From Parabacteroides sp. TM07-1AC (lineage in GTDB: Bacteria; Bacteroidota; Bacteroidia; Bacteroidales; Tannerellaceae), in NCBI RefSeq assembly GCF_003480915.1, contig NZ_QUKD01000001.1, forward strand, positions 744,001-808,000: a stretch of 64,000 nucleotides of DNA. Direction: 5' to 3'. Below are positions 1 to 64,000 of the stretch, in pieces. A program made the translations under genes and the position numbers. Every line of letters begins with the position of its first letter. The first letter of the stretch is position 1. The notes below the pieces were generated by a model. It was not told the DNA's origin and ran no database searches. It worked only from the letters and a program-made list of their open reading frames with translations.

Positions 1-59
1 TTCTTCGCCCGATATTTGTAATTCAATACAACTATTTCAGAACCTTGTCCCGTGTTTTC

Positions 60-131
60 GAAATATTTGTTTCACCTAGGAGAAACAGTTGTTTCCATCG
101 GGTGAAACAGTTGTTTCTTCACAATGAAACA
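60..131. repeat. Tandem 22-bp palindromic array
   Basis: GAAA begins at 60, 82, 104 and 126, an exact 22-bp period. The units at 82-95 and 104-117 are GAAACAGTTGTTTC, a 14-bp inverted repeat with a 2-bp centre. The unit at 60 is a diverged version and the one at 126 is partial. The array lies upstream of the M24 peptidase promoter. Its function is unknown; it shares its architecture, but not its sequence, with arrays at 10197, 20904 and 56155. Confidence 0.8.
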
Positions 132-220
132 AAATTGCCCAACCAATATTACAAGAGAAAATACAGATGATATTTAATCAAGATTTAATATCAAACTCAT
201 TTTTTCCCGACAGATTTTAA

Positions 221-228
221 TACCTTTG
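221..228 (+). promoter_or_regulatory. -7 box of M24 peptidase promoter
   Basis: TACCTTTG matches the Bacteroidota -7 consensus TAnnTTTG perfectly and lies 26 bp before the ATG at 255. No clear TTTG -33 element is seen. Confidence 0.6.
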
Positions 229-254
229 AAGCCACATAAAAATAAAAGTTGGAG

Positions 255-1430
255 ATGATACAAAAAGAACTGATCGACGACCTGCAACTCAAATGGGGTC
301 GTATACAACAGGCAATGCAAGCACAGCATGCAGATGCCTGCCTGCTGAGTGTAGATGTAAACCTGTATTATACAACCGGACGGATTTTCAGCGGATATTT
401 CTATCTGCCTGCAGAAGGAGCACCCTGGTTCTTCGTCAAACGTCCGAACGGCCTGACCGACGATCATATCGAATATATCCGCAAACCCGAACAAATAGCC
501 GAGATATTCGCCGCCCGCGGTATCCCGATGCCGGAAAAACTGTTACTGGAAGCCGACGAGTTGACATACAACGATTATATCCGCCTGCAATCCATATTCA
601 ACCCGAAAGAAACAGGTAATGCAACCGGCTTGATGAGAACCCTGCGCGAGATCAAAACACCGTGGGAAATCTCGCAGTTCCGTATCTCTGCCGAAAAACA
701 TGCCAAGACATACTCGGAAATTACCGAATGTTTCCGTCCGGGAATGACCGACCTAGAATTTCAGTATGAAATAGAAAAACGCATGCGCCAGAACGGTTCG
801 ATCGGAATCTTTCGTGCATTCGGGGCTAACATGGATATCTTTATGGGAAGCATCCTGGCAGGTGAGAACGCAGAAGCTCCCTCTCCTTTCGACTTTGCCC
901 TGGGAGGCAATGGTATGGACGCATCCTGCCCGCTCGGAGCCAACGGCACGATCCTGAAAGACGGGACAGCCATCATGGTAGATATGGCAGGTAATTATAC
1001 ACCGTATATGACCGACATGACCCGCGTATTCTCAGTCGGTAAACTGACGGAAGAAGCTTATCGTGCGCATCAGACCTCATTAACGATACAAAATGAAATC
1101 GAAAATGTCGCCCGTCCGGGTGTCGTCTGTTCGGAATTATATAACATCGCTGCCGGTATCGCAGAGAAAGAAGGATTTGCCGGAAACTTCATGGGAACCA
1201 AACAGCAGGCTAAATTCGTCGGACACGGTATCGGTATCCAGATCAACGAGCTTCCGGTGCTGACTCCCCGTTCCAAAGAAGAGCTGCAACCGAATATGGT
1301 ATTTGCCCTCGAACCTAAATTCGTCATTCCGGGTGTAGGAGCCGTCGGTATCGAGAACAGTTTCCTGGTTACCGAAACAGGTATCGAGAAACTGACTCAT
1401 TTCGAAGAAGAGATCATTCAATTACATTAA
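255..1430 (+). CDS. M24 family metallopeptidase (Xaa-Pro aminopeptidase-like)
   Basis: A 391-residue cytoplasmic protein of the creatinase/aminopeptidase P family. It has an N-terminal creatinase-like domain (about 1-135) and a C-terminal pita-bread M24 domain. The dinuclear metal ligands are visible: two Asp in VDMAGNYTPYMTDMTR, His in GHGIGIQ, and Glu in FALEPKF and GIENSF. These proteins usually cleave N-terminal Xaa-Pro bonds or dipeptides; the exact substrate cannot be read from sequence. I chose the ATG at 255. A TTG at 249 in the same frame would add only two residues and is less likely. No signal peptide is seen. An alkaline phosphatase gene follows after 20 bp, probably in the same transcript. 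Confidence 0.88.
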   Translation: MIQKELIDDLQLKWGRIQQAMQAQHADACLLSVDVNLYYTTGRIFSGYFYLPAEGAPWFFVKRPNGLTDDHIEYIRKPEQIAEIFAARGIPMPEKLLLEADELTYNDYIRLQSIFNPKETGNATGLMRTLREIKTPWEISQFRISAEKHAKTYSEITECFRPGMTDLEFQYEIEKRMRQNGSIGIFRAFGANMDIFMGSILAGENAEAPSPFDFALGGNGMDASCPLGANGTILKDGTAIMVDMAGNYTPYMTDMTRVFSVGKLTEEAYRAHQTSLTIQNEIENVARPGVVCSELYNIAAGIAEKEGFAGNFMGTKQQAKFVGHGIGIQINELPVLTPRSKEELQPNMVFALEPKFVIPGVGAVGIENSFLVTETGIEKLTHFEEEIIQLH

Positions 1431-1450
1431 TTAATAAACAATAAAAGCAC

Positions 1451-3145
1451 ATGAAAAAGACGATTACTTTTCTGCTTCTACTGGCATTCATCATTATGCC
1501 GGCAAAAGCTGCAGATGTAGAAAATGTAAAACCGGTCAAGAACGTTATTCTTCTGATACCGGACGGAACTTCACTGGCTACCGTTTCTATGGCACGCTGG
1601 TTGCAATGGTATACCAACCCGGACAAACCCAACCTGAATCTAGACCCGTACCTGTGCGGTACCGTACGTACACACTCATCAAATGCTCCGATCGGCGACT
1701 CTGCTCCGACTACTTCCTGTTATATGACAGGCTATCCGAGCCGTACCGGTTATGTCTCTACTTATCCGGAAAATGACGGTGACAACGATATCTATCCGAC
1801 CGATCCCGAACGTGCTTTCCAGCCACTTACAACTGTGTTGGAAGCCGCAAAAATAACACAGGGCAAATCGACCGGCCTTGTTTTCACCTGCGAATTTCCT
1901 CATGCTACACCGGCAGACTGTTCCGCCCATAGCTACAACCGTGGCAAATATGAATGGATCGCTCCGCAGATGGCTCATAACGATCTGAATGTAGTGATCG
2001 GTGGTGGTGTTTCCCTCCTTCCTGAAGAAAGTGAGGCCTACCTGAAAGGTAATGGATACGGCGTATTCAAAAACGACATCAACGGCATGCGCAACTATAA
2101 CGGTGATAATATGTGGGCTTTGTTCGCAGACCGCGAAATGGCTTACGACATCGACCGCGATCCGACTCAACAACCAGACCTGGAAGAGATGACCCGCATT
2201 GCTATCCAGAAACTATCCAAAAACCCGGAAGGTTTCTTCCTGATGGTAGAAGGCAGTAAAGTAGACTGGGCCGCTCACGCAAACGACCCTGTCGGCATGG
2301 CTACAGACATGTTGGCTTACGACCGTGCCTGCGGTGCCGCACTCGAATTTGCCCGCCAAAACGGTGAAACAGCCGTTATCATGGTTCCTGACCACGGAAA
2401 CAGCGGTATCAGTATCGGTCGTGCCGACTGCAAAGGATACGACAAACTAACGAAAGACCAGTTATTCCACCAGTTCTCTCTGTATAAACTGACGGCAGAA
2501 GGATTCGCTAAGAAAGTAAACAGCGAACCGAATTCGGAAGTACAGAACATCTTCCGTGAATATGCAGGTTTCGAACTAAGCCCGGAAGAACTGGATGCTT
2601 TGAACCATTGTAAAGACTATAAAAACAGTCCGATCCCGGAAGCCGAACGCAAAACTGAAGGCAAAGGTTCACTGTATAGCGGTTCGCTGACCTCTTTCAT
2701 GTCGAAACTGCTTACCTCAAAAACCTGTTTCGGATTTACCACCGGCGGTCATACCGGCGAAGATGTCTTCCTGGCAGCCTATCATCCCGACAAGGCCAGC
2801 CTGCCGATCGGTATGCATACCAATATCGAACTGAACGCCTACCTGTGCGCTTTATTCGGCATGGACCGCGACAAGCTGGATGAACTTACGGCAGAGAATT
2901 TCGCCCCTCACACAGAAGTATTCGAAGACTACCAATGTAAGATTATCCCCGCTAAAGATGAGAAAGGCTCTCCTTCACTAGTCGTGAAGAATAAGAAGAA
3001 ACAGATCAACATCACACCGTTCAGCAATATCGTTACAATCGGTAAGAAAGGACAGGAAGAAGTCCGGCTGAATTCAGTCGTTGTCTATGTAGATAAGAAC
3101 AATACATTCTATCTCCCGACGAAGCTGGCAGATTATCTGAAATAA
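1451..3145 (+). CDS. Alkaline phosphatase (secreted)
   Basis: 564 residues with a Sec signal peptide (positions 1-20, [13 protein letters not shown] then cleavage near AKA|AD). The alkaline phosphatase superfamily signature is clear: an early DG metal site in LLIPDGTS (about 36-41), the nucleophile region GDSAPTTS (about 82-89), the metal-binding [13 protein letters not shown], the PDHGNSG motif, and a late His in TGGHTGED. It should hydrolyse phosphomonoesters in the periplasm, releasing phosphate. The C-terminal ~100 residues after the last metal ligand form a small beta-rich extension. A strong intrinsic terminator follows the stop codon. Confidence 0.92.
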
Positions 3146-3152
3146 ATATAAA

Positions 3153-3186
3153 GCGGAGACTTCATATTCGGTCTCCGTTTTTTTTA
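3153..3186 (+). terminator. Intrinsic terminator after alkaline phosphatase
   Basis: Stem CGGAGAC (3154-3160) pairs with GTCTCCG (3171-3177) around a 10-nt loop, followed by a run of eight T. It separates the phosphatase from the pyrBI transcript. Confidence 0.92.
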
Positions 3187-3194
3187 TACTTTTG
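3187..3194 (+). promoter_or_regulatory. -7 box of pyrBI promoter
   Basis: TACTTTTG fits TAnnTTTG and lies 24 bp before the ATG at 3219. It overlaps an in-frame TTG at 3192, which therefore cannot be the translation start. Confidence 0.65.
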
Positions 3195-3218
3195 CAAGAA
3201 AGACAGATTATACACAAA

Positions 3219-4133
3219 ATGAAAAGTAAAAGTTTAGTTTCTATCGATCAATGTTCCAAAGAGGACATTCTTCGTATTCTGGATAACGCCAGGAAGTTTG
3301 AGGAAAACCCGAACCGAAAGGTGCTGGAAGGCAAAGTTGCTGCCACCCTGTTTTTTGAACCCTCTACACGCACGCGATTAAGCTTCGAAACAGCTGTCAA
3401 CCGCCTGGGCGGACGAGTGATCGGATTTCAGGATGCCTCTACGACCAGTTCTTCCAAAGGGGAAACACTGAAAGATACGATCCTGATGGTCAGCAATTAT
3501 GTCGACCTGATCATTATGAGACACCATCTGGAAGGTGCAGCACGCTATGCTTCGGAAGTAACCGATATTCCAATCATCAACGCAGGAGACGGAGCAAACC
3601 AGCATCCCTCGCAAACCATGCTCGACCTGTATTCGATCCAAAAGACACAAGGAAAACTGACCGACCTGAATATCACAATGGTGGGCGACCTGAAATATGG
3701 CCGTACGGTACATTCGCTGATCGTCGGCATGTCGCACTTCAATCCTACTTTTCATTTCGTGGCTCCGGACGAACTTCGCATGCCGGACGAATACAAGAAT
3801 TTCTGCGACGAACACGGCATCAAATATTACGAGCATACCACTTTCGACGAAGAGGTGATCAACCAATCCGATATCCTTTACATGACCCGCGTACAGCGCG
3901 AACGCTTTACCGACCTGGAAGAATACGAACGGGTAAAGAATGTGTATATCCTGCGTAACAAAATGTTGGAAGGAAGCCGCGAAAATCTCCGTATCCTCCA
4001 CCCGCTGCCCCGCGTAAACGAGATCGCTTACGATGTGGATGATAATCCGAAAGCCTACTATATCCAGCAGGCACGCAACGGATTGTTTGCCCGTCAGGCT
4101 ATTATTTGTGAAGTTTTAGGTATCAATATTTAA
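3219..4133 (+). CDS. pyrB: Aspartate carbamoyltransferase, catalytic subunit
   Basis: 304 residues, the usual PyrB length. It joins carbamoyl phosphate and L-aspartate in the second step of pyrimidine synthesis. The carbamoyl-phosphate motif STRTR is at 49-53, HPSQ at 129-132, and the HPLPR aspartate-site motif is near the C terminus. The start is the ATG at 3219 because the promoter -7 box overlaps the upstream TTG. pyrI follows after 14 bp, so both ATCase subunits are probably cotranslated and form the catalytic/regulatory holoenzyme. Confidence 0.97.
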
Positions 4134-4147
4134 TTCTGATAATCGTT

Positions 4148-4612
4148 ATGTCAGTAGAAAAGAAAAGAGAATTGCAGGTTGCCGCCCTGGAGAACGGAAC
4201 TGCTATCGACCATATTCCTCCCAGCCAGTTATTTAAAGTCGCCAAATTGTTGGGACTTGAAAATATGGACAACACGATCACGATCGGCAACAATTTCCAA
4301 AGCAAGAAGATGGGTTGTAAAGGCGTGATCAAAATATCCGATAAGTTCTTCGAAGAAGATGAGATCAACCGTATCGCACTGATCGCTCCGAAAGTGATTC
4401 TGAACATTATCCGCGACTACGAGGTTGTAGAGAAAAAAACGGTTACTTTGCCGGACGAACTGATCGGACTGGTTAAATGTAACAATCCGAAATGTATCAC
4501 CAATAATGAACCGATGCCGAGCCGTTTCGAAGTGATCGACAAAGAGAAAGGCACGATCAAATGTCATTATTGCGAACGCAAGATCAATAAAGAAGACATT
4601 ATTATTAAATAA
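4148..4612 (+). CDS. pyrI: Aspartate carbamoyltransferase, regulatory subunit
   Basis: 154 residues. The N-terminal nucleotide-binding domain begins with the family motif YxxGxxIDHI in the form [10 protein letters not shown]. The C-terminal zinc domain carries four Cys (111, 116, 139, 142), the ligands that hold the contact with PyrB. It gives ATCase allosteric control by nucleotides. It sits directly downstream of pyrB. A hairpin-forming repeat begins right after its stop codon. Confidence 0.96.
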
Positions 4613-4687
4613 TTGAAAATGGAAAATGGAGAATTGAAAATTAGTTCTTCTCCATTTTCAACTTTCAATTTTCAATTTTCAATTCAT
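4613..4687. repeat. AT-rich hairpin repeat between pyrI and flavin reductase
   Basis: The stretch is made of near-repeats of (A)ATTGAAAAT and its complement. GAAAATGGAGAA at 4622-4633 pairs with TTCTCCATTTTC at 4648-4659, and the outer parts pair loosely. It reads without stops in the frame of the next gene and so mimics an N-terminal extension. Confidence 0.75.
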
Positions 4688-5254
4688 ATGAAGCAAAACT
4701 GGAAGCCCGGTACCATGATCTATCCTTTACCGGCCGTAATGGTTAGTTGTGGCAGCGAACCTTCAGAATATAATATTATAACTGTGGCGTGGGTCGGTAC
4801 GATTTGTACCAATCCACCCATGTGTTATATATCCGTACGTCCGGAACGCCATTCGTATCCGATCCTAAAAAAGAATATGGAATTTGTGATCAACCTGACC
4901 ACGCGCGAGTTGGCTTATGCCACCGACTGGTGCGGCGTTAATTCAGGAAAAGATCATCATAAGTTTAAAGAAATGGGACTGACGCCGGGTAAAGCAACAT
5001 TGGTGAATTGCCCCACCATCGAAGAAGCACCGCTTTGTATCGAATGCCGGGTAAAAGAAGTAGTTGCACTGGGCAGCCACGATATGTTCATCGCCGATGT
5101 TCTCAACGTCCAGGCGGATGATAAATACCTGGATCCACAAACAGGTGCATTCGATATGCAACGGGCAGACCTGCTGGCTTATTCGCACGGTAAATATTAT
5201 GGGTTAGGTGAGTTTGTAGGTAAATTCGGCTGGTCCGTAAAAAAGAAAAAATAA
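4688..5254 (+). CDS. Flavin reductase family protein
   Basis: 188 residues from the ATG at 4688. It is a split-barrel FMN-binding protein of the flavin reductase/FlaRed family: the N terminus PLPAVMVSCG, followed by ITVAWVGTICTNPPMCYISVR and PERHSYPILK, is typical. It probably binds FMN and reduces flavin or an unknown partner; the reaction is not determined. Starts at 4613 (TTG) or 4619 (ATG) would put about 25 residues encoded by the hairpin repeat in front of the protein, so I reject them. The next gene begins 4 bp after its stop, suggesting cotranscription. Confidence 0.85.
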   Translation: MKQNWKPGTMIYPLPAVMVSCGSEPSEYNIITVAWVGTICTNPPMCYISVRPERHSYPILKKNMEFVINLTTRELAYATDWCGVNSGKDHHKFKEMGLTPGKATLVNCPTIEEAPLCIECRVKEVVALGSHDMFIADVLNVQADDKYLDPQTGAFDMQRADLLAYSHGKYYGLGEFVGKFGWSVKKKK

Positions 5255-5258
5255 ACGT

Positions 5259-5975
5259 ATGAAAAAGACTCTCCTTCTATTGCCATTATTTCTTCTGTGC
5301 ATTTCAGTCCAGGCACAGAAGCTCATACAGATTGAAGATAAAATCTTCTACCTTGGTGCAAAGGTGGGAGTCAATTCTACATTCCCGATCATTAACTCAT
5401 TGACAATAGACGGTGTCGAAGCCGAAAATATCCGTCTGCAATATAAAGTCGGTTATCAGGCTTCTTTCTTTTGCAGGATCAATATCGACCGTTTCTTTAT
5501 CCAACCGGACTTGACATGGTCGCGCAAGCAAGGAGATGTTCTTTTTTCATTGCCGCAAACTACCGAATCAGACCAGGCAGCCGGAAGTATTTCGGAAACA
5601 GACCGGCTCCAACTAAAAACGACATCACTGGAAATGCCGGTCATGATCGGTTATTATCTTGTAAAGGAAGGTCCTTATGCCCTCAGCATGATGGTAGGCC
5701 CCAAAGTGAAATACAACTACAAGTCACGCTATACGACCCATTTTTCTGAAGTCACCAACGAATACATCAATGACAGTACACCGTTCGGACTGGGCATCGC
5801 CACAGGGCTGGGCGTGAGTATCTGGCGTCTGTTTTTCGAATTCACCTACGAATTCGGGCTTAACAAGGTTGAGTCCGATTTTAAGGACAAATCCTCGTTA
5901 ACCCCGATAGAAAGAAATATCTCGATAGACAAGCGGACCAATATGATGAGCTTCTCGCTCGGTTTCCTGTTCTGA
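5259..5975 (+). CDS. Outer-membrane beta-barrel protein (PorT-like family)
   Basis: 238 residues. The signal peptide is at 1-19 (LLLLPLFLLCISVQAQ). The rest consists of alternating hydrophobic/polar strands such as YLGAKVGVNSTFP, YQASFFCRINIDRFFIQPDLTWSR and MVGPKVKYNYKSRY, ending in an aromatic residue (MSFSLGFLF) as in outer-membrane barrels. It resembles the small PorT/OMP_b-brl proteins of Bacteroidota, but I cannot say it is the T9SS component PorT. It is the last gene of the pyrBI transcript and converges with the nuclease gene on the other strand. Confidence 0.75.
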   Translation: MKKTLLLLPLFLLCISVQAQKLIQIEDKIFYLGAKVGVNSTFPIINSLTIDGVEAENIRLQYKVGYQASFFCRINIDRFFIQPDLTWSRKQGDVLFSLPQTTESDQAAGSISETDRLQLKTTSLEMPVMIGYYLVKEGPYALSMMVGPKVKYNYKSRYTTHFSEVTNEYINDSTPFGLGIATGLGVSIWRLFFEFTYEFGLNKVESDFKDKSSLTPIERNISIDKRTNMMSFSLGFLF

Positions 5976-5995
5976 TCCGTTTGACTCTTCTCCGT

Positions 5996-8875
5996 CTATT
6001 TTCCGCATATATCCTTGAAAGGACACCAGGCACAGGCTTTTTCCGTCGTCGTCTGCACGAACGGAGTTTTCTGTCCGAATATCTCATCCAGACAACGGCG
6101 CAGTTCCGCTTCAAAGTCGGCCGAATAAACAGAGAAATCCGTTACCGGCTCTGTTTTCATCCGCTCCACGCGCCGGCTCACGGCTGCATCGAACGAATCG
6201 GAAAAGAGCGTACGCATATAATAAATTCCCGGCTGAAGGGTCTTTCCTGCAGGCACGTCGCCCAGCATCCATGAGTACATGAAAACCTGCATCACGGCTT
6301 TGGCACGGTCTTTATCTTCTTTATCGAACAGACTCTCTATAGAAGTAAATACCGAAGTCCCGCTCCCACTCTTATAATCGATGATGCGGACCGTATCACG
6401 CACCTCATCGATCCGGTCGATAAAACCTTTCAACTGGATTTCCGTCCGACCGTCACCCAGGGTAAACAGGCGATTGATCTTCCGCTCCGATTCGATATAA
6501 CGGAAAGGCGTCAGTTTACTGTCGCGCTCCAGTATCTTTTCCACATATTTCCGGATCATCTCACCGATCAGGAAGTTCTGCCCCGTCAAAGGACGTACGA
6601 CATCCGACATAAAAAAGATCTCCGCAAATGCCCGTGCAATAGCGCCGGTCAGGACAGGTGTATCTTTCTTAATCGCCTTCAGTAAATCGGCTGTTACCAT
6701 CTTTCCGCAAAGAGGCATGTACAACTCTTCCATCACTTTGTGCAGGATACTTCCGAACACATTGCTCTCGATCGTTTCACTGACCTCCTCTTCCTCCTGT
6801 ATACCTTCGACCACCGAAAAATAGAACTTCAGCGGACAATCCAGATAGGTATTGACCGCACTGGCAGAAATGGCCCTGTGCCCTCCTTTATGGAAAGCCT
6901 TCAACCGTTGCATCACTTCGTCCGTTTTCCGGACCTGCAAAGCCGGGGTTTTCGCGGACGAGACATTATAGACGACCAGTTTGTTCAGCAACGGCTCTTC
7001 ATAATGGTAGTGCAGCTGATGGACAAAACGGCTGACTTCGCCTGTCTGCAAACCATTACTGCGGGTATCGTAGAGCAGGCTGACATGGCTCGCCCGATAA
7101 ATCAGACGATAAAAATGGTAAGCCCATACACTGTCCTGATGCTCATAAGTGGGCAGGCCGAAACCTCTTCGCAAGTTATAAGGGATAAACGAGTTGGCCG
7201 CTTTCCTGAGTGGGAATATACCCTCATTCATGGAAAGGATGATCAGCCGGTCGAAATCCAGTGCACGGGTTTCAAGAACTCCCATGATCTGCAGACCGGA
7301 CAACGGTTCACCCCGGAAAGGGATAGTTATCGTATCGGTCACCCGTTTGAGCAGGCGGAAATAGGTGTCGATCTTCATCTCGATCCCGGCATCCTGCATG
7401 ATCTCTTTCATACGGTTGACGGTCGTAAAGTAATGGAAGATAAACTCCTGCTCCAGGTCGTTGGTGCGCTGGGTGGCATCTTCTTCCTCTTCACCGGAGG
7501 ATAAAGCGTGCATCACCTTATTCAGTTCCTGCAGGACATTGATCAGGTAATCGGAAAAGGTATTGACATCTGTTACCGGCAGGAAGAGGACGGACAAAAG
7601 AGGCGTCTTTCCCAGATCGGCGGCAGAAATATAGATCTTGTTGTTTTCCGCAATATCTTTCACCAGGGCATTGACCGCTTCCGGACCGGTCGAACTGATA
7701 TACCGATGGTTCAGGATAGGCAGCACGTCACGGAAATAGAAAACCGGCTGACGATCTACATAACGTACATTTTTCTGCAATGCCAGGATATACTCCATCA
7801 AAGAAGCGACTGGCGTACCTGCCAACGGATACCCCATCGTCACATTGATACGGCGTATCTGTTCGGGGATGGCATTCAGTACCGGAATAAGCAAATGTTC
7901 GTCAGGCAGGATAACGGCTGTACGCAACGCTTCCTCGGGCGACATTTCATCCTCCTTGCAAAGTTCGTTCAGCAATGTGTACACCTGTTTTGCCTGACCG
8001 ATACCGGAAGGAATACCGATCACCTCAATCTGTGTTTCCGTTTTTTCTTCCGGAGGAAGCGGATACTGCGACGGGAAGTTTTTAAGATTCCGTTCGACAA
8101 AATAGGATGCTTTATTATCCCGGTCCGTCACTTTATCCGAAGCATAATCCCAATAGAAATCAGCGATTCCCCGTTTCTGCAACTGCATCAGGAAACGTTC
8201 CTCCGCGACAGACAAGGCATTCAGACCGACAAAGACCACCTTCAGATAAGGCAGGTCACAACAGTCATCCTGCTCCATCTGTTCAACGACTTCACGGAAG
8301 ATCATACCTTCATAGCCTCTTCCCTCCGCCGCCAACGCTTCATGCAGATCGGTGTACAACGTATACAGGATTTTCCAGACAGTCAGAAATTTTTCCTGGT
8401 TCGGAGAATCTCCCTTCGGATAGAAAGACGACCAGAATGTACGGATTGCCGCAATCTGATCTTCATCCAGGAAATTGAAATCGTTCTCTATCTCCCGCAG
8501 GTCCGTCACATTCGTAAACAACATGCGGGCATCTGCCATATATTTATCGACATCATCAAAGTCGTTCAACAGCATTTCCCCCCAATAGAGGAACTCGTCA
8601 AAGGTTTCCGTCGAGCCGCTATGCCGGATATAGATATCGTACAGCATGAACAGCATATTGATCTTATCTGCCGCCTGTTTGCCGCTCAACTGCACAAACA
8701 GGTCGTTGATGGTCAGGATCGTCGGAGAGAAAAGCGGCTTGTCCGCCACCTCCGAAAGATATTTTTGAAAGAACAGGCCTGTTCGCCGGTTAGGAAAAAC
8801 AAAAGCCAGCTTACTGACCTCCGCTCCGTATTGCTGATAAAACAAAGAGGCTACCTGGTATAAGAATGGTGTCAT
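5996..8875 (-). CDS. PD-(D/E)XK nuclease family protein, AddB-like
   Basis: 959 residues. The N-terminal two-thirds has an inactive UvrD-like helicase look (LAFVFPNRRTGLFFQKYL in place of a Walker A). The C-terminal nuclease domain has ISASAVNTYLDCP, then GFIDRIDE and IIDYKSG (the D...DYK catalytic set). Four Cys (680, 948, 951, 957) match the spacing of the AddB iron-sulfur cluster that staples the nuclease domain. This suggests the AddB half of an AddAB-type recombination nuclease acting on double-strand breaks. No AddA is in the window. Its start overlaps the stop of the upstream aldo/keto reductase gene (ATGA, 8872-8875), implying translational coupling. Confidence 0.85.
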   Translation of the reverse strand: MTPFLYQVASLFYQQYGAEVSKLAFVFPNRRTGLFFQKYLSEVADKPLFSPTILTINDLFVQLSGKQAADKINMLFMLYDIYIRHSGSTETFDEFLYWGEMLLNDFDDVDKYMADARMLFTNVTDLREIENDFNFLDEDQIAAIRTFWSSFYPKGDSPNQEKFLTVWKILYTLYTDLHEALAAEGRGYEGMIFREVVEQMEQDDCCDLPYLKVVFVGLNALSVAEERFLMQLQKRGIADFYWDYASDKVTDRDNKASYFVERNLKNFPSQYPLPPEEKTETQIEVIGIPSGIGQAKQVYTLLNELCKEDEMSPEEALRTAVILPDEHLLIPVLNAIPEQIRRINVTMGYPLAGTPVASLMEYILALQKNVRYVDRQPVFYFRDVLPILNHRYISSTGPEAVNALVKDIAENNKIYISAADLGKTPLLSVLFLPVTDVNTFSDYLINVLQELNKVMHALSSGEEEEDATQRTNDLEQEFIFHYFTTVNRMKEIMQDAGIEMKIDTYFRLLKRVTDTITIPFRGEPLSGLQIMGVLETRALDFDRLIILSMNEGIFPLRKAANSFIPYNLRRGFGLPTYEHQDSVWAYHFYRLIYRASHVSLLYDTRSNGLQTGEVSRFVHQLHYHYEEPLLNKLVVYNVSSAKTPALQVRKTDEVMQRLKAFHKGGHRAISASAVNTYLDCPLKFYFSVVEGIQEEEEVSETIESNVFGSILHKVMEELYMPLCGKMVTADLLKAIKKDTPVLTGAIARAFAEIFFMSDVVRPLTGQNFLIGEMIRKYVEKILERDSKLTPFRYIESERKINRLFTLGDGRTEIQLKGFIDRIDEVRDTVRIIDYKSGSGTSVFTSIESLFDKEDKDRAKAVMQVFMYSWMLGDVPAGKTLQPGIYYMRTLFSDSFDAAVSRRVERMKTEPVTDFSVYSADFEAELRRCLDEIFGQKTPFVQTTTEKACAWCPFKDICGK

Positions 8876-9861
8876 ATCGATTCAATCCTTTCCAGTTCCT
8901 CTGATGTAAAACTAATATTATTCAACGCCTTCAAATTATCCAGTAACTGTTCTACCGAACTGGCTCCGACAAGGACGCTCGTTACACGATCGTCTTTCAG
9001 CAACCATGCCAACGCCATTTCTGCCAACGTCTGCCCACGTTCCATAGCCAACTCGTTCAAGCGGCATATCTTGTTTATTTTTTCCTCCGTCACCTGCTCA
9101 CGCTGCAAATGTCCTGTCGACCTGGCAGCCCTTGAGTTTTCCGGTATTCCGTGCAGATATTTATTGGTCAGCATCCCCTGTGCCAAAGGAGAAAAAGCAA
9201 TCATGCCTACGCCTTCTTTCTTCAATAAAGGTAACAAATCAGGTTCCGTCCAACGGTCGAACATGGAATAACGTGCTTGATGGATCAGGCAAGGAACACG
9301 ATATTCTCTCAATACGGCCAGTGCCTTTTCCGTCTGTTCAGCATTATAGTTTGAAATGCCCACATACAATGCTTTCCCCTGACGGACAATATCCGCCAAA
9401 GCTCCCATTGTTTCCTCTATCGGTGTTTCCGGATCGGGACGGTGGGAATAGAAGATATCCACATAATCGAGTCCCATCCGTTTCAGGCTCTGATCGAGAC
9501 TGGCTATCAAATACTTCCGGCTACCCCAATTCCCATACGGACCGGGCCACATATCGTAACCGGCTTTTGTCGAAATAAGCAGCTCATCCCGATAAGCTCC
9601 CAGTCCTTTCTTCAGAATCCTGCCGAAATTTTCTTCTGCAGAACCGTAGACTGGTCCGTAATTATTCGCCAGGTCAAAATGGGTAATCCCGTTATCGAAA
9701 GCCGTATGGGCAATCTTGATAAAGTTATTGAAAACATCCACACTGCCGAAGTTATGCCATAACCCCAGAGAAATAGCAGGTAATAAGATACCGCTGCGTC
9801 CACAACGACGATACGTCATCTCCGCGTATCTGTTTTCATTTGGTGTATATATACTTTCCAT
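8872..9861 (-). CDS. Aldo/keto reductase (YghZ/Gpr-like)
   Basis: 329 residues, an NADPH-dependent TIM-barrel oxidoreductase. The AKR active site is visible: Asp/Tyr in FDLANNYGPVYGS, Lys in STKAGYD, His in YSHRPDP. The cofactor end is present in VLVGASSVEQLLDNL. The N-terminal pattern YRRCGRSGILLPAISLGLW and the NNYGP loop resemble E. coli YghZ (L-glyceraldehyde-3-phosphate reductase), but the true substrate is unknown. It overlaps the nuclease gene by 4 bp and has its own -7 box 19 bp upstream. Confidence 0.9.
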   Translation of the reverse strand: MESIYTPNENRYAEMTYRRCGRSGILLPAISLGLWHNFGSVDVFNNFIKIAHTAFDNGITHFDLANNYGPVYGSAEENFGRILKKGLGAYRDELLISTKAGYDMWPGPYGNWGSRKYLIASLDQSLKRMGLDYVDIFYSHRPDPETPIEETMGALADIVRQGKALYVGISNYNAEQTEKALAVLREYRVPCLIHQARYSMFDRWTEPDLLPLLKKEGVGMIAFSPLAQGMLTNKYLHGIPENSRAARSTGHLQREQVTEEKINKICRLNELAMERGQTLAEMALAWLLKDDRVTSVLVGASSVEQLLDNLKALNNISFTSEELERIESI

Positions 9862-9879
9862 GGTGCATTTTATTTCTTA

Positions 9880-9887
9880 CAAATGTA
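9880..9887 (-). promoter_or_regulatory. -7 box of aldo/keto reductase promoter
   Basis: On the minus strand the box reads TACATTTG, a perfect TAnnTTTG, 18 bp before the start codon. Confidence 0.6.
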
Positions 9888-9947
9888 TATAAAAATTGCA
9901 TATCGGACACAGTCTTTTTTTAGTGTCGAACATAGTTTTGCACAAAT

Positions 9948-10442
9948 CAACTATCATACTATCATATTTTCGGCATACCGATTGAATTTCATGCAACACA
10001 AACATGATAGTTACCCAAAACAACTATCATGCAACTATCATAAACTGTCATTCAACTATCATTTTGGCCCTTTTCATCGAAAAATAAGGTATCCAAAAGC
10101 ATTACAAAACAGGCTATTTTGCACAGAACATACTCTTTTTTTCAGCAATACTACGTCTTATTTAGCAGAAAACAAGCAGAAATCTTCTCCAAGTCTCCCA
10201 TCTGAATGCCATTTACACCCCCATCTGAACGATGCTAAGACCCGGGTCTTGAAGGTGTCGAGACCCGGGTCTCAATAATATTTAGTAAGTATGTTATTGA
10301 AAATAAGAAGTATACTTCGTGAAAACAAACAGGTATTTTTATGATAGTATGACAGTACAATTTCATACTATCATACATACTATCACAGAGTAAACAGCAT
10401 GAATTTCAATGTATTCAAAACATAGAATGATAGTATGACAGT
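9948..10442. repeat. Cluster of ACTATCAT/ATGATAGT repeats in a 610-bp gene-free region
   Basis: This gap between the reductase and porU holds no convincing gene. CAACTATCAT or close variants start at 9948, 10021, 10032, 10042 and 10053, the last four about 11 bp apart. ATGATAGT also occurs at 10004, ATGATAGTATGACAGT at 10341-10356 and 10427-10442, and ATACTATCAT at 10367-10376 in inverted orientation. This is many more copies of one octamer than chance would give in 500 bp. Confidence 0.75.
10197..10273. repeat. Tandem 23-bp palindromic array
   Basis: AAGACCCGGGTCTT (10237-10250) and GAGACCCGGGTCTC (10260-10273) are perfect 14-bp palindromes exactly 23 bp apart. The preceding CCCATCTGAA also occurs twice, at 10197 and 10220, again 23 bp apart. 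This has the same layout as the arrays at 60, 20904 and 56155. Confidence 0.8.
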
Positions 10443-10471
10443 TACTTTTTCAATCTACTGGTTATAAAGGA

Positions 10472-13400
10472 TCACCACAAAATAATCATCTTCTTTGCTT
10501 CCGTTGCTTCTTTAGAATTATCAGTACTTACCGCTGCGCGATAAATATAAACACCCGGACGCACATGAGTTCCCGAATTATTTCTCAAATCCCAGTCTAT
10601 CGTATAGTCTTTGAACAGTTCGGAAGAACCTGTCTCTTCATGCTTCCAATGCAGACGACCTGTCATGTCGTAGACCATGATACCTACTTTCATCCGGGAT
10701 TCCGGACGGTTGTGCGTAATATGAAATTCGACATTTCCCCTCGCAGGTGTAGGAGTTGCGATCACATTGGTGATGAAAGGTTTTAGACCTTCAACAACAT
10801 TAAACCGGAAAGTATGAGTTGTCGGATTTCCCTTTATATCCCATACTTTAAAAACAGCTTCATGCTCACCTGCGCTCAACTGTGGTATACCAAATCTTAC
10901 CTCACCTTCTCCTTTCCGTCCAAATACATTATCATAGTAGGAATTCAGATTATAACTGGTAAATGGTTTGTTATCAATCATCAGCATGATATCATGTCCA
11001 ACGCCTCCTTCGGTTATATCAACTCCTGTCTGATCCCATAAATGGGCATAAAAGAAAGGAGTCGCGTTTACTTTGTCGCCACTGACAAACGTTGAATCAT
11101 TCAAATAGAGTTTTAATATTTCCGGCCCTTCATGATCTTCTACCGGATTGTCGGAAGTTCCTTTCACTGTGTAATTGGTAAAATTACCCTTTGCTTCTAT
11201 CTTTTGGTCACTATCAGCCGCATATAAAATCATTTTGCCGGCTGCTCCGGAATAGGAGATATTGCCGGGAACATAAAAGGAGAAATTGAATTTACCATTC
11301 TGTACCATAGTAGAACCTTTATAAATAAGGTTTTTATAGTCCTTATATTTAAAAGCCGTATCATTTTTAAAGTTATTCCGTGTAGTTATTTCTACTTTAC
11401 TATCCATTACTTTCACTTCCAGCCTTCCGTTAAAATTATCAAGAGAGGAATTATCCGGAGCAAGGATTTCCCCTTCCACACTCACTTCATCGTAAGCTCT
11501 TAAACTTGTCGTATGTCGAATGGCGTCTTCACCATTAACCGTATTTATACGTATTTTGTGAGAGGGTATTTTCAGCTTTAAAGCAGGATCACCAATAAAG
11601 GTAAAGTTCAGATTCTTCGATCTCTTAAAACGATAAGAATTCTTCACCTCTTTAACGACATCTCCCAAAGCCGGATACAGACCATTAAGATCCGGTTTAA
11701 ATAATTCATGAAGGAATTTATTGTTTATCTCATCATTATCATATCCGTAAGCAACCCGAACAGTTGTATATAAAGCAATACCACCACTCTTTTCATTTAG
11801 AAAAACACTTTCTCCAGCCGATGTCGCCAATGCATCAAAACGACAGAAATCGCATGTAGCAGTAATCCACAAAGGCAATTTAGGATAAACAAACTTATCG
11901 ATCATCTGTTGCGTCAGGACTTTTTCGTCAGACCACGAAGTTGTATTACCATGTCCTGTATAATTAACCAACATCAAGCCATTTTTCAACTTTTTATTCA
12001 GGTCTTCCGTCACAGCCAAATATGGATTTGAATTAGAGTAATCCTTCACGTAGTTGTCAAAAAACAACCTGCCGGCAAGCATATCCTGCGCCTGATTCTC
12101 CACTGTTTCTGCAGCATTATTTGCATACTTCATATGATCGTTGGCTTTTTTGTCATTTGCATCTGCATTATCCGCATTACCTCCATCATCAGCCACAAAA
12201 CAAGCCTCACTTTTCCAGATTCCCAACTCATCATTATTCATGTAACGGATCACTTTATCGACCATTTTCCGAGCTTCGGATACCGAACGGATAGGAAATC
12301 GTCCAATGCCTATATCCACTGTACTTATCTCGATAGGATAATCTTCCGAGCCTTCTTTATCTTCTAAAAAGCCGAAATAGTCATCCGACACATAAGAGTT
12401 TTGATCTAATGAATTCTCCGACTGAAATGTGAGCAGGAAATTAGCTTTCTCCTTATCACTCATCTTACTCCATGATTCCGTAACAAAACGATTATCGTAG
12501 GCACCATCACCGAACAGTAACAAATATTTCGGGCGATTCTTTTCTGCAACGGCTTTATCATACAGCATTTTCATGAACCTTCTATAGGCAGTAGCATCAG
12601 GTGTTCCACTGGAAAATTCATTATATATTTCTTCGGGGGTCACCACTTCTACACGTATATCATCATGTGCAACCTTCAATCTCTCCGCTTCCTTTCTCAG
12701 AGCTGATGGAGAAATAATAATCATATCGATATCAGACCAACTATGGAGATTGCGGCATTCGACTGTTCCTTTGCTGACCGGTGTCGGAAAATCTGAACGA
12801 TCAGTCCGAACCAAAACAAACTCCCTCAGTATCTTACTTTCCGGAATAGTAAATGATAAAGTAGAACCGCTCAATTCGGTTTCCATTATTTTACAGTTGA
12901 CCGGATCTGTTATATCCAAAACCCGGCAAGCCGAATTTGCTCCTTCTATAACAAACCTGGATACATTATTCAAGGCTTCAAAGGACCGGAAAAAAGTATA
13001 AGGTTCATTATAAGCCTTCAACTGGCGCTTTACGTTCAAACGAATGTAATCCACCAAGGCATCCGTACTTGCTTTCTGCCCCTTTTGATATTCTATTTTA
13101 ACGCTCAGATCATCTCCGGCTTTGTATTGATACTCCTTAACCACATTTACATCATACCCTTTGGTATAGGTTCCACCCAATAAAGATTTATTCCTACCCA
13201 CAGGTTCATTACCGGCAAATGATAATGTGACCGCACCTGTCATCTCTGCTGTAGTAGTTTGCACGACCAATTGACAATCGACGTAAATGCCATCCTCAAC
13301 TATTCCCAATATCTCCGGATTTCCAAAGTCTTTAAAGGTTTGAGAATGTTGTGACAACTTCTCAAACAAACGTCTACCCGACAAATTAACAGATGTCAAA

Positions 13401-13942
13401 TCCTTTTCATGCAACAGATGATCATCAAAAGTTTGAATCCTCCGACTGGCAGATTTATCACTGCTTTTAATTTGCACCGGCACCTTGGCATCGGCCCCGT
13501 CTGTCAGAAAATAATATCCATAGAGGGAATATGGGTTATTTATATGAATAAAATGATTGAATGCCTCATTATCATTATTAGTAGTAGCCTGTTTCCACTT
13601 TGTTGTTCCCCTTCCATAAAAAAGCAGGTATCCATCTTCTTTTAATACCGGAACAGCAGGCAGATCATCCACATAGGGTTTGGTAAAATCTTCCTCCAAC
13701 GGCCAACCGCCATAGCCATAGACTGCGACTTTTGAAGGATCGTCGAAACCCATATTCTTCAATTCGGAATAAGTCAGTTTATATATTCCGTCTTTTTCGA
13801 TCTGTATTTTCACCCAGTGTCCTTTGCTTAATACAGAATTGTCCGCATAGCGTCCATTTGCTTCCAATGAAAAAGAAAGGCAGAAACAAAGTAAGAATGC
13901 AATACTAGTTATTGCTGAGAATCTTTTTTCGTGTAGCTTCAT
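10472..13942 (-). CDS. porU: Type IX secretion system sortase PorU
   Basis: 1156 residues, close to P. gingivalis PorU. The signal peptide is at the N terminus (ITSIAFLLCFCLSFSLEANG). The gingipain-like C25 domain has LLLFGDGAYDNR, the catalytic His664 in YTGHGNTTSW and Cys697 in TATCDFCRFD; the His-Cys spacing is 33. The last ~90 residues form a T9SS C-terminal domain (GNVEFHITHNRPESR, then VYDMTGR and VRPGVYIYRA), which PorU proteins retain. It removes the C-terminal signal from T9SS cargo at the cell surface and attaches the cargo to A-LPS. porV, its partner and neighbour in P. gingivalis, is not adjacent here. Confidence 0.93.
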   Translation of the reverse strand: MKLHEKRFSAITSIAFLLCFCLSFSLEANGRYADNSVLSKGHWVKIQIEKDGIYKLTYSELKNMGFDDPSKVAVYGYGGWPLEEDFTKPYVDDLPAVPVLKEDGYLLFYGRGTTKWKQATTNNDNEAFNHFIHINNPYSLYGYYFLTDGADAKVPVQIKSSDKSASRRIQTFDDHLLHEKDLTSVNLSGRRLFEKLSQHSQTFKDFGNPEILGIVEDGIYVDCQLVVQTTTAEMTGAVTLSFAGNEPVGRNKSLLGGTYTKGYDVNVVKEYQYKAGDDLSVKIEYQKGQKASTDALVDYIRLNVKRQLKAYNEPYTFFRSFEALNNVSRFVIEGANSACRVLDITDPVNCKIMETELSGSTLSFTIPESKILREFVLVRTDRSDFPTPVSKGTVECRNLHSWSDIDMIIISPSALRKEAERLKVAHDDIRVEVVTPEEIYNEFSSGTPDATAYRRFMKMLYDKAVAEKNRPKYLLLFGDGAYDNRFVTESWSKMSDKEKANFLLTFQSENSLDQNSYVSDDYFGFLEDKEGSEDYPIEISTVDIGIGRFPIRSVSEARKMVDKVIRYMNNDELGIWKSEACFVADDGGNADNADANDKKANDHMKYANNAAETVENQAQDMLAGRLFFDNYVKDYSNSNPYLAVTEDLNKKLKNGLMLVNYTGHGNTTSWSDEKVLTQQMIDKFVYPKLPLWITATCDFCRFDALATSAGESVFLNEKSGGIALYTTVRVAYGYDNDEINNKFLHELFKPDLNGLYPALGDVVKEVKNSYRFKRSKNLNFTFIGDPALKLKIPSHKIRINTVNGEDAIRHTTSLRAYDEVSVEGEILAPDNSSLDNFNGRLEVKVMDSKVEITTRNNFKNDTAFKYKDYKNLIYKGSTMVQNGKFNFSFYVPGNISYSGAAGKMILYAADSDQKIEAKGNFTNYTVKGTSDNPVEDHEGPEILKLYLNDSTFVSGDKVNATPFFYAHLWDQTGVDITEGGVGHDIMLMIDNKPFTSYNLNSYYDNVFGRKGEGEVRFGIPQLSAGEHEAVFKVWDIKGNPTTHTFRFNVVEGLKPFITNVIATPTPARGNVEFHITHNRPESRMKVGIMVYDMTGRLHWKHEETGSSELFKDYTIDWDLRNNSGTHVRPGVYIYRAAVSTDNSKEATEAKKMIILW

Positions 13943-14024
13943 ATTTTCAACTATTCAATGATCTTTTAACGCTTTCTGTTTTGATTTATTATAAAAGAGC
14001 TGGAGAATCAAAAAATAAGTTCAC

Positions 14025-14032
14025 TAACTTTG
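14025..14032 (+). promoter_or_regulatory. -7 box of aldose epimerase-like gene
   Basis: TAACTTTG matches TAnnTTTG and lies 34 bp before the ATG at 14067. Confidence 0.6.
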
Positions 14033-14066
14033 TTGAAATTGAAAATGACTTAAACAAACAGATCAG

Positions 14067-14945
14067 ATGAAGAAAACATTATCGAATAACCTGTTGACTA
14101 TTCAGGTGTCACCACATGGAGCCGAACTCAGCAGCATCGTTGCCAACGCGACCGGTAAAGAATTTTTATGGCAGGCAGATCCGGCTTTCTGGAAACGCCA
14201 CTCGCCCGTTTTATTCCCTATCGTGGGCAGTGTGTGGAATAACGAATACCGCCATAACGGAAAGACATACAAACTATCACAACACGGTTTTGCACGGGAC
14301 CGGGAGTTTGAACTAATAAAGGAAACTGATACGGAGTTGCGTTTCCGGCTACAAGAAAACGAAGAGACATTGCAGATATATCCTTTCCCGTTCTGCCTGG
14401 AGATCGGTTATAAACTGGCCGGTAACCAGATCGAAGTTTTATGGTACGTAAAAAATACCGGAAACGAAGAACTTCATTTCCAGATCGGGGCACATCCGGC
14501 TTTCTATTTTCCGGACTACGACAAAGAAGATCAGAAAAGAGGTTTCTTTGCCTTTGATAAAACACAGGGATTGACATACAAACTGGTCGAGGAGAAAGGA
14601 TGCATCGGAGAGAAAGAATATCCGCTTGTACTTGACAAAGAAGGCTTGTTACCACTGGATACACACACTTTCGACAAAGATGCGTTAGTCATTGAAAACA
14701 ACCAGATCAACCGGGTCGACTTATTGAAACAGGACGGAAGCACCTCACTCTCCGTATATTTCACGGCACCGGTTGTCGGCCTTTGGTCGCCTCCTGCTAA
14801 AAATGCGCCTTTTGTTTGCATCGAACCGTGGTACGGACGCTGTGACCGGGTCGATTATACGGGAGAATATAAGGATAAAGACTGGATGCAACATTTGGAG
14901 CCGGGAGAAGTGTTTGAGGCTTCCTATTTTATCGAAATTTATTAA
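14067..14945 (+). CDS. Aldose 1-epimerase family protein (LacX-like)
   Basis: 292 residues, a galactose-mutarotase-like beta-sandwich with no signal peptide. Family features are ISPHGAELSSI-like IQVSPHGAELSSIV near the N terminus, QHGFARDREF, the catalytic His in IGAHPAFYFP, and a late Glu in VCIEPWYGRCD. It probably interconverts sugar anomers in the cytoplasm; the sugar is unknown. It lies alone between porU and a large foldback repeat that may also end its transcript. Confidence 0.88.
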   Translation: MKKTLSNNLLTIQVSPHGAELSSIVANATGKEFLWQADPAFWKRHSPVLFPIVGSVWNNEYRHNGKTYKLSQHGFARDREFELIKETDTELRFRLQENEETLQIYPFPFCLEIGYKLAGNQIEVLWYVKNTGNEELHFQIGAHPAFYFPDYDKEDQKRGFFAFDKTQGLTYKLVEEKGCIGEKEYPLVLDKEGLLPLDTHTFDKDALVIENNQINRVDLLKQDGSTSLSVYFTAPVVGLWSPPAKNAPFVCIEPWYGRCDRVDYTGEYKDKDWMQHLEPGEVFEASYFIEIY

Positions 14946-15402
14946 TTACTTTTGGCTTGATCCAAAAGTAATCAAAAGATCAAGGCTGCACCGGCTTCGC
15001 TGCTACGGTGAAAGACTACGCTCAAAAATCCGAAACTCGCTACGCTCAAACAACGGATTTTTTTAACCGCTTCGTCTTTCCCCTTCGCGGACGCTCACCC
15101 GCTGAGGCCTTTCCAAGGAAGCTTTGCTTCCTCTTAGGATTGCCGATACCGATACCTATATATTATAACAGATACTTTCAGTCTTAGCAAGCAGTATCGG
15201 CAATCACAAGAGAACGCTTTGCGTTCTATGAAAGGCCTCAGCTGACGAGCGTTAAGCGCAGCAGCCGGAGTGAGCGCCCGGAGCATCCGCTGTTTGAGCG
15301 TAGCGAGTTTCGGAGGCGACAGCGAACGCAGGATGCGGAGTAGCGAGGCAAGTGCAGCCTTGATCTTTTGGTTACTTTTCTATCAAGAGAAAAGTAGCTC
15401 TA
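14945..15402. repeat. ~450-bp nested foldback element between convergent genes
   Basis: No gene is seen here. The outer arms pair: AAAAGATCAAGGCTGCA near 14975 is the reverse complement of the segment near 15355. A 23-24 bp arm containing AACTCGCTACGCTCAAACA (about 15030-15053) recurs perfectly inverted near 15290-15315. Inside, GCTGAGGCCTTTC and GATTGCCGATAC (15099-15150) are inverted at 15220-15243 and 15192-15205. Two small hairpins (GAAGCTTTGCTTC and AACGCTTTGCGTT) sit on the inner arms. Possible roles are a two-way terminator or a non-autonomous repeat element. Confidence 0.8.
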
Positions 15403-17514
15403 CTTTAAACCTCTATTCTTCAGCAGCGGTTCCGTATTCGGTTCCTTGCCACGGAAGTTTTTATACATATCCATTGCATCATCGATACCGCCCGGAGTAA
15501 GAACATACTGGCGGAATTTCTGAGCTACGTCTTGATTGAAAAGATCACCGCTTTCCTTATAAGCCTGATAAGCATCGGCATCCAATACTTCCGCCCAGAT
15601 ATAACTATAATAACCGGCCGTATATCCGCCACCCATCGTATGATTGAAATAAGTCGTACGATAACGGGAAGGAATCTGTTTCAACAAGCCACGGTCACCC
15701 AGGACAGCCTCTTCAAACTTCATCACATCGGCACCTTCATGTACTTCTTTCAATACATGGAAATCCATATCCAGCAAAGAAGCAGCCAGATATTCGGTCG
15801 TTGCAAAACCCTGTCCGTATTTACCGCTCTTATCCAGTTTCTCGATCAGTCCGGCAGGAATCACTTCATTTGTTTCGTAATGTCTTGCATATTCTTTCAG
15901 CAACTCCGGTTCAAACACCCAATGTTCCATAACCTGTGATGGCAGTTCCACGAAATCGCGGGGAACACCCGATACGCCATAATAATGCACGTCCTTAAAC
16001 AGGTTATGCAGGCCATGACCGAACTCATGGAATAATGTTTCCGCCTCGTCTGCACTCAGCAAAGCAGGTTGTCCGGGAGCCGGTTGGGAAAAATTACATA
16101 CAATCGTAACAACCGGACCGAGACGTTTGCCATCTTTGTAAGTTTGCGAACGATATGTTCCACACCAGGCTCCGCCACGTTTGCTGGCACGAGGGAAGAA
16201 ATCCATATACAGAACCCCCAGATGCGTACCGTCTTTATCCTTACATTCGAAAGCCTGAGCATCCGAATGAGGTAACGGTATATCTTTGATCGGAGTAAAT
16301 GTTATACCATATAACTTGTTAGCCAAAAGGAAAGCGCCGTCACGCACATTTTCGAGCTTCAGATAAGGACGGACCTGATTCTCGTCCAAATCGAACTTAG
16401 CCTTTTTAGCTTTCTCGAAATAATAACGCCAGTCCCAACCTTCCGCTTCAAAATTGCCGCCTTCTTTCTTGATCTCTGTATTGATATCAGCCAGTTCGTC
16501 TTTAGCTTTAGCCAGTGCAGGTTTCCAGATCTCATCCAAGAGAGCATATACCTGTTCCGGCGTTTTTGCCATACGGTCTTCCAACACAAAAGAAGCGTAG
16601 TTGTCATAACCCATCAGTTTGGCTTTTTCCAGACGGAGAGTGATCAATTTAAGTACAACGTCTTTGTTGTCGGCATCATTGCCATTGTTCCCTCGGTTGA
16701 TATAACCTTTGAAAATTTTTTCACGCAACGCACGGTTGTCGGCATATTGCAGGAAAGGCATCACACTCGGATTATGCAACGTGAAAAGCCATTTGCCTTC
16801 CAGACCAGCCGAACGGGCAGCTACTTCAGCATTCATGACCAGACTCTCCGGTAATCCGGCAAGGTCGTCCTTATTATCTACAATTAATTGGAAAGCATTC
16901 GTTTCTTTCAGCATATTTTGTCCGAAAGTCAACTGAAGCATGGATATTTCGCTATTCAGTTCACGCAAACGAGCCTGTTGTTCTGCATCCAGGTTTGCTC
17001 CGCCACGGACAAAACTTTTATAGGTTTCTTCCAGTAATTTCTTCTGTTCTTTATTGAGATTCATCGATTCCTGATTCTCATACACCGTTTTTACACGGGC
17101 AAACAAATCCGGATTCATACGAATATCATCACTGTTCTTTGAAAGTAACGGAGATAATTCACGGCTCAATGCCTGCATCTCATCATTTGTATTCGCACTG
17201 TTGAGCCCGTAGAAAATTGCACTTACCTTACGCAACAGATCACCACTCTGGTCGAGTGCGACAATCGTATTTTCAAAATCGGGAGCAGCTTCCTGTTTTA
17301 CAATCTCTTCTACTTCCTTTTGCTGTTGAGCGATACCTTCTTTAAAAGCAGGCATATAATCATCCAGTTCGATCTTATCGAAAGGAGGAACACCGAACGG
17401 AGTTTTGAACTCAGTTAAAAGAGGGTTTTCTGTCATGGTTTCTGTTTTATTTCCTGACGAACCACAGGCTGTCAAAACAGCGGCTAATCCGGCAGCCATA
17501 ATTGTTTTCTTCAT
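15400..17514 (-). CDS. M3 family metallopeptidase lipoprotein (Dcp-like), copy 1
   Basis: 704 residues. The lipoprotein signal ends in the lipobox LTAC, so it is probably anchored in the periplasm or outer membrane. The zinc motif HEFGH is at 496-500 in ETLFHEFGHGLHNLF, and the C-terminal YSYIWAEVLDADAYQAY belongs to the peptidyl-dipeptidase Dcp/oligopeptidase group. It should trim short peptides. The upstream gene at 17699 encodes a close paralogue of the same length, so this is a tandem duplication. A separate -7 box precedes each copy, and a hairpin repeat lies between them. Confidence 0.92.
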   Translation of the reverse strand: MKKTIMAAGLAAVLTACGSSGNKTETMTENPLLTEFKTPFGVPPFDKIELDDYMPAFKEGIAQQQKEVEEIVKQEAAPDFENTIVALDQSGDLLRKVSAIFYGLNSANTNDEMQALSRELSPLLSKNSDDIRMNPDLFARVKTVYENQESMNLNKEQKKLLEETYKSFVRGGANLDAEQQARLRELNSEISMLQLTFGQNMLKETNAFQLIVDNKDDLAGLPESLVMNAEVAARSAGLEGKWLFTLHNPSVMPFLQYADNRALREKIFKGYINRGNNGNDADNKDVVLKLITLRLEKAKLMGYDNYASFVLEDRMAKTPEQVYALLDEIWKPALAKAKDELADINTEIKKEGGNFEAEGWDWRYYFEKAKKAKFDLDENQVRPYLKLENVRDGAFLLANKLYGITFTPIKDIPLPHSDAQAFECKDKDGTHLGVLYMDFFPRASKRGGAWCGTYRSQTYKDGKRLGPVVTIVCNFSQPAPGQPALLSADEAETLFHEFGHGLHNLFKDVHYYGVSGVPRDFVELPSQVMEHWVFEPELLKEYARHYETNEVIPAGLIEKLDKSGKYGQGFATTEYLAASLLDMDFHVLKEVHEGADVMKFEEAVLGDRGLLKQIPSRYRTTYFNHTMGGGYTAGYYSYIWAEVLDADAYQAYKESGDLFNQDVAQKFRQYVLTPGGIDDAMDMYKNFRGKEPNTEPLLKNRGLK

Positions 17515-17542
17515 TATGTTTTGTTTAAGTTACTAATTTGCA

Positions 17543-17550
17543 CAAAGATA
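17543..17550 (-). promoter_or_regulatory. -7 box of M3 peptidase copy 1
   Basis: The minus strand reads TATCTTTG, 28 bp before the start codon of the gene ending at 15400. Confidence 0.6.
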
Positions 17551-17558
17551 GAAAAAAG

Positions 17559-17691
17559 TTGACAGTTGACAAATGACAGTTGACAGATAAGCTTTGCGCT
17601 TATATATTGTCTTCTATCATTTGCCAACTGTCAATAATAAATTCAGCCAGTCAACCTAACCGTAACTGTCAATTGTCAACTGTCAACTGTC
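17559..17691. repeat. Inverted GTTGACAGTTGACA repeat between the M3 genes
   Basis: GTTGACAGTTGACAAATGACAG near 17559-17586 is matched by its near reverse complement at 17664-17691, giving a foldback. The unit itself is a run of GTTGACA/GACAGTT heptamers. A direct relative occurs at 52283-52314. Confidence 0.75.
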
Positions 17692-17698
17692 TTGTCAA

Positions 17699-19816
17699 CT
17701 ATTTCAGTCCCCTGTTTTTCAGCAACGGCTCGATGCTCGGCTCCTTTCCCCGGAAATTCTTATACATATCCATAGCGTCATCGATACCACCCGGAGTAAG
17801 GACGCACTGACGGAATTTAGTAGCCACTTCCTGGTTAAAGATATCACCCGTCTCTTTATAAGCATCAAAAGCATCGGCATCCAGTACTTCCGCCCAGATA
17901 TAACTGTAATAACCGGCAGTATATCCGCCTGTCATTGTATGACTGAAATAAGTAGTACGGTAACGGGGAGGAATCTGGCTGATCAATCCTCGTTTATTCA
18001 TTACATCGGCTTCAAAGGCTTCTACATCCATATTTGCCGATTGTTCCTTCAGAATATGATAATCCATATCCAGCAAAGAAGCTGCCAGATATTCGATGGT
18101 AGCAAAACCCTGTCCGTATTTACCACTCTTTACGATCTTATCCACCAGCTCCTGAGGAATCACTTCGCCGGTCTGATAATGTTTGGCATATACTTTCAAG
18201 ACTTCCGGTTCGAACACCCAGTGCTCCATGACCTGTGAAGGCAGTTCTACGAAATCGCGGGGAACATCCGAAACACCATAATAATGAACGTCGCAGAACA
18301 ATCCGTGCAGCGCATGACCAAATTCATGGAAGACTGTTTCAGCTTCATCCGCGCTCAACAAGGCAGGTTGTCCGGCAACCGGTTTGCTGAAATTGAACAC
18401 AGTTGTAACGACCGGGGCAACTTTCTTTCCGTCTTTGTAGGTCTGCGAACGGTAACTGCCGCACCAGGCTCCGCCGCTTTTACCCGGACGGGTATAGAAG
18501 TCCATATAAAGAACGCCCAGTAAAGAACCGTCCTTGTCCTTGCATTCGAAAGCGAAAGCATCCGGATCCGGTTTCGGGATATCCTTAATTTCCGTAAAGG
18601 TTATTCCATACAATTTATTAGCAACATAGAAAGCACCTTCACGCACATTGTTCAGCTCCAGATACGGACGCACTTCGTTTTCATCCATATTGAATTTTGC
18701 CTGACGCGCTTTGTCGGCATAATAACGCCAGTCCCAACCTTCTGCATTGAAGTTACCTCCTTCTTTCTTTATTTCAGCATTAATATCTGCGAGTTCCTCT
18801 TTCGCTTTTTTCAGTGCCGGTGTCCAGACCTGATCGAGCAGGTTATACACGTTCTTTTCATTCTTGGCCATATTTTCATCCAGCACGAAAGCAGCAAAGT
18901 CTTCGTATCCCAACAACTTCGCTTTATCCAGGCGCGCAGCAACCAATTCTTTAACGACATTCTTATTATCATTTCCATTGTTGTTGTTTCCGCGGTTGAT
19001 GTAAGCCTTAAACATCTTTTCGCGCAACGAACGATTGTCAGCGTATTGCAGGAAAGGCATCACGCTTGGGTTATGAAGGGTGAAGACCCATTTGCCTTCC
19101 ATCGAATCGGCTGCGGCAGTCTCAGCAGCAGCGGCAATCACTGATTCAGGCAGACCGGCGAGATCTTCTTTCTTATCGACTACCAATTTAAAAGCGTTCG
19201 TTTCTTTCAATACATTCTGTCCGAAAGTAAGTTCCAGCACAGAAATCTTCTCATTCAGTTCACGCAATTTCGCTTGTTTGTCTGCATCCAGATTTGCACC
19301 GCCACGCACAAAACCTTTGTATGTTTCTTCCAGTAGTTTGGCCTGTTCTTTATCCAGATTCAGTGATGCCTGCTGGTCATAAACCGCTTTCACACGGGCG
19401 AAAAGGGCAGGGTTCAGATTGATATCGTCAAAATGGGCAGACAGGATCGGATAAAACTCCTGCTCAAGTGCCTGTATTTCGTCGGTCGTGTTCACACTTG
19501 ACTGCCCACCGAAGGCATACATGACCTTGTTTAACAACTCCCCTGCCTGATCGAGAGCCACAATCGTATTCTCGAAAGTAGGCTTTTCGGTATTATTGAC
19601 AATGGCATCAATCTCCTTTTTGTGTTCTTCCATTCCCTTTTCACAAGCGGGCTTGTAATGTGCCACCTCGATCTTATCGAAAGGAGGAACACCGAACGGT
19701 GTCGTATACTCTGTAAAAAACGGATTGGGTGTAGACTCGGCTACATCGCTTTTCTTTGAGGAGTTGCAGGCTCCTAAGACTACTGCCAGGCTGGCAGCCA
19801 TAAGCGTTTTATTCAT
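17699..19816 (-). CDS. M3 family metallopeptidase lipoprotein (Dcp-like), copy 2
   Basis: 705 residues with lipobox LGAC after a short hydrophobic segment. HEFGH is at 497-501 in ETVFHEFGHALHGLF. Long blocks are identical to copy 1 (for example PPFDKIE, LHNPSVMPFLQYADN, DFVELPSQVMEHWVFEPE and LTPGGIDDAMDMYKNFRGK). It should be a zinc peptidase acting on oligopeptides outside the cytoplasm. The two copies differ most in the N-terminal linker and in the helices before the active site, so they may differ in substrate preference. Confidence 0.92.
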   Translation of the reverse strand: MNKTLMAASLAVVLGACNSSKKSDVAESTPNPFFTEYTTPFGVPPFDKIEVAHYKPACEKGMEEHKKEIDAIVNNTEKPTFENTIVALDQAGELLNKVMYAFGGQSSVNTTDEIQALEQEFYPILSAHFDDINLNPALFARVKAVYDQQASLNLDKEQAKLLEETYKGFVRGGANLDADKQAKLRELNEKISVLELTFGQNVLKETNAFKLVVDKKEDLAGLPESVIAAAAETAAADSMEGKWVFTLHNPSVMPFLQYADNRSLREKMFKAYINRGNNNNGNDNKNVVKELVAARLDKAKLLGYEDFAAFVLDENMAKNEKNVYNLLDQVWTPALKKAKEELADINAEIKKEGGNFNAEGWDWRYYADKARQAKFNMDENEVRPYLELNNVREGAFYVANKLYGITFTEIKDIPKPDPDAFAFECKDKDGSLLGVLYMDFYTRPGKSGGAWCGSYRSQTYKDGKKVAPVVTTVFNFSKPVAGQPALLSADEAETVFHEFGHALHGLFCDVHYYGVSDVPRDFVELPSQVMEHWVFEPEVLKVYAKHYQTGEVIPQELVDKIVKSGKYGQGFATIEYLAASLLDMDYHILKEQSANMDVEAFEADVMNKRGLISQIPPRYRTTYFSHTMTGGYTAGYYSYIWAEVLDADAFDAYKETGDIFNQEVATKFRQCVLTPGGIDDAMDMYKNFRGKEPSIEPLLKNRGLK

Positions 19817-19872
19817 AACTATGATATTGTAAGAATTAATTTATGTCTACATTAATTATATAATAGGTGGTG

Positions 19873-19880
19873 CAAAGATA
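19873..19880 (-). promoter_or_regulatory. -7 box of M3 peptidase copy 2
   Basis: The minus strand reads TATCTTTG, 56 bp before the start codon at 19816. Confidence 0.55.
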
Positions 19881-19929
19881 GGGAAGTTTTATTTTACTTT
19901 GTTCCCCTAATAGTATAAATAGAGTAACC

Positions 19930-20880
19930 ATGAATAGAATATGTGACTTATTCGGTATAAAATACCCCATTATACAAGGTGGGATGGTTTGGTGCAGCGG
20001 TTGGCGACTGGCTTCGGCTGTCAGCAATGCCGGGGGACTGGGATTGCTCGGTGCCGGCTCCATGCATCCCGACACGCTGCGCGAACATATCCGCAAATGT
20101 AAAGCGGCGACCGACAAGCCCTTCGGAGTGAATGTCCCGTTGATGTACCCGGAAATAGAGAGCCTGATAAATATTCTGGTGGAAGAAGAAGTAAAAATAG
20201 TCTTCACCTCTGCCGGAAGTCCTAAGAAATGGACGCCTTTCCTGAAAGAACATGGTATGACAGTGGTCCATGTGGTAAGCAGTTCCCTGTTTGCCGTCAA
20301 ATGTGAAGAGGCAGGTGTCGACGCCATTGTTGCCGAAGGCTTTGAAGCCGGAGGGCATAACGGACGTGAAGAGACGACGACGCTCTGCCTGATCCCTGCC
20401 GTGCGCCGGGCTACCTCTCTCCCGCTGATAGCCGCCGGAGGAATAGGTACCGGTGATGCTATGCTGGCTACTTTTGCCCTCGGTGCGGAAGGTGTACAGA
20501 TCGGTACCCGTTTTGCCCTGACGGAAGAAAGTTCCGCTCATGAGAACTTCAAACAGCTTTGCCTCAGCCTCAATGAGGGAGACACGAAGCTATTGTTGAA
20601 GAAGCTTGCTCCTACCCGCTTGGCAAAAGGCGATTTCAAAACGGCAGTGGAAGAAGCCGAAGCACAAGGTGCATCCGTAGAAGATATGCGCGCTTTACTA
20701 GGCAAAGGCAGAGCCAAAAAAGGTATATTCGAAGGGAATCTGGAAGAAGGAGAACTGGAAATCGGACAGGTTGCCGCCTTATTCAGAAAAGAGCAGACAG
20801 TCTGCGAAGTGATGGAAGAACTTGTTGCCGATTATCGAAAAGCACTTGCCGGACTGAACAACGAAGCTAACCTATTCTAA
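19930..20880 (+). CDS. NAD(P)H-dependent flavin oxidoreductase (nitronate monooxygenase/FabK-like)
   Basis: 316 residues, an FMN-binding TIM barrel. The family motifs are IIQGGMVWCSG at the N terminus, the active-site His in GFEAGGHNGREE, and the FMN phosphate site in IAAGGIGTGDAM followed by GAEGVQIGTRFALTEES. Members are either nitronate monooxygenases or FabK enoyl-ACP reductases. The sequence alone does not separate these roles, and no fatty-acid genes are nearby. It is transcribed divergently from the M3 peptidases and followed by a palindromic array. Confidence 0.85.
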   Translation: MNRICDLFGIKYPIIQGGMVWCSGWRLASAVSNAGGLGLLGAGSMHPDTLREHIRKCKAATDKPFGVNVPLMYPEIESLINILVEEEVKIVFTSAGSPKKWTPFLKEHGMTVVHVVSSSLFAVKCEEAGVDAIVAEGFEAGGHNGREETTTLCLIPAVRRATSLPLIAAGGIGTGDAMLATFALGAEGVQIGTRFALTEESSAHENFKQLCLSLNEGDTKLLLKKLAPTRLAKGDFKTAVEEAEAQGASVEDMRALLGKGRAKKGIFEGNLEEGELEIGQVAALFRKEQTVCEVMEELVADYRKALAGLNNEANLF

Positions 20881-20903
20881 CCGGGTATCCGGTGTCCTGA
20901 TAA

Positions 20904-21025
20904 TTTCCTCGTTAGGAAACTGGAGTTTCTTGCCTGGGAAACGCCAGTTCCCTGCCGAGGAAATTGCAGTTCCCTGCGCAGGAAACTACAGTTTCCTTAT
21001 TAAAAAAATTTAGGAAACTGCAAGT
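20904..21025. repeat. Tandem 22-bp palindromic array
   Basis: Four consecutive 22-bp units begin at 20904, 20926, 20948 and 20970. A fifth, longer and diverged, begins at 20992. Each unit has the form TTTCCTnnnnAGGAAACTnnAG, so it folds into a small hairpin. The array lies between two convergent genes and could end both transcripts. Confidence 0.85.
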
Positions 21026-21062
21026 CCCTGACTGATAACCTATTCAGGCAAAACCGAAGAGA

Positions 21063-23087
21063 TCACTTTATTTGTCCTTGAAAGCCTGTATTTTCGACCA
21101 GCCACGGCAGGTTAAACCGGTAATGATTCCGGCTACTCAGCAGATGGATGACCTGATCCGGTGACTGTGTGGCAGCCAGATAACCACGGGGTTCGGCATG
21201 CGTACTGTCCATATTGAAAAAGCCTGTCCAGGCGCCACCGTCCATAAAGCGGCGTTTACCATCCGTCAGCAGCTTCTTCACCGGCCATGTTTTCCCTTCA
21301 TCGAAAGACAGGGCGGCATACATCCCGTAACCGGTGTACTCATTACCGTCCTTATCTTTGAAAGTCATTCCGTTCAATCCATTTTTCAAGCGGAAAGGAT
21401 GGTTAGTAAACGAGATCAGTAAAAGAGGTCCTTCACGCAGACGCATCAACACCAGGCGCTGACCACCGTCGATCGGAGGAAACTCGGATGCACTATATGT
21501 CCAGGTACGGCCGTTGTCTTCCGAGATACTCATGGGCATACGCTCCAAACCGTTTCTATCGACAATACCGTCGCCACGTCCCAAAGCCATAAAACGCCCG
21601 TCAGACAATTGCACTACACCGGCATGAATCCCGGCAATGGTTCCGCCCGAAGCCCCCGCTTTGAATGTACCGGGATTAGTCTTTCCCATATCTTCCCAAG
21701 TCAGACCGTTATCTTTACTGAGATGAAAGGCTGTACCTCCGTTACTTCGTGGCGTTGCATCGGCGGCTTGTACCAACCAGCCTTCTTTCGTAACAAAAGA
21801 GCCTGCTATCACCTGGTGACGGCGGGTATGTTCAGGGGCAACCATACGGGGACGACTCCAGGTTGCACCGTTATCGGTACTCGTACGCATGACCATAGCC
21901 AGTGTTTCCCAGGTTCCGGCAGCCTCCATACCGTTCATGTGAATCAGTGTTCCGTTATTATTCAGTAGGGACGAACCGGTCACATTCCGGTCAGGAACCC
22001 GGAAGAATTCACGCGGTTCGGTCCATTCGGTTGCCCCCGGCTTCAGTCGGCTCTCAAGGATTACCATTTCCCTACCCGACTCCTCGTCGCAGGTAAACCA
22101 GATAGCCAGCAGATCGCCATTATCGCACCAGCTGACAGCCGGACAATGGTTATGTTTATAGAACGGAACACCCGAAGAGCAGTCCGGAGTATTTACATAA
22201 ACAAGAGGTTCGGCAAAGAACGGGGCTGTCGACGGAGTTCCCCAGTTATACTTTTGTTGGGAAACTGTTTCCTGCGAAGCCGGTTCGAGGGCTGAAAGTG
22301 GCTGGCTTTGCGGCATGTCAGCCTGCACGACACGGAATCCGGTCAGCCAGTGTTTATCCTCCGGCAGCATGGCCATACGGTTTGCCGAACGCAGGAAGCG
22401 TTCCGGTGTGCTATGGCTTCCGCCGCGTGTCACCTTGTATAAACCGTCAGCACGACCGACCGGGTCTGTCTGTGCAGAGGCTTCGTACGGACCGTACCAG
22501 TCACTGCACCATTCCTCTACATTGCCGTGCATATCGTAGAGACCGAAAGGATTAGGAGGTGTTTTGCCAACCTGGAGGCAGATAGTCGAATCCGTTCCCC
22601 ACACATTTTGCTGGTTTTTATGATACACGCCATGCAGTCCGTCATCCATCCAGAAGTTCCAGTAAGAACCGGCACGGCAGGCATATTCCCATTCTGCTTC
22701 TGTCGGCAGACGGTAAGTTTTACCTTCTTTCTCCGAAAGCCATTTACAGAAGGCTTCCGCTTCGTAATAATCGACAAAGATAACAGCCTCGTCGTCACCT
22801 TTCGAGAGACCGTATTTGCCACGTAGTTCTTTGTGGGAAGGGTCGAACTGTTCGTACTGGGCGTTAGTGACTTCGGTGGCGCCCATCAGGAAAGGTTTCG
22901 TGATCGTTACCGGATGGATCGGAAATTCGTCATAATGCTCGCCTTGTCCGTGGCTTCCCATGTGAAAGGAGCCTGCGGGAATCGGAGTTAATTGCATTCC
23001 CAGGCTATTCTTTTCCTGGGCATAGGAATTAAAGGCACCTAAAACTATCAGACAGCAACATAAGATCGTAGCGTTTTTCATATTCAT
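21063..23087 (-). CDS. SUMF1-domain and sialidase-domain fusion protein
   Basis: 674 residues with a signal peptide ending near NSYAQ. Residues about 28-255 form a SUMF1/formylglycine-generating-enzyme fold (MQLTPIPAGSFHMGS, YRLPTEAEWEYACRAG, GNVEEWCSDWYG, VTRGGSHSTPERFLRSANR). The Cys pair used by true FGEs is absent from the last of these motifs, so sulfatase maturation is unlikely. Residues about 275-665 form a six-bladed sialidase/BNR-like propeller with Asp boxes STDNGATW, SKDNGLTW, SEDNGRTW and SFDEGKTW. It is probably exported and acts on or binds glycans; its catalysis is unproven. It follows the TolC-RND operon but is separated from it by a terminator. Confidence 0.8.
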   Translation of the reverse strand: MNMKNATILCCCLIVLGAFNSYAQEKNSLGMQLTPIPAGSFHMGSHGQGEHYDEFPIHPVTITKPFLMGATEVTNAQYEQFDPSHKELRGKYGLSKGDDEAVIFVDYYEAEAFCKWLSEKEGKTYRLPTEAEWEYACRAGSYWNFWMDDGLHGVYHKNQQNVWGTDSTICLQVGKTPPNPFGLYDMHGNVEEWCSDWYGPYEASAQTDPVGRADGLYKVTRGGSHSTPERFLRSANRMAMLPEDKHWLTGFRVVQADMPQSQPLSALEPASQETVSQQKYNWGTPSTAPFFAEPLVYVNTPDCSSGVPFYKHNHCPAVSWCDNGDLLAIWFTCDEESGREMVILESRLKPGATEWTEPREFFRVPDRNVTGSSLLNNNGTLIHMNGMEAAGTWETLAMVMRTSTDNGATWSRPRMVAPEHTRRHQVIAGSFVTKEGWLVQAADATPRSNGGTAFHLSKDNGLTWEDMGKTNPGTFKAGASGGTIAGIHAGVVQLSDGRFMALGRGDGIVDRNGLERMPMSISEDNGRTWTYSASEFPPIDGGQRLVLMRLREGPLLLISFTNHPFRLKNGLNGMTFKDKDGNEYTGYGMYAALSFDEGKTWPVKKLLTDGKRRFMDGGAWTGFFNMDSTHAEPRGYLAATQSPDQVIHLLSSRNHYRFNLPWLVENTGFQGQIK

Positions 23088-23118
23088 TCATTTTTCCATA
23101 TTCCGGGAATAAAGATAC

Positions 23119-23152
23119 AAAAAAGGTCCACGCCTGAAAAGACATGGACCTT
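23119..23152 (-). terminator. Intrinsic terminator of the metal efflux operon
   Basis: On the minus strand AAGGTCCA pairs with TGGACCTT and is followed by a T run. It lies just after the stop of the TolC-family gene. Confidence 0.85.
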
Positions 23153-23175
23153 AATTATTTCACTCAAAAGGAGTA

Positions 23176-24357
23176 TTACAACTTGTATTTATAAAGTTGC
23201 GCCATCACCTTCTGATATTCATTCTGCAACTGCATATAATTCTGCATGCTTTGATAAAGTGTCGTCACATCGACAAAGTACTCGATCATACTAATCTGCC
23301 CGCTTTGGATGGCTTTATTCAGCAATGCCAGGCTGTTTTGCTTCTTCAATACTTCACTGTATTCATCGATGGAAGCCTTCAAGGATACAGAACGGTTATA
23401 AAGCTGCAAAAGTTCGCTCTCGACAGCCGTCTGCATACTCTCCGTCTGCAATTCCGTATAAAGGCTCTGCGCCTTGGCCTGTTTCACCTTGTTGCGATTG
23501 GCAAACAACGGAATGCTGACACCTACCAGAAAACCGTTGAAACGTTCGCCGCCCGAAGATGGATTCATGCGATAGCCTAACTCAAAAGAAGGCAGACCTT
23601 GCGTACGGCTGACACTGATTTGTTTCCGGGCAGCCGTCTGTTCACTGCGCAGCGACTGCAAACGACGGTCGGAAGAAATAATTTCCTGCTTCAGATCGGC
23701 AATCGATACGGGCGCATCTACCGGCGTATACACGGTATCGGCAAACTGGATCTCAATGCCACCGTTCAGCATCGCCAACTCATGAAGTTTGGCAATACGG
23801 TTGGCTTCGTTTATCCGGGCTTCATTACGAACATTCAGCAATTCGAGGTTGATCTTATTTGTCTCCAGGATATTGGCATCGCCATTCTGCAAACGTTGTT
23901 CATAAAGAGCTGAAAGTTGTTCAGCATTTTGGCGACGTACATCCAGCAGGCTCTTTTGCTGATTGAGCAACACTAGATCCAAACAGACTTCTTTCGCTTG
24001 CAGCAGGATTTGCTGACGAAACTCTTCCCCCTGATGTTCGATACTTTCTCCACGCAACTTCGCCAACTTTCCACGCTGAGCATAAAGCGAAGGGAAATCG
24101 AACGATTGTGAAGCTACAAGTTCGCCGGTAAATCCCATACCTTCCTTATTCCCGTAAAGATGGGAATAGGTAACGGTCGGGTCGGCGAGGTTATTATCCA
24201 GCTTGGCTTCCAGTTTTTGGGAAGCGACAAGCTGCTTATTCGCCTGCAATTCTTTATTGTTGGCTTCGATACTGCGCAGAACCCCATCTATGGAATGTTG
24301 TCCGCTCGCAGAAAACACAGCCGAAGCCAACAGCGTAATTACTATGAATTGTTTCAT
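23176..24357 (-). CDS. TolC family outer-membrane efflux protein (CusC/CzcC-like)
   Basis: 393 residues with a signal peptide (VITLLASAVFSASGQ). It consists of long heptad-rich helices with two OEP repeats, as expected for a trimeric outer-membrane channel. It is on the short side for the family, similar to other Bacteroidota CzcC-type proteins. It completes a tripartite RND pump with the two genes upstream and overlaps the RND gene by 4 bp, so the two are translationally coupled. Confidence 0.9.
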   Translation of the reverse strand: MKQFIVITLLASAVFSASGQHSIDGVLRSIEANNKELQANKQLVASQKLEAKLDNNLADPTVTYSHLYGNKEGMGFTGELVASQSFDFPSLYAQRGKLAKLRGESIEHQGEEFRQQILLQAKEVCLDLVLLNQQKSLLDVRRQNAEQLSALYEQRLQNGDANILETNKINLELLNVRNEARINEANRIAKLHELAMLNGGIEIQFADTVYTPVDAPVSIADLKQEIISSDRRLQSLRSEQTAARKQISVSRTQGLPSFELGYRMNPSSGGERFNGFLVGVSIPLFANRNKVKQAKAQSLYTELQTESMQTAVESELLQLYNRSVSLKASIDEYSEVLKKQNSLALLNKAIQSGQISMIEYFVDVTTLYQSMQNYMQLQNEYQKVMAQLYKYKL

Positions 24358-27300
24358 TTCTCCTTATTCATTAAAAGATAGACAATAGGAATAATAAATC
24401 CGTTCAGGAAGGTAGACGTCAGCAACCCTCCCAGGATCACAGTGGCCATCGGGCTTTGTATTTCGTTACCCGGCAGATCTCCGTTCAATGCTAACGGGAT
24501 CAAAGCCAACGCAGAACTCAAAGCTGTCATCAGGATCGGATTCAGACGGTCTAGCGAACCGTGTATCACCGCATCATATACAGAAAAACCTTCACTGCGC
24601 AACTGAGTATAGTGGCTGATCAGCAACATACCGTTTCGGGTAGCAATACCGAACAGGGAGATAAAACCGATAATAGCCGGAATACTGATCTCGCCGGATG
24701 TCATCCACAAGATCAGCACGCCACCGATCAAAGCCAACGGCAGATTCAACAGGATCACACCGCTCTCCTTTGCATTCTTGAATTCATTATAAAGCAACAG
24801 GAAGATTACCAGTAAAGACATCAAAGATGTCAATAACAAAGTCCGGCTGGCAGCCTGTTCGCTTTCGAACTGTCCGCCGTATTCGATATGATAACCTTCG
24901 GGCAACTGGATAGAATTCCCGATCTTATTCTGGATATCGTTTACGACACTGCGTAGGTCACGTTCGGATACGTTCCCGCTAATCACCAGCTTACGCTGTA
25001 CATTTTCACGGTTAATCGTATTCGGACCGGTTACGGAGCGAACTTCGGCGATATAACTCAATGGGATCTTCTTTCCCTGTGCATCGATCATTAGATTACG
25101 GATATCCTCCATGGTTGCACGGCTTTCGTCGGAAGTCTTTACGGTCAGGTCGAATGTCTTTCCGTCGTCATAGACCTGGCTGACTACTTCACCTCCCAAC
25201 ATGACATTTATATACTCTTCAAACTCCGGCAGAGGTATTCCATACTTTGCCATCAGTTCCCGTTTGGGAGTAATGGTCAGCTGCGGACGTTCGATCTGTT
25301 GTTCCACCTTCAAATCGAGCAGGCCCGGAATGCCTTCGATAGCACTTTTGATATCGTTGCCGATCGTAAACAGACGGTTCAAATCGGTTCCGAACAGTTT
25401 GATTGCAATATTGGCCTCCGTTCCCGAAAGCATTGCATCGATACGGTGAGAAATAGGCTGGCCGATCTCGATATTGGCACCACTGATGGTCGACAGCTTC
25501 TGACGCACATCGTTCATGACGGCATCGCGACTACGATCTTTCAATTGGAAAGGTGCTTCAATCTCAGAAACGTTTACACCCAAGGCATGTTCATCCAGTT
25601 CGGCACGTCCTGTTTTACGAGCCACTGTCTGAATCTCCGGAACTTGCATCAGCAGCTCTTCTGCACGGTGTCCCATCCGGTCTGACTCTTCCAACGAGAT
25701 ACCGGGCAATGAACTTACATTGATCGTAAACGAGCCTTCGTTAAAAGGCGGCAGGAAACTACGTCCCAACGTAAAGAATATACCCAACGATATGACGAAC
25801 AACCCTATCGTACAGCCCAGCACAATCGACTTATGAGCCAAAGCCACCTTCAATGCAGCACCATACACATTCTTCAATTTGCTGGCAACCCACGACTCTT
25901 TATCTATTTTCTTATCGGTTGCTTTACGGTTCAGCAGATAGCTACATAAAACCGGTGTTAAAGTAAGCGCCACCACCGTAGAAGCGAACAAGGCGACAAT
26001 AAACGCAATCCCCAGCGGAACCAACATACGGCCTTCCATACCACTCAGGAAGAACAGGGGAACAAAGCTCACCACAATAATCAATGTCGAGTTCAGGATC
26101 GGCATACGCACTTCGCGGGAAGCATCATATACAACATCCAGGATCGACCGTCTTTCTGCCTCCGGCAGCATCCGGTTCTCACGTATCCGCTTAAATACAT
26201 TCTCCACATCGACAATGGCATCATCCACCAACGATCCGATGGCAATCGCCATACCTCCCAGCGACATCGTATTAATGGTCAGCCCCATATAATGCAAAAC
26301 CAGGATAGAGACCAGCAATGACAGAGGCAACGCCACCAATGAGATCACCGTTGTGCGGATATTCATCAGGAAAAGGAAGAGCACAATCACAACGAAGATA
26401 CTTCCTTCAAACAAACTGTTCTTTACATTATTAATAGAACTGTCGATGAAACGGCTCTGACGGAAAATATCGGTAGATATATTTACATCGGCAGGCAAAC
26501 TCTTTTGAAGGTCAGCCACAATTTCATCCAGTTTATTTGTCAGGTCGATCGTACTGGTATTCGGCTGTTTGGTAACCGTGATAAGGACAGCATGTTTGCC
26601 CCGTTCGGATGCCGTACCCAATTTAGGGCTTTTGCTTCCTACTTTCACTGTAGCCACATTCTCCAGCAGAACAGGAAAACCGTCCACAGTCTTGATCACA
26701 CCTTTTGCCAGTTCTTCCGCTTTCGGAGTAGAAAGGACACCACGAATGATATACTCATTATCGTATTCGTACAAGACACCACCATTTGCATTACGGTTCA
26801 TGTTACGGCAAACCGTCAGCACCTCATTCAACCCTACTCCATAATGTTTCATGCGGGCAGGATCGAGTAAGATCTGATATTCTTTGATATCTCCCCCAAT
26901 CACGGCTACCTGTGCCACACCTCCGGTAGATAATAAACGCGGACGGATCGTCCAGTCGGCAATTGTGCGCAGGTCCATTTGGGTGGTGGCGGTTTCCGCA
27001 GGGGCGGTTCGCGAACCGCCCGTACCGGCGGGGTTATTTTCATTATCCTTAGTCGTCAAGCCGATGATCATCATTTCTCCCAGGATAGAAGATTGCGGTC
27101 CCAGTGTCGGCTTCCCTACATTCTCGGGAAGACTTTCACTTACAACCGCCAGTTTCTCGGAAACGATCTGACGGGCACGGTAAATATCCGTTCCCCAGTC
27201 GAACTCCACCCATACAACCGAAAATCCGGTGGTAGAAGAAGAACGTACACGGCGTACATCCATCGCTCCGTTTACAGCCGTTTCGACCGGGAAAGTAACC

Positions 27301-27491
27301 AGACGTTCCACTTCTTCAGGAGCCATCCCGTTTGCTTCGGTCATGATAACCACGGTCGGAGCATTCAGGTCGGGGAACACGTCTACATCCGTATGAAAGG
27401 CTGTATAAGTTCCCGCTATCATCAGCAGCAATGCACAGATCAGGACAACCAATCTGTTATGCAGCGAGTAATATATTATCTTATTCAACAT
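24354..27491 (-). CDS. Efflux RND transporter permease, heavy-metal type (CusA/CzcA family)
   Basis: 1045 residues with 12 membrane helices and two large periplasmic loops. The N terminus (NRLVVLICALLLMIAGTYTAF) and VDVFPDLNAPTVVI are typical of HME-RND pumps. The TM4 proton-relay signature is at about 420-432 (SLVDDAIVDVENVFKR). It should drive export of a divalent or monovalent metal ion using the proton gradient. A short Pro/Thr/Gly-rich insertion near residues 155-175 (about 26990-27060) varies in such proteins. The adaptor gene lies 15 bp upstream and the outer channel overlaps downstream. Confidence 0.92.
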   Translation of the reverse strand: MLNKIIYYSLHNRLVVLICALLLMIAGTYTAFHTDVDVFPDLNAPTVVIMTEANGMAPEEVERLVTFPVETAVNGAMDVRRVRSSSTTGFSVVWVEFDWGTDIYRARQIVSEKLAVVSESLPENVGKPTLGPQSSILGEMMIIGLTTKDNENNPAGTGGSRTAPAETATTQMDLRTIADWTIRPRLLSTGGVAQVAVIGGDIKEYQILLDPARMKHYGVGLNEVLTVCRNMNRNANGGVLYEYDNEYIIRGVLSTPKAEELAKGVIKTVDGFPVLLENVATVKVGSKSPKLGTASERGKHAVLITVTKQPNTSTIDLTNKLDEIVADLQKSLPADVNISTDIFRQSRFIDSSINNVKNSLFEGSIFVVIVLFLFLMNIRTTVISLVALPLSLLVSILVLHYMGLTINTMSLGGMAIAIGSLVDDAIVDVENVFKRIRENRMLPEAERRSILDVVYDASREVRMPILNSTLIIVVSFVPLFFLSGMEGRMLVPLGIAFIVALFASTVVALTLTPVLCSYLLNRKATDKKIDKESWVASKLKNVYGAALKVALAHKSIVLGCTIGLFVISLGIFFTLGRSFLPPFNEGSFTINVSSLPGISLEESDRMGHRAEELLMQVPEIQTVARKTGRAELDEHALGVNVSEIEAPFQLKDRSRDAVMNDVRQKLSTISGANIEIGQPISHRIDAMLSGTEANIAIKLFGTDLNRLFTIGNDIKSAIEGIPGLLDLKVEQQIERPQLTITPKRELMAKYGIPLPEFEEYINVMLGGEVVSQVYDDGKTFDLTVKTSDESRATMEDIRNLMIDAQGKKIPLSYIAEVRSVTGPNTINRENVQRKLVISGNVSERDLRSVVNDIQNKIGNSIQLPEGYHIEYGGQFESEQAASRTLLLTSLMSLLVIFLLLYNEFKNAKESGVILLNLPLALIGGVLILWMTSGEISIPAIIGFISLFGIATRNGMLLISHYTQLRSEGFSVYDAVIHGSLDRLNPILMTALSSALALIPLALNGDLPGNEIQSPMATVILGGLLTSTFLNGFIIPIVYLLMNKEK

Positions 27492-27506
27492 ATTCTGCTC
27501 CTCCCA

Positions 27507-28745
27507 TTAATGATTGTGAGTATGAGCCGGAATAGCATTAGAAGCAGAGGCGAGTTTAATCTGATAAGCGCCTTGCGTTACGACCACGTCACCCGGTTTC
27601 AAGCCGGATAATATCTGTACTTCAGAACCATTATTCGCTCCCAGTTTTACTTCCTGCTTTTTATAACCTTCTTCATCGAGACGGATAAATACAGAATAAA
27701 TACCTTGTTCTTCTATCAGGGAGGAAACAGGGACACTCAACACCTCCTGCATCGGAGTAGCAAGCAGATAAATCTCGACGAAAGAACCGGGAATAACGGC
27801 TCCTTTATTATCAAACTCAAAAGTAACAGGAATATAGAAAGAATTGGTATCCGACGCTTTTCCATACGAAAGCAACCGTCCGTGAAGCTCGGAGAGCTTA
27901 TATACCTGCTCATCATAAGGAGTACGGAAATTAGCAGACTGAATAGCCGGAAGATATTGATAATACTTTTCCGAAACCTCGGCACGAAGCACCAGACGGC
28001 TATTCTGAGAGATAGTTGCCAGCGGTTGCCCCACTGTCACATAGTCCCCTTCTTTTACCTGAAGATTCTTCAAATATCCGTTCATCGGAGATACCACCGA
28101 CACGCCATTCTCTGTCTGCTTACCGGCAACAGCATCATAAGCAGCCTTTGCGTTTTCATAATTCAAACGTGCCTGTTCAAAATCTTTAGCCGAAACAATC
28201 TTATCTCCTACCAACTGCTGCATACGCTCATATTCTTTCCTGGCTGTTTCGTATGCATATTTGGCACGGGCAGCTACATTCCCTTCCGACAGGGAACTGG
28301 AAGCCAGGCTCAGGATCGCCTGCCCTTTCTTTACCGGAGTACCGTCAACAAATGATAAACGACCGAATGTCACAATACCGGGAACAGTCGCAACCACCGT
28401 TGTTTCATCCCCCTGTGCTGCCAGTACGCTTCCACTGGTTTTTATAACATCCGTAAAAGAAGCCGGTTCCATCACTTTTGTCTGCAACCCGACAGCTTTC
28501 GCCAATTCTTCTTTAAAAATGATTTCGTTGGAATGTGCACCTGCTGCAGCTTCGTTCCCATGATCATGGCCTTCATGCTCGTCTCCCTCGTGTTCGTGAT
28601 CATGACCTTCATGTTCGTGATCGTGTCCTTCTTCATGTTCATGTGCTTCATGATCATGGTTATGCTCTTCAGGCTTAGCAGCTCCGCCGCCACAGCTTGC
28701 GAATATGTAGGCACATAAAACCCACAATAAATATATCTTTCTCAT
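27507..28745 (-). CDS. RND periplasmic adaptor subunit with His-rich N terminus (CusB/CzcB-like)
   Basis: 412 residues. The lipoprotein-type signal ends in ASC (IFASCGGG). Residues about 28-70 are an extreme His/Asp/Glu-rich stretch built from HDHEHEGHDHEHEG-like units, a likely metal-binding sponge. It is followed by barrel-sandwich, alpha-hairpin and membrane-proximal domains of the membrane fusion protein family (QGDETTVVATVPGIV, SPMNGYLKNLQVKEGDYV). It links the RND pump to the TolC channel and may load metal onto the pump. The His-rich region argues for Zn, Co, Ni or Cu as substrate but does not say which. Confidence 0.9.
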   Translation of the reverse strand: MRKIYLLWVLCAYIFASCGGGAAKPEEHNHDHEAHEHEEGHDHEHEGHDHEHEGDEHEGHDHGNEAAAGAHSNEIIFKEELAKAVGLQTKVMEPASFTDVIKTSGSVLAAQGDETTVVATVPGIVTFGRLSFVDGTPVKKGQAILSLASSSLSEGNVAARAKYAYETARKEYERMQQLVGDKIVSAKDFEQARLNYENAKAAYDAVAGKQTENGVSVVSPMNGYLKNLQVKEGDYVTVGQPLATISQNSRLVLRAEVSEKYYQYLPAIQSANFRTPYDEQVYKLSELHGRLLSYGKASDTNSFYIPVTFEFDNKGAVIPGSFVEIYLLATPMQEVLSVPVSSLIEEQGIYSVFIRLDEEGYKKQEVKLGANNGSEVQILSGLKPGDVVVTQGAYQIKLASASNAIPAHTHNH

Positions 28746-28838
28746 TGTATTATAATATGTTATAAATGCAAATAAAATAGTTCGGCGTCTTGCTTAAAAC
28801 ACCGGAATGCGAATAAGGTTCGCTCCTATCAGAAACAA

Positions 28839-29228
28839 TTATAACACAGGAGGGGCACGCAGTCCGCCGGAGCACGTAACCCAGGTATCGTGCAGAGACT
28901 CAATATAAAAGGCTCGTTCGCGATCGAACGTTTGTCCGTACAGCAACGGAACAGGAGGGTTAATATAATCAAATAAAACTTGCAAAGGGAAAAGTAAGTG
29001 ACTTACATCAGCATTTGTCACATGCGACAAAAGAGATGTAAAAAGGGCCAGATTATGCCCGTTGCATCCGCAATCGTGGGAAGACGAGCTTTTATGGTTA
29101 TGTTCAGTCAACGATTTGAAACAAGGCATACCGTTACTGTGATGATGATGTGGCACCACAACCGAAAGCAGCATGATGATACTTGCCACCAGCATTATGT
29201 AACGGATTATATGTTTCTTCGCTCTCAT
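28839..29228 (-). CDS. Small His/Cys-rich exported protein leading the metal efflux operon
   Basis: 129 residues. It has one N-terminal hydrophobic segment (YIMLVASIIMLLSVVVP) followed at once by HHHH and then by C, HNH and HDCGCNGHN motifs. It resembles small uncharacterised proteins found upstream of CusB/CzcB genes in Bacteroidales. The His/Cys pattern suggests metal sensing or delivery in the periplasm, but no function is established. It is the first gene of the operon and has the best promoter in the window 12 bp upstream; cusB-like follows after 93 bp. Confidence 0.75.
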   Translation of the reverse strand: MRAKKHIIRYIMLVASIIMLLSVVVPHHHHSNGMPCFKSLTEHNHKSSSSHDCGCNGHNLALFTSLLSHVTNADVSHLLFPLQVLFDYINPPVPLLYGQTFDRERAFYIESLHDTWVTCSGGLRAPPVL

Positions 29229-29239
29229 GATTTATGTTG

Positions 29240-29270
29240 CAAAAGTAAAAAGTTTATTTTGCAACTCAAA
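29240..29270 (-). promoter_or_regulatory. Promoter of the metal efflux operon
   Basis: The minus strand has TTTG (29267-29270), a 19-bp spacer and TACTTTTG (29240-29247), a full match to the Bacteroidota -33/-7 consensus. No operator palindrome is evident. Confidence 0.75.
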
Positions 29271-29289
29271 GGCAAACAGCAGATATATA

Positions 29290-29330
29290 GAAAAAAAAGA
29301 CCGGCCGAAAGTCACCTCCCAGCCGGTCCG
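29290..29330 (-). terminator. Leftward terminator-like hairpin upstream of the efflux promoter
   Basis: GACCGGC (29299-29305) pairs with GCCGGTC (29322-29328); read leftward it is followed by about eight T. No leftward gene ends here, so it may block read-through or end an unannotated transcript. Confidence 0.55.
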
Positions 29331-29757
29331 GTTATTCATGGTATTAGCATTAGCGGTCTACTCATTCTGATTATACAAGCAAATGTTTGGTTAGGTCAAT
29401 AATTTATAAACAAAAAATCTAAGACTAAAATAAAATAAAGTTCATCCATTCTAATGCTATTTCAATTAACATCACTTAGTATTAATATTAAACTGCAATA
29501 ACTATTCGTTCAAACCATCATTGCCGTCTCTCTTAATTGAGATATGCGAATTTACGAAGCAAATACGGGAGTTCTATTTCGCAAATAAGGTATTTTGAGA
29601 CGCGTCTATTTCTCATTCAAGTATTTACCGACTCGTCTTTTTCGAAAATAAGTAACATGGAGACACTTTAACGTCTATTGTTGCGTTTTCCGAAACAATA
29701 CGCATTGTTTATTGTTTAATAATTGAACATATATATTATTTAAAAGGGAGAATTGGA
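29331..29757. other. Gene-free AT-rich stretch upstream of BetR-like regulator
   Basis: I see no coding region or TAnnTTTG box here. AGACGCGTCT at about 29599-29608 is a perfect 10-bp palindrome, with related GACTCGTCT and GAGAC...CGTCT motifs downstream. The last 60 bp are very AT-rich and lead into an AAAGGGAG ribosome-binding site. Confidence 0.5.
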
Positions 29758-30720
29758 ATGAATACAGATGTATTAAATACAAATCTGATCGAGGTAATGA
29801 AAGATAAAATTCCGGATGGGGTCAACTTAGCGAACACCCTGATGGATATTCTTTATATAGGAAAAGAAGCCGTATACAGAAGATTACGCGGCGAAGTCCC
29901 TTTCACCCTCAATGAAGCTTCTATAATTTCAAAAAAATTGGGAGTTTCCCTGGATCAGATCGTGGGTATAAGCTATACTAATAACGCAATGTTCGACCTG
30001 AATCTTTTACATTATTCAGATCCTATCAAAACGTATTACGCGATTCTTGACCACTATGTTGAATTATTTGAATCCTTACGGGATGATCCGACCTCGGAAC
30101 TTAGTACGGCTTCAAATATGATCCCCCAGACTTATTACCTGAAATACGATAATTTGTCCAGGTTCCGGCTATTCAAATGGATGTACCAGAATGAAAAGGT
30201 AAATTGTGTAAAGTACTTTTCAGAACTGAATATACCAGATGATCTCAAACGCGCCCAAAAGGCATTCGTAGAAGCAAGCTCATATATACAGACTACGCAT
30301 TATATATGGGATAGCATGATGTTTCATTATCTGGTGAACGACATAAAGTATTTCGCCAGTGTTCATTTAATTACAGAAGAAGAAGTCACCAAACTACAGG
30401 AGGAACTCCTGCAACTATTAAACGATCTGGAAACAATCGCTTCCAGAGGGAAATTTGATTCAGGTAAGGATATACATATATATATATCCAACATCAATTT
30501 TGAAGCCACATACAACTATGTGGAAACATCGAACCAGCAATTAAGTCTGATCCGGATTTTTTCAATCAACTCGATCACTTCGAGGGATAAAGAGATGTGC
30601 AAAAATATGAAGGAATGGATTCAGTCCTTACGTAAATTCTCCACGATGATATCCGAAAGCGGCGAAATGCAACGGATACAATTCTTCAAAAAACAACGGG
30701 AGATTGTAGAGAATATGTAA
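29758..30720 (+). CDS. BetR-like HTH transcriptional regulator
   Basis: 320 residues. An XRE/BetR-like helix-turn-helix covers about residues 10-70 (ANTLMDILYIGKEAVYRRLRGEVPFTLNEASIISKKL is the two-helix region, followed by GVSLDQIVG). The remaining 240 residues are a helical domain without a recognisable enzyme motif. It resembles uncharacterised Bacteroidota regulators that are often near outer-membrane or stress genes. No ligand or target can be inferred. It is monocistronic, with a good ribosome-binding site and a two-way terminator downstream. Confidence 0.7.
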   Translation: MNTDVLNTNLIEVMKDKIPDGVNLANTLMDILYIGKEAVYRRLRGEVPFTLNEASIISKKLGVSLDQIVGISYTNNAMFDLNLLHYSDPIKTYYAILDHYVELFESLRDDPTSELSTASNMIPQTYYLKYDNLSRFRLFKWMYQNEKVNCVKYFSELNIPDDLKRAQKAFVEASSYIQTTHYIWDSMMFHYLVNDIKYFASVHLITEEEVTKLQEELLQLLNDLETIASRGKFDSGKDIHIYISNINFEATYNYVETSNQQLSLIRIFSINSITSRDKEMCKNMKEWIQSLRKFSTMISESGEMQRIQFFKKQREIVENM

Positions 30721-30749
30721 TAAGGCATGAGTTTTTATGTTACTATAAT

Positions 30750-30792
30750 TGAAAAAGGACGGTTATCTTCTATAGATTTCCGTCCTTTTCAT
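30750..30792. terminator. Bidirectional terminator
   Basis: AAAAGGACGG (30753-30762) pairs with CCGTCCTTTT (30780-30789). The hairpin lies between the convergent regulator and thiazole synthase genes, with A and T runs on its flanks. Confidence 0.85.
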
Positions 30793-30811
30793 ATGATATC
30801 ATTATCAGATC

Positions 30812-31582
30812 TTACTTATCCAGCTTTTCACAGATAAGTTCTGCGGCTTTCTTTCCGCTCATCAGCATACCGCCGAAGATCGGCCCCATACGGAAACTTC
30901 CGCTAACTCCGTTGGCAGCCATACCGGAAACAAATAATCCCGGATAGATCTCTTTTGTGTTTTCAACGGTAGTCTGTTCACCCAGTTCCACATTCAATGA
31001 ACGTTCACCGATCACACCGCCTGTCGGGGTATTCAGTCGGATATCGTTCTTGCGGGCAACTGTACGGGCTACTTCGCAGTCATGTCCTGTACCTTCCAAT
31101 ACAGCTTTAGCCATAATAGTCAGCGGGTCCACATGCATACCTTCGCGGATTACCGGAGCCCAGTTCACTACAACACCGGCTACGGCATCGTTATGGAATA
31201 CTACGTCTTCCACCGAATAACAGTTAAAGATAGTAGCACCGGCTTTTGTTGCCTGATAGATCAATGCAGAAGTAGTATGAACTGAATCCATTATATAAGT
31301 ACCGTTGCCTGCATCATGATAAGAAACACCCAGTTCCTTTATGATCGGCATAGCTTCTTCCTGTACGACAATATCATTAAACATCATAGCACCGCCCCAC
31401 ATACCTCCGCCGGGAGCCAGTTTACGGTCGAAAAGAGCCACTTTCTTACCGGCTTTAGCCAAATAATAAGCTGCTACGATACCGGAAGGACCACCACCTA
31501 CGATAGCCACATCAATTGATAAGTTGCTCTTCAGTTTTGCAAAATAAGAGTCAATAATTCCTGTTGAAACGATCTGTTCCAT
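30812..31582 (-). CDS. Sulfide-dependent thiazole synthase (Thi4 family)
   Basis: 256 residues. The Rossmann motif VAIVGGGPSGIVAAYYLAK is at about 25-43, PGGGMWGGAMMF at about 57-68, and the C-terminal SGSFRMGPIFGGM is typical. The position that is the sulfur-donating Cys in yeast Thi4 is His150 here (MHVDPLT). This is the archaeal-type variant known to use free sulfide catalytically instead of destroying itself. It makes the ADP-thiazole precursor of thiamin from NAD and glycine. A TPP riboswitch precedes it, so it is shut off when thiamin is plentiful. No other thiamin gene is in the window. Confidence 0.93.
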   Translation of the reverse strand: MEQIVSTGIIDSYFAKLKSNLSIDVAIVGGGPSGIVAAYYLAKAGKKVALFDRKLAPGGGMWGGAMMFNDIVVQEEAMPIIKELGVSYHDAGNGTYIMDSVHTTSALIYQATKAGATIFNCYSVEDVVFHNDAVAGVVVNWAPVIREGMHVDPLTIMAKAVLEGTGHDCEVARTVARKNDIRLNTPTGGVIGERSLNVELGEQTTVENTKEIYPGLFVSGMAANGVSGSFRMGPIFGGMLMSGKKAAELICEKLDK

Positions 31583-31650
31583 TACATTAAATAATTAGTG
31601 TTTAAACATCAGAGAGCACATAGAGGTAAAGCTCTCCTTTATTTAGCAAT

Positions 31651-31731
31651 TCTACCGATTCTCCCTTCACGGCATTACCCGGGCAGGTTCTATGGGTATA
31701 ATCTCAGCCTGTATATTAAGGCACCCCTATG
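31651..31731 (-). promoter_or_regulatory. TPP (THI-box) riboswitch
   Basis: Read leftward, the conserved pieces appear in order: GGGGTGCC, GGCTGAGA, ACCC, GAACCTG, CCGGGTAATGCC and GAAGGGA. Downstream, GAGAGC (31636-31631) can pair with GCTCTC (31617-31612) and may be part of the expression platform; no T run follows it. Confidence 0.95.
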
Positions 31732-31742
31732 ATAAGTCGCAG

Positions 31743-31750
31743 CAAAGATA
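31743..31750 (-). promoter_or_regulatory. -7 box of the riboswitch-controlled transcript
   Basis: The minus strand reads TATCTTTG, placing the transcript start just before the TPP aptamer. It overlaps the last codons region of the upstream kinase-like gene's 3' side. Confidence 0.6.
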
Positions 31751-31755
31751 ATAAA

Positions 31756-32397
31756 TTATCCGAAATGTGGCGGCCGCTTATTCATTTTCCGTTCAACAAA
31801 GTCTTTGATAAACCCGACTGTTTCGTCTACACCCAATACAGATACATCGATAGAGAAATTATAGGAAGAAGCAACTCCCCACTCTTTATTGGTGTAATAA
31901 TTATAGTAAGCGGCACGCGATTTATCGGTTTTCATCATCAATTCTTTTGCCTGCTCGACAGTTACATCTTGTCTTTCTATAATACGCTGGATACGATGTT
32001 CGGGAGTGGTATGAATAAAGAAACTCAGGCAGTCGGGATCGTCACGCAGGATATAGTCTGCACAACGTCCTACCAAGACACACGACTGCTCAGCCGCCAA
32101 CTTGCGGATAGCGTCACTCTGAAACTTGAATAATCCGTCGTTCGACAAAATGTCGTTGTAAGGTGTAAACATTCCCATATAGGAATATCCCATCGTAAAT
32201 GCATATGACAGTCCGCTGGAAGCCCGTTCGTCCGCTTTCTCAAAAAACTCCTCACTCAAGCCGCTCTCTTTCGCTGCTATCGCCATCAGTTCCTTATCAT
32301 AATAAGCGATGCCCAGCGCTTTCGCCAACTTCTGCCCTACTTCTCGTCCACCGCTGCCAAATTGACGGCCAATGGTCAATATGATCTTGTTATCCAT
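31756..32397 (-). CDS. Cytidylate kinase-like family protein
   Basis: 213 residues. It is a P-loop protein of the AAA_26/cytidylate-kinase-like group: TIGRQFGSGGREVGQKLAK gives the nucleotide loop at about 7-25, then LGIAYYDKELM, VLVGRCADYILRD and the arginine-rich RIQRIIERQ lid. These proteins are common in Bacteroidales and distinct from Cmk proper; the phosphate acceptor is unknown. The stop codon is 6 bp before the riboswitch promoter. A weak -7 box (TATATTTA) may lie upstream. Confidence 0.8.
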   Translation of the reverse strand: MDNKIILTIGRQFGSGGREVGQKLAKALGIAYYDKELMAIAAKESGLSEEFFEKADERASSGLSYAFTMGYSYMGMFTPYNDILSNDGLFKFQSDAIRKLAAEQSCVLVGRCADYILRDDPDCLSFFIHTTPEHRIQRIIERQDVTVEQAKELMMKTDKSRAAYYNYYTNKEWGVASSYNFSIDVSVLGVDETVGFIKDFVERKMNKRPPHFG

Positions 32398-32442
32398 AAA
32401 TTACCAGATTTGATTATCCTGCGATAAATATACAATATTTTT

Positions 32443-33795
32443 TTAGTTTGGTACATGTTTAAACTTCCTGAATTGATTTACCAGTACAATTGCTGTTACG
32501 ACCGTTGCGATCGTGTCGGCTACCGGCATACTGATCCAGACACCTAACGTTCCGAAGAAACGGGGAAGGATGATCAAACAAGGGATCAGGAATAATAACT
32601 GACGGGTAAGCGACAAAAAGATCGCTTTCTTTGACATACCGATCGAAAGGAAGAAGTTGGTTGCCACCATCTGGAACCCCACGATCGGGAAGACGGCAAA
32701 TACGATATGAAGACCGAACACGGCAGCTTTCACCAATTCATCGTCGGTTGTAAACATATTCACAATCAGGGTCGGGAACAACTGGCATAACAGGAAACCC
32801 GTCGTTGCAACGCCTATCGCCCACTTCATCGTCAGCTTGGTCACTTCCGTCACACGAGGATATAAACGGGCGCCGAAATTATATCCGGCAATCGGCTGCA
32901 TACCCTGGTTGAAGCCCATAATGATCATTACAAATAGGAAGATGATACGGTTTACAATACCATAGGCCCCGATAGCCATATCTCCGCCATATTCCTTCAA
33001 TCCACGGTTGATCAGGATAACGATCAGACAAGAACAGAGATTCATCAGGAAAGGGGACATACCGATATACAGGATACCTTTTACTATCTCCTTCTTCAAT
33101 TTATAAATACCTTTCTTAAAATGAAGCAATTGCGACGGTCTGGAAAAATGGATCATCTGCCCGGCCAGTGAAATCACCTGAGAAATCACAGTTGCCCATG
33201 CAGAACCTTTGATTCCCCAGCCGAATCCAAAGATAAAGATCGGATTCAATATACAGTTTATCACGACCGAAGCCAGTGTCGCATACATGGCCAGTTTCGG
33301 GAAACCGGATGAACGCAATACGGCATTCAATCCCAAATACATGTGTGTAACCACATTTCCATAGAGAATAATCTGCATATAATCGCGTGCATACGATATC
33401 GTATTCTCACTAGCCCCGAAGAAATAAAGGATCGGATCGAGAAGGAACAAAAAGACAAACGTAAAAGCGACGCCGAGAAGAACATTCAGCACTAATACAT
33501 TGCCGAGAACCCGGTTTGCACCCTCGTAATCTTTCTGCCCTAATTTAACAGACACAAGCGTAGAAGCCCCTACCCCGACCAACGAACCGAAAGCTGCCGC
33601 CAGGTTCATAAGCGGAAAGGTCAGAGCCAAACCGGAGATAGCCAGCGGCCCAACTCCATGTCCGATAAAAATACTGTCTGCCATATTATAAAGCGAAGAT
33701 GCCGTCATGGCGATAATCGCCGGAATAGCGTATTGCGTAAGCAGTTTTCCAATACGTTCAGTACCTAATACCAAAGGAGAGTTTTCTTTTGCCAT
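32443..33795 (-). CDS. MATE family efflux transporter
   Basis: 450 residues with 12 predicted membrane helices in two homologous halves, typical of MATE/DinF Na+ or H+ antiporters (ATSLYNMADSIFIGHG-like TASSLYNMADSIFIGHGVG in TM1-2). It probably exports cationic drugs or metabolites; the substrate is unknown. I chose the ATG at 33795. A TTG 9 bp upstream adds three residues and falls closer to the -7 box at 33813-33820. It is divergent from the methionine-sulfoxide reductase gene. Confidence 0.9.
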   Translation of the reverse strand: MAKENSPLVLGTERIGKLLTQYAIPAIIAMTASSLYNMADSIFIGHGVGPLAISGLALTFPLMNLAAAFGSLVGVGASTLVSVKLGQKDYEGANRVLGNVLVLNVLLGVAFTFVFLFLLDPILYFFGASENTISYARDYMQIILYGNVVTHMYLGLNAVLRSSGFPKLAMYATLASVVINCILNPIFIFGFGWGIKGSAWATVISQVISLAGQMIHFSRPSQLLHFKKGIYKLKKEIVKGILYIGMSPFLMNLCSCLIVILINRGLKEYGGDMAIGAYGIVNRIIFLFVMIIMGFNQGMQPIAGYNFGARLYPRVTEVTKLTMKWAIGVATTGFLLCQLFPTLIVNMFTTDDELVKAAVFGLHIVFAVFPIVGFQMVATNFFLSIGMSKKAIFLSLTRQLLFLIPCLIILPRFFGTLGVWISMPVADTIATVVTAIVLVNQFRKFKHVPN

Positions 33796-33812
33796 AAAAA
33801 CCAATTGATATG

Positions 33813-33820
33813 CAAAGGTA
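33813..33820 (-). promoter_or_regulatory. -7 box of MATE gene
   Basis: TACCTTTG on the minus strand, 17 bp before the ATG. The identical box occurs at 33842 on the other strand, making a compact divergent promoter pair. Confidence 0.65.
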
Positions 33821-33841
33821 CGGATATTTCCGATTAATTTT

Positions 33842-33849
33842 TACCTTTG
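33842..33849 (+). promoter_or_regulatory. -7 box of free-Met-sulfoxide reductase gene
   Basis: TACCTTTG, a perfect TAnnTTTG, 22 bp before the ATG at 33872. Confidence 0.65.
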
Positions 33850-33871
33850 TTCTACTATAATAGTTTAAAAG

Positions 33872-34339
33872 ATGGCAGAGAACTTAATCATAAGCATTGG
33901 AAATAAAGAGCAGCAGTATCAAACACTATTCCCCCAGATAGAGTCATTACTGGCTGGTGAAAACGACACGATCGCCAATATGGCAAATGTAGCAGCGGCA
34001 CTGAAACAGACATTCAATTTCTTTTGGGTCGGTTTCTATATCGTCAAAGACGATATGCTGGTGCTCGCTCCTTTTCAGGGACCGATAGCTTGCACACGTA
34101 TCCGGTATGGCAAAGGCGTTTGCGGTACGGCATGGAAAGAAACAGCCACTCAAATTGTTCCAGACGTAGATCTATTCCCCGGACATATAGCCTGTAACTC
34201 CGATTCGAAATCTGAAATTGTAGTTCCGGTTATTCGTGACGGGAAAGTGGTAGCCGTACTCGATATCGACAGCGATGAGTTGAATAGTTTCGATGAGACA
34301 GATGCTGTTTATCTGGAGAAGATATGCCGGTTGATTTAA
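33872..34339 (+). CDS. GAF-domain free methionine-(R)-sulfoxide reductase
   Basis: 155 residues forming a single GAF domain. Three Cys at 74, 84 and 108 (PIACTRI, GVCGTAW, GHIACNSDS) have the same spacing as Cys84/94/118 of E. coli fRMsr, the residues that carry out the thiol chemistry. It should reduce free methionine-(R)-sulfoxide in the cytoplasm as part of oxidative-stress repair. It is monocistronic and ends at a long hairpin. Confidence 0.93.
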   Translation: MAENLIISIGNKEQQYQTLFPQIESLLAGENDTIANMANVAAALKQTFNFFWVGFYIVKDDMLVLAPFQGPIACTRIRYGKGVCGTAWKETATQIVPDVDLFPGHIACNSDSKSEIVVPVIRDGKVVAVLDIDSDELNSFDETDAVYLEKICRLI

Positions 34340-34350
34340 CCGTAACATAA

Positions 34351-34435
34351 TATAAATGAAGATGTGCCAGAATTGATATTTACCAGACGCAGATAACGCA
34401 GACGGTTTATCTATTTTGACACATCTTCATTTATA
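34351..34435. terminator. Long bidirectional hairpin
   Basis: A 19-bp arm at 34351-34369 (TATAAATGAAGATGTGCCA) is complementary to 34417-34435 with one mismatch. It lies between convergent genes, so a terminator role is likely. Confidence 0.75.
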
Positions 34436-34449
34436 GGCTTTTGTAATAT

Positions 34450-37431
34450 TTAGAAGACAATCTCTATCCTGCCATAGCAAGGGTTAGCCTCCAATATCTT
34501 ACAATAATTTCCCCAGGCAATTTCCGGATAATCCCAACGGTTGTTGACGTACAGGATCAACTGACCATCCGCACGTTTACTTGAACGGCAGGCAACAGTG
34601 GCATCCGGTGAAAGAACCGATAAGCCTTTTCCTGTATTACCGGCATTCAACGTATAGAAATAGATATTTTCTTTCATTCCTTTTGCCATCTGAGTAAGCG
34701 GGCGATCGCAATTCGCTCCGGCATCTGCCCAATAATAATAATTGTGCGTATCACTCTGCCAGGGTTGTTCCGGACGGGCTCCATAAGGCACTTTGTTCGG
34801 ATTATAGAAAGAGGTTTCTCCTTCATTGCCTGCAAAAGCACCGGAAGGATAATAGCTCCAATGTCCCCGGCGTTTCCATTTCAGCCGGTCCATCGTTTCA
34901 GGAAGATGGAAAGAAAGACCTGTTTCACGCAGGAAACCATTCGGTTGTCCGTTCGTCAGGTAATTGATTTCCATACGTCCTTCGAGAGAGATCAATAGAC
35001 GGATATCCGTATCCACATCATTATAACGACCATTCAGGATAACCAGGACATTATCGCCTTGTTTTGTATAAGTGATGCTCTGCTTCTGCCAGTCGGCATC
35101 CGATGTAAGGAACTTGGTTGCACTCTTACGCACTTCGGCTCCCGTCAGATGGTTCAGGTTGATATCCAGATTCAGGAAAGGACCTTTTTCTATAAAGACC
35201 TGTCCGTCGGCCGTTGCATGACAGATCAGGCCGGTTTCTTTACTGAACGGGATTTCAAAACGATCGCCTTTTACCACGATACGGTCAGCACTTTCCTCGA
35301 CCAGTAGCGAACCTTTACGATCCGGTTGCGGCAGTGTGATTTTAGGTTGCCCTAATGTGACAAGCGAGGCATCGATCAAATCTCCCTCCGCTGTAAGGAA
35401 ACTGACAAGCAGTTCGCCGCCTTCTTTCCAGTCTTCAGCGGGAAGGATCAGGACACCTTTCTGATGCGGTTCGATGGAAGCCATCCGGATATCTTTTTCC
35501 ATCCCGTTATATTGGTAACGTACTTTTATCTCATTCAAGTTCGTATGATCGAAACGGTTATATACCGGAAGAACCAGACGTTCACCCGTTGTATAATCAC
35601 TGACCTGCTCCGCTAACAGGCGTACAGGTGAATAGGCTTTCTTAGTAGACCAAAACTCCGGTTTCTCACGACGCCAAACATCTACAATACCCCATTCGCC
35701 ATATCCTACGCAGTTTCCCTGAAAGTCTTCCGGCTTGGCAGTACGGGCAAACTCCTTCCAGAAAGAAGTACCCATCTTAGGCTCGGGTAACATAAATGTC
35801 TCGTCGATATATCCCCAGATGGCACCGCCCAAACCGCCGGGAGCATCGAACAAACCGCTCCACATCTTATCGAGGGAGATTCCCCAGAACTCACGGATAT
35901 TCGGATCGTCCTGCAATGTTTTATAGGTATAGCAAGCAGGATGTGCCCATTCGTCGAAAAGAGCCGGAATACCATGTCCTTGGAAGTTACGGGTGGCGCG
36001 TCCCCATTGGTTCAGGTTTCCATCCACATCCTGATAATGCATGCTCAGAATATCATATATCGGCTTCTTCTCGCCTACCGAACCGGGATAACTGAAGATA
36101 ACAGGGCGAGTCGTATCCGTCGCTTTCACCCAATCCCAACAAGCCTGAAAATTCTTTCCGTACACACTCTCATTACCGATCGACCAGAAAAGGATCGATG
36201 GATGCGAGCGGAACGACTTTACCATTTCACGGCATTGCGACAAATAACGAGGTGTAAACTCGGCACTATCCTGTGTCTTTCCCGGCGCATAATTCTTCTG
36301 ACGATAGGTATCGACAAAACAAACAGCCGTCTCACTCTCTACATAGATACCGAAGCGGTCGCAGAAATTAAGGAAATGTTCCGAAGGCGGATAATGCGAG
36401 GTACGCACAAAATTCATATTCGACTGTTTGAAACGGATCGCATCCAGGCTATCGAGTTCAACCGTCGTAGTACGTCCCAATGTCGGATGGATATCATGAC
36501 GGCAAGCACCGCGTAACTTGACCGGCTTTCCGTTAACCAGCATACGGTCTTTTACGATCTTTACATCCCGGAAACCTATTTTCTTAGTGAAACGGCCAAT
36601 CTCCTTTCCTCCTTCACGAAGGGCTACGGTAAGGGTATAAAGGTTCGGATGCTCGGCATCCCATTTCAAAGGGGCAGACACCGGAAGTTCATGGATATTA
36701 TCATTCTCTTTCAGTGCAAAAACAGATTGAGACAACGGAACATTCTTTCCGGAAGGATCGGTCAAGGCATAGGTAACCTCTGTATTTCCCGTGGTCCTAC
36801 CGGTATAGGATACTTTCAGCACGGCATCGCGGTAAAGCGTATCGAGGTGTGTCTCCGCTGCAAAATTAAAGAAACAGGTTTCCGGCAAAGCAAAAACAGT
36901 CACATCACGCAGGATACCGCCTATCGGATGATGGGCGTATCCGGAAGCATAAGAGATATCGTCTATACGGTCAGTTACATCCAGTTGTATCTCATTTTTC
37001 GCACCCGGACGAACATAATCCGTCACGTCCGTTTCCCAACGGGTAAAGCCGCCATGATGCTCACGGACCTGTTTTCCGTTTATTGAAAGAACTGCATGGC
37101 TATATACACCATCGAAACGTAGTATCGTACGTTTGCCTTTATAATCCGCAGGAAGAGTGAATGATTTACGATAAAGGTATGGAGTATCGTGTTGGATGGC
37201 ATAACCTTGCATAGCCAATTCGCCGGGAACCTGGACGGTATTCCATTTTCCTTTCGGAGAAAAACGGAATTGCCAATCGCCATTCAATAGCAAAGAGGGT
37301 GAATCTACCCCCGCTATTTTACAAGGGATCAGGAAAGAAGACTCCGGAGAGAGTGTCTCCGATGAACCTATCGCACCTATTCCCTGACTGAGCAGGAAAC
37401 AACTACTCAAGAGTAATAATGTTTTTTTCAT
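34450..37431 (-). CDS. Secreted glycoside hydrolase family 2 enzyme (beta-galactosidase-like)
   Basis: 993 residues from the ATG at 37431, where a signal peptide begins (MKKTLLLLSSCFLLSQGIGA). An upstream GTG/TTG extension would mask the signal and is rejected. Order: jelly-roll sugar-binding domain, Ig-like domain, TIM barrel, then C-terminal beta domains. The acid/base Glu421 is in WSIGNES and the nucleophile Glu494 in LFDEWAH. It should cleave a beta-linked terminal sugar in the periplasm. It is the last gene of the catabolic operon, 35 bp after the symporter gene, so its product is probably imported by that transporter. Confidence 0.9.
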   Translation of the reverse strand: MKKTLLLLSSCFLLSQGIGAIGSSETLSPESSFLIPCKIAGVDSPSLLLNGDWQFRFSPKGKWNTVQVPGELAMQGYAIQHDTPYLYRKSFTLPADYKGKRTILRFDGVYSHAVLSINGKQVREHHGGFTRWETDVTDYVRPGAKNEIQLDVTDRIDDISYASGYAHHPIGGILRDVTVFALPETCFFNFAAETHLDTLYRDAVLKVSYTGRTTGNTEVTYALTDPSGKNVPLSQSVFALKENDNIHELPVSAPLKWDAEHPNLYTLTVALREGGKEIGRFTKKIGFRDVKIVKDRMLVNGKPVKLRGACRHDIHPTLGRTTTVELDSLDAIRFKQSNMNFVRTSHYPPSEHFLNFCDRFGIYVESETAVCFVDTYRQKNYAPGKTQDSAEFTPRYLSQCREMVKSFRSHPSILFWSIGNESVYGKNFQACWDWVKATDTTRPVIFSYPGSVGEKKPIYDILSMHYQDVDGNLNQWGRATRNFQGHGIPALFDEWAHPACYTYKTLQDDPNIREFWGISLDKMWSGLFDAPGGLGGAIWGYIDETFMLPEPKMGTSFWKEFARTAKPEDFQGNCVGYGEWGIVDVWRREKPEFWSTKKAYSPVRLLAEQVSDYTTGERLVLPVYNRFDHTNLNEIKVRYQYNGMEKDIRMASIEPHQKGVLILPAEDWKEGGELLVSFLTAEGDLIDASLVTLGQPKITLPQPDRKGSLLVEESADRIVVKGDRFEIPFSKETGLICHATADGQVFIEKGPFLNLDINLNHLTGAEVRKSATKFLTSDADWQKQSITYTKQGDNVLVILNGRYNDVDTDIRLLISLEGRMEINYLTNGQPNGFLRETGLSFHLPETMDRLKWKRRGHWSYYPSGAFAGNEGETSFYNPNKVPYGARPEQPWQSDTHNYYYWADAGANCDRPLTQMAKGMKENIYFYTLNAGNTGKGLSVLSPDATVACRSSKRADGQLILYVNNRWDYPEIAWGNYCKILEANPCYGRIEIVF

Positions 37432-37466
37432 GTATGTTTCATGTTTTATAGTTGTTATTTCTAATG

Positions 37467-39029
37467 TCACCACCAGAACCAATAGAATGCAACCAATATA
37501 GCTATCACGACCAACGACAGGATATTGAACAGGCGGCTCGTATGAAATAATCCGAGCCGGTGTGTCGTATAGGCATTCTCCATCGGCTTACGGCTACCCA
37601 GTAGGATGATCAATCCGCAACAGAGGAAGAAAACGATCATCATACGATCCATCCACGGTAAACCGGGACAGAGGAACTTCATCAACGTAGAGAATACAAA
37701 CGATCCGAAAGCAGCCGCTAATGCTCCGTTTGCCGTCGCCCGTTTATAAAAGAACCCAGCCAGGAAGATCGACAAAGCACCCGGACTGATAAATCCGGTG
37801 AACTCTTGAATATACTGGAACGCCTGATCCAGTCCCGACAACATCGGTGCGATCAATACGGCAACCAGCAACGACCCAAAACTCGCCCATCTTCCGGTCT
37901 TTACCAGCTCATGCTGCCCGGCTTCCTTCCTGAAAAAGGACTTATAAATATCCATTGTAAAGATAGTGGATATACTGTTCATCATCGAAGCCAGCGAACT
38001 GACAATCGCTGCCGTCAACGCCGCAAAAGCAATCCCTTTCACTCCTACCGGAAGCAGGTTGCTGAGTAGCCAGGGATAAGCCTCGTCCGACTTTTCCAAC
38101 GGAGCATTCAAAGCAAACGCAGCAATCCCCGGTATCACAACCAGCAACGGAACCAACAGTTTGATAAACCCGGCAAACAACATACCGTTCTGTGCCTCTC
38201 CCACCGATTTGGCAGCCAAAGCCCGTTGAATAATATATTGGTTACATCCCCAGTAATACAAGTTTGCCACCCACAGTCCACCGAGAATAACAGAGATACC
38301 GGGCAAGTCCTTATAGCTCGGATGCGATTTATCGAGGATCAGATGAAACTTATCTTCCGCCTGTGCATATAGGTTCGTGACACCCTGCCATACTCCTTCA
38401 CCGGCACCCAGCAGGTCCAAAGCAATATAAGTCGTTATCAGTCCGCCTCCAATAAGGAAGATTACCTGAATGACATCAGTCAAAGCAACCGCTTTCAATC
38501 CTCCGTAGATAGAGTAGATACCGGCAAAGGCAGCCAATCCGACTACTCCCCAAAACAGAGGAATACCCATGACCTTCTCGATCGTCAATGCTCCGAGATA
38601 CAGTATCGAAGTCAGGTTGATAAAGATAAAAACTGCCAGCCAGAAGACAGCCATGACCGTCTTCACCCGCTTATCGAACCGCTCTTCCAGGAACTGCGGC
38701 ATCGTGAATATCTTCTTTTCCAGAAATATCGGAATAAAGTATTTGGCTACGATAATCAATCCCAATGCAGCGATCCATTCATAAGTGGCCATTGCCAGCC
38801 CGATCGCATACCCGGAGCCGGACATACCGACAAACTGTTCGGCAGAGATGTTCGACGCAATGATCGAAGCACCGATCGCCCACCAGGCAAGTCCGCGTCC
38901 GGCAAGGAAATAATCGCCGGCATCCCGTTCTTCGCCTTTCTTCTTTCGTGAGACAAACAATCCTACGAAGAGGATCAGGGCACAGTAAGCAATAAAAACA
39001 ATCAGATCTATTGTGTTCATGGTATTCAT
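37467..39029 (-). CDS. Sodium/solute symporter (SSS family, SGLT-like)
   Basis: 520 residues and about 13-14 membrane helices with family motifs AGRGLAWWAIGASIIASNISAEQ-type (GDYFLAGRGLAWWAIG) and ISAEQFVGMSGSGYA. It should carry a sugar or sugar acid into the cell with sodium. It starts 5 bp after the SDR gene and precedes the GH2 gene, tying transport to glycan cleavage and to the oxidative pathway encoded upstream. Confidence 0.92.
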   Translation of the reverse strand: MNTMNTIDLIVFIAYCALILFVGLFVSRKKKGEERDAGDYFLAGRGLAWWAIGASIIASNISAEQFVGMSGSGYAIGLAMATYEWIAALGLIIVAKYFIPIFLEKKIFTMPQFLEERFDKRVKTVMAVFWLAVFIFINLTSILYLGALTIEKVMGIPLFWGVVGLAAFAGIYSIYGGLKAVALTDVIQVIFLIGGGLITTYIALDLLGAGEGVWQGVTNLYAQAEDKFHLILDKSHPSYKDLPGISVILGGLWVANLYYWGCNQYIIQRALAAKSVGEAQNGMLFAGFIKLLVPLLVVIPGIAAFALNAPLEKSDEAYPWLLSNLLPVGVKGIAFAALTAAIVSSLASMMNSISTIFTMDIYKSFFRKEAGQHELVKTGRWASFGSLLVAVLIAPMLSGLDQAFQYIQEFTGFISPGALSIFLAGFFYKRATANGALAAAFGSFVFSTLMKFLCPGLPWMDRMMIVFFLCCGLIILLGSRKPMENAYTTHRLGLFHTSRLFNILSLVVIAILVAFYWFWW

Positions 39030-39034
39030 ATTCG

Positions 39035-39826
39035 TTATTCATCTTGCATAAGAGCCGACCGGCCACCGTCCATCAGGATCGTTGTCCCGCTAATGAAACG
39101 CGCCATAGGCGATGCAAGATAGACACAGAGGTCACCCACCTCCTCTACTGTCCCGATCCGTTTGACCGGATGCAGGTTGATCGTACGTAAACGCTCTTCC
39201 CGGGCATCCGGAAAAGAGTCGAACCAGGTATCGTTGCCCGCCGTATCGATGAAGCCCGGAGCGACACCGACCGTACGGATAGCAGGCCCCCACTCGATTG
39301 CCAGGTTACGGACCAGGCCGGTGATCGCCGTTTTCGTCACGCTATACGGAAAGCATCCGGGAATCGTTCCGAACGCATGGTTGGAAGTCATCAACAGGAT
39401 AACGCCTTCCCCACTCTGTTCCAGATAGGGTTTGCATAGCTTCGACAACCGCCAGTGGGATGCCAGGTTCAGATCCAGGTTATACTGCCAGCGTTCTTCC
39501 GTACACCCGGCTGCACCCTCGAATACATTCATTCCCGCACTGGAGACCAGGACATCTAACCGCCCGAAAGTACGAATCGTTTCCTCCACCAGCTGTCCCA
39601 GTTGTTCGGGACAAGTGACGTCGGTCTGCACATACAGCGACCGGACTCCCTGCGACTCGACAGCCTCCCGGAATGCGGCTGCCGACGGATCATCCGCCGC
39701 TTTTCGTGCACATCCGGCGACATGAGCACCCGCCCGGGCAAACTCCCGGGCAGTACCCAGACCGATACCGGAAGATACACCGGTAACAAGTACCACTTTA
39801 TCTTTATAGTCTATCGTAAAGCTCAT
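39035..39826 (-). CDS. SDR family oxidoreductase
   Basis: 263 residues. The NAD(P)-binding TGVSSGIG is at about 15-22, SSAGMN follows, and the catalytic pair sits in YSVTKTA (YxxxK). It should oxidise or reduce a sugar or sugar-acid hydroxyl group. The gene is packed between the enolase-superfamily and symporter genes with gaps of 5 bp each. Confidence 0.9.
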   Translation of the reverse strand: MSFTIDYKDKVVLVTGVSSGIGLGTAREFARAGAHVAGCARKAADDPSAAAFREAVESQGVRSLYVQTDVTCPEQLGQLVEETIRTFGRLDVLVSSAGMNVFEGAAGCTEERWQYNLDLNLASHWRLSKLCKPYLEQSGEGVILLMTSNHAFGTIPGCFPYSVTKTAITGLVRNLAIEWGPAIRTVGVAPGFIDTAGNDTWFDSFPDAREERLRTINLHPVKRIGTVEEVGDLCVYLASPMARFISGTTILMDGGRSALMQDE

Positions 39827-39831
39827 ACCAA

Positions 39832-41001
39832 TCAGATATAGAAGTTATCAGGCGCGTTCGTCGTAATACCCGGATGCTTTTCCATCTCTTCCTCCACCAG
39901 GTCTACGCCCAGTCCCGGACGGTCGGACAGGTGCAGATGGCCGTCGTACACCATTTCCGCTATCGGATGGTCGATCACCGTATCCCTCCAGGGAACATCA
40001 TTGAACATAAATTCCTGACGGAAGAAATTCGGGATCGCAGCACACACATGCGAAGAAGCAAGCGTCGATAAAGGCCCGTTCGGGTTATGGGGAGCGATCA
40101 GGACGTTGTAGGCTTCCGCCATCGTCGCCATCCGCTTCATTTCAGACGGTCCGCCGCAACGGGTGATATCCGGCATGATGACATCGCATACATGTTTCTC
40201 CAACAAAGAACGGATACCGAAGCGGGTATAATGGCGTTCGCCTACGCAGATAGCGACATCGGAAGGGATACGTTCACGCATGGCACGTAAGGTCTGCGAA
40301 CTTTCCGGTCCGGCAGGCTCCTCATACCAGGTAATATCCAGCTTTGCCAGACGTTCGGCCATCTTCACCGCCACCCGGTAATTCAGCATGGCATGTGTCT
40401 CGATCATAATATCGAACTCCGGTCCTACCGCATCACGTACCGCCTTCGATACATCGAAAGCCAAGTCTTGTTGTTCTGCCGTCAGGGTCAGATTGGAAGC
40501 CAGGTCTTCCCCATAGAAATAGTTCGTATGTGCGAACGGGTCGAACTTCAGTCCGGTGAAACCGGCCTCCTTTACTTTCAACGCCTGTTCCGTATAGTCT
40601 TTGGCATTATGTCCGCCACCGGTAAACCAGTAGTTGGCATATAATAAAACGTTTTTGCGATAAGCGCCGCCCAGCAACTCGTAGCAGGGAACGCCCAGCA
40701 CTTTTGCCTTCAGGTCCAGCAAAGCCATATCGATACCGCTGATGGCGCAAAGGCTGGCACCGTACGGGCCGATCCAGTTCAGATCGCGATAGAGCTTTGT
40801 CCAGATAAAATCCGTCTTCATCGGATCGAGACCGATGATACGCTGCCCTACATGCTTGGCAGCTTCAAAGACGATCGGGCTTCCCGGCCAGTTGGTCGCT
40901 TCGCCCACACCGGTATATCCTTCGTCCGTATATATTTTAAGTAGCGTCCAGTTGTATTTGATACCTTGTACCAACCATACCTTTACATCTGTGATTTTCA
41001 T
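39832..41001 (-). CDS. Enolase-superfamily sugar-acid dehydratase (mandelate racemase/galactonate dehydratase-like)
   Basis: 389 residues. The N-terminal capping domain is followed by the TIM barrel. Metal ligands are likely the Asp/Glu in FDIMIETHAML, Glu in WYEEPAGP and Glu in ICVGERHY. The candidate base is His in APHNPNGPL, with ETHAM as the second-shell element. This pattern is that of acid-sugar dehydratases such as D-galactonate dehydratase, but the exact sugar acid cannot be read. It follows the RraA-family gene by 17 bp and feeds its product, a keto-deoxy sugar acid, to downstream enzymes. Confidence 0.85.
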   Translation of the reverse strand: MKITDVKVWLVQGIKYNWTLLKIYTDEGYTGVGEATNWPGSPIVFEAAKHVGQRIIGLDPMKTDFIWTKLYRDLNWIGPYGASLCAISGIDMALLDLKAKVLGVPCYELLGGAYRKNVLLYANYWFTGGGHNAKDYTEQALKVKEAGFTGLKFDPFAHTNYFYGEDLASNLTLTAEQQDLAFDVSKAVRDAVGPEFDIMIETHAMLNYRVAVKMAERLAKLDITWYEEPAGPESSQTLRAMRERIPSDVAICVGERHYTRFGIRSLLEKHVCDVIMPDITRCGGPSEMKRMATMAEAYNVLIAPHNPNGPLSTLASSHVCAAIPNFFRQEFMFNDVPWRDTVIDHPIAEMVYDGHLHLSDRPGLGVDLVEEEMEKHPGITTNAPDNFYI

Positions 41002-41018
41002 TGTCTATTTCGATTTAA

Positions 41019-41711
41019 TTACATGATTCCAAACTGGTCGAAAGCATCGCGGGCTTTCATTCCTTCCTGTATCTTCTTCAATACCATCCGTTCGCCACGG
41101 GCTTTTTCAAGGGCACGGGTAAAGACTTCCTCCTCGATAGCACGGGGAACGACACATACACCGTCGATATCCCCTATCAGGATATCCCCGTCGTCGATAC
41201 GCACCCCATCCATTTCAATCGGGACGCGATAGTCGATCACCTTTCCTCTCGGAGCCTGGTCCTGTGCATAAGGGCCGTAAGAGAAACAAGGGAAGTCGAG
41301 TGCCAGAATCCCTTTCGTATCGCGTGAATAACCATTCACCACGGCACCGGCTGCCTTGCACTGCATAGCCCGGGCACTCATCAATTCACCCCATAAGGCA
41401 TAACAGGGAGACGAACCGGAACAGACATAGACTTCATCTTCTTTCAGATCGTCCAGCGCTTCGAGCATCAATCCGAAAGAACGTTTCAACAACGGATTCT
41501 CCCCGCATTCCTTTCCATGTTCCAACACATCTGCTTCCAGCACCGTCATTGCCCGTCCGACAACCAGCATATCGTCACGAAGCGGACGTATCTGCGGGGG
41601 AAGAAACTGACGGGTATAGCCCATCTTATCCATAATGTCACCGATCACTGCGGTATAAAGCTCCTCTTTTATCAAAGAGAACAACGCTTTATCATCATTC
41701 CATTCTTTCAT
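41019..41711 (-). CDS. RraA-family aldolase/decarboxylase
   Basis: 230 residues. The RraA/HMG-aldolase signature is present as GAVVNGYSRDTKGIL, with the Arg-Asp pair that binds substrate and metal. Family members cleave 4-hydroxy-2-oxo acids such as HMG or CHA, or inhibit RNase E. The neighbouring dehydratase and SDR favour a catabolic aldolase that splits a keto-deoxy sugar acid; that role is inferred. It is the first structural gene of the operon. Confidence 0.82.
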   Translation of the reverse strand: MKEWNDDKALFSLIKEELYTAVIGDIMDKMGYTRQFLPPQIRPLRDDMLVVGRAMTVLEADVLEHGKECGENPLLKRSFGLMLEALDDLKEDEVYVCSGSSPCYALWGELMSARAMQCKAAGAVVNGYSRDTKGILALDFPCFSYGPYAQDQAPRGKVIDYRVPIEMDGVRIDDGDILIGDIDGVCVVPRAIEEEVFTRALEKARGERMVLKKIQEGMKARDAFDQFGIM

Positions 41712-41755
41712 TTTACTATAGTTTATCAGTATTTATATACTCCTGTTACTGATCA

Positions 41756-41763
41756 CAAAGTTA
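41756..41763 (-). promoter_or_regulatory. -7 box of the sugar-acid operon
   Basis: The minus strand reads TAACTTTG, 44 bp before the RraA start codon, in the gap after the AraC gene. Confidence 0.6.
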
Positions 41764-41853
41764 GCCGGAGTGTACAAAAAGTAAGGCTTAAAACAAAGCT
41801 GCAACGTATGCAGGTAGGACCTTTTAAGAGGAAAATGTGTACAAAACGGAAAA

Positions 41854-42720
41854 CTATTTGGTAACCTCCCTCGGAGTGATCCCCATCTGCTGTTTGAATA
41901 CCCTTGAAAAGTATTGCGGCGACTTGAATCCGCAGATGAAACAGATCTCTTTTATAGACATTTCCGTATTCCTCAACAGTTCGATCGCCTTATTGATCCG
42001 TATCTGGTTCAGATAATCCAGCGGAGAGAGATTGAGATGCTGGGCGAAGAGTTTGCGCAGGTAACGTTCCCCTATTCCGGTCTGCCCGGCCACGTCGGTG
42101 ATGGAGATATCTGTCTGATAGTTCATGCGGATATAAGAAATTGCCTTTTTCAGCGATTCATTTGTACAAATCGGCAGGTAGGATTCGTCCATATAGCGGT
42201 AGATCAGAATCAGCAGTTCCGCATAGTACATCACGACCAGGTATTGATAGTATTTGTTTTTCAGATTCATCTCGTTCACGATACGCTGAACGGCCCGCAT
42301 GATCCGGACATTATTCACGATCTTGATCAGCCGGTTCTCTTCCGAGAAAATAGTGACAGGCGTCAATTCGCCTGTCTCATCCTGGGCATGCGGATTGAAG
42401 CGGGAGAAGATCTCCGGCAGAAATTCCAACTGCATCAGCGTCGTCCCTTCCGAACCGGCCTCGAAGGTATGTTCCACATTCGAGCAGATGATCATCATCT
42501 CGTTCTCATTAAAGCTGATACTTTCGTTCTCCAGGTGCAGAATGCAATTTCCTTTCTTTACATAGTTGATCTCGATACGCAGATGCTGGTGTGGTCCGAA
42601 TGTTTCAAATGGCTGGAAAGAGACAAAGCGGAAGACATCCGCCAGTCGTTTGTACTTCAGATTATCCGTTATCCCTTCCAAAAGTCCCCAAAGAGACTGT
42701 TCTGTTGTCTTGTTATCCAT
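41854..42720 (-). CDS. AraC family transcriptional regulator
   Basis: 288 residues. The N-terminal cupin-like sensor covers about 1-150 (GPHQHLRIEINYVKKGNCILH). The C-terminal double HTH covers about 185-288 (ISITDVAGQTGIGERYLRKLF, then SIKEICFICGFKSPQYFSRVFKQ). It most likely activates the adjacent operon when its sugar or sugar acid is present. It has its own -7 box, and a second one separates it from the operon. Confidence 0.92.
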   Translation of the reverse strand: MDNKTTEQSLWGLLEGITDNLKYKRLADVFRFVSFQPFETFGPHQHLRIEINYVKKGNCILHLENESISFNENEMMIICSNVEHTFEAGSEGTTLMQLEFLPEIFSRFNPHAQDETGELTPVTIFSEENRLIKIVNNVRIMRAVQRIVNEMNLKNKYYQYLVVMYYAELLILIYRYMDESYLPICTNESLKKAISYIRMNYQTDISITDVAGQTGIGERYLRKLFAQHLNLSPLDYLNQIRINKAIELLRNTEMSIKEICFICGFKSPQYFSRVFKQQMGITPREVTK

Positions 42721-42746
42721 GGTATTTCCTTTCCCTTATTCAGAAG

Positions 42747-42754
42747 CAAAGATA
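42747..42754 (-). promoter_or_regulatory. -7 box of the AraC gene
   Basis: The minus strand reads TATCTTTG, 26 bp before the start codon. Confidence 0.6.
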
Positions 42755-42788
42755 GGGAAAAGGCAGTACCGGATTTTACACTTCCGGA

Positions 42789-42824
42789 AAAAAAGAAGGG
42801 CCGAAATGGTATCATTCGGCCCTT
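42789..42824 (-). terminator. Terminator-like hairpin upstream of the integrase
   Basis: AAGGGCCGAA (42796-42805) pairs with TTCGGCCCTT (42815-42824). The run of seven T follows only when read leftward, so it would stop transcripts coming from the integrase side. No leftward gene lies between here and 44735. Confidence 0.8.
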
Positions 42825-42913
42825 TAACTTATACAAAACGGAACTAATTCTTTTCGGCTTAATAAATATTTGGTGGACATTTGTTATATAAACTCACTAT
42901 AATAAGAATACTT

Positions 42914-44173
42914 ATGATAAATGTATCTGTAAAAGTAAAACGACGTAAGAGCATGGTACAGCGAAAGGCGGTGCCTCTTTTCGTACAGCTTATCGGCAAA
43001 CGGAAGATGCGACGCATCCCGCTCGATGATTTGCGGCTTTACGAAGAAGAATGGGACCCGCTCTTCGAAAATGTATGCATCCCGCCAGGGACATCCCGTG
43101 AGAGGACGGAGTATCTGCTACGGGCTACAGACCGGTTGGAAAAGGAACTTTCCGCTATTCGGACGGTAATAAGCAAGCTCGCAAATTCAACGGACGTTAC
43201 CGTTGAAGAAATAGTTGCTGCCTATCAGGAGCGGAATGGCTCGATTGCCTGGACTGCCTACCTCGACAAGTTGATAGAAGGCTTGCGGGAGAAAGGATGC
43301 GACTCGACCGCCCGGCATTACCGCAGCCTTGAGAGAAGCTTCAACACCTTCCTCGAACACCGGGTAATCATGCTGAGGGATATCAGCGACAGGCTGATAA
43401 AGGAATACGAAGGGTTTCTGGTAGGGAAAGGACTCATGCCCAATACCGTCTCATTCTATCTCCGGACATTCCGCGCAGTATGGAACAAGGCGATACGGGC
43501 CGGACTGATCGAACAGCGCCCCTCTCCTTTCCGGGAGGTCAATACCCGGATCGAGAAAACAGAGAAACGGGCTGTCGATACCGATGTTATCGGGAAACTG
43601 GAGAATCTCAGGGACACCCTCCCCGGCAACCTGGCCATGTCGCTCGATTTCTTCCTGTTCTGCTACTATGCAAGGGGCATGGCCTTTATCGACCTTGCCT
43701 ATCTTACCAAAAAGAATATGCATGGCGATATGATTGTCTACAAACGCAGGAAAACCGGACAGGAACTTCAGGTAAAAATCCTTCCCGTCATGAAAAAGCT
43801 GCTCGACCGGTACCGCGACAAAAAGAGTCCTTACCTCTTTCCCATATTGAATACCGGGACTGACAGCGATAAAAAGTATCAAAGCGCCCTGCGCTTGCAG
43901 AACCTGCACCTGCAAAAGATTGGGAAAAAGATCGGTGTAAAACTATCGGCTCACGTCCCCCGCCACTCATGGGCCAGCGCAGCAAAAAGCAAAGGCGTTC
44001 CCGATGAATTGATATCGGAAGGAATGGGGCATACCTCGGTAAAGACAACGTGGATATATATTCGAAAGTTTAACAATACGAGACTGGACAATATGAATGA
44101 ATATGTGATTACAGGTAAAAAACAACCACCGGGTTCGCCCTATGAATATAGGGGGAGAAAGCAAATGCTGTAA
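42914..44173 (+). CDS. Tyrosine recombinase, probable DNA invertase of the fimbrial switch
   Basis: 419 residues. It has an N-terminal Arm-binding-like domain (about 5-60), a SAM-like core-binding domain (about 105-200) and a catalytic domain. The catalytic residues are visible: Arg254 (ARGMAFID), Lys280 (YKRRKTGQ), His347-x-x-Arg350 (HVPRHSW), His373 (GHTSVKTT) and Tyr382 (TWIYIRKF). The start is the ATG at 42914; the TTG at 42881 adds eleven unlikely residues. Its 3' end is 8 bp from the left arm of a pair of inverted repeats that bound a 475-bp segment before the fimbrial operon. That placement makes inversion of this segment its probable job, rather than integration of an element. Confidence 0.88.
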   Translation: MINVSVKVKRRKSMVQRKAVPLFVQLIGKRKMRRIPLDDLRLYEEEWDPLFENVCIPPGTSRERTEYLLRATDRLEKELSAIRTVISKLANSTDVTVEEIVAAYQERNGSIAWTAYLDKLIEGLREKGCDSTARHYRSLERSFNTFLEHRVIMLRDISDRLIKEYEGFLVGKGLMPNTVSFYLRTFRAVWNKAIRAGLIEQRPSPFREVNTRIEKTEKRAVDTDVIGKLENLRDTLPGNLAMSLDFFLFCYYARGMAFIDLAYLTKKNMHGDMIVYKRRKTGQELQVKILPVMKKLLDRYRDKKSPYLFPILNTGTDSDKKYQSALRLQNLHLQKIGKKIGVKLSAHVPRHSWASAAKSKGVPDELISEGMGHTSVKTTWIYIRKFNNTRLDNMNEYVITGKKQPPGSPYEYRGRKQML

Positions 44174-44180
44174 ATAAAAA

Positions 44181-44205
44181 ATCCGTCTCTTACCAAGAGA
44201 CGGAA
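44181..44205. repeat. Left inverted repeat (IR-L) of the putative invertible segment
   Basis: A 25-bp arm with core GTCTCTTACCAAGAGAC. It matches the reverse complement of 44681-44705 at 23 of 25 positions. Each arm is itself palindromic (GTCTCTT/AAGAGAC) around an asymmetric ACC, as expected for a recombinase core site with two inverted binding elements. Confidence 0.88.
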
Positions 44206-44680
44206 GTCATAGCTTTGTTAATTGTTAAAACGCCGTAAAGGTAATGACGTTTTGTGAAAAAACAAATGCTTTTCCATTTATTTTAAGCAAAAGTACTTAA
44301 TATTCAAGCTTATCTTGAATATGAAAACATCTTTTAAGGAAAGAACGACTTAAGTCAAAGCTCTTTCCAAGATAACTATGTCACTCTAAATGCCTGCTTT
44401 AATTACATGTTACTATTTAATTATCAGTCGTTTAACAATTGTTTTACGGTTGTTTTGCGATTTAGTTTGAAATTCATCCGATATTGTCTTCCACCCTTTA
44501 CTTGTCTCAGCCTTTTTATTTAAGCTCTGAAAGCCTGTAAAATGGAATTGTAGCATAAAACAGCCCTGATTCGGGGATATGTTTGTTTTACAATTTGTTT
44601 GACGTTATGTTTCAGGTGTTCTCACATTCCATCCGGTTTGGCATAAATTTCAATCGTCTTCAGAAATGTACCTTTCCTCC
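44206..44680. promoter_or_regulatory. Putative invertible promoter segment
   Basis: 475 bp, AT-rich and without a gene, lying between the recombinase and the fimbrial operon and bounded by inverted repeats. The best promoter match is the leftward TACTTTTG at 44288-44295. A weaker rightward candidate is TTAGTTTG at 44462-44469, with TTG 20 bp upstream. Inversion would point the strong box at the fimbrial genes. Confidence 0.75.
44288..44322 (-). promoter_or_regulatory. Leftward promoter with operator-like palindrome
   Basis: The minus strand has TACTTTTG (44288-44295), a perfect -7 box. Just upstream is a 23-bp palindrome with 9-bp arms ATATTCAAG and CTTGAATAT (44300-44322) around CTTAT. It occupies the spacer and -33 area, where no TTTG is seen, so a regulator may bind there. 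Confidence 0.65.
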
Positions 44681-44705
44681 TTCCGTCTCTTGGTAAGAGA
44701 CAGAA
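44681..44705. repeat. Right inverted repeat (IR-R) of the putative invertible segment
   Basis: The partner of 44181-44205, in opposite orientation; its core reads GTCTCTTGGTAAGAGAC. It ends 30 bp before the first fimbrial gene. Confidence 0.88.
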
Positions 44706-44735
44706 CAAGCGGAAACACTCAACAGTATTAATATT

Positions 44736-45296
44736 ATGTATAGGGAATACCACTTACTAATTGTACTTTTATTTTGCCTGTCACCTTGCCTGCATAGCCA
44801 GCAAACAGCGTTAAAGACAAATATCCTTTTTTGGGGAACTACAACTCCGAATGCAGGTGTGGAAGTGGGTATCACCCGTCAGCTCACCCTCGATATCTGG
44901 GGCGCATACAACGCCTGGAAATTCAAAAACGATATGAAATTGAACCTTTACCTCCTACAACCGGAAGTCCGTTACTGGTTCTGCCGCAAGTTTGAAGGGC
45001 ACTTTGTCGGTGTTCACGGGCATTACGGCCATTTCAATATCGGACAGATACCGTTCTTCTCCGGCCTGAAAGAGTATGTATTGCGTGGCGACCTCTATGG
45101 CGGCGGCCTCACCTACGGTTACCATTGGGCGTTAGGCGAACGGTGGGGACTGGAAGCCATGATAGGCGGAGGCTATGCCTATATGAAATACGACAAATAC
45201 CGCTGTGCCGATTGCGGGGAGAGGGTCGGTTCTTTCACCCGGAGTTATTTCGGACCTACACGTATCGGTTTCTCTATCATTTATTTCTTACGATAA
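44736..45296 (+). CDS. DUF3575 family protein, first gene of the fimbrial operon
   Basis: 186 residues with a signal peptide (LLIVLLFCLSPCLHSQ). The body is an outer-membrane-barrel-like DUF3575 domain (ALKTNILFWGTTTPNAGVEVGI, then LNLYLLQPEVRYWF, ending RIGFSIIYFLR). Such proteins are regular members of FimA/Mfa-type fimbrial loci in Bacteroidales; their role is unknown, perhaps as a surface assembly or anchoring component. No promoter lies between IR-R and this gene, so its expression should depend on the invertible segment. Confidence 0.82.
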   Translation: MYREYHLLIVLLFCLSPCLHSQQTALKTNILFWGTTTPNAGVEVGITRQLTLDIWGAYNAWKFKNDMKLNLYLLQPEVRYWFCRKFEGHFVGVHGHYGHFNIGQIPFFSGLKEYVLRGDLYGGGLTYGYHWALGERWGLEAMIGGGYAYMKYDKYRCADCGERVGSFTRSYFGPTRIGFSIIYFLR

Positions 45297-45307
45297 AAAA
45301 CGACGGT

Positions 45308-46975
45308 ATGAGAATCTATCTGTTACATATTATAATGTATGCTTTCGTCGCATCCTGTACGTTCCTGTTCGCCGGGACGGCAGTAGCCGAAGGCGTACGG
45401 ATTGTCCCCAAATCTTTCGCGATAAAGAACGACAGCCTGCACATCTGGTTGGACATGGATTTGAACAGCGTACACGTCAACTCACAGACAGCCGTCATCT
45501 TTACCCCCGAACTAAAAGGAAAAAAAGGAAATACCCATCTCGTGCCACTGCCCCCCGTCATCATAACCGGAAGCAAACGTTACCGCTATGAACGCCGCGA
45601 ACGGGCTTTAGCCATAGGAAAAGAAACACCGGCAAGCCCATTCCTGGTACTGCTCGAAAACAGACGGACAGGATCGAAGACCGTCAGCTATAAGGTGACC
45701 ATACCTTACACTTCATGGATGCAGCAAGCCTCCCTGCTGCTTCGCCAGGAACTGAAAGACTGCTGCGACCTGCAATTGTTGGGTGTCGATACGCTTACAC
45801 GGCAAATCAGACTTAAAAATAAACCGGCAACAACACCTGTATACGCCGAAGAAATGCCTCAACCGGTTATCGCCCGGGCAAAGACATCGGTTGCCGGGAA
45901 CATCGCTGCGGTAACCGCTCCTGCCGACCTCCGGGAGGTGACGGTTCCGGCAACCGTTCCTGTTCAAAGACCGGTTCCGGCTATTACGAATATCGTCCTT
46001 TCTTCTACGGCTCTCGATACCTACGCATCGATGGTGTCGTTCCTCACTCCTGCCTCCGGACGGCAAAACAAGAGACGCTCTAAAAGTGCTACCTTATATA
46101 TAGATTATCCTTTAGGCAAAGACGAAGTATATCCGGAATACAGAAATAACCGGGAAGAGATCGACAAGATAGACGCAAGCCTGCTGCCGGTCTTATCGGA
46201 AGGTTTTACCCAACTGGAATGTATCCGGATAAAGGGATGCGCCTCGCCCGACGGCAACTACGGCGACAATGAACGACTGGCAGAAAACCGTTCCCGCCTG
46301 TTTGCCTGGTATGTACAGCGGGCCTACGACTTACCCGCCCATCTGTTCGACGTCTCATCGGTAGCCGAAGACTGGGACGGACTGGAAGAAATACTCAGAC
46401 AGACAAAGCCGTCTTATTACAGACAGGCAATCGATATCATTCACCGGTACGGCATTTTCAGCGGGCGCGAAAAGCACCTGATGGACCTTCAGGGGGGTGC
46501 CCCTTATAAAGATATGCTGAAAAGGTTGTTCCCAAAGCTTCGCCGTATCGAGTTCACGGTAGAATACCGCATCCGTCCGCTCGATGCCGGTGAAGCTTCC
46601 GAAATGATCTATACGCATCCCGACCTGCTCAGCCTGGAAGAAATGTATGATGTGGCACGCTATTACCGTCCGGGCACGGATCAGTACCGCGAAGTGTACG
46701 AAGTAGCCGCCTTCCATTTCCCGGACGAAGTGACCGCCAATGTCAATGCCGCATCGGCCGTCATGCTGACCGGCGATTTGAAATCGGCGTGGAACTACCT
46801 GAGCAAGGTGGAAGCCGATCCGCGTGCCTGGAATAATATAGGAGTGCTCACCCTGATGGAAGGCAATCCCGAAGGGGCTGCCGTCTGGTTTCGTAAGGCG
46901 GTAGGCATCGAACCCCGTAAGGCGAGAAAGAATTTGCAGATAGCGGAAGGAATGATAAGTAAGAGTTCATATTAA
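45308..46975 (+). CDS. DUF3868/OmpA-like periplasmic fimbrial accessory protein
   Basis: 555 residues from the ATG at 45308, which opens a signal peptide (MYAFVASCTFLFAGTAVAEG). The N-terminal DUF3868 domain covers about 25-165. An OmpA-like segment (IRIKGCASPDGNYGDNE, then LAENRSRLFAWYV) lies around residues 300-350. The C-terminal ~120 residues contain TPR-like helices (AWNNIGVLTLMEGNPEGAAVWFRKAV). It may tie fimbrial assembly to peptidoglycan. It follows the DUF3575 gene by 11 bp; earlier in-frame codons overlap that gene and are not used. Confidence 0.82.
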   Translation: MRIYLLHIIMYAFVASCTFLFAGTAVAEGVRIVPKSFAIKNDSLHIWLDMDLNSVHVNSQTAVIFTPELKGKKGNTHLVPLPPVIITGSKRYRYERRERALAIGKETPASPFLVLLENRRTGSKTVSYKVTIPYTSWMQQASLLLRQELKDCCDLQLLGVDTLTRQIRLKNKPATTPVYAEEMPQPVIARAKTSVAGNIAAVTAPADLREVTVPATVPVQRPVPAITNIVLSSTALDTYASMVSFLTPASGRQNKRRSKSATLYIDYPLGKDEVYPEYRNNREEIDKIDASLLPVLSEGFTQLECIRIKGCASPDGNYGDNERLAENRSRLFAWYVQRAYDLPAHLFDVSSVAEDWDGLEEILRQTKPSYYRQAIDIIHRYGIFSGREKHLMDLQGGAPYKDMLKRLFPKLRRIEFTVEYRIRPLDAGEASEMIYTHPDLLSLEEMYDVARYYRPGTDQYREVYEVAAFHFPDEVTANVNAASAVMLTGDLKSAWNYLSKVEADPRAWNNIGVLTLMEGNPEGAAVWFRKAVGIEPRKARKNLQIAEGMISKSSY

Positions 46976-46993
46976 TAATAGGGATACAAAGTA

Positions 46994-47947
46994 GTGGAAA
47001 GGAGACAGAAAGGAAGGCTCGGAGTGATGAGCGTTATACTGGCAGTGATACTGGCAGGATGCACGTTTGGCGACGAGCCCTCCGTATGTCCCTATAATAT
47101 CAGGATGGAGTACTGGTATGCAGGCAGCAATGTAGAAAACACGCTGCCGGTCTATGTAGACAACCTGCGCCAGTTCTTCTTCGACAGCAACGGAAAACTG
47201 ATCTCGACCGAGACCCTGCGCGGCGACAGCATAAGCGGCTGGGAAGGGGAACTGCCCGACGGACGATACACCGCCGTCCTGTGGGGAAACGTGGGAGAAG
47301 GTAACGATATGCAAACGGATGTTGAAAACGGTAACAACTCCCTGCTGGGTGAAATGACGCTCAGCGCCGTGACGGAAGGCGTTCCGCCCGGGTTCAGGGG
47401 AAATACCGGACGATTATATTACGGAACGGCCAACTTCGAAGTAGAGAACGGAGTCACCCAGCGGCAACGGGTTTACCTCTCCCACGCACACGCCGTGCTC
47501 TCGATCACGGTACAGTGGATGGCAGACGCTCCGCCCGAAGGCGGTACTTACCGGATGCACCTGAAAGGTATCCCGGCTGTGTACAACTTCACAGGGCAAT
47601 CGGAGCATATCACCCCCGGCGGCGACGGGGTTTATACCATCCCGCGTATCGGAGGCGTGATCACCTACCACGATACACGGGCGGCGATGAACTTCGACGG
47701 GGAAGTGACGGGCGAGTTCGTCACCTTCCGTTACACCTCCGCCACACACCAGATGTGGAGCCTCTGGCGGGATAACGAACAGATCATACGCGACCTGGAC
47801 CTGAGCACCTTCTTCAAGAAGTTGCCGATGGATATGGATACGAACATGGAGCAAGAATTCGATCTGCTCATCACGGTATACGAAGATAAGATCGTTGTCA
47901 CCCAGGCAGCCGGAGCCGACTGGGATGAAGGTGGCACGATAGGATAA
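46994..47947 (+). CDS. FimB/Mfa2-family fimbrial anchor lipoprotein
   Basis: 317 residues. I favour the GTG at 46994: it supplies the basic n-region (MERRQKGRLG) before VMSVILAVILAGC, whereas the ATG at 47027 would leave a signal with no positive charge. The lipobox is LAGC. The body has the two-domain FimB/Mfa2 pattern (YNIRMEYWYAG, then NLRQFFFDSNGKLIS and ELPDGRYTAVLWGN), a protein that caps and anchors the fimbrial base in the outer membrane. It lies between the DUF3868 gene and the giant fimbrillin gene. Confidence 0.85.
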   Translation: MERRQKGRLGVMSVILAVILAGCTFGDEPSVCPYNIRMEYWYAGSNVENTLPVYVDNLRQFFFDSNGKLISTETLRGDSISGWEGELPDGRYTAVLWGNVGEGNDMQTDVENGNNSLLGEMTLSAVTEGVPPGFRGNTGRLYYGTANFEVENGVTQRQRVYLSHAHAVLSITVQWMADAPPEGGTYRMHLKGIPAVYNFTGQSEHITPGGDGVYTIPRIGGVITYHDTRAAMNFDGEVTGEFVTFRYTSATHQMWSLWRDNEQIIRDLDLSTFFKKLPMDMDTNMEQEFDLLITVYEDKIVVTQAAGADWDEGGTIG

Positions 47948-47979
47948 AATATGAATAGTAATATTTAAATTAGAGAGAA

Positions 47980-50900
47980 ATGAAACAGGTATTAAAATGT
48001 ACAGCCATCCTGCTGGCAGCCTTACTGGCCGGATGTACGGAAGAAACACAGAACGGAGGCGGCGACAACAAGCCCGACCCAGGTGAAACAGACAGCGGCC
48101 AGCGCCGCGAAGTATTGCTAACGCTCAAAAACAAACTGGCACTGAAAGAAGTTTCCACTAAGGCGGGCGACCCGATCGCCACGGCGGAGGAGAATACCAT
48201 CTCCACCCTCGACCTCTACGTCTTCGCCGCAGCCGATGAAAACGGCGAATACACCTTCCAGGAACGCTTCGCCTACCGCGCCGACGGCAGCGAACTGCCC
48301 GAAGGCGCCTCCGAGCTCGAACTCACTCCGGGTAAGGATGATACACAAACGACAGGCTTGCTCAACCTTAAGAAAGGCCTGTTCGCCAAACTCTACTGCA
48401 TCGTCAACCAAACGGCATTGGTCGATCCGGCACACGAAGACGAAACCCTTACCGATGCCGCCTTCGTACCCCTGACCTTCACCAAACCCGGTGAACAGGG
48501 CACGCAGGTCGCTACATTGGGGCAGCCCACAGAAACAGCCTTCCTCACCTTCCATACCCCCCTGTTGAATACCGCAGCGAAGGGCGACACCCTCCGTACA
48601 CCGCTCGCCATGTCGGGGGCCTACACCACACCCATCGACCTGACCGACTTCAATAGCTCGGCACGCGTACAGGCAGGCTTCAAGCTCACACGTCTCGCCG
48701 CACGTTTCGATATCATCAATAAAGCGGAAGAGTCCCGCTTTTCCATCGAGACTGTCTCGATGGGCAACGGTAGAAGAGGCGCGACCCTCTTCCCTATACG
48801 CATCTACGGAAAGACGCCCGACGCACAGCCCGAAGAGCTTATCACCTATCCTTTCAGGGCTTTCTATGGCGACAACGCCAACACCGGAACCCAAACAGGA
48901 GCCTTCTACTCCTATCCTTCACCGCTTAACGATAAAGGCTATATGATACTTAAAGGGAAATACCAGGTCAACAAGACCGAGAGCAAAGACGTTTCCTACC
49001 AGATACCATTCACCCAAACCGACGGCAATGGCAACGAAACCTCGTTGGAGATCAACAATAACCACCGATACACCATCGCCATCACGAAGGCCGACGACTA
49101 CCATCTCGACTTTACCCTGACGGTGGCCGACTGGGCCGACGACGGGAGCATCGAATACAACCCCAACGAAGACGACAATGAGCTACTCGTTACCATTCCC
49201 GACGCATTCAAAGACGATACCAAATACGATCCGGACACACGCTCCGTCAGCATGTCGCTAAAACCCGACAGCAAATTCGAACTCGAAACCACCGCTTCAT
49301 CCAACCTGATGGTGGAGAAAAAATACGTGGGAGGACTGGCGGCACAGCAGTACGACTGGCTCGAAGTCTCAGAACCGGCCGTCTCCACAAAAACGGCGTT
49401 AAACTTCACATATACATTCTCGCTCAAAGACGGATATACACTGGGACGTTATCCGCGTGCCGTACTGCGCTTCACCAATACCATGAACGGAGACGAGACG
49501 ACCTTCTTCGTCGAGGCGGTAGCCGCTCCGCAGGCAGACAACACGACACAGCCGGGAGAAAACAACCCCAACAGCTTCGATGCTGAAAACCTGCAGGTAA
49601 ACCTCTATCGCACGACCGGCAGTAAGGCGCATGTGCGTATCACCTGCCCCGACGGTACAGAGGTGGAAAGCAAACCCGACTGGATCGACGTGACCATCGA
49701 CAAACAGAACGGTGCGGAAACAATCTATCTGCTCACGCTCAACGACCGCGATATCACAGGCGTCCCCGACGATAAGGGCACCGTCATTTTCCGCAACAGC
49801 AAAGCGAAAGAGCTCAAAACGGATATTACCGTGCAACTGCTGGATGCCACCCTGAAACCGGATTTCACCAATTCTACGATCGACGGCTCAAAGAACAGCT
49901 ATGAAGCACCTGTCGGTGACACCCCGGCAAACGTCAATATGCAAATTTCGGACGCAAACAGCTTCGCCGTCAATTGCAAATCCATGCAGGGCATCGAGAT
50001 CGGCATGGACTTCGACGGAGGGCCCGAATGGCTCAAAGCCGCAGGCGCGAACGTAACCAAGGCTTACAATCAGAATGCAGAACTCACCTTTTCACTCAAC
50101 AACGACAAGCTGGGAGGTGCAAAAAAAGCAACCGTCACACTCAAAAACAAGGTAGGCGGCAAAAACACGGTCTTCACCGTCTCGCCCGTATTCCTTGTCC
50201 CCACCGTCGCTTTTGTCAGCGGAAGCAGCTCCCCGACACAAAACACGATGTCGGGCACTGATATTAAACTGTATCAGGTAACCGGTTCAATGGTAAGCTT
50301 CAAAGCAAATGCTTTAGGCGGTACCTGTGTCAAAAAACTAACGGGCGATATCACCGTGACTGCCGACGATAATTATGCAGCAGAAAAGACGTATGTAGTC
50401 ACCTGGAAAAGCGGGGAATCGGCATCTTTTGTCATTGCCAACAAATCGGATGAAACAAAGGAGACTGCCACTTACGCGGTCAGTGCACCGGTTACAACGA
50501 TTACGGCTACCGAAAATCTGGATATGAAAACATTGGCCAGCCAGAACGTGACCAATACGATCAACTCGCCCGAAGGATGTACGGCTGCCGTGAGCTGGGG
50601 AAGCGGCGGACAAGCCTGGTTCGATCTGAGCACAACGAACCTCAATGCAAATAACCAGTCTCTCAAAATGACGACCAAAAGCAATATCACGACGCTGACG
50701 AATATACAGAAAGCGACCGTTACGCTGACAAACAAGATTACAGGAGGAGTTGCAAAAACCTTTACTGTAACACCGCTTTATCAATTTATCAGTGCTGAAC
50801 AGACTTCATCTACCGGTAATAATCTGATCGGTACGGCAATCAATATGGTTAAGATGTCAGGCAACACCGGCTACCATGCCCAAATAACATTGAAAGTCCT

Positions 50901-51498
50901 CTCTTTGGGCGGCAGTAAAGTCACTGTATCCGGAACCGGACTAAAATTAACCGGAGCAGCTTCCAACACAGCTTACACAGCCAGCTATACACTGGATGCG
51001 GCTTATAACGCAGCGGCAAGCGGGACATTGACGATTACCAATTATCTAAATACCTCAAGCAAACAGGTTTACAATATAAGTGTAAAGGATCAGACGGTTA
51101 CCTATACGTCAAAGAGTACAGGACAAACAGCACCGGCTTTGGAAATGACAAAATATTGGGTGGCACCGATGACGGAAGGGTTGGCTAATTACAATGATGC
51201 ACAATCAAAATGTCCGGATGGATGGAAGTTACCATTAAAGAATGATTTCCGAGAATTTACAAGGAATGATAAGCAAAATATGATTGAAAAATTTCTAGCA
51301 GGTGCTGACCCTCAAGGTATTGGATTGGGTGGTGACGCAAAGGGTTTAGTCGCTTATTGGGGAAGTGAGTGGGGTGGTACTAACCCATCTTCACTCACTG
51401 TAGATCAAAGTCAATGGTCTTGGTACATCCGAGACGGTGCGTATTGCGGCTGTACCAACAACAGTCTATTAAACGTCCGTTGCATTAAAGACAAATAA
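47980..51498 (+). CDS. Giant Mfa-like fimbrillin with C-terminal tip-type domain
   Basis: 1172 residues. The lipobox is LAGC (17-20) and a likely trypsin-like maturation site lies after Arg43 (GQRR|EVLLTLK). Residues 44-400 are Mfa1/FimA-like (STLDLYVFAA, KLTRLAARFDI, AITKADDYHLDFTLTVADW). Residues about 400-1040 contain several repeated beta-sandwich (BACON-like) modules. The last ~110 residues (MTKYWVAPMTEGLANYNDA, CPDGWKLP, YWGSEWGG and CGCTNNSLLNVRCIKDK) form a FISUMP-like, lectin-type end. The size and C terminus suggest a tip adhesin. The end of the gene has clearly lower GC than its body. Repeat A follows immediately. Confidence 0.82.
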   Translation: MKQVLKCTAILLAALLAGCTEETQNGGGDNKPDPGETDSGQRREVLLTLKNKLALKEVSTKAGDPIATAEENTISTLDLYVFAAADENGEYTFQERFAYRADGSELPEGASELELTPGKDDTQTTGLLNLKKGLFAKLYCIVNQTALVDPAHEDETLTDAAFVPLTFTKPGEQGTQVATLGQPTETAFLTFHTPLLNTAAKGDTLRTPLAMSGAYTTPIDLTDFNSSARVQAGFKLTRLAARFDIINKAEESRFSIETVSMGNGRRGATLFPIRIYGKTPDAQPEELITYPFRAFYGDNANTGTQTGAFYSYPSPLNDKGYMILKGKYQVNKTESKDVSYQIPFTQTDGNGNETSLEINNNHRYTIAITKADDYHLDFTLTVADWADDGSIEYNPNEDDNELLVTIPDAFKDDTKYDPDTRSVSMSLKPDSKFELETTASSNLMVEKKYVGGLAAQQYDWLEVSEPAVSTKTALNFTYTFSLKDGYTLGRYPRAVLRFTNTMNGDETTFFVEAVAAPQADNTTQPGENNPNSFDAENLQVNLYRTTGSKAHVRITCPDGTEVESKPDWIDVTIDKQNGAETIYLLTLNDRDITGVPDDKGTVIFRNSKAKELKTDITVQLLDATLKPDFTNSTIDGSKNSYEAPVGDTPANVNMQISDANSFAVNCKSMQGIEIGMDFDGGPEWLKAAGANVTKAYNQNAELTFSLNNDKLGGAKKATVTLKNKVGGKNTVFTVSPVFLVPTVAFVSGSSSPTQNTMSGTDIKLYQVTGSMVSFKANALGGTCVKKLTGDITVTADDNYAAEKTYVVTWKSGESASFVIANKSDETKETATYAVSAPVTTITATENLDMKTLASQNVTNTINSPEGCTAAVSWGSGGQAWFDLSTTNLNANNQSLKMTTKSNITTLTNIQKATVTLTNKITGGVAKTFTVTPLYQFISAEQTSSTGNNLIGTAINMVKMSGNTGYHAQITLKVLSLGGSKVTVSGTGLKLTGAASNTAYTASYTLDAAYNAAASGTLTITNYLNTSSKQVYNISVKDQTVTYTSKSTGQTAPALEMTKYWVAPMTEGLANYNDAQSKCPDGWKLPLKNDFREFTRNDKQNMIEKFLAGADPQGIGLGGDAKGLVAYWGSEWGGTNPSSLTVDQSQWSWYIRDGAYCGCTNNSLLNVRCIKDK

Positions 51499-51520
51499 CC
51501 GTACGCCGTAAACAAGAACA

Positions 51521-51586
51521 GCCGCCAGTGGGCGGCTAACGAAAACCAGGCCACGGCCTGAAACGATCTTTGACATGATGGGATTG
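51521..51586 (+). repeat. Locus repeat copy A (right half only)
   Basis: It contains the hairpin GCCGCCAGTGGGCGGC, the hairpin CAGGCCACGGCCTG, and the constant tail ending CATGATGGGATTG. The same parts, in the same order and orientation, occur in copies B (52104) and C (53309); the tail also occurs in E (61901). Confidence 0.85.
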
Positions 51587-51666
51587 GTATTTTACAGCGA
51601 TCTGAAAAATCGTTGGTGAAAGGATAGATTTTGTAAATACATGATGTTTATCTTATTAGTATTGTT

Positions 51667-51674
51667 TATCTTTG
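51667..51674 (+). promoter_or_regulatory. -7 box of the small antitoxin gene
   Basis: TATCTTTG, a perfect TAnnTTTG, 27 bp before the ATG at 51702. Confidence 0.6.
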
Positions 51675-51701
51675 CCTTTGTTAAACAAAACATGTAAAGC
51701 T

Positions 51702-51860
51702 ATGGCACGACCTATTAAAGAAACTCCCGTTTTATACGGTGATGACGCAAAGCGTTTTGATGAACGAATGAAGTATAATGAAACGCATAAAGCTACGGAA
51801 AAAGAGAAACAACGTATCCGTAAAGCGTATGAATATATGATTTCAATAACAACCAAATAA
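51702..51860 (+). CDS. Small antitoxin-like protein (partner of a GNAT protein)
   Basis: 52 residues, starting MARPIKETPVLYGDDA. This N terminus followed by a charged helix is typical of small Bacteroidales proteins encoded directly upstream of GNAT acetyltransferase genes, an arrangement like GNAT toxin-antitoxin pairs. The downstream GNAT gene is deleted here, so the antitoxin is probably an orphan. I start at 51702 because upstream TTG codons overlap the promoter. Its low GC differs from the fimbrillin gene body. Confidence 0.7.
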   Translation: MARPIKETPVLYGDDAKRFDERMKYNETHKATEKEKQRIRKAYEYMISITTK

Positions 51861-51869
51861 ATTACCGCT

Positions 51870-52087
51870 ATGCAACCAAAACATCTTAACTTACAAATTC
51901 TTTCCGATAAGACTAATTTACAGTCATTCGATTGTGGTGATGATGACCCGGATGCCGTTTTATCACAGTAGATGCTTACCGAACTGCATTTGCTTTTTAT
52001 GAGAAAAACGGTTTTGAATATCTGACACAAAAAGACGTTAACGATCATACAAGACTGATGTATTACGATCTGTGTCTCCTACTTTAA
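51870..52087 (+). pseudogene. GNAT acetyltransferase remnant with internal deletion
   Basis: The frame starting at 51870 reads MQPKHLNLQILSDKTNLQSF and then runs into a stop at about 51971. From 51959 in another frame the sequence continues as the family's C terminus (FITVDAYRTAFAFYEKNGF, then RLMYYDLCLLL) to a stop at 52085-52087. About 100 central residues are missing and the two parts are out of frame, so no active enzyme can be made. Confidence 0.85.
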
Positions 52088-52103
52088 TAGTCTGTTAAAA
52101 TCC

Positions 52104-52262
52104 AATCGCATCTGTTATAGGGTACAGATGCACCGATCGTTACGCAGCCCCTGGCAAGGGGTTGTGCAGCTTTTCGTGTGCGTTTGTGTAAATAGCCGCC
52201 AGCGGGCGGTCAATTGGCAGGCTCCGGCCTGAAACGATCTTTGACATGATGGGATTGAAAGG
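52104..52262 (+). repeat. Locus repeat copy B (full length)
   Basis: ~160 bp made of four hairpins in series: CATCTG...CAGATG, GCAGCCCC...GGGGTTG, GCCGCC...GGGCGG and CAGGC...GCCTG. The constant tail GATCTTTGACATGATGGG follows. It lies between the GNAT remnant and the HTH/RelE module. Confidence 0.88.
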
Positions 52263-52282
52263 AAAAAGGTAGAACCTTTTTC

Positions 52283-52314
52283 AGTTGACAGTTGACAAGT
52301 GACAGTTGACAGTT
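52283..52314. repeat. GTTGACAGTTGACA repeat, second locus
   Basis: Nearly the same heptamer run as at 17559-17586, in the same orientation and here without its inverted partner. Confidence 0.7.
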
Positions 52315-52368
52315 AGGCTTCGCGATCGGATATAGAAAGAAGTGAGCTATCCATTTACAGTGACGGGA

Positions 52369-52472
52369 GTAACTTTTCCCCTCTTGAGAGGGGGCAGGGG
52401 GTGTGTTATAGTTTCGGCATATAACTGGCTTTAACACACCCCTTATCCCCTCTCAAGAGGGGAAAGAGTTAC
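52369..52472. repeat. Foldback repeat with CCCCTCTTGAGAGGGG arms
   Basis: The ~40-bp arm starting GTAACTTTTCCCCTCTTGAG at 52369 is nearly the reverse complement of 52432-52472. The loop is about 25 bp. Elements of this type are widespread between genes in Bacteroidota genomes. No gene is present in 52088-52610. Confidence 0.8.
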
Positions 52473-52554
52473 CATCAGTCGCCATAAACAGACACTATAA
52501 AATAGCTCAATTCTGACAATAAGTGAAAACGAACAGTTAATAAGGTAAATTCTA

Positions 52555-52585
52555 TTGACGATCTAACAAATTATCAATAAATTTG
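52555..52585 (+). promoter_or_regulatory. Promoter of the HTH/RelE module
   Basis: TTG (52555-52557), a 20-bp spacer and TAAATTTG (52578-52585), 25 bp before the ATG at 52611. Confidence 0.65.
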
Positions 52586-52610
52586 TCGGAACTATTAAAA
52601 CAAATTAATT

Positions 52611-52916
52611 ATGACTACAAATTTACCTCCAAAGAACTGTCGCAGTTGGGATGATGTTCAAGATGAACTCTTCGGACCGAAAGGAACCCCACAACGAGAC
52701 CAACTGGAAAAAGAAAGCGAAATGTTTCGTATCAGTGAACGACTGAAATTAGCCCGGAAAGATGCCGGATTAACTCAGCAGGAATTAGCAGAAAAGGTCG
52801 GTTTAAAAAGAAGCGACTTGTCACTTATAGAAAATGGAAAAATGAATATTAGTATCGATACCTTATTCGACCTTTTCAGGGCGGTAGGCAAACAAATCAG
52901 TTTTACCATTATGTAA
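52611..52916 (+). CDS. XRE-family HTH antitoxin
   Basis: 101 residues. The helix-turn-helix covers about 43-98 (RLKLARKDAGLTQQELAEKVGLKR in two helices, then SDLSLIENGKMNISIDTL). Next comes a RelE/HigB-type toxin gene after 34 bp, so it probably neutralises that toxin and represses its own promoter. The antitoxin-first order differs from classical higBA, where the toxin comes first. The module sits between repeat copies B and C. Confidence 0.85.
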   Translation: MTTNLPPKNCRSWDDVQDELFGPKGTPQRDQLEKESEMFRISERLKLARKDAGLTQQELAEKVGLKRSDLSLIENGKMNISIDTLFDLFRAVGKQISFTIM

Positions 52917-52950
52917 CGTAAAAGTACTTCTCTTAAAACCAACCTAACTT

Positions 52951-53295
52951 ATGAAAACTATACGCAATTTTTTCTTCTACGGCAATTATGCCTTTGACTT
53001 CATTAAGCAGCAAAATACACCGATGCAAAAGAAAATCAAGTTTGTATTTGATGTACTCCGCTACGAACAAGTTGTCCCCAAACAATTTATCAAACACATT
53101 GAAGGAACAAAAGGCCTCTACGAAATACGTATAGAGGCTGAAAGTAATATTATCCGTATCTTTTGTTGTTTCGATGAAGGACAACTCATTGTCTTATTCA
53201 ACGGCTTTCAGAAAAAGAGCCGGAAAACTCCGGCTCGTGAAATACAAAAAGCATTGTCTTTAATGAAAGAGTATTTCGAAAGCAAGAATCTTTAG
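52951..53295 (+). CDS. RelE/HigB-type toxin (Gp49-like)
   Basis: 114 residues. The HigB/Gp49 fold is suggested by VFDVLRYEQVVPKQFIKHI, GLYEIRIEAESNIIRIFCCF, and then LIVLFNGFQKKSRKTPAREI, with the Arg/Lys/His residues of ribosome-dependent mRNA interferases. It should cut mRNA on the ribosome when not bound by the upstream HTH protein. It ends 13 bp before repeat copy C. Confidence 0.85.
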   Translation: MKTIRNFFFYGNYAFDFIKQQNTPMQKKIKFVFDVLRYEQVVPKQFIKHIEGTKGLYEIRIEAESNIIRIFCCFDEGQLIVLFNGFQKKSRKTPAREIQKALSLMKEYFESKNL

Positions 53296-53308
53296 TCTTT
53301 TTCCCGTC

Positions 53309-53468
53309 AATCACATCTGTACCCTATAGCAGATGCACCGATCGTTACGCAGCCCCCAGCAAGGGGTTGCGCAGCTTTTCGTGTGCGTTTGTGTAAATAG
53401 CCGCCAGCGGGCGGCCAATTGGCAGGCCACGGCCTGAAACGATCTTTGACATGATGGGATTGAAAGGA
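53309..53468 (+). repeat. Locus repeat copy C (full length)
   Basis: It has the same four hairpins and tail as copy B. The loop of the first hairpin reads TACCCTATA here but TATAGGGTA in copy B, that is, reverse-complemented. The tail runs directly into the promoter of the ATPase gene. Confidence 0.88.
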
Positions 53469-53483
53469 ATGGAAATATATTCC

Positions 53484-53491
53484 TATATTTG
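53484..53491 (+). promoter_or_regulatory. -7 box of the AAA-ATPase gene
   Basis: TATATTTG lies 23 bp before the ATG. A TTG 21 bp upstream belongs to the constant tail of repeat C (GGGATTG), so the repeat may supply the -33 element. Confidence 0.6.
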
Positions 53492-53514
53492 CAAATACGA
53501 AAACAATTAAGCTT

Positions 53515-55197
53515 ATGGACAGAAAAAAGCTACCGATAGGCATCAGCGACTACAAGCTGATGATCAGCGAAGACTATTATTATGTGGATAAGACAGATTT
53601 TATCCGACAGATAGTAGAAGAGGGAAGTCTGATCACACTCCTCCCCCGTCCACGACGCTTCGGCAAGACGCTCAACCTCTCCACCCTGCGCTATTTCTTC
53701 GAGAAAACGGAAGGAAACAAATTCCGCCCGCTTTTCAAGGGGAAAAAGATCGAAGAGTGGAAAGACTTCGAGAAGTATCAGGGGAAATATCCCGTGATCA
53801 TGATCACGCTCAAGGACTGCAAAGGCGATACGTTCGAAGAGACCCTGATGCAAATCGGCATACAATTGCAACAAGAGTTCGAACGCCACCGGTATTTGTC
53901 GGACGACCAGCTCTCAGAGATCAATCGGGAATGGTTTGATAAAATATACCGCTTGCAGGCTGACAGCATTATCCTGCAAAATTCCTTGCGTTTATTATCT
54001 GATTTGCTCACTGCCCACTGGGGAATACCCCCTCTCGTCCTGCTCGACGAATACGATACCCCTATCCACGTAGCCTTCGACAAAGGCTATTACGACAAGA
54101 TGATCGGATTCATGCGAAACCTGATGAGTACGGTATTCAAAGACAATACGGATATCTTCCGCGGAGTCATTACAGGCATACTAAGGGTCAGCAAAGAGTC
54201 GATTTTCAGCGGGTTGAATAACATTGCCGTTTTCTCCTTACTGGATCGACCGATGTGCACCTCTTTCGGGTTCACACAGGAAGAGACAGACAGGATGCTC
54301 GACGATTACTCATTCGGTACTTATAAAGAAGAGGTGAAGCAATGGTACGACGGATACCTTTTCGGAGGAAAGACCGTCTACAACCCTTGGTCAGTGCTCA
54401 ACTTTATAATGTATAACGGCGTACTCGCTCCTTACTGGGTCAACACCGGTTCCGATGTTCTGTTGCGCCACCTGCTCGCCGACGGACCTTCGCAGATACG
54501 CGAAGGTATCGAAGCTTTGATACAGGGCGATCCGCTGCGTAGCGTGATCAACGACAAGCTCGCCTTTCCCGATTTGTTGGCCGAAACATTCAACATCTGG
54601 TCGTTCATGCTCTTCAGCGGATATCTCAAAGCATACGACCCGGTAAAAACCGGCGACGACCTGACCGAATACACCCTGCAGGTACCCAACAGGGAAGTAA
54701 GGACAGTATTCTTTACCATCATCCGCAGCTGGATCAACAACAGCCCCGTAAAGAACGAACGACTCGAACTCATGCTCCGCGCATTGGACGAAAACAATAT
54801 GCCGATCTTCCGCCGCCTGCTCAACGACTTCGTAGTCAATTCGCTTTCGTATTACGACACTTCCGGACGCGATCCGGAGAAAGTCTACCAGGCCTTCCTG
54901 CTGGGGTTGCTCGTCAGCAACAGCGCCTACGAAGTGAGCAGCAACCGCGAATCGGGCCTCGGACGTTACGACATCCTGCTACGGCCACGCGACCTGAGTA
55001 AACGGGGTATCATTATCGAACTCAAGCTCTACGACCCGTTGTACGACGAGTCCGTCGAAGCCATCCTCGACTCCGCCCTCCGGCAGATCGAAGACAAACA
55101 ATACGCCGCCACGCTCCGCCAGGCCGGTGTCGGCGAGATACTTAAAATGGCGATCACCTTCGACGGCAAGCAGGTCTATGTGAAGACTGTCGAATAA
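53515..55197 (+). CDS. AAA-ATPase-like and PD-(D/E)XK nuclease-domain protein
   Basis: 560 residues. The N-terminal AAA-ATPase-like domain has the P-loop RPRRFGKT (Lys51) and the Walker B LVLLDEYDT (Asp178-Glu179). The C-terminal PD-(D/E)XK domain has Asp486 (GRYDILL) and Glu502-x-Lys504 (IIIELKLYD), the catalytic nuclease set. Such proteins occur in many paralogous copies in Bacteroidales and their role is unknown; defence or mobile-DNA functions have been suggested by their domains only. It sits alone between repeat copies C and D inside the fimbrial locus and has its own promoter. Confidence 0.88.
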   Translation: MDRKKLPIGISDYKLMISEDYYYVDKTDFIRQIVEEGSLITLLPRPRRFGKTLNLSTLRYFFEKTEGNKFRPLFKGKKIEEWKDFEKYQGKYPVIMITLKDCKGDTFEETLMQIGIQLQQEFERHRYLSDDQLSEINREWFDKIYRLQADSIILQNSLRLLSDLLTAHWGIPPLVLLDEYDTPIHVAFDKGYYDKMIGFMRNLMSTVFKDNTDIFRGVITGILRVSKESIFSGLNNIAVFSLLDRPMCTSFGFTQEETDRMLDDYSFGTYKEEVKQWYDGYLFGGKTVYNPWSVLNFIMYNGVLAPYWVNTGSDVLLRHLLADGPSQIREGIEALIQGDPLRSVINDKLAFPDLLAETFNIWSFMLFSGYLKAYDPVKTGDDLTEYTLQVPNREVRTVFFTIIRSWINNSPVKNERLELMLRALDENNMPIFRRLLNDFVVNSLSYYDTSGRDPEKVYQAFLLGLLVSNSAYEVSSNRESGLGRYDILLRPRDLSKRGIIIELKLYDPLYDESVEAILDSALRQIEDKQYAATLRQAGVGEILKMAITFDGKQVYVKTVE

Positions 55198-55225
55198 CCG
55201 AATAACAAATAATTCCATTCCTTTC

Positions 55226-55315
55226 AATCGCATCTGTAAACAATAAACGGATGCACCGATCGTTACGCAACCTCCAGTCCGGGGGTTGCGCAACTGTTCG
55301 TGTGCGTTCGTATAA
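55226..55315 (+). repeat. Locus repeat copy D (left half only)
   Basis: It carries the first two hairpins of the full repeat (CATCTG...GGATG and GCAACCTCC...GGGGGTTGC) and the stretch GTTCGTGTGCGTTCGT, then stops matching. It lies after the ATPase gene, as the left halves of B and C lie after their modules. Confidence 0.82.
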
Positions 55316-55379
55316 CTGAAATAACACTGGTATTAACCGGGACAGAATAAAAAAACACTGTCCCACAAAAGAATAAATT

Positions 55380-56132
55380 ATGGCAAATACATTGAAAGTC
55401 TGGATGGCACCCAATACGGTGACATCCGACCCGAAAGACAGGATCTTTCTGCTGGAAACGACCGGCAATGCCAACATCGACAAAATCTACGAAGAAATGC
55501 GTGCCGAAGACACCGGGTTGCGTCCCGAAACCATCACACATGTTGTCACCCTCTTCGAGCGCGTCTGTGCCCGTATGCTGATGAACGGATGGCAACTCAA
55601 CACCGGGCTGTTCTACGCCGTACCCCGCCTGTTGGGGCTGGCGGAAGACGGCAAATGGAACCCTGAAACGAACAACATCTACGTAGCCTTCACACAGAAC
55701 AAGGTGGTACGCGAAGAGATCGGGAAAACCGCCATCAGTATCCTGGGCGAAAAAGCCGACGTGATGTACATCATCGGAACGGAAGACCGCAAGACAGGCC
55801 TGAAAGACGGCACCATGACACCGGGACGCAACTTCTTCGTGCGCGGTGCCAACCTCAAAGTGACGGGCACCGACGCATCCGTAGGCGTCAGCCTGACCAA
55901 TACGAAAACGAAAGCCGTAGTGAAACTCGATGACGACATGATCACGAAAAACAACCCGTCCGAACTAACCTTGTTGATCCCCGCCGACCTGGCCGACGGC
56001 AACTATCTGCTGACCGTACGTACCCAGTTCGGTACCAGCAACCATCTGCTGAAAGAGCCGCGCGAAGTATCCGTCGACGTACATGTGGGAGCCGGAGGCG
56101 GCGGAGAAGACGATCGCCCCGTCATCGAATAA
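55380..56132 (+). CDS. HU-like DNA-binding protein with C-terminal DUF4469 domain
   Basis: 250 residues, no signal peptide. Residues about 1-125 resemble the HU-like domain found in Bacteroidales (NTLKVWMAPN, ITHVVTLFERVCARMLMNG, YAVPRLLGLAEDG). Residues about 140-240 form an Ig-like DUF4469 domain (RNFFVRGANLKVTG, NNPSELTLLIPADLADGNYLLTVR). It is cytoplasmic, so it may organise or regulate the fimbrial DNA rather than form part of the pilus. It restarts the fimbrial operon after the inserted modules and is followed by a 23-bp palindromic array and a fimbrillin gene. Confidence 0.78.
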   Translation: MANTLKVWMAPNTVTSDPKDRIFLLETTGNANIDKIYEEMRAEDTGLRPETITHVVTLFERVCARMLMNGWQLNTGLFYAVPRLLGLAEDGKWNPETNNIYVAFTQNKVVREEIGKTAISILGEKADVMYIIGTEDRKTGLKDGTMTPGRNFFVRGANLKVTGTDASVGVSLTNTKTKAVVKLDDDMITKNNPSELTLLIPADLADGNYLLTVRTQFGTSNHLLKEPREVSVDVHVGAGGGGEDDRPVIE

Positions 56133-56154
56133 GACAACAGCCGGGAAGCCGCCC

Positions 56155-56229
56155 TTCCCAGCGTTGGGAAGTGTCTCTTCCCAGTACTGGGAACTGTGAC
56201 TTCCCAACACCGGGAACCGCAACTTCCCG
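56155..56229. repeat. Tandem 23-bp palindromic array
   Basis: TTCCC begins at 56155, 56178, 56201 and 56224, an exact 23-bp period. Each unit is a TTCCCAnnnnTGGGAA-type hairpin. It lies between two genes in the same direction, so it is probably transcribed and could act on mRNA. Confidence 0.85.
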
Positions 56230-56287
56230 GAATGAAACAAATATCAATTTTTCAACGAATAATATGTTTAATAAAAAAACAACGAAC

Positions 56288-59140
56288 ATGAATGTTAAAA
56301 GTTTAATGCTGCTCCTCGCCATCGCAGGCCTGGGAGCAGGTTGCTCAGAAGATATCGAGAACGGAGGCGACTCTTCCGCGACCGGTACCCGAAGCGAAAT
56401 TCAAATCGAAATGAGCGGAACCAGCGAGAGCCAAGAGTATACCAAGGCGATCGCTTCTGAAAGTGAGAACCAGATCAACGACCTCAAGGTCTACCTCTTT
56501 GCCGCCGCCCAGCAGAACGGCCCTTACTACTACCTGGAAACATGGCAGGAAGGGACGGCCTACGACCCGGCAAACCCCACAACCACCAACTTCAAGAAAC
56601 AGGCTTCCGGCTCTTCCTGGAAAGCCTCGATCTATCCGAACGAGCTGAAAGGCGTACCTTTCATCAAACTCCTGTGTGTGGCAAACAACGGATCGAGCGA
56701 CGTGACCGACGGCAAGTTCTACGATGCCGACGGTACGGAGATTTTCAATGCCGCCGCCCCACTGACAGCCGTAACGACCGACAACGATGGTAAAATCACC
56801 AATGCCGACGCAGCAACGACGGAAACTGCCTTCAAAGCGGCCTATACCCGCCAGATGAAAAATGAGGCGGATGGGACGAAAGACATCATCCTGACCCCGC
56901 TTCTGATGACCGGCGACGGACAGACCAAAATCAGCGGCAGCGTGTCGAAGGTAAACATCACCCTGCGCCGCGCCATGGCCCGTTTCGACATCGACAACAC
57001 CACGTCGAAATCGAACCTCACCATCGAGACTATCACCCTGGCAAATGCCCGTAAGAACACTTCCCTGTGGAATGCCACGCTGAGCGCCGTCGGAGACAAG
57101 GCTGCCGATCTGATGACCTACGCCCCCGTCACCTTCCCCGCAGAAAACACGGGAGCCAACAACGGCGTAAAGGAAAGCGCCATCTATGTCTACCCGGGAC
57201 TGGCAACCGACGAAAGCTACCTGGTGATCGAAGGTACGTATAAAAGCCCGGTGACAACCCAGCAGGTGCCCGTCACCTACAACGTACCTATCCAGAAAAC
57301 CAACGGCGCGGATGCCCAATATGTCGATATCAAGGCCAACAGCCGTTACAAGCTGAAGATCACCGATGTGACACAGGCAGCCATCTACGGTACATTCGAG
57401 ATAGAAGACTGGACTTCGGGCGGCGGTATCAACATCAAACCGGATAACGACACACCGGTATTCGACCCGGCTACCGGATTTGCACCCGACGACGCCGGTA
57501 GCAATGCCGACCTGCCTGTCGCCATCACGAATGCCGACGGTACGACTTCGACAACGGAATTCAAAGTGGTCGACAACAAGTCGTTCAAGGTAACGATTGC
57601 CGCTACCGGTAAAGTACGTGCCGAAAAGTCTGCCTACACGAAAACCCCCACCGACGGCTGGCTCGAAATCAGCGACCCGGCAACAGAAGAAAAAGACGGC
57701 GTATGGTATACTACCTTCACGCTCACTTCTACCAACGCTACCGGCCAGCAGCCGATCCTGGTGAATTTCATCAACGAAGCCGCCTCCTATGATCCGGCCC
57801 TCTGGAAAACACTGGTGTTCTACGGACCGCTTGCCGCTCCCGTACTGACCGAAGCCGCTGCAGGCCACAGCCTGGGCAACACGATGAAGACGGACGTAAC
57901 TCCGGTTACCGCCTCTATGTATAAGGTAAACGGCAGCTACATCACGATCCAGGCGAAATGTATCGAAGGGGTGAAAGTAAAAGTTCCTGCCGGATTTGCC
58001 GCAGCCGAACAGGTAGGCGAAACCGCCGACTACACCGCTACATACAAATTGAAGATCAGCGATGTAGCCCAGTTGGGAGAAAGTTCTGTTACCATCTCCG
58101 TACAGAATGCCGAAGACGAAACTGTCAAGAGTGACATCGAGGTGACCCTGGAAGAACCGGGCATGACTTCCGAACTGAATGCGGATGCCAATAATATCGC
58201 TACCATCAGCGGTAGTGCGGCTGCTTATACGATCAAGACGGATATAGACCTGTTGGCTTCCGGCAACTATACCTTCAAGATCAATTCTCCGCAGGGTGTA
58301 ACTGTCAAGCTCCCGTCAGGAAAATGGCTCAATGTAACAGAAAGCGTGGCATTCGACGGAACCTGCACGGTTTACCGGGTCGCTAAATCAAGTGTTGAGA
58401 CATACGACGATTTCGATATTGTATTCATCAACAAACTGGACGCAAACGACAAGCTGACGGTAACGATGAACAAGGCTTACAGCAAACCGAAACTGGATGC
58501 TGCCACAAGCGGAGATAAGAGCGAGTTCAACGAGGCTCTGGCGATTGCAGCCGACGGCTACTCAGCAACGGTCAACATGTACAAGGCTAACGACAGCAAG
58601 GTCTTCATCCAGATGACTTGTGCGGAAGCTGCTACCTTCGCCAACGTGAGCGGATTAAGCGTGACGAAACAGAGCGACGACAATTACGAAATCAAGGTTA
58701 CCGACGCTTCACAACTCACCGGTGCCACTACGGAATTGGTTGCTTCCAACAGTAGCGATACCGAACGTAATGCTAAACTTACGATTACCTGGAAGGATCC
58801 GGCTATCACATTCGAAAAGACAGTGGACTCAGCCAATGCTGCTTCTATCGAGGGAGATAATATCAATGTAACGGGAACAACCTTTGCCGATAACTACGGA
58901 ACCCTGAAAATCACAATTAAGGGCTACAAAGGTTCTGCTATCTCCGTTTCTGATTTAAGCAACACATGGGCCGGTATTGCCGGTAAGACACCTACCGCTA
59001 TCGGGGAAGACGGAACAGTCGAAATCACATTCTCTGCCGCAACAGCAGGTGATGCGACCGCAACAGCCGACATCACGATCACTGTCACCAACGGTGTTAC
59101 CAATGGTGGCGACAAGACAATCACTTTAGTCAAGAAGTAA
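56288..59140 (+). CDS. Mfa-like fimbrillin lipoprotein
   Basis: 950 residues from the ATG at 56288. The lipobox is GAGC (16-19), and a possible maturation site lies after Arg35 (ATGTR|SEIQIEM). An ATG at 56264 would only lengthen the n-region; starts further upstream run through the palindromic array. Residues 35-390 resemble FimA/Mfa1 (QINDLKVYLFAAAQQN, NITLRRAMARFDIDN, VYPGLATDESYLVIEGTYKS). The rest is a series of beta-sandwich modules. It is less similar to the other two fimbrillins than they are to each other. A nested hairpin follows the stop. Confidence 0.83.
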   Translation: MNVKSLMLLLAIAGLGAGCSEDIENGGDSSATGTRSEIQIEMSGTSESQEYTKAIASESENQINDLKVYLFAAAQQNGPYYYLETWQEGTAYDPANPTTTNFKKQASGSSWKASIYPNELKGVPFIKLLCVANNGSSDVTDGKFYDADGTEIFNAAAPLTAVTTDNDGKITNADAATTETAFKAAYTRQMKNEADGTKDIILTPLLMTGDGQTKISGSVSKVNITLRRAMARFDIDNTTSKSNLTIETITLANARKNTSLWNATLSAVGDKAADLMTYAPVTFPAENTGANNGVKESAIYVYPGLATDESYLVIEGTYKSPVTTQQVPVTYNVPIQKTNGADAQYVDIKANSRYKLKITDVTQAAIYGTFEIEDWTSGGGINIKPDNDTPVFDPATGFAPDDAGSNADLPVAITNADGTTSTTEFKVVDNKSFKVTIAATGKVRAEKSAYTKTPTDGWLEISDPATEEKDGVWYTTFTLTSTNATGQQPILVNFINEAASYDPALWKTLVFYGPLAAPVLTEAAAGHSLGNTMKTDVTPVTASMYKVNGSYITIQAKCIEGVKVKVPAGFAAAEQVGETADYTATYKLKISDVAQLGESSVTISVQNAEDETVKSDIEVTLEEPGMTSELNADANNIATISGSAAAYTIKTDIDLLASGNYTFKINSPQGVTVKLPSGKWLNVTESVAFDGTCTVYRVAKSSVETYDDFDIVFINKLDANDKLTVTMNKAYSKPKLDAATSGDKSEFNEALAIAADGYSATVNMYKANDSKVFIQMTCAEAATFANVSGLSVTKQSDDNYEIKVTDASQLTGATTELVASNSSDTERNAKLTITWKDPAITFEKTVDSANAASIEGDNINVTGTTFADNYGTLKITIKGYKGSAISVSDLSNTWAGIAGKTPTAIGEDGTVEITFSAATAGDATATADITITVTNGVTNGGDKTITLVKK

Positions 59141-59151
59141 AACCAACAGGG

Positions 59152-59203
59152 GGTATGTCGGGGTAACGACCGGCAAACGCCGGATACCGACAGCCGACAT
59201 ACC
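59152..59203 (+). terminator. Nested stem-loop between fimbrillin genes
   Basis: GGTATGTCGG (59152-59161) pairs with CCGACATACC (59194-59203) around an inner CCGGC...GCCGG hairpin. No T run follows, so it may attenuate or stabilise the mRNA rather than end it. Confidence 0.7.
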
Positions 59204-59221
59204 TCTCTAACAAACAAGCAT

Positions 59222-61462
59222 ATGAACATAAAATATAAACTATCCGTTTTCGCCGCCTCCCTTCTGCTGATGGCGTGCACGAGCGAGAACGAGCTGGTGA
59301 ACCCGACACCCGACGAAACCGGACAGGACGACGCTGCCAAAAGGGAAGTGTTGCTCACCTTCAAGAACAAATTGAATGTGGCTTCCGGCAAGACGAAAGC
59401 CGAAGGCGACCCGATCGCCACCGCCGAGGAAAACTATATCCGCTCGTTGGACATCTACGTGTTCGGCTCGAAAGACGAAATCAACGGTTACACCTTCCAG
59501 GAACTCTATTATTACCGCGACGACGCCTCCACCGTGGCAGGCGACGGAGACTGGGCACACAGTTTCAACCTGCTGGCTTCTGCCGAAGACAACGTGACAA
59601 CAGCCTTGCTGAAATTGCAGAAAGGACTGTTCATAAAGCTCTATTGCGTAGTCAACCGGACTGTGCTCTACCAGACAACCCCTGAAGGAACGGTGGAAGC
59701 CTATACCGCTTTCACCCCGCTCCGACAGGATGCACCCGGACAGCCGGTAAACAATGTGGTTGAAGGTGTTCCGACGGAAAAAGACTTCCTCAAACTGCAC
59801 ACGGCACTGATCGACCCCGTTGCCGCCGTTCCGACGGAAGACGATATCCTGCAGACACCGCTGCCGATGACGGGATCGCATACGACTCCGATCGACCTGA
59901 CCGATTTTTCCGTCTCGGCACGTACGCAACTGAGTTTCAAGCTGACACGTATGGCCGCCCGTTTCGATATCGTGAACAATGCGGCTACCTCCAAATTCAC
60001 GGTCGAAAGCATCTCGATGGGCAACGGACAAAGGGGGACAAGCTTCTTCCCCGTCAAGACACTGGGAAAATCGGAAACCGACCGGATCACTTACCCGGCA
60101 CGCGCCATAACAGCCGACAACCAGGTAGAAGGCAACGCCACGACAACCGGCGCTTTCTACAGCTGGCCCAGCCCGCAGAACGATCAGGGTTATCTGATCC
60201 TGAAAGGGAAATATACCGTCAACAAAACGGAAACGCAGGACGTCTCTTATAAGGTTCCTTTCCAGCAGATGGCAAACGGCGTAGGCAGCTATATCGAAGT
60301 GGCCAACAACCACCGCTACACCATCGCCATCACGAAGGCCGACACCTATCACCTGGATTTCACCCTCAACGTGTCCGAATGGTCGGACGAAGGCGATATC
60401 GACGAGTACGACCCGAACAAGGGTAACGACTTCGACAAGGTTGCCGTCGAGCTTATCACCGATGGCGGTGCTTCTACGGGCGCTTATGTGATGGCAAACG
60501 GATCGATCGCCGTGCTGCCGCAAGACGGCAGCAAGTTCGCTTTCACTTTGGGATCGAACACGGAATTGGAGGAAGAACTGGCCTACAAAGAAGGTTCGGC
60601 CCAATGGATCGTAGCCGACACACGCACCAAGGCCGGTTCCATCGAGACGACCTATACCTACAAAGTGGATAAAGAGGCACTCAGCGGAAAGCTCCTGCCT
60701 GTCACCATCCGCCTGAAAAACCCGGCAAGCGGCAAACGCAAAGACATCGTCGTGGCACCCACCGCAGGCCCTGAAGTAACACTCGGCGACAATGCCAGCG
60801 GCAGCTTCAGTACGTTCAAAGACGGTATGCTGACGATCTACAACGTAGCCAACCAAACAGCCAAGCTGCACGTCGTGGCCGAAAACCGCGCCGGTTCGAC
60901 CGGCAGTACGCTGGCTATACAGGACAGCCCGGCATGGCTCACTGCCGATGCAACCAACCTCGACACAGCCGAAGGCGATTATACGCTGACACTGGGTAAT
61001 GCGCAGGACGTGAATACCACAGCAACCGTTACGGTTACTTCCACCGCTTCGACCGCCGCAACAACCGTCAGTGTCAAGCTGAAAGATCCGGCCATCACCG
61101 CTCCCATAGCTTCACAGTTCGGTAACGGCGACAATACGAACAACACCTTTACGCCTGCCGCCGGAGGAAATGCCTCCATCCTACTGGGCGAAGCAACTGC
61201 TGCTTCTACCTGTACGCTGGCGGTCAACTCGCCGGAAGGCATCACACCGAGCGTTAATACAGGCAGTGACTGGCTGACGGTCACTTCGAAGGATGTAGTG
61301 AACAGCAACGGTTCGCATACGACGACCCTGACGCTCACGATCGTCGGAGAAGCTAACCTCTCCGAGGCTAAATCGGGCAGCATCTTGCTGACGAATGCTA
61401 TCACCGGAGGAGGCGACCTGACAATCGACGTGTCTACGACAATCGTTCCGGTTGTTCCGTAA
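59222..61462 (+). CDS. Mfa-like fimbrillin lipoprotein, paralogue of the giant fimbrillin
   Basis: 746 residues. The lipobox is LMAC (16-19), and the likely maturation site lies after Arg41 (DAAKR|EVLLTF). Residues 42-400 closely follow the N-terminal half of the 1172-residue protein (GDPIATAEEN, SLDIYVFGS, TTPIDLTDF, KLTRMAARFDIVN, NNHRYTIAITKADTYHLDF). The C-terminal ~340 residues are beta-sandwich modules without the tip-type end. It may be the main shaft subunit or a stalk subunit; the sequence does not decide. A stem-loop and an HU gene follow. Confidence 0.84.
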   Translation: MNIKYKLSVFAASLLLMACTSENELVNPTPDETGQDDAAKREVLLTFKNKLNVASGKTKAEGDPIATAEENYIRSLDIYVFGSKDEINGYTFQELYYYRDDASTVAGDGDWAHSFNLLASAEDNVTTALLKLQKGLFIKLYCVVNRTVLYQTTPEGTVEAYTAFTPLRQDAPGQPVNNVVEGVPTEKDFLKLHTALIDPVAAVPTEDDILQTPLPMTGSHTTPIDLTDFSVSARTQLSFKLTRMAARFDIVNNAATSKFTVESISMGNGQRGTSFFPVKTLGKSETDRITYPARAITADNQVEGNATTTGAFYSWPSPQNDQGYLILKGKYTVNKTETQDVSYKVPFQQMANGVGSYIEVANNHRYTIAITKADTYHLDFTLNVSEWSDEGDIDEYDPNKGNDFDKVAVELITDGGASTGAYVMANGSIAVLPQDGSKFAFTLGSNTELEEELAYKEGSAQWIVADTRTKAGSIETTYTYKVDKEALSGKLLPVTIRLKNPASGKRKDIVVAPTAGPEVTLGDNASGSFSTFKDGMLTIYNVANQTAKLHVVAENRAGSTGSTLAIQDSPAWLTADATNLDTAEGDYTLTLGNAQDVNTTATVTVTSTASTAATTVSVKLKDPAITAPIASQFGNGDNTNNTFTPAAGGNASILLGEATAASTCTLAVNSPEGITPSVNTGSDWLTVTSKDVVNSNGSHTTTLTLTIVGEANLSEAKSGSILLTNAITGGGDLTIDVSTTIVPVVP

Positions 61463-61487
61463 AGGAATATCCGTAAATAAACTAACG

Positions 61488-61538
61488 GAGGATATGTCGG
61501 AAGTCCGCCATGACAAAACGGACTTTTGGCATATCCTC
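61488..61538 (+). terminator. Stem-loop after the last fimbrillin
   Basis: GAGGATATG (61488-61496) pairs with CATATCCTC (61530-61538), with AGTCCG/CGGACT inside. TTCTAAA follows. It is related in sequence to the stem-loop at 59152 (both contain ATGTCGG). Confidence 0.75.
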
Positions 61539-61568
61539 TTCTAAACTCTACATTTATACTGAACTAAA

Positions 61569-61856
61569 ATGAATAAACACGACTTAATAAAAGAACTATC
61601 CTCCCGACTGAATACCACACAGCAGGAATGCACTTCCCATCTGAATACTTTGCTCGACATTCTCAGCGATGAGCTGGAAAAAAAGAATTCTCTGGTATTG
61701 CAAGGTTTCGGCACCTTTCACCTATGGGAACAAACTGCCAGGGCAGGGAGGAATCCCAAAACAGGGGAAACAGTACCGATCCTTTCCCGCAACAGCGTCA
61801 AGTTCAAGGCAGGAAAGAATTTACTGAAAAAACTCAACAAAAGGGTAGATCAATAA
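61569..61856 (+). CDS. HU-family DNA-binding protein
   Basis: 95 residues, the length of HU/IHF. The order is helix-helix (HDLIKELSSRLNTTQQECTSH), then LQGFGTFHLWEQTARAGRNP, with the beta-arm motif GRNPKTGE, then FKAGKNLLKKL at the C terminus. It binds and bends DNA. It is the last gene of the fimbrial locus, so with the DUF4469 protein the locus has two HU-like proteins. They could assist inversion of the promoter segment, but that is speculation. A weak -7 box (TACATTTA) lies 13 bp before the ATG. Confidence 0.9.
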   Translation: MNKHDLIKELSSRLNTTQQECTSHLNTLLDILSDELEKKNSLVLQGFGTFHLWEQTARAGRNPKTGETVPILSRNSVKFKAGKNLLKKLNKRVDQ

Positions 61857-61900
61857 CTGCACCGCTAAATAAGGAGAATAAACTGCCTTCTGCAAACAAC

Positions 61901-61946
61901 CCGGCTTCGGTCGGAAACAATCTTTGACGTGATGGGATTGAAAGGA
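61901..61946 (+). repeat. Locus repeat copy E (right tail only)
   Basis: It contains the constant tail (AATCTTTGACGTGATGGG, then ATTGAAAGGA), and the bases after it resemble those after copy C. CAATCACATC, the beginning of the left half of copy C, occurs about 20 bp further on. Confidence 0.75.
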
Positions 61947-61984
61947 ACGGAAACATTATTCCTATCCTCTCAATCACATCCTTT

Positions 61985-64000
61985 TTATTTTTCCAGTAAA
62001 ATGATCATACCGCCACGTCCCATGATCTCGCATTGGTTCAGGGAAGACAGTTTGCCTTCCCATTGTGTGTTCCGGATCTCCGGCAACAGATAGGAAGACG
62101 GCTTGAAGCCAAGCAGTTGTTCATCCAAAGTGATCTTTGCCGTTTGAGGAAGATCGGTCCAGTTTGCCAGTACGACAAGCGCTTTATCTCCGTTGATGTA
62201 GACGGTGGCCGGGATATTAGCATTATCTGTTTTTACCGGACAACGTTCATCCCAATAGCCTCTCATCACGGCATTCTTCATACCGAAATCGTCCCAAATA
62301 TGCCAAAGCGGAACAGGGTTTCCACTCCACGGCAGGCGGGGAAGCATACCGTAGACCATTCCACGGAACACATTCCGGGCATCCAACGTTTCACTCATCA
62401 ATCCGAAAGGAATACCGGACATTTCCACCAGCCAAAAGTCTAGCGTATTGTTTGCAGGGAAACCTTCACCGATCCAGGTACGGTCTACATAAGGCAGTAA
62501 CTCCAAATAAAGATGCAACGAGTTTGCATAACCAGCCCATTCATTCATGTGGTTCCAGGAGTGGATATCGATCAGGCGGCGTTTACCGTCGGCATCCATC
62601 ACACGGCGGGCACGTTGCAAGGTCTGATGATCCAAAGCACTATCGTCGATATAGACACCATCCAGGCCCAGGTTTTTAATCATCCAGTCCAGCCCTTCCA
62701 AGTAGTAATTGTTCCAACGGGAATCGGGGGTGGTGATAACCGAGATATCCATATCGCCGGCATATTTACCTTCTTTGAAAGCGTTATACCAGGCGGGGAT
62801 GAAATGAGTCGTCAGGTTCTTGTTCAACCATTCGTGAGGGCCGTTGCGATGGATCAGTGTACGGGCATCCTTTCCGGGACCGTCATGAATCACTTCACTA
62901 CCCAGGCTGCGCAATGCCCACAACTCCGGTATCTTCACCGTCAACTCACGGGTCGTATAATAAAGCCGGACATCCAAATCCTTGCTGTGTGCATCCGAGA
63001 TAAAGCGTTTCAGATCCGGAACGGCTTCATCGTAATACGGATAGTTGATGAACGGATAAATATCTTTCTTATGATGCACATTGATCATATTGGCTCCCGC
63101 TTTCAGGGCAGCAGGGATATAACCGGCACTCACATCGCTGTTGGAATGGTAGAAATGTTTTTCCGCCAGTTCCGGCAGGTTAAGCGGTTTCACCGGAGTA
63201 ACCAACATATTGAAATTATAATGAAGGACATCGCCTTTCTGCATCGAACGTTCACCGCTGTAGGCTGTCATCAGGACTGTGCCGTCTTTATCGGGCTGAA
63301 TGTCGATACCGCCCTTATTGGCATTTCCCCACGAAGCAGGCAGGTTCAACTTACCTAAACCATAATAGATATTCACCAGCGGACGCACATAGTTTTCATC
63401 TTTGAAGCAGAAGTTCAGACCGACGTTTATATTTCCCATCCAAATCTTATCCTGATGCTTGTCGACGTTCCATCGCCAGTTAATCAGGGAGTCGGGGCGC
63501 AAACCTCCTTTATGGCCCAATCCCATCATATACTTGGCGGCATACGCAGTATAAGGTACTTCCAAACGGATATCCTTCACCTTCACGTCTCCCAGCGACT
63601 TCACCTGTATCCGATAATCGACCAGACCGTCGAAACCGAAGGTACCTGAACACTGCACTTCAAAATGACGGCTCTTCCGGGTAGCCGTCCAGTTTACCGA
63701 CGCCTTATTTCGTCCGGTGATCCGCAGCGAACCGCCCTTTAATACTTCTTCGCCATTCTCCGTTTCGATCACGAACCGCATTTCACCTGCCAGGACAGGG
63801 TTATTGCTCTGATCGTTCAACTGGTTGCTCCGATCATAACGGGTAGAAAGGGATTGAGGCAACCCCTCTTTCGACAGTTCCATCGTCCCTCCCAGCCAAG
63901 AGATCGTTTGCTTCTGTAATTGAACGGGAATATACGGAGCCGTCGGTTCATCGGCATTACCGATGGAAGAATCCAGCCAGCGCAGACGGGTTTTACGCCA
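61985..64000 (-). CDS. Glycoside hydrolase-like protein (DUF6067/GH123-like), 5' end outside the window
   Basis: 671 residues are visible. The frame stays open from 63883 to the window edge (...WLDSSIGNADEPTAPY), so the Met at 63883 is internal and the gene is cut. A beta-sandwich domain comes first, then a TIM-barrel-like region with LGLDGVYIDDSALDH and IDIHSWNHMNEWAG, then a small beta domain ending GRGGMIILLEK. It resembles large Bacteroidales proteins annotated as glycoside hydrolase domain-containing (DUF6067, related to GH123). The Asp pair in YIDDSALDH may be catalytic. Its substrate is unknown. Confidence 0.7.
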   Translation of the reverse strand, partial: WRKTRLRWLDSSIGNADEPTAPYIPVQLQKQTISWLGGTMELSKEGLPQSLSTRYDRSNQLNDQSNNPVLAGEMRFVIETENGEEVLKGGSLRITGRNKASVNWTATRKSRHFEVQCSGTFGFDGLVDYRIQVKSLGDVKVKDIRLEVPYTAYAAKYMMGLGHKGGLRPDSLINWRWNVDKHQDKIWMGNINVGLNFCFKDENYVRPLVNIYYGLGKLNLPASWGNANKGGIDIQPDKDGTVLMTAYSGERSMQKGDVLHYNFNMLVTPVKPLNLPELAEKHFYHSNSDVSAGYIPAALKAGANMINVHHKKDIYPFINYPYYDEAVPDLKRFISDAHSKDLDVRLYYTTRELTVKIPELWALRSLGSEVIHDGPGKDARTLIHRNGPHEWLNKNLTTHFIPAWYNAFKEGKYAGDMDISVITTPDSRWNNYYLEGLDWMIKNLGLDGVYIDDSALDHQTLQRARRVMDADGKRRLIDIHSWNHMNEWAGYANSLHLYLELLPYVDRTWIGEGFPANNTLDFWLVEMSGIPFGLMSETLDARNVFRGMVYGMLPRLPWSGNPVPLWHIWDDFGMKNAVMRGYWDERCPVKTDNANIPATVYINGDKALVVLANWTDLPQTAKITLDEQLLGFKPSSYLLPEIRNTQWEGKLSSLNQCEIMGRGGMIILLEK

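Follow-up and report, generated by a model that had tools for sequence, protein, structure and literature searches.

A probable promoter inverton between a tyrosine recombinase gene and a type V fimbrial operon in Parabacteroides

In E. coli, the fimS segment of about 300 bp, which carries a promoter and lies before fimbrial genes, is inverted by the tyrosine recombinases FimB and FimE. Among the gut Bacteroidales, a phase-variable locus of B. fragilis was eventually recognised as one for type V pili, inversions of this sort being driven by tyrosine recombinases, according to the portion of a review available to us (PMC12632263). The B. fragilis promoter IVp-I is inverted by the adjacently encoded recombinase Tsr19/BF2766 and was mostly OFF in culture, as given in the accessible part of that report (PMC4747536). 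Bacteroidota invertons have further been described near invertase and fimbrillin genes, with an embedded Bacteroides promoter motif and an invertase gene that is not itself regulatable (PMC11892184, partial text). Our literature search, which covered such partial texts, found no report of the Parabacteroides locus described here or of arm-type repeats within a promoter inverton.

The locus lies in a 64,000-nt stretch of the genome of Parabacteroides sp. TM07-1AC (contig NZ_QUKD01000001.1, positions 744,001 to 808,000), referred to below as the window. Judging from the sequence and its relatives, we consider it very likely that a 473-bp segment of this DNA is a promoter switch inverted by the adjacent tyrosine recombinase, with the likely effect of turning a type V fimbrial operon on and off. 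A switch of this kind had been proposed in a preliminary description, which left the orientation unstated, and the proposal gained support from the layout, the repeats found downstream of related recombinase genes, the segments reversed between relatives, the outward promoter-like box and the short gap before the first fimbrial gene. The elements of the predicted switch are:

42914..44173, plus strand: tyrosine recombinase gene, predicted invertase, 419 aa from the ATG at 42914 (Pfam Phage_int_SAM_5 and Phage_integrase; fold; inverted repeats just downstream in 64 of 74 examined relatives)
44182..44206, plus strand: left inverted arm, core GTCTCTT-ACC-AAGAGAC at 44185-44201 (repeat search, shuffles, core scan)
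44680..44704, minus strand: right inverted arm, core GTCTCTT-GGT-AAGAGAC at 44685-44701 (repeat search, shuffles, core scan)
44207..44679, no strand assigned: segment predicted to be invertible, 473 bp (orientation matches five relatives; related segments reversed between genomes)

The repeat search returned the arms as 25-nt inverted copies with 24/25 positions paired (96% complementary) and 473 nt between them; they are the pair formerly placed at 44181-44205 and 44681-44705 with 23/25 identities, shifted by one. No better 25-nt inverted match was present between 43900 and 45000, and 100 dinucleotide shuffles of this region reached at most 21 (mean 17.5). Each arm is itself palindromic around an asymmetric 3-nt centre, GTCTCTT-NNN-AAGAGAC, just as the preliminary description had it (GTCTCTT and AAGAGAC flanking ACC), with ACC in the left arm and GGT in the right. 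The core was not found elsewhere in the window when up to two mismatches were allowed. Since the arm centres are opposed, recombination between the two sites would invert the segment and not delete it, and the recombinase is proposed to cut and rejoin the DNA within these cores. The recombinase stop codon (44171-44173) is followed after 8 bp by the left arm, the spacing given before, and the right arm is followed by the ATG at 44736 after 31 bp, where 30 had been counted. The locus thereby shows the arrangement by which an inverton is recognised, a short segment flanked by inverted repeats next to a recombinase gene. As the recombinase gene is not part of the segment, either orientation would leave it intact.

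Beyond the right arm, the fimbrial cluster includes the following genes:

44736..45296, plus strand: DUF3575 protein, first gene of the fimbrial operon (PF12099, 232 bits)
45308..46975, plus strand: DUF3868 protein (PF12984, 42.4 bits)
46994..47947, plus strand: Mfa2-type fimbrial anchor with a lipobox-like LAGC near the N terminus (PF08842, 73.7 bits)
47980..51498, plus strand: lipoprotein-like protein of 1172 aa, probable fimbrial subunit or tip protein (by position and LAGC near the N terminus; no Pfam match)
59222..61462, plus strand: fimbrillin-like protein of 746 aa (matched only weakly by P_gingi_FimA, at 16.2 bits against a cut-off of 21.4)
61569..61856, plus strand: HU/IHF-family DNA-bending protein of 95 aa (PF00216, 95.7 bits)

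An Mfa2-family anchor accompanied by lipoprotein subunits with lipobox-like N termini is what characterises a type V fimbrial (FimA/Mfa) locus, and both are present here. By curated models, the sub-threshold P_gingi_FimA match was the only sign of a stalk fimbrillin, with none for 47980-51498 or 56171-59140. Positions 52611-53295 hold an HTH_3 gene and then a Gp49-like gene, likely a toxin-antitoxin pair within the 19-kb insertion described below, and an AAA-ATPase_like/PDDEXK_9 gene (53515-55197) is found amid the fimbrial genes; a stretch 73% identical to the latter also occurs after the fimbrial cluster of another Parabacteroides genome, G038.

The AlphaFold model of the recombinase (mean pLDDT 83.9) had the lambda and Tn1549 integrases as its nearest folds. 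As the rows of the structure alignment (VIA-align) span mainly residues 105-399, the fold of the putative N-terminal arm-binding domain is assigned from secondary structure and from the Pfam matches of relatives: Arm-DNA-bind_5 exceeded its cut-off in the recombinases L006, L101, P0005 and P0006, scored 13.8 in that of the window (cut-off 22.6) and was absent in L002. The preliminary description had credited the protein with a complete R-K-HxxR-H-Y set. Here K, HxxR, H and Y are indeed present, but the first canonical Arg is Ala in the alignment to XerA; the Arg counted earlier was probably residue 253 (residue numbers refer to a 418-aa frame). This residue is absent in 6/30 aligned relatives, R277 is kept in 30/30, and the column of the first Arg contains Ala in 23, Thr in 6 and Ser in 1. 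By analogy, the invariant R277, two residues before the catalytic Lys, may substitute for the missing first Arg; an alternative Arg in this role has been reported for the CTnDOT integrase in the part of the source available (PMC8138268). NCBIfam invertase models matched neither the window recombinase nor three of its relatives, and the protein as a single query gave no match in collections of genome contigs and viral contigs.

The order recombinase, arms, DUF3575, DUF3868, Mfa2 and fimbrillins was also found in P. gordonii (L006), P. faecis (L002), Parabacteroides G038 (L101/L123) and Butyricimonas (L021, with arms CCTCTTNNNAAGAGG), and the MAG loci L003 and L005 have the recombinase and arms followed by a DUF3575-like start. 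The occurrence of orthologues in two named species, P. gordonii and P. faecis, makes the switch testable in laboratory-grown strains. The unit of G038 is related yet different, is sited elsewhere than the insertion of the window and has a recombinase 43% identical to that of the window. We also observed that the asymmetric centres are swapped as a pair between the window (ACC in the left arm, GGT in the right) and L002, L003, L006 and L101, which have the exact core with GGT in the left arm and ACC in the right; inversion of the segment cannot produce this swap.

Whole-genome scans located the exact core at two sites each in G001 (the P. gordonii genome holding L006), the MAG G002 and G038, only as a single pair at the orthologous locus, and the backwards-pattern control gave 0 in all three. 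These scans bear on whether the segment might be flipped by another cellular recombinase, a master invertase, or by two recombinases that cross-act. Related recombinases are many in Parabacteroides genomes (41 matches in G001, 23 in G002), and Tsr19/BF2766 works on both a local and a distant site in the available text of PMC4747536; we nevertheless judge either possibility very unlikely, as the exact core sits at one locus in each of the three genomes, beside its own recombinase, and cores differ between neighbouring members in G002, such as L005 and L003. This MAG has four loci of the window clade; three of them have cores other than the exact one, which suggests a drift in site specificity. 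For L001 and L004, two of these loci, the contig breaks off no more than about 50 nt from the arm core, which fits, if only indirectly, assembler breaks caused by mixed orientations.

Bacteroides promoters carry the -33/-7 consensus TTTG / TAnnTTTG. Immediately inside the left arm, loci L002, L003, L005, L006, L101 and the partial L001 have a minus-strand TAnnTTTG that is directed away from DUF3575, and at this place the window carries the following site:

44236..44266, minus strand: predicted leftward promoter, directed away from the fimbriae and composed of TTTG (44266-44263), 19 nt and TACCTTTA (44243-44236); 9/10, one base off the consensus

Among two-box matches, the one at the conserved place scores best in L005, L006 and L101, and not in L002 or L003. 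With the box of the relatives pointing away from DUF3575 and that of the window one base off, we predict with moderate confidence that the sequenced orientation is OFF. The sole promoter able to serve the operon would lie inside the segment, beside the left arm and facing away from the fimbriae, and inversion would move it to a point about 40 nt ahead of the right arm and direct it into DUF3575, giving the ON state. The switch might instead be real and the sequenced orientation ON, with a plus-strand promoter near the right arm driving the fimbriae and the minus-strand box not the working one. The candidate TTTG-N20-TATGTTTC, with its box at 44606-44613, equals the minus-strand site at 9/10, and strict -7-like boxes occur elsewhere in the segment, including TATGTTTG at 44578. 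We consider this reading unlikely, since neither plus-strand place has a strict TAnnTTTG in the other five close segments, whereas the minus-strand place reads TAnnTTTG in 6/6 relatives and an outward box near an arm recurs across the family: after ten near-identical copies (L032-L035, L037-L040, L042, L043) had been left out, TAnnTTTG within 70 nt of an arm was outward in 46/56 segments and inward in 8. The box pointed away from the downstream side in 33 segments and towards it in 15, two segments having both.

The window itself, with TACCTTTA in place of a strict box, is counted among the 10/56 segments without an outward box. Such a drifted box, together with the single orientation shared by the six close segments, could mean that this strain has a locked or decayed switch, with arms that persist and a recombinase that no longer flips the segment. 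We regard a locked switch as distinctly unlikely: the recombinase frame is intact with R277 and the remaining catalytic residues kept, the arms have diverged at a single position of 25, and public sequence contains a recombinase 99% identical to it (P0001, 68 member sequences). On the minus strand, positions 44170-44205 comprise the left arm hairpin and then ATTTTTTATTT, which resembles a terminator of the leftward transcription expected in the OFF state; by eye, a T-run of this kind after the arm was seen in the window only, and not in L002, L003, L006 or L101.

The recombinase family was surveyed at 92 loci, comprising the best 80 of 478 relatives in one collection and 12 from related genomes; 74 had at least 500 bp of downstream sequence and 18 were too short to examine. 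An inverted repeat starts no more than 330 bp past the recombinase stop in 64/74 examined loci, which are not independent because near-identical copies are included, against 1/55 and 0/47 control stretches. In the loci examined, this class of recombinases is one of local invertases rather than element integrases.

The segment was compared across related genomes, a check named in the preliminary description. The six close segments (window, L002, L003, L005, L006 and L101) are in the same orientation in 15/15 pairs, the pairings of the window itself being weak except with L101 (84 vs 23), and reversed segments were found in 21/91 alignable pairs, in four groups of loci with related recombinases: L031 against ten exact reverse complements and L045, L061/L065, L012/L055, and the L008-L041 group. 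In the first group the exact reverse complements are 165 bp long, L036 is without arms and L045 is a diverged reverse match. In L061 and L065 the arms share CTCTT-NNN-AAGAG and a TACATTTG box turns with the segment, pointing left in L061 and right in L065; by arm core and box these two are nearest to the window type, and their downstream genes are not fimbrial. The identical 165-bp segment of the first group is found with its recombinase in records named Leyella, Bacteroides, Phocaeicola, Prevotella and others (L031-L035, L037-L040, L042, L043), in one orientation in L031 and in the other in ten, and is probably part of a recently spread mobile element carrying a switch.

A separate survey took 40 DUF3575 loci out of more than 150 matches listed, and inverted repeats were found upstream in 19/40, of which 15 were used; L164, L168, L182 and L186 were dropped as short or hairpin-like. 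L178 and L185, one DUF3575 locus in two Parabacteroides genomes, have a 390-bp segment that matches (367/388) only as the reverse complement, between flanks identical at 602/630 positions on the right and 53/58 on the left. The box TAACTTTG points towards DUF3575 in L185 and away from it in L178, whose recombinase is only about 30% identical to that of the window. These two belong to a second class of DUF3575 switches in Parabacteroides (L174, L176, L178, L185, L195, L197, L198), with arms of the type CTTATTTATGAAATAAG and mostly a shorter tyrosine recombinase. Among the matches listed, G001, G002, G014 and G038 have 14 to 23 DUF3575 matches each, unusually many such fimbrial loci.

The recombinase, switch and fimbrial cluster of the window lie together on an insertion:

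42847..61982, no strand assigned: 19.1-kb insertion comprising these elements, lacking in G038, G014 and G001 (blastn of flanks and empty sites)

The sequences flanking it are 12, 17 and 14 bp apart at the empty sites of G038, G014 and G001, where the counterparts of the backbone gene 37467-39029 are 99%, 97% and 95% identical, respectively. The recombinase gene starts about 70 bp inside the left end of this insertion that three related genomes lack, and its closest folds are integrases, so that it could be taken for the integrase of the insertion and the arms for attachment-site relics or, given the hairpin and T-run at the left arm, for transcription terminators. We hold this to be highly improbable. 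The arm core is absent from both junctions and no repeat was seen there by eye, the recombinase-arm-DUF3575 unit has other surroundings in P. gordonii and P. faecis, the T-run is confined to the window, and segments of relatives are reversed between genomes. Elsewhere in the window, the intergenic stretches 14945-15396 and 52333-52528 match repeats at other places in G038 and G014, in both orientations, and the former resembles a long inverted repeat with arms of roughly 200 nt.

Returning to the promoter switch, the segment also contains helically phased TGTTT repeats:

44440..44455, plus strand: phased tandem repeat A, with TGTTT from 44440 and again from 44451 (11-bp spacing)
44584..44612, plus strand: phased tandem repeat B, with TGTTT from 44584, 44596 and 44608 (12-bp spacing)

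Across the six close segments, TGTTT pairs 11 or 12 bp apart number 11 on the plus strand and 0 on the minus strand, with at least one in each segment, against a mean of 0.12 and a maximum of 2 in 2000 shuffles; the P value is post hoc, because the motif was first noticed by eye in those same segments. They are grouped in two places, in the middle of the segment and 84-96 nt from its right inner end. A matrix built from 21 sites detected the tandem arrangement in 0/19 more distant segments, four of which (L021, L031, L012 and L120) exceeded shuffles in single sites (P < 0.05, uncorrected), and plain TGTTT-N6/7-TGTTT was found in the L061, L065, L074 and L121 segments. Upstream of the DUF3575 genes the tandem occurs in 4/40 loci, two each in L165 and L175 of the window clade and one each in L180 and L183; outside the two clade loci this amounts to 2/38 upstream stretches with a single match each, and the tandem tracks the recombinase clade more than DUF3575.

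The HU-family gene closes the cluster of the window and is related to genes within the fimbrial clusters of L002 and L006 (53%) and of L021 (27%). It was not found by tblastn in L003, L005 and L123, which are short contigs or a 15-kb stretch, and L123 has an HU-DUF4469 gene instead. Together, the repeats and the HU gene hint at a lambda-like complex. Tentatively, and with more doubt than belief, we propose a switch in the style of lambda integrase, in which the catalytic part of the recombinase would act on the arm cores, its N-terminal arm-binding domain would hold the TGTTT repeats and the cluster-encoded HU would close the complex, giving the switch a built-in direction. As the repeats point one way and lie inside the inverted DNA, the two states would present different complexes, from which the direction would arise. 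If this reading is true, the bending factor would be produced by the ON state itself, and the repeats and the HU gene would make switching direction testable in a Bacteroidota system.

Fimbrial phase switching driven by tyrosine recombinases is already known, and the details of the present locus that could go beyond it are the phased repeats, the HU gene and the replaced Arg. To Parabacteroides it adds a well-defined, probably OFF-biased fimbrial switch with its own recombinase and its own arm core. Like E. coli fimS, it combines a tyrosine recombinase with a short predicted promoter segment ahead of fimbrial genes, but the fimbriae are unrelated, there is one recombinase gene, which has an extra N-terminal domain, and the segment is 473 rather than about 300 bp long. 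The type V fimbrial/aggregation locus of B. fragilis (Weinacht et al. 2004, via PMC12632263) shares with it the gut Bacteroidales, a tyrosine recombinase and an inversion, predicted in the window, that affects outer surface proteins; set against the description in the portion of the review available, the window differs in having DUF3575 as its first gene and in carrying the unit on a strain-variable insertion. With the CTnDOT integrase subgroup, as far as the partial source goes (PMC8138268), the recombinase has in common that it is a Bacteroidota tyrosine recombinase with the first Arg missing and a downstream Arg conserved, and some of its relatives also match the N-terminal arm-binding domain; members of that subgroup are element integrases, whereas the window recombinase adjoins an inverton and the insertion ends gave no sign of att sites. 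The invertons of PMC11892184 resemble the locus in their embedded Bacteroides promoter motif, which is one base off in the window, in an invertase gene that is not itself regulatable and in nearby fimbrillin genes; the available main text of that study is without Parabacteroides, and the NCBIfam invertase models leave the present recombinases unmatched. IVp-I has a promoter inverted by a neighbouring tyrosine recombinase, as predicted for the window, and its mostly OFF state in culture parallels the one predicted here; by the accessible part of its report (PMC4747536) it differs in controlling an EPS operon and in having a second, distant promoter, whereas the exact core of the window type marks one locus per genome in three relatives.
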